A stretch of DNA of 35,473 nt from Bacteroidota bacterium. GTDB lineage: Bacteria; Bacteroidota; Bacteroidia; Bacteroidales; JAADGE01. How positions within the stretch are numbered: position 1 is the stretch's first letter; every line of letters starts with the position of its first letter. Below are positions 1-35,473 of this stretch, one piece after another. The stretch lies in contig JAJRUH010000010.1 of assembly GCA_024277895.1 (NCBI GenBank), forward strand, positions 1-35,473, given 5' to 3'. The position numbers and the translations under genes were made by a program. The notes under the pieces were generated by a model, which worked only from the letters and a program-made list of their open reading frames with translations, was not told where the DNA came from and made no database searches.

Positions 1-159
1 AAAATTGTAATTTATAATTTAATCGGAAAAGAAGTTTTTTCAAAAACTATAAACAGTAAAAATACTGATGTTAATATTTCAGCTTATTTAAAAGGTATTT
101 ATTTTATTAAAGTCGCGGGAGAAAATATTGAGCAGGTAAAGAAACTGACCGTAAATTAG
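1..159 (+). CDS. C-terminal end of a T9SS-secreted protein (partial)
   Basis: Frame 1 is open from the window edge to TAG at 157-159 and encodes the last 52 residues of a protein whose start lies outside. The residues read as the second half of a type A T9SS C-terminal sorting domain: a strand with IYNLIGKEV, then an AYLKGIYFIKV strand and a basic tail ending KKLTVN. This is the same pattern as the tails of the subtilisin and the repeat protein in this window. The domain directs export through the outer membrane and surface attachment or release; the passenger function cannot be seen. The stop codon lies inside the left end of repeat element A1 (TTAGGG), so the present C-terminus may have been set by the insertion. 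Confidence 0.8.
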   Translation, partial: KIVIYNLIGKEVFSKTINSKNTDVNISAYLKGIYFIKVAGENIEQVKKLTVN

Positions 160-357
160 GGTTTGCTTAAAAATGCTAACATATATAGTTGATAGTCATC
201 GTATCACTATTTCAATTTAAGTGAAACAGGTTTAAACCTAACAGACTGTTTGTTAACATATTGATACGATGACTTGCGGATTTAAGGTATTTATATACGA
301 CTTCAAACGAGAAACCTGAAATCTAATGCAAGCTGTGAGTTTTTCAGCAAGCCCTAA
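156..357. repeat. Repeat element A1, MITE-like with terminal inverted repeats
   Basis: The left end reads TTAGGGTTTGCTTAAAAATG and the right end is the reverse complement of TTAGGGCTTGCTGAAAAACT, giving an imperfect terminal inverted repeat of about 18-20 bp. About 70 bp at the right side (287-357) recurs almost unchanged at 2331-2391, and the left end recurs at 2211. The interior contains a 17-bp inverted repeat with one mismatch (194-210 and 258-274, core AGTCATCGTATCA) that is absent from copy A2. No ORF is present. I see no convincing target duplication. Confidence 0.75.
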
Positions 358-459
358 ATTAATAATTATTGTTTTTTATTTAAATGGTAATGATGCCAAA
401 AATGGTCGGTAATTTTCTTAAAAAATATTTTGAACTTTGTTTCGTATAATGAAGATATT
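358..459. other. Intergenic remainder between A1 and the subtilisin gene
   Basis: AT-rich sequence with no ORF, hairpin or promoter motif that I can support. With A1 it makes a 300-bp gene-free stretch. No clear terminator for the minus-strand protease is visible here. Confidence 0.5.
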
Positions 460-2187
460 TTATTTTGAAATGATGAATTTTTTCAAAAACGTTTTATTTC
501 CGTTAATTATTTTGCAAAAATAAATTCCGTTTTTAAAATCAGAAGTATCAACAGTGATATGATTATTTTTAAAGTCATTTGAAAAAACCGGGTGTCCGGA
601 AATATTATATATTTTAAGATTAACAGTATTCGTATTTTCGGATAAATCAACGATTATATAATTATTTGCCGGGTTGGGGTAAATTGCAATTTTATTTATA
701 AAAAAAGAGCTTTCTAATGTTCCGATAAGATATTGATATGCAGTTATAATATTAATAATTCCCCAGCCATATTCATTGTCAGGTGTTTTATGATTATTTG
801 CCGTCATTTTTAATGCTTCAAAAATATCCATATTTGAAGCACTCGGTACCATTTGCATAAGTACGGCTGCTGCACCTGCGGTAAGAGGACACGAAAAAGA
901 AGTTCCGGAATTTGTTATATAACCGTCAACAGATGAGGGAGAAGCAACTGTAACATTTGAACCCTGAGCCATAACTTCGGGTTTAATTCTTCCGTCGCCC
1001 GCAGGACCTACCGAGCTGAACGATGTTCTGTTTCCGTCGGCATCAACGGCACCTACGGCAAGAACACTATCGCCGTCGGCAGGGGCACCGATTGTAGTTA
1101 TTCCGCTGCCTTCGTTTCCGGCAGAGTTAACAACCAATATTCCCAAACTTGCTGCTATGTCGGCACCTATTGTAATTGTTGCAGTATTTCCGTCTAATTC
1201 GCTTGCATCGTATCCGGTTCCGTCGTCAAAATCAATATAGCCCAGGGAAGTTGAAGTTATATCGGGTCCCCAATTATTTTCTGCCCATTCCATTGCTGCA
1301 ACCCAGTTATCTTCTTCTGCGGTAGTTTCGCTGTCGGTATTTTCAGTTTTTGCTAAAATAAATTTTGCTTCGTATGCCGGACCTATTAATTTGCCTTCAT
1401 AAAAACCGCCTATTGTGCTGAGGGTCATTGTTCCGTGACTTCCGGTTCCCATATCGCTTTGGTCGTCAACAATTGTATCGTTATTTACAAAATCCCAAGT
1501 GCCGAGAATTCTGTTTTCAAAAATCATTTTTGCAAATACCTGATGTTCTAAATTATTAAAACCGGCATCCATCATGCAAATAATAATTCCGTTACCGTTG
1601 TATCCTAAATCGTGTGCAGCAGGAACATTTATTTGCTCAAGTTGGTTTAATGAATTTCCGTAATTCAGATTATACTTTACAGATTTCGGAAATGAATATT
1701 CTTGATATAAAGAAGCAAAATTAAATTCTGAATTATCTCTGTTGATTTTACTCGTTCTTACTATGTCAATTCTTTTTACAAAAGGTAAAGATTTTATTTT
1801 ATTTATCTGTTTTTTATCAGCTTCGGCAGATATTGCATTGAGCCAGTTTGATTTGTGTCTTAATTTGGTAATATATTTAACAGTTTGGTTAAAATAGTTT
1901 TCGTTTACGGGAATATCATAAAAAGTTGCAACTGAATTTTTATCTTTCATCAGTTTTTTTCTGCGTTTGATTGCATGTTTCGGTAAATTTGATTCAACGG
2001 CAGTTAATTTTGATTTAATGTTATTTCCTTTATCTTTATAGAAAATCCAAATTGTATATATGTTTTTTTCGGAAGAACTTATTTCTTTGGCAAGTCGTTT
2101 TGTAATTTTTGTGTTATGCTTTTGCGAAAATGAAAAACTGACAAAGAGAACGGAAAATATGAAAAGTATATATTTTTTAAAAGGCAT
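460..2187 (-). CDS. Subtilisin-like (S8) serine protease with T9SS sorting domain
   Basis: A secreted subtilase of 575 residues from the chosen start. The start MPFKKYILFIF gives a clean signal peptide (about 1-21, ending FSFSQ); the longer reading frame to 2250 would run into repeat A2. A propeptide-like region spans about 25-190. The catalytic triad is D207 (MMDAG), H251 (GSHGT) and S430 (NSGTSFSCP), with oxyanion N358 in NSAGNEG. Residues 498-575 form a type A T9SS C-terminal domain beginning NKIAIYPNPANNY. The enzyme should cleave extracellular proteins at the cell surface or after release. Only 23 bp separate the start codon from element A2, so upstream control sequence may lie in the element. 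Its targets are unknown. Confidence 0.93.
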   Translation of the reverse strand: MPFKKYILFIFSVLFVSFSFSQKHNTKITKRLAKEISSSEKNIYTIWIFYKDKGNNIKSKLTAVESNLPKHAIKRRKKLMKDKNSVATFYDIPVNENYFNQTVKYITKLRHKSNWLNAISAEADKKQINKIKSLPFVKRIDIVRTSKINRDNSEFNFASLYQEYSFPKSVKYNLNYGNSLNQLEQINVPAAHDLGYNGNGIIICMMDAGFNNLEHQVFAKMIFENRILGTWDFVNNDTIVDDQSDMGTGSHGTMTLSTIGGFYEGKLIGPAYEAKFILAKTENTDSETTAEEDNWVAAMEWAENNWGPDITSTSLGYIDFDDGTGYDASELDGNTATITIGADIAASLGILVVNSAGNEGSGITTIGAPADGDSVLAVGAVDADGNRTSFSSVGPAGDGRIKPEVMAQGSNVTVASPSSVDGYITNSGTSFSCPLTAGAAAVLMQMVPSASNMDIFEALKMTANNHKTPDNEYGWGIINIITAYQYLIGTLESSFFINKIAIYPNPANNYIIVDLSENTNTVNLKIYNISGHPVFSNDFKNNHITVDTSDFKNGIYFCKIINGNKTFLKKFIISK

Positions 2188-2210
2188 ATTAATTGTATTA
2201 AGTGAGTTAA

Positions 2211-2391
2211 TTAGGGTTTGCTGAAAAATGCTAAAATATATAATATTCAATTAGTTATCAAAACATTTGTGTAAAATAACTTTAGCTGCCCACAGGCACA
2301 TCATCTTTCAAATTTGTCTTATTTCACAGTATTTATATACGACTTCAAACGAAAACCTTGAAATCTAATGCACCTGTGAGCTTTTCAGCAG
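2211..2391. repeat. Repeat element A2, second copy of the A family
   Basis: The left end TTAGGGTTTGCTGAAAAATG matches A1 with one difference. The right part from TATTTATATACGACTTCAAA to the terminal CTTTTCAGCA matches A1 over about 60 bp, then the outermost bases have decayed. The interior is unrelated to the A1 interior. It lies directly upstream of the minus-strand subtilisin gene and downstream of the nucleotidyltransferase gene. Confidence 0.7.
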
Positions 2392-2415
2392 ATAATTATA
2401 AGAGATAAAAATCTT

Positions 2416-3147
2416 TTAAAGTTGCATATTGTTAAAATATATTTCAGCAAGTTTTAATGTTTCAGGTTTTCCGAGGTCGAACCAATAATTATAATTTGTT
2501 TCGTAAGCAAGTATTTTGTGTTTTTTTGCAAGTCGCAGGTATAAATCAATAATTGAGAATTTACTTGTTTCTGTAATATATCTGAATATCTCGGTATTAA
2601 TAATATGTATGCCCGTAAACGCAAAATCCGTCAGTTTTGTTTCTGATTTTCGGGCTGTTTTAATTTCCCCGGTTTTTATATTTTTCCATAAACATAATTG
2701 CATATTTTTATCAAAGACTAATTTTCGTGAAGAATTTGATTTATGAACGGCAAGTGTTACCAACGCATTATTTTTTTTATGACATTTTGTAAGTTCGTAA
2801 ATATTAATATCCGAAAAAATATCAACATTGTAAATTAAGATATTCTCATTTTCAGAAAAATAACTTTTTGCGTGAAGCAGTGCACCTCCTGTATCAAGGA
2901 GTTCAGCACGTTCATCAGATATTTGAATGTTACAGTTGAGATTGTTTTTTTCTTTCAGAAAATCTGTTATTTGGTCGGCAAAATGATGAACGTTAATTAC
3001 AAAATTATTAATTCCCTGTACTTTAAGATTTAATACGGTATGTTCCAAAAATGTTTTTCCGCTTAGGCTGACTAATGCTTTGGGTTTGTTATCAGTAAAA
3101 GGTTTTAAACGAGTTCCGAGACCGGCTGCAAGTATAAATGCTTTCAT
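2416..3147 (-). CDS. Sugar-1-phosphate nucleotidyltransferase (MurU/RmlA-like)
   Basis: A cytoplasmic nucleotidyltransferase of 243 residues. It opens with the signature LAAGLGTRLKPFTDNKPKAL (residues 7-25), which binds the nucleoside triphosphate and includes the conserved Lys after KP. Further family features are LDTGGAL (84-90) and the metal-site region YNVDIFSD (106-113). The family makes NDP-sugars from NTP and a sugar-1-phosphate. The short length without an acyltransferase tail resembles MurNAc-1-phosphate uridylyltransferase (MurU) or mannose-1-phosphate guanylyltransferase. The downstream GH3/serine-hydrolase fusion, a possible wall-recycling enzyme, fits a MurU role, but that is inference. 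No kinase partner is visible here. Confidence 0.85.
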   Translation of the reverse strand: MKAFILAAGLGTRLKPFTDNKPKALVSLSGKTFLEHTVLNLKVQGINNFVINVHHFADQITDFLKEKNNLNCNIQISDERAELLDTGGALLHAKSYFSENENILIYNVDIFSDINIYELTKCHKKNNALVTLAVHKSNSSRKLVFDKNMQLCLWKNIKTGEIKTARKSETKLTDFAFTGIHIINTEIFRYITETSKFSIIDLYLRLAKKHKILAYETNYNYWFDLGKPETLKLAEIYFNNMQL

Positions 3148-3162
3148 AAAAATAAGATAAAA

Positions 3163-3340
3163 TTATTTTATTGAATAAGACTCTTAACTAATACTGACTT
3201 TTATGAATATCAGTTTTTATATTAAATTTCACACAGAAATATTTGTGAAATTATATGAGTTTTGTGTGAATATATCACTGTTATTTAACAGTTTAACAAT
3301 ATTGTTCAATATCAACTAAACGTCTGTTTCAATTATTTTA
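3163..3340. mobile_element. Repeat element B1, MITE-like with 8-bp target duplication
   Basis: A 162-bp element (3171-3332) flanked by the direct repeat TTATTTTA at 3163-3170 and 3333-3340. Its ends are inverted: TTGAATAAGACTCTTAACTA on the left against TTGAAACAGACGTTTAGTTG read from the right. Inside is a nested pair TTCACACA/TGTGTGAA, so the whole element could fold into a long hairpin. There is no ORF. A second copy lies at 6838-7021. The right target duplicate contains the stop codon of the GH3 fusion gene. Confidence 0.8.
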
Positions 3341-6300
3341 AATTTGGTTGCATCAATTTATTTTGTGAATAAAGTGTATTAAATTCCGGAAATGATTTAT
3401 AAAAATAGTCTTGAATTTTTGTTCGTACATCCATTGTTATTAATTTTTTATTTTCAGCTGTAGGATTAATTCTGTTGGATAAAAAGATATAAACAAAATC
3501 ATTTTCGGGGTCAGCCCATACAAGTATTCCCGTAAAACCTGAATGTCCGAAACTTCTGTCGGAAGCAAGTTGTGATGACGGGCCGCCTTTGGGTCGCATT
3601 ACTCTGTCGAAACCCAATCCTCTGCGATTTCCGTTTCTGCAAAAAGCACAAGCTGTAAATAATTTTAAGGTTGAATATTTGAAATATCTTGTTCCTCCGT
3701 AGATGCCGTAATTTAGATACATTTGTATCATTTTTGAAAGATCGTCGGCATTTGAGAATAAACCGGCATGCCCGCTTACACCTCCCAACATAGCTGCGGC
3801 ATAATCATGAACATAACCTTGTATCAGTTGATGCCTGAAGAAAGTATCATCTTCTGTCGGAACAATTTGAGATTTTTTAAATCTATTTAACGGTAAATAT
3901 CCTAATGTTGAAGCACCGAGTTTTTTGTAAAAGTTGTCGGCATCGTATTTCTCTTGTTTGATTCCGGTTTGTTCTTCAATCATTTTATGGAAGAGGATAA
4001 ATCCGAGATCGCTGTATTTGTATTTTTTTCTTTTGCGAAGTTCAGATTCATATATTTTTTTATAAATTGTATCGGTATAAGATTTTGTAATATACAGGTT
4101 TTTTGCTACTTGTATCGGGAATTTATTCGATTTATGTGAAGAATAAATTTCGGGATTTAATTTTGTGTGTTCTTCATCAGCATATGTATAAAGATAAAAA
4201 GGAATCCACGGTTTTAATCGTGCCTGATGTACTAAAATATCTTTTATTATGATATTTTCTTTATTAGTTCCTTTTAATTCGGGCAGATATTCGGAGAGTT
4301 TTGCATAAAGACTGATTTTTTTATCTTCATACATTTTCATAATAATCGGTAATGTTGCTGTTATTTTTGTAACGGAAGCCAAATCAAAAATGTCGGTTAT
4401 TTTAGTCGGATGTATTTTGTTATAGGTATGGTAACCAAATGATTTTCTGTAAAATACAATTCCTTTTTTAATGCCTATAATAACTGCACCCGGAGTTGCC
4501 CCTTTTTGGATTGCATCGTTGATTACAGAATCAATTTTTTGTAAAGTATCTTTATTTATGTTAAGTTCGTGTGGTGTTGAATATTTGAGGCGGTTTTTAA
4601 TAACTAAGTTACCGCTTCCTGCAGGAAATAGTTTTCCTGCCGAAACCGGAAGTTTTCCTTGTGCGGTAATACCTCCGAAAAGAAGTTGTGCAGACAAGTC
4701 GCGAGTTATTTTTCTGTCGTTATAGGAGACTAAAACAGCTTTTAGATTTTCAGGATTTTTTAATTTTTTTAGTGCATAAGGATTTCCGAACAGAACTAAA
4801 ATAACTTTTGTTTTTTTTGACAGTTGTTGTATAAAATTTACAGTTTGATTTGTTAAACCGAATGTCGGCGGTCTTCGGTTCATTCCGTGAATACTGACAA
4901 TGACTTTATCGAATTTTGTAAGTTGATTGATTTTTGTATTAAAAACTTTATTGTCTGCATTTTTTTTAACAGCATAATTTTTTACGTTATCATACTGAGT
5001 AAGTCTTTTTTGAAAATTACTTATGTATCCGTTTCCTATTGATATTGAAGCAATTGTTTCTTTGTCAAGATTTTTAAAAGGAATAATTTTACCTTTGTTA
5101 AAAGTTAGAGTAAGAGCTGCTTCCGTTAGTTTTCGATTTAAAAAAACGGCATCTTCCGAATTTAAATCTTCATAAATATGCTTTGTTTTAATCGGTTTAA
5201 ATTTGTTTAATCTCATCCATTGTTTTGCTATCAGTATTTTTTTACAGCGTATATCAATTTCTGCTTGTGAAATTTTACCCGATTTTATTGCCGCTTTAAT
5301 TTTTTTAAATGCTAAAGGAACATTTTCCGGCATAAGTAAAATGTCAATTCCGGCTTGTAATGCTGCTACTTCGGTTTCTCCGGGTTTATAATATTTTGTA
5401 ACACCGTGCATACCGAGGGCATCGGTAAAAATCAATCCCTTGAATCTTAATTTATTTTTCAGTAAATTTGTAACAATTGGTTTTGAGAGACTTGAAACAG
5501 AGTTTTTTGCAGAATCTAATGAGGGAATATTAAGGTGGGCAACCATTATTCCGCCGAGACCGTAATGAATAAGTTTTTTAAACGGATATAATTCCAAACT
5601 GTCGATACGTTTTGCCGAATGTCGAATTACGGGTAAATCTTTGTGTGAGTCAACATCTGTGTCTCCGTGTCCGGGAAAATGTTTGCCTACGGCAAGTATT
5701 CTGTTACTTTGCAGACCTATCATATATGCAGTTCCTTTTTGTGCAACATTTTCTTTTTGTTCTCCGAATGAACGGCTGTTAATAACCGGATTGTTTGAAT
5801 TATTATTAATGTCAATAACCGGAGCAAAATCTATGTTTATTCCGATACGTTTGCATTGTCTTGCAACTTCATTTCCGAATTCATTGATTAACATATTATT
5901 TTGAACAGCACCGAGCATCATTTGTCGCGGATAATTAACTGTACTGTCCAATCGCATATGCAGACCCCATTCGTAATCTCCGGCAATCATTAAGGGTGTT
6001 TTTGAAATTGATTGGTAGTAATTTGTTAATTTTGCTTGGTTTACAGGACCGCCTTGAAAGAAAATTAAACCGCCCGGTTTATATTGATTAATGAGTTTTG
6101 TTAAAAAAACTTTGTTTTTATTACCTTGTTTAGGATGAACAGCAATCATAAATAATTTACCGAGGCGTTCATCGGGAGTCATTTTATTGAAAACTGAATC
6201 TGCCCAAGAAAATGAATCGGTATTCATATTATTTTTTTTGCTCGGTTTTGTTATTTGTACAGAATTGCTTTGCAGAAATATTATTGTAATCAGAATTAAT

Positions 6301-6341
6301 ATATAAGGTGTAAATTTTCTCAGTTTTAATGTCTTATTCAT
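3333..6341 (-). CDS. GH3 beta-N-acetylglucosaminidase-like domain fused to a serine hydrolase (beta-lactamase family)
   Basis: A 1002-residue exported fusion protein. An N-terminal hydrophobic signal (about 10-28) is followed by a glycoside hydrolase family 3 domain (about 45-375) with the NagZ-type motif KHFPGHGDT (220-228), DSH with H233, and the nucleophile region FTDALGM containing D307. A GH3 C-terminal-like segment covers about 400-580. A class C beta-lactamase/PBP-like domain (about 595-985) has S656-x-x-K659 (SVTK), Y776 in YSD (the usual third residue is Asn) and HSG at 933-935. Such fusions are known in Bacteroidota and are thought to act on peptidoglycan fragments or other glycopeptides; the substrate is not determined here. 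The stop codon lies in the target duplication of B1. Confidence 0.88.
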   Translation of the reverse strand: MNKTLKLRKFTPYILILITIIFLQSNSVQITKPSKKNNMNTDSFSWADSVFNKMTPDERLGKLFMIAVHPKQGNKNKVFLTKLINQYKPGGLIFFQGGPVNQAKLTNYYQSISKTPLMIAGDYEWGLHMRLDSTVNYPRQMMLGAVQNNMLINEFGNEVARQCKRIGINIDFAPVIDINNNSNNPVINSRSFGEQKENVAQKGTAYMIGLQSNRILAVGKHFPGHGDTDVDSHKDLPVIRHSAKRIDSLELYPFKKLIHYGLGGIMVAHLNIPSLDSAKNSVSSLSKPIVTNLLKNKLRFKGLIFTDALGMHGVTKYYKPGETEVAALQAGIDILLMPENVPLAFKKIKAAIKSGKISQAEIDIRCKKILIAKQWMRLNKFKPIKTKHIYEDLNSEDAVFLNRKLTEAALTLTFNKGKIIPFKNLDKETIASISIGNGYISNFQKRLTQYDNVKNYAVKKNADNKVFNTKINQLTKFDKVIVSIHGMNRRPPTFGLTNQTVNFIQQLSKKTKVILVLFGNPYALKKLKNPENLKAVLVSYNDRKITRDLSAQLLFGGITAQGKLPVSAGKLFPAGSGNLVIKNRLKYSTPHELNINKDTLQKIDSVINDAIQKGATPGAVIIGIKKGIVFYRKSFGYHTYNKIHPTKITDIFDLASVTKITATLPIIMKMYEDKKISLYAKLSEYLPELKGTNKENIIIKDILVHQARLKPWIPFYLYTYADEEHTKLNPEIYSSHKSNKFPIQVAKNLYITKSYTDTIYKKIYESELRKRKKYKYSDLGFILFHKMIEEQTGIKQEKYDADNFYKKLGASTLGYLPLNRFKKSQIVPTEDDTFFRHQLIQGYVHDYAAAMLGGVSGHAGLFSNADDLSKMIQMYLNYGIYGGTRYFKYSTLKLFTACAFCRNGNRRGLGFDRVMRPKGGPSSQLASDRSFGHSGFTGILVWADPENDFVYIFLSNRINPTAENKKLITMDVRTKIQDYFYKSFPEFNTLYSQNKLMQPNLK

Positions 6342-6381
6342 CAGCTTTTATATAAATATTTATTTTTTAATTATGTAACTG

Positions 6382-6389
6382 CAAAATTA
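6382..6389 (-). promoter_or_regulatory. Candidate -7 element (TAATTTTG) for the GH3 fusion gene
   Basis: On the minus strand TAATTTTG matches the Bacteroidota -7 consensus TAnnTTTG and lies about 40 bp upstream of the GH3 start codon at 6341, just beyond the terminator of the preceding small gene. No good -33 TTG is seen at the usual spacing. Confidence 0.4.
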
Positions 6390-6401
6390 ATACTTTGAAC
6401 G

Positions 6402-6429
6402 ATAAAAAAAAGCCGCATTTCTGCGGCTT
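6402..6429 (-). terminator. Rho-independent terminator
   Basis: A perfect 8-bp stem AAGCCGCA/TGCGGCTT (6410-6417 and 6422-6429) with a 4-nt loop, followed on the minus strand by a run of T residues. It stands 22 bp past the stop of the small minus-strand ORF and ahead of the GH3 gene, so it ends transcription coming from the small gene. Confidence 0.85.
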
Positions 6430-6451
6430 ATGAAAATTCTGTTACAATTTT

Positions 6452-6634
6452 TTAATTTGTAAGTTTAAAAATTTCGTTTATGCAGGCTTGGTTCGGACTT
6501 TTTAATGATTTATTCAGAGAATAAGAGAGCATTGCAGAAATTTTTTTAAGCGATTTCTTGTTTGAAAATGAAAATAATTCTTGAGATTTATTTTTAGTTG
6601 TAACAGAAAAATAAAAAGTAAAACGTTTTTTCAT
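6452..6634 (-). CDS. Small basic hypothetical protein, 60 residues
   Basis: I do not recognise this protein. It begins MKKRFTFYFSVTTKNKS and is rich in Lys, Ser and Asn, with no cysteine pair, membrane segment or known motif. Support for it being real is context: a strong intrinsic terminator begins 22 bp after its stop codon on the same strand, and it stands alone between two larger same-strand genes. A small RNA using the same terminator would explain the data equally well. No convincing ribosome binding site is seen, which is usual in this phylum. Confidence 0.45.
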   Translation of the reverse strand: MKKRFTFYFSVTTKNKSQELFSFSNKKSLKKISAMLSYSLNKSLKSPNQACINEIFKLTN

Positions 6635-6837
6635 ATAATATCTTTTATTTGGTAAATATTAGAATTGCTTTCTTAACGCTTGAGTTATAAATTTATTTTA
6701 AAAAAAGAAATATTTAACAAATTTTAACAGGAGAAATATGTATTATATATTCTTCTGTTTCTGAAAGCTGTATAATTAGGGGGATTTTCTGAATTTTAAA
6801 AAGTGTGTAAAAACAATTTGTTTGCAAATTAAAAATA
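6635..6837. other. Gene-free AT-rich stretch upstream of the small ORF
   Basis: About 200 bp with no ORF, terminator or clear promoter. Together with element B2 it forms a 433-bp gene-free interval. The minus-strand promoter of the 60-residue ORF should lie here, but I cannot point to a good TAnnTTTG match. Confidence 0.4.
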
Positions 6838-7021
6838 CTGAATCAGACACTTAACTAATATTGACATTTTTATTAATATATGTTTCTATATTGAATTTCA
6901 CACCGATAACACGAATTAATACAGAAATATTTGTGAAACTATGTGAGTTCTGTGTGAATACATTACTGTTTTTAACAGTTTAACAACCATATTCAATATC
7001 AACTAAACGTCTCTGATTCAA
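6838..7021. mobile_element. Repeat element B2, second copy of the B family
   Basis: The ends are inverted: left CTGAATCAGACACTTAACTA and right, read in reverse complement, TTGAATCAGAGACGTTTAGT. It shares most of its length with B1 but has about 19 extra bases after TTTCACAC. The flanks TAAAAATA and TAAAAAAT resemble each other but are too AT-rich to be called a target duplication with confidence. It lies downstream of the response-regulator gene. Confidence 0.75.
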
Positions 7022-7067
7022 TAAAAAATTTTATACAGAATATATAACACGAACAGAATTCGGTTTT

Positions 7068-7964
7068 TTATATATTTTCTTCTTCTTTTGAAATAAATTT
7101 AGTTGCAGTAACCATATTTCCGTTACCGAAATGTTCAATTTTGTCAAATAAAAAATTACTTATAAATATACCTCGTCCGTTTAATTCTAAAATATGCTCT
7201 CGGTCAGTAGGGTCGGGAATGCTTTTCCAGTCAAATCCTTTACCTTCATCAGTTATTGTCCACTGATATTTTTCATCATCGGTAAAAAAATCAACAGTTA
7301 TTTTTCTGTTTTTTAATTCCTCATTATGCATACGTTCATCGAAAAGATCACTTAAATTACCGCTGTCCAGTGCTTTTTGTTTTTCAATATATGAAATGTT
7401 AAGATTTCCGTGTTCAATTGCATTTGTAATGAGTTCGACAAGTCCCAGTTCAATATTTACTTTTTCGCTGTCGTCAATTTCAATTGCCGATTCAATCATA
7501 ATTTTATCAACAATTTTAGGAATTTTAGAAAACTCAGTTTTAAATTCGAGAGAGAAAGTTCTTTTAATTAATTTTCCGGGAAGGGATTCCGGCGAATATT
7601 TACCGGAAATAATAGCTTTATATTTTTTTAATAATCTGAGTAATTCCTGCCCTGAAACAGGTTTTTTGAGATAGTTATTTGCTCCGAGATGCAGGGCTTG
7701 TATTGCAAGATTTTCAGAACCGAAAGCGGTAACGATAACAATAATAGCATCTGAATTTTTATCACGGATTGCTTCTAACAACTCCAATCCGTCCATTATC
7801 GGCATTTTAATATCGGTAAGAACGATATCCGGATTATATTCTTCAAAAACATTTAATCCTTCAATACCGTTTTCAGCCGAACGGAATTCATAGCCGTTAC
7901 TTTCGAGCAGACTTTCCAGAAAAAGTCTTGATGCATAATCATCTTCTACTATAAGAACTTTCAT
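7068..7964 (-). CDS. Response regulator with C-terminal HATPase (RsbW/anti-sigma kinase-like) domain
   Basis: A 298-residue cytoplasmic signalling protein. Residues 1-118 form a CheY-like receiver with acidic pocket D8/D9, phosphoacceptor D51 (LTDIKMP), T79 and K101 (KKPV). Residues about 135-295 form a GHKL ATPase of the serine-kinase type, with N box ELITNAIEHGN (177-187), DEGKGF (239-244) and GRGIFI (263-268). Such ATPases usually phosphorylate or bind an anti-sigma antagonist, so phosphorylation of D51 may gate a partner switch. No PP2C phosphatase, STAS antagonist or sigma factor is in the window. It starts 29 bp after the M23 peptidase on the same strand and is probably cotranscribed with it. 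Confidence 0.88.
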   Translation of the reverse strand: MKVLIVEDDYASRLFLESLLESNGYEFRSAENGIEGLNVFEEYNPDIVLTDIKMPIMDGLELLEAIRDKNSDAIIVIVTAFGSENLAIQALHLGANNYLKKPVSGQELLRLLKKYKAIISGKYSPESLPGKLIKRTFSLEFKTEFSKIPKIVDKIMIESAIEIDDSEKVNIELGLVELITNAIEHGNLNISYIEKQKALDSGNLSDLFDERMHNEELKNRKITVDFFTDDEKYQWTITDEGKGFDWKSIPDPTDREHILELNGRGIFISNFLFDKIEHFGNGNMVTATKFISKEEENI

Positions 7965-7993
7965 TGATAGATTTTCTTTATAAGAACCGCAAA

Positions 7994-9685
7994 TTACTTA
8001 AAAAATGTCAAATTAAAAACAGTTTTATTATTTTTTTTATCTGTTACTTTTAATTGTAATTTGTGTGTTTTATTATAAGTTATGTGATTATCAAATACAT
8101 AAGTAATCTTGTTATTTTTTTTATCATAATCAAAAATAATATTTTTTTTATCAATTGTTGCTCTGTAATTTTTAATTCCTGAGAGATTATCTGTTATAAT
8201 AAATGATATTTTATCTTTTTCAGAATAGTTGTTGTCGGTTTTTATTTCGTCAAGTTTTATAAGCGGAGGTGTAGTGTCAACAGCAACGGCAAATTTTCCG
8301 AAACATTTACATTTTCCGGCAATAAAATCATTTATCAAGGTTCCGCCTAAGGACTGAAAATTGCCTTCTTTATTAATATTAACAATTAATGCTTTGCTTA
8401 TTAATTTTTTCGGAAGATTATTTGGTTTTATTGCATAATAAATATTTTCTTGTGCAGGTATTAAATAAGAATTAAGCTGATAAATATTCGAATATAAATT
8501 TGGTTTTGTTGAATATTCTGCAAATTGAATTTCTATATTTTTATACAAAGTACCTTTTTTTATTGAAGCACGAAAACCGGGTTTCACAAAGTAGTTATTT
8601 TTATTGTAATAAAAGATATTCCGGTTTTTAATTTTTGTGTCTTCAGCTTTTTTCCCGGATATTTTCAGAAATAAATAGGATGAATTATTGTAACAATCAG
8701 TTAGTTGAATTTTAATTTTATGAATTTTATTATCACTAAAATTAAGAATGCCGGCATTCTTTGTAATTTCATAAATATCTAATTTATTTCCGGGGTCTTT
8801 CCATAGTTTTTGAAAATTCTTTTTTGTTAATTGTCTTTCGGCATAATCTATAAAACTATTAATATAACGTGTTTCGTAAAAACTGATTTTTTTCAGTTTA
8901 TAAGAAAATGTAAGAGTATCGTCAACAAACATTTTTACGGAAAAAATACCTTGTGTATTTCTTACTCCGTTCATATAATCATTTGCATTTATTGCAATTC
9001 CTGCTTTCCCTTTTATTTTAACCGTTTTAGGAATAAAGTATTTTCCGTTTTTATAATAAACTTTAAACTTTTCTTTTTTGTACTTATCATTAATCGTACT
9101 GTTTTCGTTTAAAGGAACAATTTCTGCAAAAAAGATTTTCGGCTTTATATTATCTTTAATTTTAAAATTGAATAATTCAGGATTTAAGGGAATGTCTTTA
9201 TCTGCTTCTCTTATTTCAAAATGAACGTGAGGTCCGTATGAACGACCGCTGCTTCCGGCATATCCGATTAAATCGCCTTTTTTTACTCTAAATTTAGTAC
9301 TGTCCGGATGAACGGTAATTTCGAACTTATTTTCTTTGTATTCAATTTGTTTTGCATAGGATTCAATATCTTTTCTGAATTTGTGCATATGTCCGTAAAC
9401 TGTCCGTAAACCGTTTGGATGAGTTATATATAAAGCATTACCGTATCCGTCTGAGGATTTGCGAATTCTGGATATATAACCGTCGGCTGCCGCATAAAGA
9501 GGGAGTCCTATGAACGGAACTTTTATATCAATCCCCGAATGAAAATGATTGGTTCTTATTTCTCCGAAATTACCTGCTAAATGTATCGGTATATTTACCG
9601 GTAATCTGAAATAATTTTTGTTATAATTTTGAGCATATCCCGAAATATTCATAAATATTAACAGGGTGAGTATTTTGAAATTCAT
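7994..9685 (-). CDS. M23-family metallopeptidase (LytM-like), exported
   Basis: A 563-residue protein with a signal peptide (about 1-18, ending GYAQN). The LytM domain covers about 30-165: zinc ligands H49 and D53 in HFHSGIDIK, H99 in YGHMH, and H153/H155 in GPHVHFE. Family members cut peptide crosslinks in peptidoglycan or act as division or envelope factors. All catalytic residues are present, so it is probably active. The remaining 400 residues look beta-rich and are not assignable by eye; one segment (about 475-563) resembles an Ig-like fold. The downstream receiver-HATPase gene is close enough for an operon. Confidence 0.9.
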   Translation of the reverse strand: MNFKILTLLIFMNISGYAQNYNKNYFRLPVNIPIHLAGNFGEIRTNHFHSGIDIKVPFIGLPLYAAADGYISRIRKSSDGYGNALYITHPNGLRTVYGHMHKFRKDIESYAKQIEYKENKFEITVHPDSTKFRVKKGDLIGYAGSSGRSYGPHVHFEIREADKDIPLNPELFNFKIKDNIKPKIFFAEIVPLNENSTINDKYKKEKFKVYYKNGKYFIPKTVKIKGKAGIAINANDYMNGVRNTQGIFSVKMFVDDTLTFSYKLKKISFYETRYINSFIDYAERQLTKKNFQKLWKDPGNKLDIYEITKNAGILNFSDNKIHKIKIQLTDCYNNSSYLFLKISGKKAEDTKIKNRNIFYYNKNNYFVKPGFRASIKKGTLYKNIEIQFAEYSTKPNLYSNIYQLNSYLIPAQENIYYAIKPNNLPKKLISKALIVNINKEGNFQSLGGTLINDFIAGKCKCFGKFAVAVDTTPPLIKLDEIKTDNNYSEKDKISFIITDNLSGIKNYRATIDKKNIIFDYDKKNNKITYVFDNHITYNKTHKLQLKVTDKKNNKTVFNLTFFK

Positions 9686-9727
9686 AATTTATTATTATTC
9701 TTGCAACTTAATTTTCTTAAAGTTTTG

Positions 9728-9735
9728 CAAAATTA
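9728..9735 (-). promoter_or_regulatory. Candidate -7 element (TAATTTTG) for the M23 peptidase operon
   Basis: On the minus strand TAATTTTG matches TAnnTTTG and lies 42 bp upstream of the start codon at 9685, in the 59-bp divergent interval shared with the thioredoxin-fold gene. No -33 TTG at normal spacing. Confidence 0.4.
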
Positions 9736-9744
9736 TTTCAATTT

Positions 9745-10800
9745 ATGAATAAAAGAAATTATATCCTGTTGTTTTTCTTATTGTTTTTTTTAAATGTGTT
9801 GTCGGCACAAACAATTGTTGAACCGAGCCCTGTTAAATGGTTTACGATTGAGCAGGCGGACAGTTTGTTTGAGAAAAAACCTAAACCGATGTTAATAGAT
9901 GTTTATACGGATTGGTGCGGTTGGTGTAAGTATATGATGAAAACAACTTTTGCAAATAAAGGAATTGCTTCGTATATAAATCAAAATTTTTATCCGGTAA
10001 GATTTAATGCGGAAACTTTCGATACTGTTGTTTATCGCGGAAAAATATATACAAATTCCGGGAAAGGCGGCGGTAAACCGAAACACGATTTTGCAAAATA
10101 TTTGCTTAACGGACGATTTTCATTTCCTACAATTGTTTATGTTGACAGGAAAAGAAATTTGTATCAAATTCCGGGATATACGGAAATTAAGGATATTGAA
10201 CCTTTGCTTGTTTATTTTGCCGAAGATTTGAATATAAATACTAAATATGATGATTGGAAATTATTGTATCAAATGAATTATTCAAAAAATTACAATGATG
10301 AACTTGCAAAAATAGATTCTGTAAATTTGCCGGATACAAGCGGAATCGTTACTTATTATTCTGTGAAAAAAGCATCGGAACTGACATTGAAAAATAAAAA
10401 ACCTTTGGTTATTTATTTTTATACTGATTGGTGTCAATCGTGTAAAGTAGAGAGCGGAACGGTTTTTAGGAACAAGTTTATTTCGGACTTGATTAATGAA
10501 AAATATAATTTTGTAAAATTTAATGCAGCTTCGCAAAGTGTCGATACGCTTTTTGGTGATGTTTTTAAAGGAACGGGGCGGGGCAGACCGCATCAATTAA
10601 CTTATGCATTGTTAAAACAGAGTTTTAAATTTCCCGCTTTTGTATTTATAAGCCCCGAAAAAGTTAAATTAAACGAAATGCACGGATTTCTTTTGCCGTA
10701 TCAACTTGAAGAGATTTTAAGTTATTTTTCGGAAAATAAATATAAATCACAATCGTTTCAGGAATTTATAAAAACTTTTAAAGGAAAAATAAAACATTAA
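9745..10800 (+). CDS. Exported protein with two tandem thioredoxin-like domains
   Basis: A 351-residue protein with a signal peptide (about 1-21, LSAQ). Two thioredoxin-fold repeats follow: domain 1 (about 30-160) with WCGWC at 57-61 and cis-Pro in FSFPT, and domain 2 (about 203-330) with WCQSC at 229-233 and cis-Pro in FKFPA. The two domains share motifs such as YTDWC and VRFNA/VKFNA, so they arose by internal duplication. Both CxxC pairs are intact, which suggests a disulfide oxidoreductase acting in the periplasm. The different middle residues (GW and QS) suggest different redox potentials. The stop codon overlaps that of the convergent HAD gene in TTAA. Confidence 0.85.
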   Translation: MNKRNYILLFFLLFFLNVLSAQTIVEPSPVKWFTIEQADSLFEKKPKPMLIDVYTDWCGWCKYMMKTTFANKGIASYINQNFYPVRFNAETFDTVVYRGKIYTNSGKGGGKPKHDFAKYLLNGRFSFPTIVYVDRKRNLYQIPGYTEIKDIEPLLVYFAEDLNINTKYDDWKLLYQMNYSKNYNDELAKIDSVNLPDTSGIVTYYSVKKASELTLKNKKPLVIYFYTDWCQSCKVESGTVFRNKFISDLINEKYNFVKFNAASQSVDTLFGDVFKGTGRGRPHQLTYALLKQSFKFPAFVFISPEKVKLNEMHGFLLPYQLEEILSYFSENKYKSQSFQEFIKTFKGKIKH

Positions 10801-11222
10801 CTTTTTTTAAATAAATTTTTCAATTTAACGGAAATTTTTGATTTACTTATTTCTTTTTCTTTTGCAGAGATAAAATCAGCGTTATTATCGTTTAATATTT
10901 CCCAAATTTTACTCCATCCCGGAAACCCGCCGATATTTCTGTCATCGATATATATATCTGCATAAATTTTTCTGCTTATTTCGTTTTCTTCAAATATTTC
11001 TTCAGGATAGTTTTTGTTTACGGCGTAAAACTCAAAATCGTTTTCTTTGCAAAATTTAACGGCTTCTTCTAATTCTTTTCCGGAACGATATGTCCACAAT
11101 ATTAATTTATGACCTTGTTTTTGAAGTTCTTTAAGAGTTTCAAAAGCAAATAATTTGGTTTTTCCTATTGCCGGATATTTATGCTCGACTATAGTTCCGT
11201 CAAAATCAACTGCAATTGTCAT
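10797..11222 (-). CDS. HAD-superfamily hydrolase, small
   Basis: A 141-residue cytoplasmic protein. HAD motif I is DFDGT (D6 nucleophile, D8 acid/base), motif II is T44 in LWTYRSG, and the acidic motif IV is YIDDRNIGG (D93, D94). There is no large cap domain, so it should act on an accessible phosphoester such as a sugar phosphate or nucleotide; the substrate cannot be told from sequence. It resembles small HAD proteins common in Bacteroidetes. The gene is convergent with the thioredoxin-fold gene and shares the four bases TTAA for both stop codons. Confidence 0.85.
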   Translation of the reverse strand: MTIAVDFDGTIVEHKYPAIGKTKLFAFETLKELQKQGHKLILWTYRSGKELEEAVKFCKENDFEFYAVNKNYPEEIFEENEISRKIYADIYIDDRNIGGFPGWSKIWEILNDNNADFISAKEKEISKSKISVKLKNLFKKS

Positions 11223-11240
11223 AATTTGTTTTTTTAAGAA

Positions 11241-11266
11241 AAAAGCACTCGAATATGAGTGCTTTT
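11241..11266 (-). terminator. Terminator hairpin downstream of the repeat-protein gene
   Basis: A perfect 10-bp stem AAAAGCACTC/GAGTGCTTTT with a 6-nt loop. On the minus strand it is followed by a T-rich tract, so it can end transcripts of the large repeat-protein gene, whose stop is 165 bp upstream. On the plus strand the tail is weaker, although a plus-strand leader-like sequence follows directly. Confidence 0.75.
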
Positions 11267-11297
11267 AACCTTCTTTATTAACCTAAACCTTAAAACT

Positions 11298-11342
11298 ATG
11301 AAAACTTTAATTTTAATAGTACAAATATATGTTAATAATTAA
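11298..11342 (+). pseudogene. Possible orphan leader and start of a lost plus-strand gene
   Basis: After the hairpin at 11241-11266 comes AACCTAAACCTTAAAACT and then ATG AAA ACT TTA, the usual look of a Bacteroidota 5' leader and the first codons of an exported protein (MKTLILIVQIY). The frame closes after 14 codons at TAA. It may be the remnant of a gene removed by deletion, or chance. Weakly supported. Confidence 0.25.
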
Positions 11343-11431
11343 ATAAATACTAATTTAATATCTTAATAAAAGTTAAAATTTTAAATTAAATTATAAAATG
11401 ACAAGATAAGTAGAATTTTGACTATTTTATA

Positions 11432-14400
11432 CTACTTTTTTACAATTTTAATTACCCCTGTTTTCTTATTATTAAAAATTTTAATGAAATAAATGCCGTC
11501 GGAAAAAGATTTTAAATCAAAATTTGTTTGTTTTGAGTTAACAGTTTTCTTTTCAATTAATATTTTTCCGGTTATATCCGCAATTTGAATTGTTTGGTTT
11601 TCCGGTTTTGAAATTTTAATATTTAATATACCGTTTGTCGGATTCGGAAATACACTGAAATTATTTTCAATATCTGCAATATTTTCAACAAAATTATAAG
11701 TAATGGTAACATTATCCGCATCGGAGCAATTAGCATTATTGACTGTCCAAATAAAAGTATTGTCTCCCTCCGTTAAATTATCTACGTATGTATCCGGCTG
11801 ATTTTCATCGGCAAATGTACCGGTACCGGAATTAATATTCCAAACTCCGCTGCTGTTTGCAGGAAGAACTGCATTTAAATAAGTATAAGGATGAGTAACT
11901 GTTTGGTCATCTCCGGCATCTGCCGAAATTGAATCGTTTAAAATATTTACTTCGTCGAAAACAGAACAATGTGTTGTGAAAATTGTCCATTTAAAAATAT
12001 TATTTCCTATGCTTATGTTACTGACGTCGGTGTTGTAAATTGACGGATTTTCAAAAATACCTGTTCCTGATACTACAGACCAAATACCGTTTGTTCCGGT
12101 GCTTGGGTTATTTCCGTTTAATGAAGTTGTGCTTTCGCATAAAGCTTGGTCGTTTCCGGCATTTGCCGATATGCTTTCATAGTTAATATTTACATAATCT
12201 TCTGAATAACAATTAGGTGCGTGAACAGTCCATAAAAACAGATTACTTCCGCCGTTAATGTTAACAACTTCCGAATTATAAGCGGTAGGATTAACTATTG
12301 TTGCACTGCCGGTTACAAGTGCCCATTCTGCACCTGTACTTCCGAGCGGAATATTTCCGTTAAGTATTGTATGATTTTCACAAATATTTTGGTCAGAACC
12401 TGCAAATGCATTTATTCTTGTTATTTCTATTTCATCGTATGCAACAGCACCGTTTATTTTAACAGTCCATCTATACCTGTTTATTCCCTCCGATATATTT
12501 CTGACCCAAGTTGCAGGGTCGTTAATATCGTCAAAATCTCCACTGCCTTCTTCAACAGACCAATATTGAGGAGTTCCTCCCATATCTTGGGCATTCAGTT
12601 TTAAACTGTCGGAACAAATAGTTTTATCAGTTCCTGCATTCGGTTGAAAATCAACAGCCGTAATACTTACAACGTCATAATCAGAGCAGCCGTTATAAAT
12701 AACCGTCCATTGAAATTGATTAATTCCTGAAATTAAATTTGTTACGGCGGAACTCGGGTCACTTGCATTTGCGACATCTCCGCCTCCGGAAAGAATTTGC
12801 CAATTTCCCGTTCCGCCGGAAGGCAGAAAAGCAGCCAAGTTTGTTGATGTTACAAATTGCGGAAGGGTTTGGTCTTCGCCTGCATCGGCTTCAAAACTTT
12901 TGTTGTTAATTGTAACTTCGTCTCCTCCGCTGTTACAACCGTTGTTAAATATTGTCCACCTGAAAGTGTTTAGTCCGGAAGCTAAATTCGTTACTTCAGT
13001 GTTATAAAGAGTATTGTCGGCAAAATTTCCGTTTCCGAGAATAATTTCCCAAAGACCTGTTCCTCCGTTTAAAGGCTCTTGCCCCGATAAAAATGTATGG
13101 TCGTAACAAATTGCCTGGTCGCCGCCGGCAGTTGCCGTTACGGTATTATTAGTAATCGTTACCTCATCATAATTTATACAAGTGTTATTTGTTACCGTCC
13201 AACTGATTATGTTATCGTTTAAACTTAAATTCGTAATTTCTGAAGAGGGGGAATTTTCGTCTGTCAATTGTCCTCCGCCTACTTGTATCGTCCAAACTCC
13301 GGTTCCGGGAGAAGGATTATTTCCGGAAAGGGTTGCCGAAGACGTGCAAACTGAAAAATCGCTTCCTGCATCAGCCGTTATTGAATTATTTGTTATTGTA
13401 ACATCATCAAAATCCGAACATCCGTTTTTAAATGCTGTCCAGCGATAAATATTTGAGCTTAAATTCGGTATTCCCGTTACATCGGTATTAAAATCGGAAG
13501 GGTTTGAAAAAATTCCGTTTCCGGAAATAACCTGCCAATATCCGTATCCGGGTGAAGGGTCTGCCGCCGTTAAAGAAGTGTAAGATGTACAAATAATATC
13601 ATCGGAGCCTGCAGAGGTTATGAAACCGTTGTTTACAACCTGCATTTCGTCTGAATCTGTACATCCGTTTCCTGAAATTGTCCATTTAAACGTGTTAATG
13701 CCTGCCGTTAAGCCGGTTACTTCGGTATTGTATTGCGAAGGGTTTGTAATATTTCCCGAACCGCTTGTGCGTGTCCACTCTCCCGTTAAATTTCCCGTAG
13801 GTTGATTTCCGTTTAAAACGGAATAATTAACACAGACATTTTGATCGGCTCCGGCATCGGCAAAAACACTGTTTCTGTTAATCGGAAATTCTTCATAATC
13901 TTCGCAACCGTTTTTGTTTAATGTCCAACGGATAATATTTGTTCCTGTTGCAAGATTTCTTACAACGGTTGAAATATCAAGAGAATTATCAAATGTTCCG
14001 TTTCCGGAAATAACCGACCAATATCCGTAACCTCCAGAAGGGGGCGTATTTCCGAGAATTGATGCAAAATCGTCGCAAATATCGGAAGTTCCGCTGACAC
14101 TTGCACTTGCTTCATATTTATTGTTTGTTATTTCAATATCGTCATAATCGGAACAAGAACCTTTTGAAATTGTCCAGCGGAATTTATTTAATCCTGAAAC
14201 TAATCCCGTAACTTCGGAATTGTACAAATTGCTGTTTGTAATATTGCTTGAACCGGCAATTACTTCCCAAATTCCGTATTCGCCTGTTTGCGGTTGATTT
14301 GCATTAAGCGATGATGTTGTTCCGCAAACAATTTGATCGGGTCCTGCATTTGCCGAAACGAAATTATTTGTAATTGTTACTTCGTCGTAGTTTGAACAAG

Positions 14401-15883
14401 TTGCAAATTGTACCGTCCATTTGTATATATTATCGTTTAGTCCGATATTAGTAACATTTGTATTGTTCAGTAATGAGTTTGAGAAAGTTCCGCTTCCCGA
14501 AACAATTGACCAAGAACCTGTTCCTACGGCAGGATTAACGGCTGCCAGAGTTGTTTCGCCGTTGCAAGTTTCCTTGTCGGGTCCTGCATTTGCCGCAGAA
14601 GGTGTATTTCTTGTTACGGTAACATAATCGGTATGAACGCAAGTTCCGTGTGTTATTTTCCACTCAAAAGTGTTATCACCGGTAATAAGATTTGAAACTG
14701 TTGTATTTGGTTGAGAAGCATCTGCAAAAGTTCCGCTTCCTCCGGTAACCCTCCATTCTCCTGTTCCGGGGGAAGGGTTGTTTGCATTAAGTGTGTAGCT
14801 GTCCGTACAGGTTTCTCCGTCTGCTCCGGCATCAGCCGTGAAATAATCGTAAGTTATATCTACGATGTCGGCAGAGGTGCATCCGTTTTTTTCAATTTTC
14901 CATTCATATTGATTTAATCCCGGATTTATTGAATTTACTTGAGTATTATAAGCATTTGCGTCAGCGAAAGTTCCGTTTCCGGAAACTACAGACCAAGTGC
15001 CTGTTCCGTTTGTAGGATTGTTTCCGGCAAGGGAAGTGTAATTTTCGCAAATTATTCGGTCGGTACCGGCATCGGCGGTTGTAGGTTTATTGCTTGTAAT
15101 AATGACATTTGCATAATCGCTGCAGTTTCCTCTTACGACAGTCCATTGCAGAGAATTTGTATTTGCTCCGAGTTGTCTTATTGTAGTATTGTATGCACTG
15201 CTGTTGTCAAAGACCGGATTGCCGGATGAAGCAATAATAGTCCAAGTTCCTGTTCCGGGTGCGGGGTTGTTTGCCGTAAGGTTTGCAAAATCTTCACAGG
15301 TCGTTTGATCTGTTCCCGCATCGGCGGTTACGATGTTGTTTGTTAGTGTCAATATGTCTTCCGAATGGCAAATGCCTTTGCTTATTTTCCATTCAAATTT
15401 ATTAATTCCGGAAGCTAATCCTGTTACGTTTGTTGCATTTGTCGTAGGATTTGCAATAGTTCCGCTTCCCGAAATCAAAGACCACAAACCTGTTTCTCCG
15501 TTTCCGTAAACATTTGCGTTAAGAGTATAATCGTTTTGACATATTTCTTCATCGGAGGCAGTGTATGCTTGTGTGGGATAGTTATTTGTGATAATTACTG
15601 CATCGTCATAAGTATTTGTTCCGTCTGTAATTGTCCATTTCAATTCGTTAAAACCTTCAAGGACATTTGTAATTGCCGTATTATATAAGGTTTCTTCGGT
15701 AATTGTACAAGTTCCGCTTATTATTGTCCATTTTCCTGTGTATCCCGACGGAGGCGAGTCGGCGGATAAGATAGTGTGGTCGGTACAAATTTCTTGGTCT
15801 GTTCCGGCATTTGTTTGAGAAAATACTATTTGATTAATCAGAAAAAATATAATTCCGAAGGAAAAGATATATTTGAAATTCAT
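11432..15883 (-). CDS. Giant secreted protein with 17 tandem about-80-residue repeats and T9SS sorting domain
   Basis: A 1483-residue surface protein: signal peptide (about 1-23, VFSQ), 17 repeats, then a T9SS domain starting near NNFSVFPNPTNG. Each repeat follows the order ADAGxDQxxC, LxxNxP, GtGxWxvxsGsGtf, NTxVtnL, GxNxFxWti, GCsdxDxVtItNN, which predicts a beta-sandwich of PKD/Ig type with one disulfide from the two Cys. Repeat 1 (GTNTYDD) and repeat 14 (INGAVAYDE) lack the second Cys; repeats 13 and 17 lack the first. The repeats have diverged too far to be recent duplications. No catalytic domain is seen, so adhesion or matrix function is likely, by inference only. Confidence 0.9.
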   Translation of the reverse strand: MNFKYIFSFGIIFFLINQIVFSQTNAGTDQEICTDHTILSADSPPSGYTGKWTIISGTCTITEETLYNTAITNVLEGFNELKWTITDGTNTYDDAVIITNNYPTQAYTASDEEICQNDYTLNANVYGNGETGLWSLISGSGTIANPTTNATNVTGLASGINKFEWKISKGICHSEDILTLTNNIVTADAGTDQTTCEDFANLTANNPAPGTGTWTIIASSGNPVFDNSSAYNTTIRQLGANTNSLQWTVVRGNCSDYANVIITSNKPTTADAGTDRIICENYTSLAGNNPTNGTGTWSVVSGNGTFADANAYNTQVNSINPGLNQYEWKIEKNGCTSADIVDITYDYFTADAGADGETCTDSYTLNANNPSPGTGEWRVTGGSGTFADASQPNTTVSNLITGDNTFEWKITHGTCVHTDYVTVTRNTPSAANAGPDKETCNGETTLAAVNPAVGTGSWSIVSGSGTFSNSLLNNTNVTNIGLNDNIYKWTVQFATCSNYDEVTITNNFVSANAGPDQIVCGTTSSLNANQPQTGEYGIWEVIAGSSNITNSNLYNSEVTGLVSGLNKFRWTISKGSCSDYDDIEITNNKYEASASVSGTSDICDDFASILGNTPPSGGYGYWSVISGNGTFDNSLDISTVVRNLATGTNIIRWTLNKNGCEDYEEFPINRNSVFADAGADQNVCVNYSVLNGNQPTGNLTGEWTRTSGSGNITNPSQYNTEVTGLTAGINTFKWTISGNGCTDSDEMQVVNNGFITSAGSDDIICTSYTSLTAADPSPGYGYWQVISGNGIFSNPSDFNTDVTGIPNLSSNIYRWTAFKNGCSDFDDVTITNNSITADAGSDFSVCTSSATLSGNNPSPGTGVWTIQVGGGQLTDENSPSSEITNLSLNDNIISWTVTNNTCINYDEVTITNNTVTATAGGDQAICYDHTFLSGQEPLNGGTGLWEIILGNGNFADNTLYNTEVTNLASGLNTFRWTIFNNGCNSGGDEVTINNKSFEADAGEDQTLPQFVTSTNLAAFLPSGGTGNWQILSGGGDVANASDPSSAVTNLISGINQFQWTVIYNGCSDYDVVSITAVDFQPNAGTDKTICSDSLKLNAQDMGGTPQYWSVEEGSGDFDDINDPATWVRNISEGINRYRWTVKINGAVAYDEIEITRINAFAGSDQNICENHTILNGNIPLGSTGAEWALVTGSATIVNPTAYNSEVVNINGGSNLFLWTVHAPNCYSEDYVNINYESISANAGNDQALCESTTSLNGNNPSTGTNGIWSVVSGTGIFENPSIYNTDVSNISIGNNIFKWTIFTTHCSVFDEVNILNDSISADAGDDQTVTHPYTYLNAVLPANSSGVWNINSGTGTFADENQPDTYVDNLTEGDNTFIWTVNNANCSDADNVTITYNFVENIADIENNFSVFPNPTNGILNIKISKPENQTIQIADITGKILIEKKTVNSKQTNFDLKSFSDGIYFIKIFNNKKTGVIKIVKK

Positions 15884-15908
15884 AGTTAATTAATTATAAG
15901 GTATCGTG

Positions 15909-15927
15909 CAAAGATAAGACAAATATA
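15909..15927 (-). promoter_or_regulatory. Two adjacent candidate -7 elements for the repeat-protein gene
   Basis: On the minus strand TATATTTG (15920-15927) and TATCTTTG (15909-15916) both match TAnnTTTG and lie 26-44 bp upstream of the start codon at 15883. The nearest upstream TTG (15942-15944) is 14 bp from the first and 25 bp from the second, so neither pair has ideal spacing. Confidence 0.45.
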
Positions 15928-15953
15928 ATATAAATAAGTTGCAAATAAAACAC

Positions 15954-17036
15954 TTATTTAAACTCAAAACTTAATTGAAAAGCTTCTTCTTTTTTTAAAT
16001 TATCTAATTGTGTTACGGATAAACCTATCAGACGAACAGGATTATAAGAAAAATCAACATCACAGAAAAGTTCGTCGGTTAAATTCATTACGGTTTCAAT
16101 ATCTTTAATTTTACTTATTACGGTTTTGCTTCTGGTAATTTGTTTAAAATCGGAATATTTGATTTTTAAAGTGATTGTTCTTCCGTAATTATCTGCTTTT
16201 TTGCATCTTTCAATTAAATTTTCGGCAATTTGTTCCGTTTTTTCATAGATTCTTTCAATATTATAAATATCTTCGGAAAAAGTTCTTTCCGTTCCTATGG
16301 ATTTTCTTATTCTGTCGGGATTTACTTTTCTGTTATCAATTGCTCTTGCAATGTTGTAATAATAATTTCCTTGTTTGCCGAAATGAGCAGTTAAAAATTT
16401 TAAACTTTTTTGTTTTAAATCGTAACCGTTTTTAATGTGTAAATTATGCATTTTTTCGGCTGTTACTTTTCCTATTCCGAAAAATCTTTCAATTTTAAGA
16501 TTTTCGACAAATTCCTTTGCAATATCGGGTGTTATTACGAAAAATCCGTCGGGTTTGTTATAATCGGAAGCAATTTTAGCTAAAAATTTATTGAATGAAA
16601 CTCCTGCCGATGCCGTTAATCCGGTTTGTTGTTTGATTTTTTTCTTAATTTGTTTTGCAATAATTGTAGCAGAAGGTAAATTTATTTTATTTTCCGTAAT
16701 ATCAAGAAATGCTTCGTCTAATGATAAGGGTTCTACTAAATCGGTATATTCAAAAAATATTTTTCGTATTTGTTTTGAAATTTCTTTATATTTTTTGAAA
16801 TCGGTTTTTACGAAAATAAGAAAAGGGCATTTTCGAATTGCAATTTTTGAAGGCATTGCAGAATGTATTCCGTATTTTCTTGCTTCATAACTTGCGGCGG
16901 CAATTACGCCTCTGTTTCCGCTTCCGCCCACCACAACCGGTTTTCCTTTTAATTCAGGATTGTCTCTTTGCTCAACGGAAGCAAAAAAAGCATCCATATC
17001 GATGTGTATTATTTTACGAATTTTGTCTGAATTCAC
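15954..17036 (-). CDS. dinB: DNA polymerase IV (Y family)
   Basis: A 360-residue translesion polymerase of typical DinB length. Catalytic metal residues are D13 in HIDMDAFFASVEQ and D107/E108 in SLDEAFLD; the nucleotide-binding YEAR motif (50-53) is present. A helix-hairpin-helix segment RFFGIGKVTAEKM follows, then the little-finger domain. It copies damaged DNA with low fidelity as part of stress responses. The start codon is GTG (ORF begins MNSDKIRKIIHIDMD); no ATG precedes the catalytic motif. The C-terminus ends LSFEFK, a plausible beta-clamp-binding peptide. It is divergent from purB. No LexA-like box could be recognised. Confidence 0.93.
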   Translation of the reverse strand: MNSDKIRKIIHIDMDAFFASVEQRDNPELKGKPVVVGGSGNRGVIAAASYEARKYGIHSAMPSKIAIRKCPFLIFVKTDFKKYKEISKQIRKIFFEYTDLVEPLSLDEAFLDITENKINLPSATIIAKQIKKKIKQQTGLTASAGVSFNKFLAKIASDYNKPDGFFVITPDIAKEFVENLKIERFFGIGKVTAEKMHNLHIKNGYDLKQKSLKFLTAHFGKQGNYYYNIARAIDNRKVNPDRIRKSIGTERTFSEDIYNIERIYEKTEQIAENLIERCKKADNYGRTITLKIKYSDFKQITRSKTVISKIKDIETVMNLTDELFCDVDFSYNPVRLIGLSVTQLDNLKKEEAFQLSFEFK

Positions 17037-17092
17037 GCCGATAAAATTATAAAATTTAACAAACTTGCTTATGTTATTTTCACTAATTTTGA

Positions 17093-17100
17093 TACTTTTG
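17093..17100 (+). promoter_or_regulatory. Candidate -7 element (TACTTTTG) for purB
   Basis: TACTTTTG matches TAnnTTTG. Transcription would begin near 17107, which leaves only a very short leader before the ATG at 17116 and would make the ATG at 17107 leaderless. Confidence 0.35.
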
Positions 17101-17115
17101 CATAAAATGCCGAAT

Positions 17116-18459
17116 ATGAATTTGAATGAATTAAGTGCCGTAACACCTATTGACGGAAGATACAGAAAAAAAACAGAAGAATTATCCCCTTTTTTTTCGG
17201 AATATGCATTGATAAAATATCGCTTAAAGGTTGAAATTGAATATTTTATTGCTTTGTGTGAAATTCCTTTGCCTCAACTTAAATCGGTTGATAAATCGCT
17301 TTTCAGAAACATCAGAAATATTGTTGCAGATTTTACAGAAAAAGATGCCGAAAAAGTTAAGGATATTGAAAAAATTACAAATCACGATGTTAAAGCCGCA
17401 GAGTATTTTTTGAAAGAAAAATTTGATGAATCAGGTCTGTCGGAGTTTAAAGAATTTATTCATTTCGGTTTAACCTCGCAAGATATTAACAATACGGCAT
17501 TTCCGATGATGATAAGAGATGCCGTTGAAGAAATTTATTTGCCTTTGCTTAAAAACCTGACGGAAACTTTATTTGAACTTGCCGACAGGTATAAAGATAT
17601 TCCGATGTTGGCACGAACGCACGGACAACCGGCATCACCGACACGTTTGGGAAAAGAAATTGAAGTTTTTACGGAACGTTTGAGAAAGCAAATTGCTTAT
17701 TTGCAGATAATTCCGTATTCGGCAAAATTCGGCGGTGCTACCGGAAATTTTAATGCACATTATGTTGCTTATCCGGAAATTGACTGGGTAAAATTTGCAA
17801 ATTCATTCGTAAATCACGTTTTGGATTTAGACCGTTCACAAACAACGACACAAATTGAGCATTACGACAATTTAGCTGCATTTTTTGATAATTTAAAGCG
17901 AATAAATACAATTTTAATCGATTTGTCGCGTGATTTTTGGACTTATATTTCAATGAATTATTTCAAACAAAAAATAAATAAAAATGAAGTCGGTTCATCG
18001 GCCATGCCGCATAAAGTAAACCCTATTGATTTTGAAAATGCCGAAGGAAATTTGGGCTTGGCTAATGCCGTAAGCGAGCATTTGTCGGCAAAATTGCCTG
18101 TTTCTCGCTTGCAAAGAGATTTAACCGACAGCACCGTAATACGAAATATCGGCTTGCCTTTTGCTTATTCGTTAATCGCTTATAAGTCGTTGCTTAAAGG
18201 ATTTAATAAACTTGAACTTAATGAAGTAGCCGTAAAGCAAGATTTGCAAAAAAATTATGCCGTTGTTGCGGAAGCCGTACAAACTATTTTGCGACGTGAG
18301 AATTATCCCGAACCGTATGAAGCACTAAAACAACTTACTAGAACAAATGCCGAAATTAATGCCGATGTGATTTCTGAATTTATTAAAAGTTTGAATGTAA
18401 GCGATAAAATTAAAAATGAACTTTTGAAAATTACTCCGGAAAATTATACGGGAATTTAG
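17116..18459 (+). CDS. purB: Adenylosuccinate lyase
   Basis: A 447-residue cytoplasmic enzyme of the fumarase/aspartase superfamily. It converts adenylosuccinate to AMP and SAICAR to AICAR, both releasing fumarate. The start MNLNELSAVTPIDGRY matches the PurB N-terminus; the upstream in-frame ATG at 17107 (MPNMNL) is the alternative, and the open frame back to 17065 is unlikely to be translated. Visible motifs are ARTHGQPASPTRLGKE and the signature loop GSSAMPHKVNPIDFENAEGN, which holds the catalytic Ser. The arrangement and length are like the E. coli type. It stands alone, divergent from dinB and convergent (7-bp gap) with the TerB/DnaJ gene. Confidence 0.95.
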   Translation: MNLNELSAVTPIDGRYRKKTEELSPFFSEYALIKYRLKVEIEYFIALCEIPLPQLKSVDKSLFRNIRNIVADFTEKDAEKVKDIEKITNHDVKAAEYFLKEKFDESGLSEFKEFIHFGLTSQDINNTAFPMMIRDAVEEIYLPLLKNLTETLFELADRYKDIPMLARTHGQPASPTRLGKEIEVFTERLRKQIAYLQIIPYSAKFGGATGNFNAHYVAYPEIDWVKFANSFVNHVLDLDRSQTTTQIEHYDNLAAFFDNLKRINTILIDLSRDFWTYISMNYFKQKINKNEVGSSAMPHKVNPIDFENAEGNLGLANAVSEHLSAKLPVSRLQRDLTDSTVIRNIGLPFAYSLIAYKSLLKGFNKLELNEVAVKQDLQKNYAVVAEAVQTILRRENYPEPYEALKQLTRTNAEINADVISEFIKSLNVSDKIKNELLKITPENYTGI

Positions 18460-18466
18460 TTGGATA

Positions 18467-19285
18467 TTAAATATTTTTTGACTTTTTTATGGTATCATAC
18501 GCTTCCTTAATTTCCTGAAATTTTTCTTCGGCATTTTTAAGAACTTCTTTGCTCTCGCCGGCAAATTTATCGGGATGGTGTTTTTTTGCCAAATTTCTGT
18601 ATGCTCTTTTCAGTTGCGATTTTGTTACCGACGGCGAAACTCCCATTATTCTGTATGCTTCATACGGAAATAAAAATGATGATGAATTTTTGACAGATTT
18701 TTGATATGCCTGTTTCCGTTTAAGCTCTTCTTCATCAATAAGTCCTTTTTTAATGTATAATTTTTTTACGGCTTCGTAAGTTTGTTTCGGAATATTAAGT
18801 AACTTGCTTATATTCAGGATGAAATTATCTTCTTTTTTATTCAATACTCCGTCATAAGATGCAAGATTAAAAAGTGAATAAAGAATGAAAATCTTAACTT
18901 TTCCTCCGGTTTTTCTCAATTTTCGGCATATATCTTTAATATCCGGTGTTTTATTTTTATATTCACTAAATAATTTTTCTGTCTGTTTTTCGGAATAAGA
19001 AGAAAATGTTTGTTTCAAAATATTCAGTTTTTTTTCATCGCTTATTTTCTTAATGTCAAGAAAAGCCGACATTAAAAGATAAATATTTCTGTCAATTTCG
19101 CCGAAAAGCTCTCCGTTACGCCTTTTATAATAAAAAATAAAGAATATTACGGCAAATGCCACAGAACTTATTCTTAACCAAGATATTACATAATTATAAT
19201 TTAAACCTGCGTACGAAATAACAATCGAAAAAATTGCTGATGAAAGTAAAAAAACAGTTACAAAAACAAGAAGATAATACTTCAC
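18467..19285 (-). CDS. Membrane-anchored TerB/DnaJ-domain protein (DjlA-like)
   Basis: A 272-residue protein with two N-terminal membrane segments (about 4-26 and 34-53), a TerB-like helical domain (about 63-175, with acidic patches AFLDIKKISDE and ASYDGVLNKKED) and a C-terminal J domain (about 208-270) carrying the HPD motif at 237-239. This order matches DjlA-type co-chaperones, which stimulate DnaK at the membrane. The start is GTG: the bases GTGA carry both this start and the TGA stop of the upstream nucleotidyltransferase, so the two genes are translationally coupled. No functional link between the pair is known to me. Confidence 0.85.
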   Translation of the reverse strand: MKYYLLVFVTVFLLSSAIFSIVISYAGLNYNYVISWLRISSVAFAVIFFIFYYKRRNGELFGEIDRNIYLLMSAFLDIKKISDEKKLNILKQTFSSYSEKQTEKLFSEYKNKTPDIKDICRKLRKTGGKVKIFILYSLFNLASYDGVLNKKEDNFILNISKLLNIPKQTYEAVKKLYIKKGLIDEEELKRKQAYQKSVKNSSSFLFPYEAYRIMGVSPSVTKSQLKRAYRNLAKKHHPDKFAGESKEVLKNAEEKFQEIKEAYDTIKKSKNI

Positions 19286-19887
19286 TTTATTACTTTTTTA
19301 AAATGTAAATCATAATCGGAACGAGTATTAATATTTGCCGATATTTTATTATTGTTTACCGGAATATAATATTTCTTAAATCTGTTCAAAAACAGTTTCA
19401 TATTTAAATTAAAATCTATTTCGTTTTTAACAAAATTTATTACTTTTTCGGAAATTAAAACCGGATGCCCGCCTCTGTTTTCGTATGACGGAATTATATA
19501 ATCACCTTTTTCGTAATTTTCTTTCAAAACCTCTAAAATTTCTTGGCTTACGAACGGATTATCAATATTTTGGAGAAATACACAATCGCTGTTTTTTATT
19601 TCTTTTACACCCTTTTTTAAAGAAAAAATTTTTCCTTTTTCCGGATTTTCGTTTATAACAAATTTTATTTTATCGGAAAATACTAACTTTTTTTCATTTA
19701 AAGAGTTATAATTTATTTTGTTTAGAACAACAATTACCGAATTACAACCGAAATCAAGATATTCTTCCGTAATTTTTTGCAAAAAATTTCTCTTTTCGTC
19801 AAATTTAAGTTCGGTTTTATGAACTTTCATTCTTTCAGAAAATCCTGCGGCAAGAATTATTGCAGACATATTTTTGCATTTTTTCAT
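19282..19887 (-). CDS. MobA-like nucleotidyltransferase (MocA/YgfJ-like)
   Basis: A 201-residue cytoplasmic NTP transferase. The N-terminal signature LAAGFSERMKVHKTELKF matches the MobA/MocA pattern (LAAGxSxRMGxxK), and NIDNPFVS corresponds to the metal-binding GDxPxV region. ENRGGHPVLIS is the usual family motif before the C-terminal third. MocA (YgfJ) adds CMP to molybdopterin for molybdenum hydroxylases. The divergent neighbour is a YgfK-like gene, and in E. coli ygfJ and ygfK are also adjacent, so a cofactor role is favoured. It differs from classic MocA where Gly is replaced (GFSERMKVHK), so another nucleotide or sugar substrate is possible. An alternative start is the ATG at 19869. Confidence 0.75.
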   Translation of the reverse strand: MKKCKNMSAIILAAGFSERMKVHKTELKFDEKRNFLQKITEEYLDFGCNSVIVVLNKINYNSLNEKKLVFSDKIKFVINENPEKGKIFSLKKGVKEIKNSDCVFLQNIDNPFVSQEILEVLKENYEKGDYIIPSYENRGGHPVLISEKVINFVKNEIDFNLNMKLFLNRFKKYYIPVNNNKISANINTRSDYDLHFKKVIK

Positions 19888-19938
19888 AAAGCAAAAGTAT
19901 AACTTAAGTTTAAATATAAATAATTAAAACAATTTTAT

Positions 19939-19946
19939 TACCTTTG
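19939..19946 (+). promoter_or_regulatory. Candidate -7 element (TACCTTTG) for the ygfK-like gene
   Basis: TACCTTTG matches TAnnTTTG and lies 27 bp upstream of the chosen ATG at 19974, inside the 86-bp divergent interval. It supports the later start, because the longer frame would begin within the promoter element. No -33 TTG at normal spacing. Confidence 0.45.
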
Positions 19947-19973
19947 TTGCCCTTTTTATGTAAATTTATACCT

Positions 19974-22541
19974 ATGACAGATAAATTCACACCCGCACCC
20001 TTAAAAAAGTTACTTCAAATTATTATTAATGAATACGATACAAAAAAAAGTATTTTAGGAATTTATGAAGAACAGTTTTTTAGACCCGGCAAAAATGATA
20101 AATTTCGTTCACATCGTTTCGGGAAACTTCTCGAAACTCCGATAGGCGTTGCCGCGGGACCTCATACACAACTTTCTCAAAATATTATTGCCGCTTGGCT
20201 TACCGGTGCAAGATACATAGAACTTAAAACCGTCCAAACTCTCGACGAACTCGAAGTGTCGAAGCCGTGCATTGATATGCAGGACGAAGGATACAATTGC
20301 GAGTGGTCGCAAGAGCTTAAAATACATCAATCTTTTGACGAATACCTGAACGCTTGGATTTTAATTCATATTTTGAAAGATAAACTGAATATCGGAACGC
20401 ACGAAGAACCCGGTTTTATTTTCAATATGAGTGCCGGATACGATTTAGCAGGAATTATGAAAAAAAACGTGCAATGGTTTTTTGATAAAATGACAAATGC
20501 TTCCGCAGAATTGAAACAAAAAGTCGAAGATATAAAAGATATTTACCCGAATGTAGTTAATCTGAATATAAATCCGGAAATTACCGACAATATTACACTT
20601 TCTACAATGCACGGTTGTCCTCCGGATGAAATTGAGCAAATTGCCCAGTATCTTATTACCGAAAGAAAATTACATACAACAATAAAACTTAATCCCACGC
20701 TTCTCGGAAAAGATAATTTAAGAGAAATTATTAAAAATTCCGGATTTAACACGGAAGTCCCGGACGAAGCATTCGAACACGACGTAAAATACGGCGATGC
20801 ACTCGGTTTTATAAAAAGACTTACCGAAAAAGCAAAAGAAAATAATGTGTTTTTCGGATTGAAACTTACAAACACTCTCGAAAGCATTAACAACAAAGAT
20901 ATTTTTCCCGAAAAAGAGAAAATGATGTATGCAAGCGGAAAAGTATTACATCCTATTTCGATAAATGTTGCCCGTATGCTGCAAAACGATTTCGGAGGCA
21001 GTTTAGATATTTCATTTTCAGGCGGTGCCGATGCTTTTAATATTACGGATATAGTAAATTGCGGATTGTATCCGGTTACCGTAAGTTCAGACTTGCTTAA
21101 ACCCGGCGGTTACGGCAGACTTCAGCAATACATTGATAATCTGATAGGTAAAAATATTTCTGTTTCAAAAGAAAGCAAACTTATAACTTTAAACGACTAT
21201 GCCGACAAGGTAAAAACAGACAAACGCTACAAAAAAGAAGGTCCGCACGACCCGAGTATTAAAACTTTCAGGAAACTGGAAAAATTTGATTGTTCTTATG
21301 CACCCTGCGAAGATACCTGCCCTACGAATCAGGGCATTCCGTCGTATATGTATTACACGGCAAAAGGCGATTTTGAAAAAGCTTATGAAGTAATTACCGA
21401 AACAAATCCTTTTCCGAATGCTACAGGAATGGTTTGCGACCATACCTGCCAATCAAAATGCACACGCATAAACTACGATAATCCGTTGAGAATAAGAGAT
21501 ATAAAGCGTTTTGTAACCGAACTGCACAATAAAAATCTTAATCCCGAAGCCTGTGTTGCCGACACTTTCAGAAATGAAAATAAAAAGCAATTAAAAGTTG
21601 CTGTAATAGGTGCGGGACCTTCGGGGCTTTCGGCGGCATATTTTTTAAATAAAGCCGGTTTTGAAGTCGAAATTTTTGAAGCAAAAGAAAAAGCCGGAGG
21701 TATGGTATCGGCTGCAATTCCTAAATTTCGTCTCGGAGACAATGCCGTTGATATCGACATAAACAATATTGAAGAAGAAGGAGTAAAAGTTTATTTCGGA
21801 CATAAAGTCAATAAAGAAAAATTTGAAGAATTAAGAAAAAAATCGGATTATATATACATTGGTGTCGGAGCTCAAAATGCCGTTTCGTTTATGATTGAAG
21901 GCGATGATACCGAAGGGTTGCTCGACCCTCTTGAATTTCTGTATGAGGCAAAAGCCGGAAAAATTACGAAATTCGGCAAAAACGTCGTAATCATAGGAGG
22001 CGGAAATACGGCAATGGATGCTGCAAGAACGGCATATCGCCTTGTCGGCAAAAACGGAAAAGTTACCGTACTTTATCGCAGAACAATTCAACAAATGCCT
22101 GCCGAATATCAGGAAATTAAAGATGTTTTGGCAGAAGGTATTGAAATTAAAGAGCTTGTAAATCCGGTAAAAATAAATTCGGAAAACGGAAAAATAATAT
22201 CGCTTACCTGCCGAAGAATGAAACTCGGAGAAAAAGACGCAAGCGGAAGGGCAAGACCCGTTGAAATTCCCGATTCCGATTTTGAATTTGAAACAGACAC
22301 CGTAATTCCGGCAATAGGTCAGCAACTTGCGGTTGATTTTGCAGACAAAAAACTTCTGAAAACAGAAGAAAGCAAATACGAAACAAAAATAGCGAACGTA
22401 TTTATCGGCGGCGATGCAAAACGAAATGCGTCAACACTTATAAAAGCAATAGGCGACGGCAGAAAAGCCGCACAGGAAATCATTAATAAAGCCGGTATTG
22501 ATTTTAATACGAAAACAAATTCTTTTGCAGACAGAAAATAA
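19974..22541 (+). CDS. ygfK: YgfK-like flavoprotein oxidoreductase, main part (split gene)
   Basis: An 855-residue protein. Residues 1-400 form the YgfK-specific N-terminal TIM-barrel-like region with TMHGCPPDEIEQIA (211-224), a hallmark of the family. Residues 438-500 have six Cys (440, 445, 449, 488, 492, 496) as in the iron-sulfur domain of the glutamate synthase small subunit. FAD and NAD(P) sites follow: GAGPSGL (546-552) and GGGNTA (675-680), closing with IGGDAKRNASTL. The family is annotated as putative selenate reductase and is linked to selenium-dependent molybdenum hydroxylases; the true reaction is unproven. TAA at 22539 is followed in the same frame by the next gene, which carries the ferredoxin tail normally fused to YgfK. 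Confidence 0.85.
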   Translation: MTDKFTPAPLKKLLQIIINEYDTKKSILGIYEEQFFRPGKNDKFRSHRFGKLLETPIGVAAGPHTQLSQNIIAAWLTGARYIELKTVQTLDELEVSKPCIDMQDEGYNCEWSQELKIHQSFDEYLNAWILIHILKDKLNIGTHEEPGFIFNMSAGYDLAGIMKKNVQWFFDKMTNASAELKQKVEDIKDIYPNVVNLNINPEITDNITLSTMHGCPPDEIEQIAQYLITERKLHTTIKLNPTLLGKDNLREIIKNSGFNTEVPDEAFEHDVKYGDALGFIKRLTEKAKENNVFFGLKLTNTLESINNKDIFPEKEKMMYASGKVLHPISINVARMLQNDFGGSLDISFSGGADAFNITDIVNCGLYPVTVSSDLLKPGGYGRLQQYIDNLIGKNISVSKESKLITLNDYADKVKTDKRYKKEGPHDPSIKTFRKLEKFDCSYAPCEDTCPTNQGIPSYMYYTAKGDFEKAYEVITETNPFPNATGMVCDHTCQSKCTRINYDNPLRIRDIKRFVTELHNKNLNPEACVADTFRNENKKQLKVAVIGAGPSGLSAAYFLNKAGFEVEIFEAKEKAGGMVSAAIPKFRLGDNAVDIDINNIEEEGVKVYFGHKVNKEKFEELRKKSDYIYIGVGAQNAVSFMIEGDDTEGLLDPLEFLYEAKAGKITKFGKNVVIIGGGNTAMDAARTAYRLVGKNGKVTVLYRRTIQQMPAEYQEIKDVLAEGIEIKELVNPVKINSENGKIISLTCRRMKLGEKDASGRARPVEIPDSDFEFETDTVIPAIGQQLAVDFADKKLLKTEESKYETKIANVFIGGDAKRNASTLIKAIGDGRKAAQEIINKAGIDFNTKTNSFADRK

Positions 22542-22559
22542 CATTCCGTTAAAGAATTG

Positions 22560-23213
22560 ATGCTGAAAAAAACAAAACGTATTCCCGGCATTCCCGTTAA
22601 GGAAATTGATTTAAACGACCGCAAAAACTTTAAACTCGTAACGGCAACAATGACTTCGGAAGAAGCCGTTGCGGAAGCATCACGCTGTTTGCTTTGCGAT
22701 GAAGTTTGTAATGTATGCACAACGCTTTGCCCGAATCTTGCTTTGCAACACTATGAGGTTGAGTCGATTAAATTTAAACTGCAAAAAATAGAAAACGGAA
22801 AAATCGTTGATGACGATATATTTGAAATAACACAAAAAGAGCAAATAATACATATTGCCGATTGGTGTAATATGTGTGCAAATTGCGAAACTTTTTGCCC
22901 TTCTTCCGGTGCACCGTATAAAGAAAAACCGCATTTATATTTAAATAAAACTACCTTTGCAGCCGAAAAAGACGGATATTATTACGACAACAAAAATCAA
23001 ACATTGCTGGCAAAAGAAAGCGGCTTTGATTTCAGCTTAACGGAAAAGGATAATTTTTATCTGTATCAGTCGGATAATCTTATCGCAAAATTAGATAAAA
23101 AAACTTTTGAAATAACAGATTATACCGGTGCCGAAAATGAAGATTATGATTTAAAAAAAGCCGCCGAAATGAGCATAATTTTAAAAGGAGCTGAAAAAAT
23201 TACCGGAAATTAA
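22560..23213 (+). CDS. Ferredoxin-type C-terminal part of the YgfK-like protein (separate ORF)
   Basis: A 217-residue iron-sulfur protein. Cysteines 43, 46, 50, 53 and 57 (CLLCDEVCNVCTTLCP) and 103, 106, 109 and 113 (CNMCANCETFCP) can hold two [4Fe-4S] clusters. The preceding text EEAVAEASRCLLCD is the usual start of the C-terminal ferredoxin part of one-piece YgfK proteins. It is in the same frame as the upstream gene, with only TAA and six codons between the two ORFs, so a single nonsense codon or a natural split explains the layout. The start used is ATG at 22560. If translated, it should dock on the flavoprotein to relay electrons. Confidence 0.8.
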   Translation: MLKKTKRIPGIPVKEIDLNDRKNFKLVTATMTSEEAVAEASRCLLCDEVCNVCTTLCPNLALQHYEVESIKFKLQKIENGKIVDDDIFEITQKEQIIHIADWCNMCANCETFCPSSGAPYKEKPHLYLNKTTFAAEKDGYYYDNKNQTLLAKESGFDFSLTEKDNFYLYQSDNLIAKLDKKTFEITDYTGAENEDYDLKKAAEMSIILKGAEKITGN

Positions 23214-23244
23214 AATAAATTACAGAAAATAAATACAAATAATA

Positions 23245-24735
23245 ATGATAAAATTAATTGAAAAAGTAACAAACGAAAAAGCATTGGAAAATGCTGTTGA
23301 AAGGTATCGCAAACACGGAATTATTCTTCCTACATTTGCCCAACAAAAAAATCCGGAATTAATTCCCGAAAAAATTAAAAATGAATTAAAAAATATCGGA
23401 TTATGGGATTTTAATCCCTTAAATTTATTCAGAATAACTTGGAAAAACGAACCAAAAGAATTCGGAGGATTGTTCGGAAAACCGAATTACATCGAACTTC
23501 CGACGGAAATTACCGGAGTTGATGCTCGTATTGTTTTATTGGTGGGGAAATATTTTCCTACCGGAGCACATAAAGTAGGTGCCGCATACGGCTGCCTTGC
23601 CCCGAGAATTACTACCGGCGAGTTTGACCCGTCTTTCCATAAAGCTGTTTGGCCGTCAACGGGAAACTATTGTCGAGGCGGTGCTTTCGACAGTAAACTT
23701 ATGGATACCGAAGCCATTGCCATTCTTCCCGAAGAAATGAGCCGAGAACGTTTTGATTGGCTCAAAAACGAAGCACAAGCAACCGTTATTGCAACTCCCG
23801 GAAGTGAATCTAACGTAAAAGAAATTTACGACAAATGCTGGGAACTTCGCAGAACGCGTGATGATGTCGTTATTTTTAACCAATTTGACGAATTCGGAAA
23901 TTCCGTTTGGCACTACAATATTACCGGAAATGCGATAGAAGAAGTTTATAACTTACTGAAAACCGAAAAAAGCAACCTTTCAGCTTATGTTTCGGCAACC
24001 GGTTCGGCAGGAACAATTGCAGCCGGCGATTATTTAAAAACATTGACTCCGAATATGAAAATTGTAGCTTCGGAAGCTTTGCAATGTCCTACTATTTTAC
24101 GCAACGGTTTCGGGGCTCACCGTATTGAAGGCATAGGCGACAAGCATATTCCGTGGATACACAATACCAAAAATACCGATGTAGTTACCGCAATCGACGA
24201 TGAAGACCCGATGCGATTATTACGCCTTTTTAACGAACCCGAAGGACATAAATATTTAAAATCGCAAGGCGTATCGCAAGAAATTATCGACGAACTTCCT
24301 CTGCTCGGAATTTCTAGTATAGGAAACCTGCTTTCGGCAATAAAAACCGCAAAATATTTTGAAATGACTTCCGACGATATAATCGTTACCGTTGCCACCG
24401 ACAGCTCCGATATGTATAAATCCAGAATTAAAGAACTGGAAGAAGAAAGAGGAAAATACAACGAATTACAAGCGGCAAAAGACTTCGAGAAATGTATTTT
24501 CGGACAACAAACCGACAATATGAAAGAACTCGGTTATCAAGACAGAAAAGCCGTTCATAATTTGAAATATTATACTTGGATTGAGCAACAAGCAAAAGAT
24601 TCCGAAGATTTAAGTCAACTATGGTACGACAGAGATATTTGGAATAAAATTTTCAATCAAGTTCATCGTTGGGACGAATTAATTAACGAATTCAACGAAA
24701 GAACCGGAGTTCTGAAAAAATATTTAAATTCTTGA
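23245..24735 (+). CDS. PLP-dependent enzyme, fold type II (tryptophan synthase beta/cysteine synthase superfamily)
   Basis: A 496-residue cytoplasmic enzyme. The PLP lysine is probably K110 in PTGAHKVGAAYG; the phosphate-binding loop is SATGSAGTIAAGDYL (250-264). It is about 100 residues longer than YgeX (diaminopropionate ammonia-lyase) and about 150-200 longer than a cysteine synthase, and lacks the zinc ribbon of the second PLP enzyme in this window. Likely chemistry is beta-elimination or replacement on an amino acid, but the substrate is not identifiable. It starts 31 bp after the YgfK ferredoxin ORF and is probably in the same operon, which suggests that the YgfK complex and this enzyme act in one amino-acid or selenium/sulfur-linked pathway. 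Confidence 0.8.
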   Translation: MIKLIEKVTNEKALENAVERYRKHGIILPTFAQQKNPELIPEKIKNELKNIGLWDFNPLNLFRITWKNEPKEFGGLFGKPNYIELPTEITGVDARIVLLVGKYFPTGAHKVGAAYGCLAPRITTGEFDPSFHKAVWPSTGNYCRGGAFDSKLMDTEAIAILPEEMSRERFDWLKNEAQATVIATPGSESNVKEIYDKCWELRRTRDDVVIFNQFDEFGNSVWHYNITGNAIEEVYNLLKTEKSNLSAYVSATGSAGTIAAGDYLKTLTPNMKIVASEALQCPTILRNGFGAHRIEGIGDKHIPWIHNTKNTDVVTAIDDEDPMRLLRLFNEPEGHKYLKSQGVSQEIIDELPLLGISSIGNLLSAIKTAKYFEMTSDDIIVTVATDSSDMYKSRIKELEEERGKYNELQAAKDFEKCIFGQQTDNMKELGYQDRKAVHNLKYYTWIEQQAKDSEDLSQLWYDRDIWNKIFNQVHRWDELINEFNERTGVLKKYLNS

Positions 24736-24746
24736 CGATATTTAAA

Positions 24747-24778
24747 CTTATCCGATGACTTTAAGTTCGTCGGATAAG
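24747..24778. terminator. Hairpin after the ygfK operon (first)
   Basis: A 9-bp perfect stem CTTATCCGA/TCGGATAAG (24747-24755, 24770-24778) with a 14-nt loop, 11 bp past the PLP gene stop. There is no T-run, so it may stabilise the 3' end rather than terminate. Confidence 0.45.
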
Positions 24779-24796
24779 GTAACAACTTTACAGACT

Positions 24797-24840
24797 GCCC
24801 GTATTACTCTAAATACGGGCATTTGTATGACTATATTTTT
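24797..24840 (+). terminator. Terminator after the ygfK operon (second)
   Basis: An 8-bp perfect GC-containing stem GCCCGTAT/ATACGGGC (24797-24804, 24813-24820) followed by a T-rich stretch ending ATATTTTT. It is a plausible rho-independent terminator for the ygfK-PLP operon, though the T-run is not immediate. Confidence 0.6.
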
Positions 24841-24940
24841 ATTAATACGGTCATTTTACCCTTAAAATTTACAATTAAACTTTGATAAAGTTATCAATTC
24901 ACGAGTTACTCAAAGATAACGAAAAGTTGTTAGTCTTTGT

Positions 24941-25471
24941 TTAAAACAATTCTTGTTGCCCGTCTTTCAAATAACCTTCCAATTTCAGTAACTTATCTTT
25001 TGTTTTTAAACCGCCTGCATAACCGACTAAATCACCGGAATTTCCTATTATTCTGTGACAAGGAACAATAATAGATATTGCATTAGCCCCTGTTGCGGAA
25101 GCAACTGCGCGAACCGCTTTTTCATTATTCATAATTTTTGAAAGTCCTGAATAGCTTTCTGTTTTTCCGTAAGGAATTTTCAGAAGTGCATTCCAAACCT
25201 TTTTTTGAAAATCTGTTCCGGCAAACAGGAGAGGAATGGTAAATTCTTTTCGTTTTCTTTTAAAATATTCATTAAGCTGCAACTTTGTTTGCTTTGTAAT
25301 ATCCGTTTCTTCTTCAATATATTCTCCGTTTAATTCATATTGAATTCTTGAATCAATTGCTGATCGCATTTTTCGGTAAAACCAGTCAGCCAAACAAAGT
25401 CTGTCGTTTAAAGAACCGAGAATTAATTCGCCGTAAGGTGTTTTAAAATATTGAATACTTATTTGATGCAT
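24941..25471 (-). CDS. ogt: Methylated-DNA--protein-cysteine methyltransferase
   Basis: A 176-residue suicide DNA-repair protein that takes methyl groups from O6-methylguanine (and O4-methylthymine) onto its own cysteine. The active-site motif is IIVPCHRIIG, preceded by the helix-turn-helix region (KIPYGKTESYSGLS, AVRAVASATGANAI) and followed by GYAGGLKTKDKLLKLEG. It has the Ogt length and no Ada N-terminal zinc domain. It is a single gene on the minus strand between two plus-strand operons, convergent with the ygfK operon and divergent from the glycyl radical enzyme genes. The start is ATG at 25471. Confidence 0.93.
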   Translation of the reverse strand: MHQISIQYFKTPYGELILGSLNDRLCLADWFYRKMRSAIDSRIQYELNGEYIEEETDITKQTKLQLNEYFKRKRKEFTIPLLFAGTDFQKKVWNALLKIPYGKTESYSGLSKIMNNEKAVRAVASATGANAISIIVPCHRIIGNSGDLVGYAGGLKTKDKLLKLEGYLKDGQQELF

Positions 25472-25524
25472 TTTAACAGACTTAAATTTTAGTTCTCAAT
25501 ATACGATTTTTTTAAGTAATAACT

Positions 25525-25555
25525 ATTGCTTATAATGTTAAATAATTGTAAATTT
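25525..25555 (+). promoter_or_regulatory. Candidate promoter for the hydroxyproline dehydratase operon
   Basis: TTG at 25525-25527, a 20-bp spacer, then TAAATTTG at 25548-25555. This fits the Bacteroidota pattern (TTG, 19-21 bp, TAnnTTTG) better than any other site in the window. Transcription would start near 25562, leaving a leader of about 140 nt that contains the palindrome at 25605-25626. Confidence 0.6.
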
Positions 25556-25604
25556 GCAGACGTTAATGAAATCAGTATTCCTGCATATTAATCTTTGTTC
25601 ATAT

Positions 25605-25626
25605 ACTTATAAAGGCCTTTATGAGT
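25605..25626. promoter_or_regulatory. 22-bp palindrome in the leader of the glycyl radical operon
   Basis: ACTTATAAAGG joined directly to CCTTTATGAGT: two 11-bp arms with a single mismatch and no spacer. It lies about 45 bp downstream of the predicted transcription start and 76 bp upstream of the activase start. The gap-free symmetry suits a dimeric regulator better than an RNA hairpin. Confidence 0.4.
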
Positions 25627-25701
25627 GTTTGATGTTCTATAACTTTTCCTGAATCTTATCCTTTTTTTCCTTTTTAATCAAGTTTACTGTTTCAATTTTT
25701 T

Positions 25702-26499
25702 GTGAAAGCTGTTATTTTCAATATAAAGCGATTTGCCGTACACGACGGTCCCGGTGTTCGTACCACAATATTTTTTAAAGGTTGTCCTTTGAATTGTAAA
25801 TGGTGTCATAATCCGGAAAGCAAGAATATTGATATTGAAAAAACTGATAAATACTATAAAATTCGTGATATTGAAACAATAAAAACAAAACAAATAGGAA
25901 AATTTTATCAAGTAAAGGAATTGGTAAATGAAGTTAAGAAAGATATTGTAATTATGGAAGAATCCGCCGGAGGGGTTACATTTTCAGGAGGAGAACCTTT
26001 GATGCAATTCGATTTCTTAAAAGAAATTTTGATACAAATGAAAGAGACAGGACTTCATACTGCGGTTGATACAAGCGGGTATGTTTCCGAAAAAAAAATC
26101 AATGAAATAATTCCTTATACCGACTTGTTTTTGTATGATTTAAAACATTACAATAATGAGAAACATATTGAAAACACCGGTGTTTCATTATTGCCGATTC
26201 TGAAAAATTTAAAATATATCTTAAATTTAAAAAAGAATGTTTGGATAAGAATTCCGATTATTCCGGAAATAAATAATTCAGAAGAAGATATATATGGTTT
26301 TATTAAAACACTGGATAAATTACCTGAAAAACCGGAGCAAATAAATTTGCTGCCTTATCATAATATTGCCGATAATAAGTTTAAACGTTTGAAAATTGAA
26401 AACAAAATGAAAAATATACCCGGTTTAGACAAAAAAACAATAATACCGTTTAAGTTAATGCTTGAACAAGCCGGTTTTAAAGTCAAAATCGGAGGATAA
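25702..26499 (+). CDS. Glycyl radical enzyme activase (radical SAM), HypD-activating type
   Basis: A 265-residue radical SAM protein. C28, C32 and C35 (GCPLNCKWCHNP) bind the [4Fe-4S] cluster used to cleave S-adenosylmethionine; GGEP at 97-100 contacts SAM. The opening KAVIFNIKRFAVHDGPGVRTTIFFKG is typical of activases. These are its only three cysteines, so it lacks the ferredoxin-like insert with extra clusters found in many activases and resembles pyruvate formate-lyase activase. It should install the glycyl radical on the HypD-like enzyme encoded 115 bp downstream. The start is GTG: no ATG lies between the upstream in-frame stop and this codon. Confidence 0.9.
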   Translation: MKAVIFNIKRFAVHDGPGVRTTIFFKGCPLNCKWCHNPESKNIDIEKTDKYYKIRDIETIKTKQIGKFYQVKELVNEVKKDIVIMEESAGGVTFSGGEPLMQFDFLKEILIQMKETGLHTAVDTSGYVSEKKINEIIPYTDLFLYDLKHYNNEKHIENTGVSLLPILKNLKYILNLKKNVWIRIPIIPEINNSEEDIYGFIKTLDKLPEKPEQINLLPYHNIADNKFKRLKIENKMKNIPGLDKKTIIPFKLMLEQAGFKVKIGG

Positions 26500-26614
26500 G
26501 AAAAGCCTGTAATGTTATTATAGTGTGTAATTGTTTATTCGGTATTTAAAAATAGTTATCAGGTTAAAAGTTTAATTTTTTCAAAAATTAGAAGCGAACA
26601 AAAAAAATATCAAA

Positions 26615-28975
26615 ATGAACAACAGAATAAAAAAATTAAGAGAAGAAAGCTTAAAAGCCGTTAACAGAATTTCATCTGAACGCGCATTGTTGGTTACCGA
26701 ATTCTATAAAAGTAATGAATCGCAACAGCTTTCAATACCGATGAAACGAGCAAAGGCATTTGAATATATATTAAAACATAAACAAATATGTTATAATGAA
26801 GGCGAATTAATAGTAGGTGAACGAGGTCCGGAGCCGAAAGCAACACCTACTTACCCTGAAATTAATATACATTCAATAAAAGACCTTGAAATATTGAATT
26901 CGCGAAAGAAAGTTTCTTTTAAATCAGATGAAAAAACTTTTAAAGATTTTAAAAATATAATAATCCCTTTTTGGAAAGGAAAATCAAACAGAGAAAAAGT
27001 AATGAATAATATGTCGGCAGAGTGGTTAAATGCTTATGATGCCGGTGTATTTACCGAATTTCAAGAACAAAGAGCTCCCGGGCATACAGTTGCCGGCAAT
27101 AAGATTTATCAAAAAGGAATGCTTGATTTTATCAATGAGATTAATGAAAGTATTAAAAATTTAGATTTTATTAATGACTCACAAGCATTTGATAAAAGAG
27201 AGCAATTATCTGCCATGAAAGTTTCTGCATATGCTCTGATAATGTGGGCTGAAAGATATGCAATTTATTTGGAGAGTCTGGCAATAAAAGAAAATGACAT
27301 ATCAAGAAAATCCGAATTAGAAAATCTTGCAGGAATTTGCCGTAAAGTTCCTGCAAATGCACCTGAAACATTTCATGAAGCCATACAACATTATTGGTTT
27401 ATTCATCTGGGAGTAGTTACAGAGCTGAACCCATGGGATTCTTTTAATCCCGGACGTTTAGATCAACATTTATATCCTTTTTATAAAAAAGAAACAGAAA
27501 ACGGAAGTTTAACAAAAGAAAAAGCCGTTGAACTTTTGCAGTCGTTTTGGATTAAGTTTAATAATCATCCGGCACCGCCCAAAGTAGGAATTACGGCATT
27601 AGAAAGCAACACATATACAGATTTCAGCTTGATAAATGTAGGCGGAATAAAAGAAGACGGTTCAGACGCATCAAATGAAATGACATATATTATTTTGGAT
27701 GTTATTGAAGAAATGCGTCTTTTACAACCGAGTTCTATGGTGCAATTGTCTAAAAAAAATCCGAACAAATTAATTGACAGAGCTGTTAAAATTATAAAAA
27801 CAGGATACGGACAACCGTCAATATTTAATACTGATGCAATTATTCAAGAATTATTATTTCAGGGAAAAGATATTATTGATGCGCGCAACGGAGGTGCCAG
27901 CGGTTGTATTGAAACCGGAGCATTCGGAAAAGAAGCATATTTCTTAACAGGTTACTTCAATTTTTCAAAAATATTGGAATTGACGTTAAACAACGGTTTT
28001 GATCACAGAACAAACAAACAAGTCGGATTAAAAACAGGAAATGCAAATAATTTTACTTCTTATGATGAACTTTTAGCTGCATACAAAAAGCAATTAGAAT
28101 ATTTTATTGATATTAAGATAAAAGGAAATAACGTTATTGAGCGGATATTTTCAAATAATTTGCCTGTTCCTTTTCTGTCATTAATAATTGATGATTGCAT
28201 TACAAACGGAAAAGATTATAATTCCGGCGGTGCAAAATATAATACTTCTTATATTCAAGGAGTAGGAACGGGGACAGTAACAGACGGCTTGTCTGCAATA
28301 AAACATCATATTTTTGAACAAAATAATTTCAGTATGAAAGAATTACTTACAGCATTAAGTAAAGATTTTATCGGATATGATGATATTCATTTTAAGTTAA
28401 TTTATGAATCTCCCAAATACGGAAATGATGACGACAGAGCTGATGCTGTTTTAGATGATGTTTTCCGAATTTTTTATAATGCCGTAAACGGAAAACCCAA
28501 CACGAGGAGAGGTGTGCATCGAATAAACCTTTTACCCACAACCTCTCATATTTATTTCGGTATGGTATGCGGTGCTTTGCCGGATGGTAAAAAAGCAGGA
28601 AAACCGGTTTCGGAAGGAATTTCTCCTGTTCAGGGAGCTGATAAAAACGGTCCTTCTGCCGTAATCCGTTCGGCATCAAAAATTGATCATTTGAGAACGG
28701 GCGGAACTTTACTGAATCAAAAATTTACACCCGATTTCTTTGAAGATGATGAAGCAATTAAAAAAGTATCGGCATTAGTAAGAGCTTATTTCAGAGCAGA
28801 CGGGCATCATATTCAGTTTAATGTTGTGAGTGCAGACACTTTACGAAAAGCTAAAAAAAATCCTGAACAATATCGTGATTTAATTGTAAGAGTTGCCGGA
28901 TACAGTGATTATTTTAATGATTTGAGTGAAGAATTACAAGATGAAATTATCGGTAGAACTGAACAATTTAAGTAA
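26615..28975 (+). CDS. hypD: trans-4-hydroxy-L-proline dehydratase (glycyl radical enzyme)
   Basis: A 786-residue glycyl radical enzyme. The thiyl Cys is C431 in GASGCIETG with E433; the radical Gly is G762 in VRVAGYSDYF. From memory of Clostridioides difficile HypD, the substrate-contact residues recur at a constant offset of three: F149, H157 (QRAPGH), D275 (TELNPWDSF), S331, F337 and Y447. The stretches ELIVGERG, GVGTGTVTDGLSAIKH and LQDEIIGRTEQ are also HypD-like. The enzyme removes water from hydroxyproline to give 1-pyrroline-5-carboxylate, which P5C reductase turns into proline; no reductase gene is in the window. The activase is upstream and a prolyl peptidase downstream. Oxygen would inactivate it. 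Confidence 0.88.
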   Translation: MNNRIKKLREESLKAVNRISSERALLVTEFYKSNESQQLSIPMKRAKAFEYILKHKQICYNEGELIVGERGPEPKATPTYPEINIHSIKDLEILNSRKKVSFKSDEKTFKDFKNIIIPFWKGKSNREKVMNNMSAEWLNAYDAGVFTEFQEQRAPGHTVAGNKIYQKGMLDFINEINESIKNLDFINDSQAFDKREQLSAMKVSAYALIMWAERYAIYLESLAIKENDISRKSELENLAGICRKVPANAPETFHEAIQHYWFIHLGVVTELNPWDSFNPGRLDQHLYPFYKKETENGSLTKEKAVELLQSFWIKFNNHPAPPKVGITALESNTYTDFSLINVGGIKEDGSDASNEMTYIILDVIEEMRLLQPSSMVQLSKKNPNKLIDRAVKIIKTGYGQPSIFNTDAIIQELLFQGKDIIDARNGGASGCIETGAFGKEAYFLTGYFNFSKILELTLNNGFDHRTNKQVGLKTGNANNFTSYDELLAAYKKQLEYFIDIKIKGNNVIERIFSNNLPVPFLSLIIDDCITNGKDYNSGGAKYNTSYIQGVGTGTVTDGLSAIKHHIFEQNNFSMKELLTALSKDFIGYDDIHFKLIYESPKYGNDDDRADAVLDDVFRIFYNAVNGKPNTRRGVHRINLLPTTSHIYFGMVCGALPDGKKAGKPVSEGISPVQGADKNGPSAVIRSASKIDHLRTGGTLLNQKFTPDFFEDDEAIKKVSALVRAYFRADGHHIQFNVVSADTLRKAKKNPEQYRDLIVRVAGYSDYFNDLSEELQDEIIGRTEQFK

Positions 28976-29004
28976 TACCTGCTGAAAACAGGTATTGCTT
29001 TTTG
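28974..29004 (+). terminator. Terminator between hypD and the S28 peptidase gene
   Basis: An 8-bp perfect stem AATACCTG/CAGGTATT (28974-28981, 28989-28996) with a 7-nt loop, then GCTTTTTGTT. The stem begins inside the hypD stop codon. It would end or attenuate the operon before the S28 gene at 29039. Confidence 0.7.
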
Positions 29005-29038
29005 TTAAATCTTTCTATTTTCTTTAAAAAACAAAACT

Positions 29039-30364
29039 ATGCAACAAAAATTTCTGATTAAGATTTATTTAATTTTTATATTTTTCTCGGCAACGTATGT
29101 AGGTTTCGGGCAAAGTGCTGATATAAAGTCTGATAAAACTGACCTTTACAAGCAATTAGAAAAAATTGCCGGCATTGACAGCATAATAAAATTGCCTGTA
29201 TCAAATCAATTTTCCGAAAAATATGAGATATATTATAAACAACTTTTAGATGCCGGTGATTCAACTGCCGGTTATTATAATGAGAGGATATTTTTGTCTC
29301 ATAAAGATTATACAAAACCTATGATTTTTGTAACGGAAGGTTATACGGCAAATTATGCACAAAATGAATATTATTCAAATGAATTGACAACTATATTAAA
29401 CGGAAACCAAATTGTAGCGGAACACAGATATTTCGGGAAATCAAAACCTGACAGCTTGGATTGGAAATATTTGACAGTTGAAAATGCAGCACACGATCAT
29501 CATCAATTAATATCTGCTTTTAAGAATATTTATACGGGAAAATGGCTGACGACCGGAATTTCAAAAGGCGGTCAAACTGCATTAATTCACATGAGTTTGT
29601 ATCCCGAAGATGTTGATTTTTCAGTTCCTTATGTTGCACCCTTAAATTTCGGAATTGAAGATGGAAGGCACGAACCTTTTATCGACAATATTTCCGGTAA
29701 AAAAGAACGAAAAAAAGTACGGAATTTTCAATTATTGCTGTTAAATAAACGTGATTCTTTATTTCCGATATTTGAAAATTATTGTAAGAAAAAAAATTAT
29801 ACTTTCAGATTACCGGTTCAAGAAATTTATGATTATTGTGTGCTTGAATATTCCTTTGCATTTTGGCAATGGGGGAACAAAATTTCTTCAATACCTGATA
29901 AAAATGCTTCGTTAAATAAAATATTCAATCATTTTATTTCGGTTTCTTCACCTTCTTATTTTGCCGTTGAAGAAATAGAACCGACAAAAGCTTTTTTTGT
30001 TCAGGCATATAAGCAAATGGGATATTACGGATATGACATAAAGCCTTTTAAAGGGCTTCTGAAAATAAATGATGCAAATAATTATTTGCAAAAAATATTT
30101 TTACCCGAAAGTGCAAAAGATATTGAATACGATAAAGAAGCAATGTTGAAAGTTCAAAATTATTTGAATAAAAATGATTCGAAAATGATTTTTTTATACG
30201 GGGAATTTGACCCGTGGTCGGCAACAGCTGTTGAATTCGGCAAAAAAGAAAATATGTATAAAATTATTAAGAAAGGAGGCAGCCACTTGACAAGAATTAA
30301 TAATTTACCGAATAAACAAAAAAATAAAGTTATAAATATAATTAATAATTGGCTGAAAGAATAG
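29039..30364 (+). CDS. Exported S28-family prolyl peptidase (PS-10 type)
   Basis: A 441-residue alpha/beta hydrolase with a signal peptide (about 1-25, VGFGQ). The nucleophile is S175 in TGISKGGQTA; the S28 hallmark EHRYFGKSKP is at 129-137; the probable Asp is D391 (GEFDPWSA) and the His H416 (GGSHLTRI). S28 enzymes release short peptides or residues after proline, as in prolyl tri- or dipeptidyl peptidases. Standing 63 bp downstream of hypD, it could supply proline- or hydroxyproline-containing fragments. A terminator lies between the two genes, so expression may be separate or attenuated. The leader ACAAAACT before the ATG is typical of the phylum. Confidence 0.85.
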   Translation: MQQKFLIKIYLIFIFFSATYVGFGQSADIKSDKTDLYKQLEKIAGIDSIIKLPVSNQFSEKYEIYYKQLLDAGDSTAGYYNERIFLSHKDYTKPMIFVTEGYTANYAQNEYYSNELTTILNGNQIVAEHRYFGKSKPDSLDWKYLTVENAAHDHHQLISAFKNIYTGKWLTTGISKGGQTALIHMSLYPEDVDFSVPYVAPLNFGIEDGRHEPFIDNISGKKERKKVRNFQLLLLNKRDSLFPIFENYCKKKNYTFRLPVQEIYDYCVLEYSFAFWQWGNKISSIPDKNASLNKIFNHFISVSSPSYFAVEEIEPTKAFFVQAYKQMGYYGYDIKPFKGLLKINDANNYLQKIFLPESAKDIEYDKEAMLKVQNYLNKNDSKMIFLYGEFDPWSATAVEFGKKENMYKIIKKGGSHLTRINNLPNKQKNKVINIINNWLKE

Positions 30365-30415
30365 ATATTCATAATTACATTTGCAGACCATAAAAAGTTG
30401 GCGGATGAATAATCA

Positions 30416-30563
30416 GCTGAAAAGCGAATATTTATTTGAAGAGTTCAGTCTAAAAAGGTTAAATATTTAAAAAGAACCCTGTCAGGGTTCGGAACCCTGA
30501 CAGGGTTTCAATTAGACAATTTATTGAAAATCATCTATATCAGCGTTTTTCAGCAAATCCTAA
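30416..30563. repeat. Repeat element A3, degenerate relative of the A family
   Basis: The right end, in reverse complement TTAGGATTTGCTGAAAAACG, matches the ends of A1 and A2. The left end is reduced to GCTGAAAAGCG (30416-30426). The conserved 70-bp block of A1 and A2 is absent; the interior holds the GC-rich palindrome at 30475-30507 instead. Confidence 0.45.
30475..30507. repeat. Perfect 33-bp inverted repeat
   Basis: AACCCTGTCAGGGTT, spacer CGG, AACCCTGACAGGGTT: the two 15-bp arms are exact reverse complements, and each arm is itself palindromic except for its centre base. It may act as a bidirectional terminator between the S28 gene and the threonine-synthase-like gene, or be an interspersed palindrome of the type common in Bacteroidetes. 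Confidence 0.8.
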
Positions 30564-30585
30564 AATATATAAAAATTTCAGAAGT

Positions 30586-31827
30586 ATGATTACAGAAAAA
30601 TTTATCTACAAATGTGTCGATTGCGGGAAGGAATATTCTGCAAACGATGTAATGTATCTTTGTCCGGCTTGTGCCGAAAAAAACACTCCGGATAAACCGC
30701 CGAAAGGTGTTTTGAAAGTTATTTACGATTATTCGGGAATTCTAAAAAGAGCATCTCAAAATGTTTTCGACAAACTGAAAGAAACAAAGTTTATTGATTT
30801 ACTTCCGATAAATAATGTAAAAAATCTGCCTGAATTGAGGGTAGGAGAGACACCTTTATATAAGCAAACTGAATTAAACGGAAAAAAATTATCTTTCAAT
30901 CTTTTTTTAAAAGATGATTCTCAAAATCCGACCTATTCTTTTAAAGACCGTGCTTCTTATTTGGTTTCCGCCTATGCAAAAGAAAACGGAATTGACACAA
31001 TCGTTGCGGCATCAACAGGAAATGCAGGTTCTTCGCTTGCCGGAATTTGTGCTTCGCAAAATCAAAAAGCGATAATTATGGTTCCGGAAGCTGCACCGTC
31101 GGCAAAATTGACGCAAATTGTAATGTACGGAGCCGTGATAATTCCCGTAAAAGGAACTTATGACGATGCTTTTGATTTAAGCATAAAAGCTACCGAAAAA
31201 TTCGGTTGGTATAACAGAAATACGGCTTTTAATCCGCTGACTATTGAAGGGAAAAAAACGGTTTCCTTTGAATTATTCGACCAATTAAATCAGACAATCC
31301 CCGACAGAATTTTTGTTCCCGTAGGCGACGGTGTGATAATTTCAGGAGTTTACAAAGGATTTGAAGATTTGCTTAAATTAGGAATTATAAATAAAATGCC
31401 GGTTATTGTTGCCGTTCAGTCGAAAGGCAGTGATAATCTTTCGCGAAATATTGATAATGAAGATTTTGAAATAAAGCCGAGTAAAACAATTGCCGATTCT
31501 ATTTCCGTAGATATTCCGCGAAACTTTTATATGGCAAAGCAATTTATTCAAAAATATGAAGGCGAATATTTAAGCGTTTCCGACGAAGAAATTTTATCCG
31601 CATCGAAAGAACTTTCAAAAAATACCGGACTTTTTGCCGAACCGGCTGCCGCAACGGCTTTTGCCGGACTTCTTAATTATATGAACAACAATAAAATTGA
31701 GAAAAATTCAAACAATGTCGTGCTTTTAACAGGCAGCGGACTTAAAGACCTGAAATCCGTGCAATCGGTTATTTCAATTCCGAAAGCCGTAGAGCCGGAT
31801 GTTGAGAATTTGGGAAAACTGCCGTAA
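30586..31827 (+). CDS. Threonine synthase-like PLP enzyme with N-terminal zinc ribbon
   Basis: A 413-residue fold-type II PLP enzyme. A zinc ribbon occupies residues 10-29 (C10, C13 in CVDCG; C26, C29 in CPAC). The PLP lysine is K120 in PTYSFKDRAS, followed by the ASTGNAGSS loop (142-150) and LTGSGLKD near the C-terminus. Threonine synthases (from O-phosphohomoserine) share this layout, particularly the class with an N-terminal zinc ribbon. Related enzymes act on other amino acids, and the window holds no hom or thrB beside it, so the assignment to ThrC is not secure. With the 496-residue PLP enzyme it forms a pair of amino-acid lyase/synthase genes around the hydroxyproline genes. Confidence 0.75.
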   Translation: MITEKFIYKCVDCGKEYSANDVMYLCPACAEKNTPDKPPKGVLKVIYDYSGILKRASQNVFDKLKETKFIDLLPINNVKNLPELRVGETPLYKQTELNGKKLSFNLFLKDDSQNPTYSFKDRASYLVSAYAKENGIDTIVAASTGNAGSSLAGICASQNQKAIIMVPEAAPSAKLTQIVMYGAVIIPVKGTYDDAFDLSIKATEKFGWYNRNTAFNPLTIEGKKTVSFELFDQLNQTIPDRIFVPVGDGVIISGVYKGFEDLLKLGIINKMPVIVAVQSKGSDNLSRNIDNEDFEIKPSKTIADSISVDIPRNFYMAKQFIQKYEGEYLSVSDEEILSASKELSKNTGLFAEPAAATAFAGLLNYMNNNKIEKNSNNVVLLTGSGLKDLKSVQSVISIPKAVEPDVENLGKLP

Positions 31828-31833
31828 AAAACT

Positions 31834-31860
31834 AAAAAAAGCCGATTAAAAATCGACTTT
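31834..31860. terminator. Bidirectional terminator between the PLP gene and merA
   Basis: A 10-bp stem with one mismatch, AAAGCCGATT/AATCGACTTT, and a 3-nt loop. On the minus strand it is followed by CTTTTTTTAG, a strong tail for merA transcripts. On the plus strand it ends 33 bp after the threonine-synthase-like stop with a weaker tail. Confidence 0.65.
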
Positions 31861-31921
31861 ACACACTTTACCGGATAGTGCTTAATTTTTGAATAATTTT
31901 TGAGAAAACTCAAGTTATAAT

Positions 31922-33565
31922 TCAACTTGCACAACAACTCAATTTAGAAATGTCTTTTCCAAAAGTAATTGCTGCTAATTTTATTCCTTCTCCTAATGTT
32001 AGGTATGGATAAAAACTTTCTGCTAATTCTTTTACAGTTATTCCAAACTTAATTGCCATACTCAGTTGTTGTATTAATTCTCCGCCTTCCGGTGCAATAA
32101 TTCTTGCTCCGATAAGTTTATCGGTTTCCGTATTGCGAATTAACTTAATAAATCCTACGGTATCTTGTGCTGCCAATGCTCGCGGTACGTTAGTTAAATC
32201 TAATTTACTAACTTCAAAAGGTATTCCTGTTTTTTCTGCTTCAATTTCATCCATTCCTGCTCCTGCTATTTGTGGGTCAGTAAAAACAACCCAAGGTAAT
32301 GAAGAATAATTTATTGTCTTATTTTCTTCCGTAAAAGCATTGGTAATTGCAACATTTCCTTCTAATGCTGCCGTATAAACAAAAGATGGAGTATTAACTA
32401 CATCACCTGCTGCATATATATTCGGAATATTCGATTCCATTTTTTCATTAACAACAATATGCCCTCTTTCGGTCAGTTTTAAATCAAGATTTCCTAAACC
32501 TAATTTTGAAGTATTCGGTTTTATACCTGTTGCAACGACAATATGACCTTTTTCAATCAATTGAGTTGTTGAACCATCCGGACATTTACAATGGATAATA
32601 GTGTCAGAGCCTGTTTTCTCAATTTTAAAGGCTCTAAAATTTGGCAAAATTTCAATGCCTTCACTTCTGAATTGAGTTTCTAAAACATCTGTAATGTCTT
32701 TTGTTTGATTTCTTAAAGGTCGGTCAGTAAACTCAATAATTCTAATTTTTACACCCAAACGATTGTAGGCTTGTGCAATTTCTAAACCTATATATCCTGC
32801 TCCTAAAATGGTTAAACTCTCAGGTTTTTCTTCTAAGTCAAAAAGAGAAACATTGGTTAAATAACCTACTTCATTTAAGCCGTCAATTTGAGGTATATTT
32901 GTAGTTGCACCTGCTGCGATAATAAATTTCAAAGCAGTATAGGTGTCTTTTTCGTCAACAATAATAGTTTTTTTATTAATAAATTTTGCCCAACCTTTGA
33001 GCATTGTTAAGTTATTGAAGTCGCTTACAACATCCATATATTTTTGTTGTTGAAGCGAAGTAACTAATTGTTTTTTGTCTTTTATTAATTGCTTGAAATC
33101 AATTTCCGCCCCTAAAGTTTTAATACTTTTAAAATTTGAATAATTTGCGTGATATGCTGTTTCTGCTGCTCTTATTAGGTTTTTTGAAGGAACACAACCA
33201 ACATTTACACAAGTTCCGCCAAAATCTAAACCACCGTTAACCATTAATGTCGAAAGTCCTAAACTTTCGGCTTTTATAGCTGCTGAAAATGCAGCGGAAC
33301 CGCCTCCAATAATTATTAAATCAAAATGTTTATTTTTCCCATCGTCCGAACTACCGGTTACAACTTTATAATTCCCGATATTATTAACTGCACTTATAAT
33401 TTCATCCTTGTTTAATTTTTCTTCCTCAAAATTAAATATTCCAATTCCGGTTTCGTGGTTTACAGAACATTTTTTTATTCCCTCAATCTTGCTAATGTCT
33501 TTTTCTATATGAGAAGAACAACTACTACAAGTCATCCCTTTTATTTTCAATTCTAAAATTGTCAT
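31922..33565 (-). CDS. merA: Mercuric reductase with N-terminal HMA domain
   Basis: A 547-residue flavoprotein disulfide reductase that reduces Hg(II) to volatile Hg(0) with NADPH. An HMA metal-binding domain (1-68) has GMTCSSC with C13 and C16. FAD binding is at IIGGGSAAFSAA (85-96), the redox pair is C119/C124 in GGTCVNVGCVPSK, the NADPH site is ILGAGYIGLE, and the C-terminal Hg-binding vicinal pair is C544/C545 (SCCAS). YLTLGEGIKLAAITF is a MerA-specific tail. The start chosen at 33565 (MTILELKIKGMTC) leaves one base after the merTP stop; the longer reading frame overlaps merTP and is rejected. No merB is present. Confidence 0.93.
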   Translation of the reverse strand: MTILELKIKGMTCSSCSSHIEKDISKIEGIKKCSVNHETGIGIFNFEEEKLNKDEIISAVNNIGNYKVVTGSSDDGKNKHFDLIIIGGGSAAFSAAIKAESLGLSTLMVNGGLDFGGTCVNVGCVPSKNLIRAAETAYHANYSNFKSIKTLGAEIDFKQLIKDKKQLVTSLQQQKYMDVVSDFNNLTMLKGWAKFINKKTIIVDEKDTYTALKFIIAAGATTNIPQIDGLNEVGYLTNVSLFDLEEKPESLTILGAGYIGLEIAQAYNRLGVKIRIIEFTDRPLRNQTKDITDVLETQFRSEGIEILPNFRAFKIEKTGSDTIIHCKCPDGSTTQLIEKGHIVVATGIKPNTSKLGLGNLDLKLTERGHIVVNEKMESNIPNIYAAGDVVNTPSFVYTAALEGNVAITNAFTEENKTINYSSLPWVVFTDPQIAGAGMDEIEAEKTGIPFEVSKLDLTNVPRALAAQDTVGFIKLIRNTETDKLIGARIIAPEGGELIQQLSMAIKFGITVKELAESFYPYLTLGEGIKLAAITFGKDISKLSCCAS

Positions 33566-33566
33566 G

Positions 33567-34160
33567 TTACTGATTATTAACAGTTTTATAGCCTGTTGAG
33601 TTAATACTTTTTTTAATTTCTGTAAGATTTGTTTTTGTTTTATCAAATTCAATAACTGCGTTTGCATTTTGATAAGATGATGTCACCTTTATTATCCCGG
33701 GTAATTCATTTACAGCATGATTTATATGATTTTGACACGCATCACAAGTCATACCTTCAATTCCTACTTCAACCGTTTGTATGTTTGCTTTTTCCGTAAT
33801 AATTTCAGTTTGGTTGTTATTGGAATAAAATATACTGCTATAATACGGAAATGCAAGCATAACAACCGCAAAGCCGGTAACAAGTCCTAAGAATAATTTT
33901 GTTTGCATGAATTTAGGTTTTTCATCGACTTCGCAATCGCATTTTATTTCTTTTTTTGGTTTCAATTTTTGATACCATGCAAATGCTAATACTAAAATAG
34001 TAATTACTATTAAATAAGGGCGAAATGGTTCCGTCCAAGAAAACGTTGATGCAATACCTGATGTTCCTGAAATTAATGCTAAAATGGGAGTTATGCAACA
34101 TAAAGAAGATGCTATTGCTGTCAGTAGCCCCACACTTATTAGTTTTTTATCTTTTTGCAT
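33567..34160 (-). CDS. merTP: Mercuric ion transporter MerT-MerP fusion
   Basis: A 197-residue inner-membrane protein that brings Hg(II) to MerA. Three membrane segments (about 8-30, 48-64 and 88-110) include the MerT vicinal pair C21/C22 (LCCITP); a loop has C74 and C76 (CDC). The C-terminal HMA domain (about 128-195) with GMTCDAC (C139, C142) corresponds to MerP, here fused to the transporter instead of being a separate periplasmic protein. With the third segment crossing the membrane, the HMA domain should face the periplasm. Fused MerTP proteins are known in Bacteroidota. merA begins one base after the stop codon, so the two are coupled. Confidence 0.88.
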   Translation of the reverse strand: MQKDKKLISVGLLTAIASSLCCITPILALISGTSGIASTFSWTEPFRPYLIVITILVLAFAWYQKLKPKKEIKCDCEVDEKPKFMQTKLFLGLVTGFAVVMLAFPYYSSIFYSNNNQTEIITEKANIQTVEVGIEGMTCDACQNHINHAVNELPGIIKVTSSYQNANAVIEFDKTKTNLTEIKKSINSTGYKTVNNQ

Positions 34161-34180
34161 AATATTAAAATTAAATAATT

Positions 34181-34204
34181 TTGCATTATTGCATTACAAA
34201 GATA
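34181..34204 (-). promoter_or_regulatory. Candidate mer promoter and operator
   Basis: On the minus strand TATCTTTG (34197-34204) matches TAnnTTTG. Immediately downstream lies a perfect direct repeat on the plus strand, TTGCATTA TTGCATTA (34181-34196), which also contains TGCA-N4-TGCA. The repeat covers the expected transcription start, so a repressor bound there would block merTP-merA. Promoter likely; operator inferred. Confidence 0.5.
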
Positions 34205-34229
34205 AATAATAAGTAAGTGCGACAGTGTC

Positions 34230-34646
34230 TCAAACTTTATAGCAAGAGGGGCAAATACCTTTTAATAAGTAAGTTGCAGTTTCAACAGTGTAGTTATCCT
34301 TTAAAATAACTTTTGGTATTGGTATGTCATTTAAACAATAAGTGACTTCACATTTTGTGCAAAAGAAATGAACATGTAATTCTTCAGGTTTACAATTACA
34401 ATCTTTTTTACAAACAGCATATTTTACTGAACCTGTACCATCACTGATTGGATGAATAAGGTGTTTGTCTTCAAAAACTTTTAACGTGCGATATAAAGTA
34501 GAACGTTCTACTTTGTCAAATTTTTGTTCAAGTTCGTAGAAATTTATTGCTTTATTACTATTGATTATTTCTTCAAAAACTAATAATCGCATGGCAGTTG
34601 GGTTTATACCCACTCTTTTTAACCTATCCTCTAATTCTTGATTCAT
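34230..34646 (-). CDS. Fur-family transcriptional regulator of the mer operon
   Basis: A 138-residue Fur-type regulator. A winged helix (about 5-78) includes TAMRLLVFEEI and the recognition helix region VERSTLYRTLKVFED. The metal-binding half has HVHFFCTKC (H91, H93, C96, C99) and CPSC (C132, C135), the usual structural zinc site. Additional cysteines C79, C83, C85 and C104 (VCKKDCNCK, TYCL) are more than most Fur proteins carry and could bind Hg(II). The gene lies 69 bp upstream of merTP on the same strand, where a MerR- or ArsR-type regulator is usual in other phyla. Role in mer control is inferred from position. Confidence 0.85.
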   Translation of the reverse strand: MNQELEDRLKRVGINPTAMRLLVFEEIINSNKAINFYELEQKFDKVERSTLYRTLKVFEDKHLIHPISDGTGSVKYAVCKKDCNCKPEELHVHFFCTKCEVTYCLNDIPIPKVILKDNYTVETATYLLKGICPSCYKV

Positions 34647-34725
34647 AATAATTTACTGTTGGCTGTTTCTTGCTTGTGAGTAACGGCAGTTTGTCTCGAA
34701 ATCGCCGAATATTTTAAATTTTGTT

Positions 34726-34733
34726 CAAATATA
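34726..34733 (-). promoter_or_regulatory. Candidate -7 element (TATATTTG) for the fur-like gene
   Basis: On the minus strand TATATTTG matches TAnnTTTG, 80 bp upstream of the start codon at 34646. No -33 TTG at usual spacing. Confidence 0.35.
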
Positions 34734-34807
34734 ATGAATTTTAAGCGATTGTTTTTGAAAAAGTGCGGAAAATAAGAATGTTTTAAATCACCTTATTTTT
34801 TCGGAAG

Positions 34808-35473
34808 TCAGGAAAAAGAACCAACTGTTTTCTGTTTTGTCCTGTGATGTATTTCATAGCCGGAAATTAGCAATAATAAGGAAAACAGGCAAATTTTAAT
34901 GCGTAATGTTATTAACCGTCTTTTAATAATTTTTAAATATATATCTTCATATTTAATACTTTTCCAAAGCCTTTCAATATAAATGTTATCCGGATCTCGA
35001 CCTTTTCCGTCCATGCTTATTTTAATTTTTCTTTCTTTCAATAATCCTGTAAATATTTCACTTGTGTATTGACTTCCTTGGTCTGTATTCTCAATTTCGG
35101 GCTTGCCGTATTTAATTATTGCATCCTCCGTTACAGATTTATACCATTCTGAACTCATTGTGTCAGATACTGACTAAGATACAACCATTCTGCTGTAAAC
35201 ATCAATAATGGCAGTTAAATACATAAATCCTTTGTTCATCGAGGCATAAGTTATGTCTGTTTGCCAAACTTCTCCGGGTCTGTTTATTCTCAAATCTTTT
35301 AGCAAATAAGGATATTTTTTGTGTTCTTTTATTGGTTTAGATAAATTCTTTTTAGGCTCTACAGCTTTTAAATTTAACTCTTTATACAATCGTTCAATAC
35401 GTTTTTTGTTCACAGAAAATCCTTTATCAATCTGCAACCAACGGTGCATACGAGGAACACCGTAATACGGGTG
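34808..35473 (-). pseudogene. IS3-family transposase (OrfB, rve/DDE), broken and cut by the window end
   Basis: The frame enters from outside the window with HPYYGVPRMHRW, continues through the helical region and RPGEVWQTDITY (first Asp), then reads IDVYSRMVVS and meets TAG at 35174-35176. The same frame goes on without shift as SVSDTMSSEWYKSV, TDQGSQYTS (second Asp) and IYIERLWKSIKYE (Glu). Intact relatives usually have Trp at the stop position, so a TGG to TAG change is the simplest history. After YEDIYLK the expected C-terminal pattern is lost, which suggests a frameshift near 34925. No OrfA or terminal inverted repeat is identifiable. It is inactive as written unless the stop is suppressed. 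Confidence 0.88.

Follow-up and report, generated by a model that had tools for sequence, protein, structure and literature searches.

An activase–hypD–S37 peptidase gene cassette in a Bacteroidota genome as a candidate route for anaerobic use of hydroxyproline-containing peptides

The window (the whole stretch of 35,473 nucleotides analyzed here, apparently from an uncultured Bacteroidales-like organism) carries three intact open reading frames on one strand, encoding an activase, a HypD-type enzyme and a peptidase, as the preliminary description had proposed. The genes and their flanks are as follows; open reading frames were called with a simple longest-ORF caller, by which starts are approximate and genes below 90 aa are missed.

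24941..25471, − strand: O6-methylguanine-DNA methyltransferase, left flank, outside the cassette
25702..26499, + strand: radical-SAM glycyl-radical-enzyme activase, GTG start, 265 aa
26615..28975, + strand: HypD glycyl radical enzyme (GRE), NF043068 match
29039..30364, + strand: probably exported serine peptidase of family S37, 441 aa, PF05576
30586..31827, + strand: threonine-synthase-like PLP enzyme (PF00291, 237.6 bits), right flank, probably outside the cassette

The intergenic gaps are 115 bp between activase and hypD and 63 bp between hypD and the S37 gene. The left boundary had been placed at 25525; the DNA there holds no + strand ORF of at least 60 aa, and the activase begins at 25702. 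The cassette itself is without a transporter gene.

The GRE passes the curated cut-off of the HypD profile NF043068 (1248.3 bits, cut-off 1100), while all other GRE family profiles that it matches stay under their own cut-offs. Its best PDB match is HypD (6vxc, 1015 bits); the second-ranked solved GRE reaches 527 bits and HplG (7vua) 383 bits. Ten residues have been mutated in C. difficile HypD according to PMC7077986: H160, D278, S334, D339, F340, C434, E436, Y450, T645 and G765. All ten are kept in the window, where the alignment places them at H157, D275, S331, D336, F337, C431, E433, Y447, T642 and G762, and all ten belong to the columns that do not vary across 20 sequences, one from the window and 19 from relatives. 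Thus the catalytic pair C431 and G762 had been named correctly, and the constant residue offset claimed earlier proves to be −3 to C. difficile HypD at every one of the ten sites. Profile, structure match and residues together strongly support the earlier identification of the enzyme as HypD, with trans-4-hydroxy-L-proline dehydratase activity assigned by sequence.

The activase passes the cut-off of TIGR02494 (271 bits, cut-off 174), and its best named equivalog, the HypD activase model NF043069, scores 285 bits, below the cut-off of 425. Its only three cysteines (28, 32 and 35) form the CxxxCxxC motif of the radical-SAM cluster. It is thus a short form without the ferredoxin-like CxxCxxCxxxC insert seen in 300-aa activases, and we read the longer NF043069 model as being defined by that insert. 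Among 158 activases of at least 230 aa, the CxxCxxCxxxC motif is missing in 140 of the 141 encoded upstream of hypD and present in all 17 encoded downstream. With the short activases, nature provides a way to ask whether HypD activation depends on auxiliary clusters.

The peptidase had been assigned to family S28, and this did not hold. It matches the S37 profile PF05576 with 166.6 bits (cut-off 27) over residues 35-438 (profile 7-410 of 448), and the S28 profile PF05577 with 46.3 bits over residues 79-204 only (profile 13-150 of 434). These profile scores rule out S28 membership, though the fold is closest to S28: for an AlphaFold2 model with a pLDDT of 93.6, the ten best PDB matches are all S28 prolyl peptidases, S28 being the nearest solved fold and likewise post-proline. 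In 30 aligned rows, S175 and D391 are invariant and H416 nearly so, and by analogy with alpha/beta hydrolases we regard them as a putative Ser-Asp-His triad. The N-terminus has a hydrophobic leader, and a Gln follows where cleavage is likely, a pattern suggesting that the peptidase is probably exported to the periplasm (for the Q-rule, see PMC5837995 and PMC10653852). Family S37 cleaves after Pro, as stated in PMC9147577 and PMC11878206; no characterised Bacteroidota member was found among the matches listed in our literature searches.

Comparisons within the family indicate that activase, hypD and S37 gene behave as a unit, because in seven genomes of the family both flank genes lie together with no cassette between them. 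In G305, for example, the O6-methylguanine-DNA methyltransferase gene adjoins the right-flank gene and the cassette is absent. The cassette is present in the window's genome (G000) and in G303. Of 21 family genomes, 17 have the right-flank PLP gene, and 15 of these 17 are without a close hypD at any position. Within the genus, hypD is limited to 2 of 14 genomes.

To place the pairing in a wider context, we analyzed 181 hypD loci, consisting of the window, 100 order-sample regions and 80 named loci (the best 80 of at least 523 confirmed); removal of seven with identical HypD cores gave 174 distinct loci. Four genomes with partial HypD (G043, G046, G078 and G199) and a few shorter fragments were left out; of these, G043 has an S37 gene after its partial hypD. 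In the order-wide sample, only the activase forms a larger cluster of hypD neighbours than S37, which is found at 18 of 101 loci within ~9 kb of hypD; random placement would give ~0.26 adjacent cases by a crude estimate that assumes a single genome size. The peptidase–hypD adjacency, whose absence from all relatives had been set out beforehand as a refutation, was found in 24 of the 174 distinct loci (a set that includes the best 80 of at least 523 named), on the same strand in all 24. Of 369 operon-like hypD neighbours, 22 are S37 genes, compared with 2 of the 1390 remaining genes in these loci, in Fisher tests that treat genes as independent. At the genome level, S37 is encoded in 59 of 101 genomes with hypD versus 29 of 194 without, and after thinning to about one genome per family in 23 of 39 versus 12 of 80. 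The hypD–S37 pairing exceeds chance. The record of Prolixibacter denitrificans DSM 27267 also carries the unit, and no publication on a hypD–S37 or hypD–prolyl-peptidase pair was found among the matches listed in the open-licence literature.

The pairing is a minority arrangement. Of the 157 loci whose activase is upstream or unseen (the named ones being the best 80 of at least 523), 24 have S37; among the 101 such loci having at least 5 kb downstream the number is 20, and none of the 17 loci of the other HypD group has it. In addition, we examined 59 S37 genes that are not near hypD, some of these "unlinked" genes being at contig ends (L229, for example), and S37 thus also serves elsewhere. 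The 88 S37 genomes comprise 18 with a hypD-linked gene and 59 with unlinked regions surveyed (G198, with a linked and an unlinked gene, belongs to both), and 12 outside the survey (G043, G055, G059, G084, G086, G188, G210, G216, G248, G262, G272 and G290). On the S37 tree the hypD link changes at least 14 times, 8 of them forced by starred branches, and on the HypD tree the S37 link changes at least 15 times, 12 of them forced in this way. The link has therefore arisen or been lost several times on each of the two gene trees, where gain and loss look alike. A single ancestral operon that was merely inherited is unsupported, as linked rows are spread over both trees. On both, however, the link label clusters more strongly than in random shuffles (none of 500 as low), and the pairing is thus also partly inherited.

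Other families recur near hypD in relatives, whose putative operons add aminopeptidase P, C69 dipeptidases and sometimes DPP-type genes. With families other than S37 chosen because they are frequent near hypD, operon-like versus other genes number 22 and 6 for M24 (21 and 6 loci), 10 and 1 for C69 (10 and 1 loci) and 11 and 2 for PF05544 (10 and 2 loci, the L171 gene being counted as two pieces). LysO contributes 10 genes from 5 loci. The relatives' PF05544 enzymes are closest to trans-3-hydroxyproline dehydratase (three compared, below cut-off, with motifs also inspected), and seven of the eight hypD loci with an ornithine-cyclodeaminase-family gene also have PF05544; the window's own genome has no PF05544 match. 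S9 (7 versus 6) and EamA (12 versus 10) are enriched too weakly to be claimed as defining parts, and a ROK regulator was rejected as a module part (0 of 369 operon-like versus 11 of 1390 other genes). Of 83 further genes at operon positions +1/+2, we scanned 79, in which cytidylate-kinase-like was the commonest Pfam family (8 of 79, among 25 of 113 families listed).

The absence of a P5C reductase from the window, noted before, extends to the whole genome: no TIGR00112 match was obtained at E <= 0.001, and the same search was positive in 14 of 14 control genomes. The TIGR00112 cut-off is passed by 2 of 21 family genomes (G297 and G300), and 13 of 14 genomes of the genus have no match (4) or weak partial matches only (9), by which a divergent reductase may exist. 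With one ProC query, 1 of the 174 loci gave a homologue close to hypD, and there it lay outside the operon. The expectation that the pathway is finished elsewhere is borne out by a P5C dehydrogenase (TIGR01236, 766 bits; its cut-off of 613.6 was passed by none of the 14 controls) and a proline dehydrogenase, both on contigs other than the window's.

We then propose a model in which, as we consider probable, the three genes form a cassette that is acquired or lost as a whole and allows peptides containing hydroxyproline to be used anaerobically. The exported S37 peptidase, judging from its family, would act close to the N-terminus of its substrates and cleave behind Pro and probably also behind Hyp; the release of Gly-X-Hyp tripeptides from collagen fragments would be one example. 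The small peptides would be imported and finished by other peptidases. The activase would install the glycyl radical on G762 of HypD, which is predicted to dehydrate trans-4-hydroxy-L-proline to P5C. Given the gene content, with ProC not found, P5C would then be oxidised to glutamate by the P5C dehydrogenase on the other contig.

One alternative is that activase and HypD use free hydroxyproline from the medium, the S37 protein being a general exported proline peptidase, loosely adjacent and part of no dedicated pathway. C. difficile does grow on supplied hydroxyproline via hypD (PMC9044972), most hypD loci are without S37, and many S37 genes lie apart from hypD. However, the 18 adjacent cases against the crude expectation of ~0.26, the shared strand in all 24 loci, the presence or absence of the cassette as a unit in the family and the recurrence of further peptidase families in the same putative operons make us regard this explanation as quite unlikely. 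Another GRE specificity (propanediol or glycerol dehydratase, choline lyase or HplG-type) would be conceivable within the same superfamily, yet it is rejected by the margin of 1015 over 527 bits (383 for HplG), the sub-cut-off scores of other profiles and the kept residues, and we give it hardly any weight.

The source of the hydroxyproline is a separate matter. HypD needs only free trans-4-Hyp and the window has no pointer to its source, so that the same enzymes could be fed by hydroxyproline-rich protein of plants or algae instead of by animal collagen, in a manner otherwise compatible with the cassette model. 3-Hyp is typical of collagen, and some relatives' loci have the trans-3-hydroxyproline-dehydratase-like PF05544 enzyme, although the window's genome has none; on balance we think a plant or algal source somewhat unlikely.

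Animal protein is rich in hydroxyproline, and HypD is widespread among anaerobes; how anaerobes free hydroxyproline from peptides is little described in the accessible literature. The hypD–S37 unit provides a concrete candidate enzyme for this step and a possible role for Bacteroidota S37, and its recurrence in related loci suggests that these bacteria may feed on collagen-like fragments without oxygen. It is tempting to speculate further, though we hold this only tentatively, that Bacteroidota possess a modular system, so far undescribed, for using collagen peptides anaerobically. It would combine an S37 hydroxyprolyl tripeptidyl peptidase, exported and stripping Gly-X-Hyp; accessory aminopeptidase P, C69 and DPP-type peptidases; HypD for 4-Hyp and a PF05544 enzyme plus reductase for 3-Hyp; and a minimal activase without auxiliary iron-sulfur clusters. 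The window would hold its smallest form, moved as one cassette.

The chemistry is known, and the gene organisation, with its short activase, is a new variant. The clostridial HypD/activase/proC system of Clostridioides difficile and other Clostridia, as described in PMC7077986 and PMC9044972, shares the mutated HypD residues, the activase directly upstream and the conversion of trans-4-Hyp to P5C. The window differs in having no proC beside hypD, with an S37 peptidase, probably exported, instead, in an activase without the ferredoxin-type insert, and in a likely sink that would be glutamate rather than proline. HypD in Bacteroides or Bacteroidaceae is already on record (PMC11574389 and PMC7815924). 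Compared with MEROPS S37 (PS-10; the Streptomyces mobaraensis prolyl tri/tetrapeptidyl aminopeptidase; PMC9147577 and PMC11878206), the peptidase has PF05576 over most of its length, the Ser-Asp-His pattern and an export leader, and represents a Bacteroidota form adjoining hypD. The Colwellia collagen-utilisation cluster likewise groups peptidases with hydroxyproline catabolism genes, but it follows a 4-hydroxyproline epimerase and D-Hyp dehydrogenase route and includes an M9 collagenase, an MFS transporter and a TonB receptor; the available text of PMC7883544 names no glycyl radical enzyme, S37 or S28 there.

A trans-4-hydroxyproline dehydratase gene (hypD), its activase gene and a gene for a family S37 peptidase lie together in the window, and the adjacency of hypD and S37 recurs across genomes. 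The gaps within this cassette are 115 bp (activase/hypD) and 63 bp (hypD/S37).

25702-26499, + strand, ORF, activase
26615-28975, + strand, ORF, glycyl radical enzyme (GRE), hypD
29039-30364, + strand, ORF, S37 peptidase

As judged from sequence, the GRE is HypD. It scores 1248.3 bits against NCBIfam NF043068 (cut-off 1100), and each of the eleven other matching families falls under its own cut-off. Among solved structures, 6vxc (HypD of C. difficile) is its best match at 1015 bits, ahead of 527 bits for the next GRE. The ten HypD residues mutated by Backman et al. (PMC7077986) all align at an offset of -3 to C. difficile HypD, upholding the constant offset proposed in the preliminary description, and none of them varies in an alignment of 20 sequences made up of the window protein and 19 relatives. 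The nearest named record among the matches listed, from Bacteroidales bacterium isolate bin10061 MAG (L141), is 90% identical. The GRE is the sole PFL-like family match in its genome.

The peptidase had been assigned to family S28; its sequence instead places it in S37. PF05576 (S37) covers residues 35-438 with 166.6 bits, versus 46.3 bits over residues 79-204 for PF05577 (S28). A profile built from 30 S37 proteins retrieved only S28 prolyl peptidases from the PDB, five sequences with E values of 5e-15 to 3e-11, and the ten best PDB matches of an AlphaFold2 model (mean pLDDT 93.6) are likewise S28 prolyl peptidases (E 1.7e-13 to 2.1e-11; next match 9e-9). Conservation is complete at S175 and D391 and nearly complete at H416. 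By pattern, the protein carries a putative export leader: a hydrophobic stretch is followed by Gly-Phe-Gly-Gln, consistent with the Bacteroidetes Q-rule (PMC5837995, PMC10653852). A rough pattern sorts the 24 hypD-linked S37 proteins into 13 putative Q-rule proteins, 8 putative lipoproteins and 3 of neither class.

In an order sample of 295 genomes, HypD passed the cut-off in 101 and S37 was found in 88, comprising 59/101 hypD genomes versus 29/194 others; after thinning to about one genome per family (119 genomes), the counts were 23/39 versus 12/80. In the neighbourhoods of all 101 hypD loci, window included, the activase is the commonest neighbour (98 loci), followed by S37 (18 loci; next cluster 12). 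Seventeen S37 genes lie downstream of hypD and one upstream, all on its strand; random placement would give about 0.26 such loci, assuming one genome size. Adding 80 named loci (the best 80 of at least 523 confirmed) and removing 7 duplicates gave 174 distinct loci. The pairing with a prolyl peptidase suggested earlier extends to relatives, with S37 as the family: 24/174 loci, all same-strand. One of these is L144, from Prolixibacter denitrificans DSM 27267, and another is L181, whose record bears the title Chlorobiota bacterium. Contigs often end early near hypD; where 5 kb or more of downstream sequence is available and the activase is either upstream or unseen, S37 is present in 20/101 loci. 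In the other HypD group, whose activase lies downstream, it is found in 0/17.

The two groups also differ in the activase. Among activases of the window (25702-26499), L024 and L042-L220, a CxxCxxCxxxC motif is missing in 140/141 of those upstream of hypD (at least 230 aa; median 265 aa), while each of the 17 downstream activases (median 302 aa) carries one or two copies. By sequence, then, a large branch of HypD systems seems to manage without the auxiliary clusters. The window activase holds three cysteines only, all of the radical-SAM cluster, and falls under the cut-off of the named HypD-activase model, which is 299 long.

We compared putative operons (same strand as hypD, gaps up to 300 bp; 369 genes, activases excluded) with 1390 other genes of the same loci, naming families by Pfam. 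The finding itself fixed S37 as a family to count; the other families were picked for being frequent near hypD, which inflates their contrast.

Families in putative hypD operons versus other genes of the same loci (genes; loci)
S37: 22 vs 2; 22 vs 2
M24 (aminopeptidase P family): 22 vs 6; 21 vs 6
C69 (dipeptidases): 10 vs 1; 10 vs 1
PF05544 (trans-3-hydroxyproline-dehydratase-like): 11 vs 2; 10 vs 2
LysO: 10 vs 3; 5 vs 2
EamA: 12 vs 10; 12 vs 10
S9/DPPIV: 7 vs 6; 7 vs 6
ROK: 0 vs 11; 0 vs 11

At least one of S37, M24, C69 and PF05544 occurs in the putative operon at 44/174 loci; among 59 S37 regions away from hypD, PF05544 is found in 4 and C69 in 3. All three PF05544 proteins checked scored best as trans-3-hydroxy-L-proline dehydratase, under its cut-off. 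In PF05544 enzymes a Cys/Thr pair marks dehydratases and Cys/Cys epimerases; the ORFs near hypD have MCGH in 12/13 and DRSPTGTG in 6/13. Eight loci contain a gene of the ornithine-cyclodeaminase family, to which Pyr2C reductases belong; PF05544 is present at 7 of the 8, not always inside the operon. LysO lysine-exporter gene pairs are repeated in the hypD operons of L043, L047, L060, L085 and L098.

The window and genome G303, which belongs to the same genus, share the order PLP gene (23245-24735 in the window), O6-methylguanine-DNA methyltransferase gene (OGT), activase-hypD-S37 and threonine-synthase-like gene. The right-flank gene was found in 17 genomes, 2 with the cassette and 7 with the flanks closed up: in G305, OGT and the threonine-synthase-like gene are about 207 bp apart, and in G288, G306, G307, G297, G304 and G298 about 78-856 bp separate the left and right PLP genes. 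In the other 8, the 1.5-kb flanks examined lack both the left PLP gene and any cassette gene. Since the flanks adjoin without the cassette in 7 genomes, activase, hypD and S37 come or go together. A close hypD occurs in 2/21 family genomes; a third match, 34% identical, was taken as another GRE. The site between the PLP genes, occupied by the cassette in the window, seems to take up genes: G305 has OGT there, and G306 (L291) a different ORF, about 150 aa long and on the reverse strand. In quick trees without bootstrap, linkage switches at least 14 times for S37 (83 rows; at least 8 forced by starred branches) and at least 15 times for HypD (174 rows; at least 12 forced), and therefore the link was made or broken many times. 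The linked label is more clustered than shuffled labels.

Elsewhere in the window, a pair of almost identical palindromic 15-mers with a 3-bp spacer lies between S37 and the next gene (30475-30507). Consecutive + strand ORFs (19944-22541, 22557-23213) match successive parts of YgfK (TIGR03315) and look like one split or frameshifted gene; genes for a MocA-like protein and a PLP enzyme are close by. At 31922-34160 (- strand), a MerT-like gene accompanies that of the mercury(II) reductase MerA, which scores 507 bits against a cut-off of 454 and has a heavy-metal domain at its N-terminus. Two - strand genes (460-2250 and 11432-15883) encode a subtilase and a large protein with PKD, both with a Por secretion-system C-terminal sorting domain.

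We propose a model for the cassette. The S37 peptidase would act in the periplasm and cut after hydroxyproline (Hyp), possibly derived from collagen, and peptide uptake would follow; Hyp would then pass through the HypD product P5C to glutamate. By sequence matches, the window's genome encodes proline dehydrogenase and a P5C dehydrogenase over its cut-off. A search for the P5C reductase ProC (TIGR00112) gave no match there and matched 14/14 control genomes. The absent proC could be an assembly gap, as the genome (3.19 Mb, 183 contigs, the window being contig C168) is 95.7% complete, but across the genus 13/14 genomes gave no match or weak partial matches, and only G300 passed the cut-off.

Each enzyme kind of the cassette is already known. 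Cleavage by S37.001 is listed after Pro at 3/3 sites (PMC9147577), and family S37 includes the prolyl tri/tetrapeptidyl aminopeptidase of Streptomyces mobaraensis (PMC11878206). A hypD-S37 module was not found among the matches listed from open-licence literature. The cassette differs from the clostridial arrangement, in which proC adjoins hypD (PMC7077986, PMC9044972); here, with one query, a ProC homologue occurs in 1/174 loci, outside the operon.
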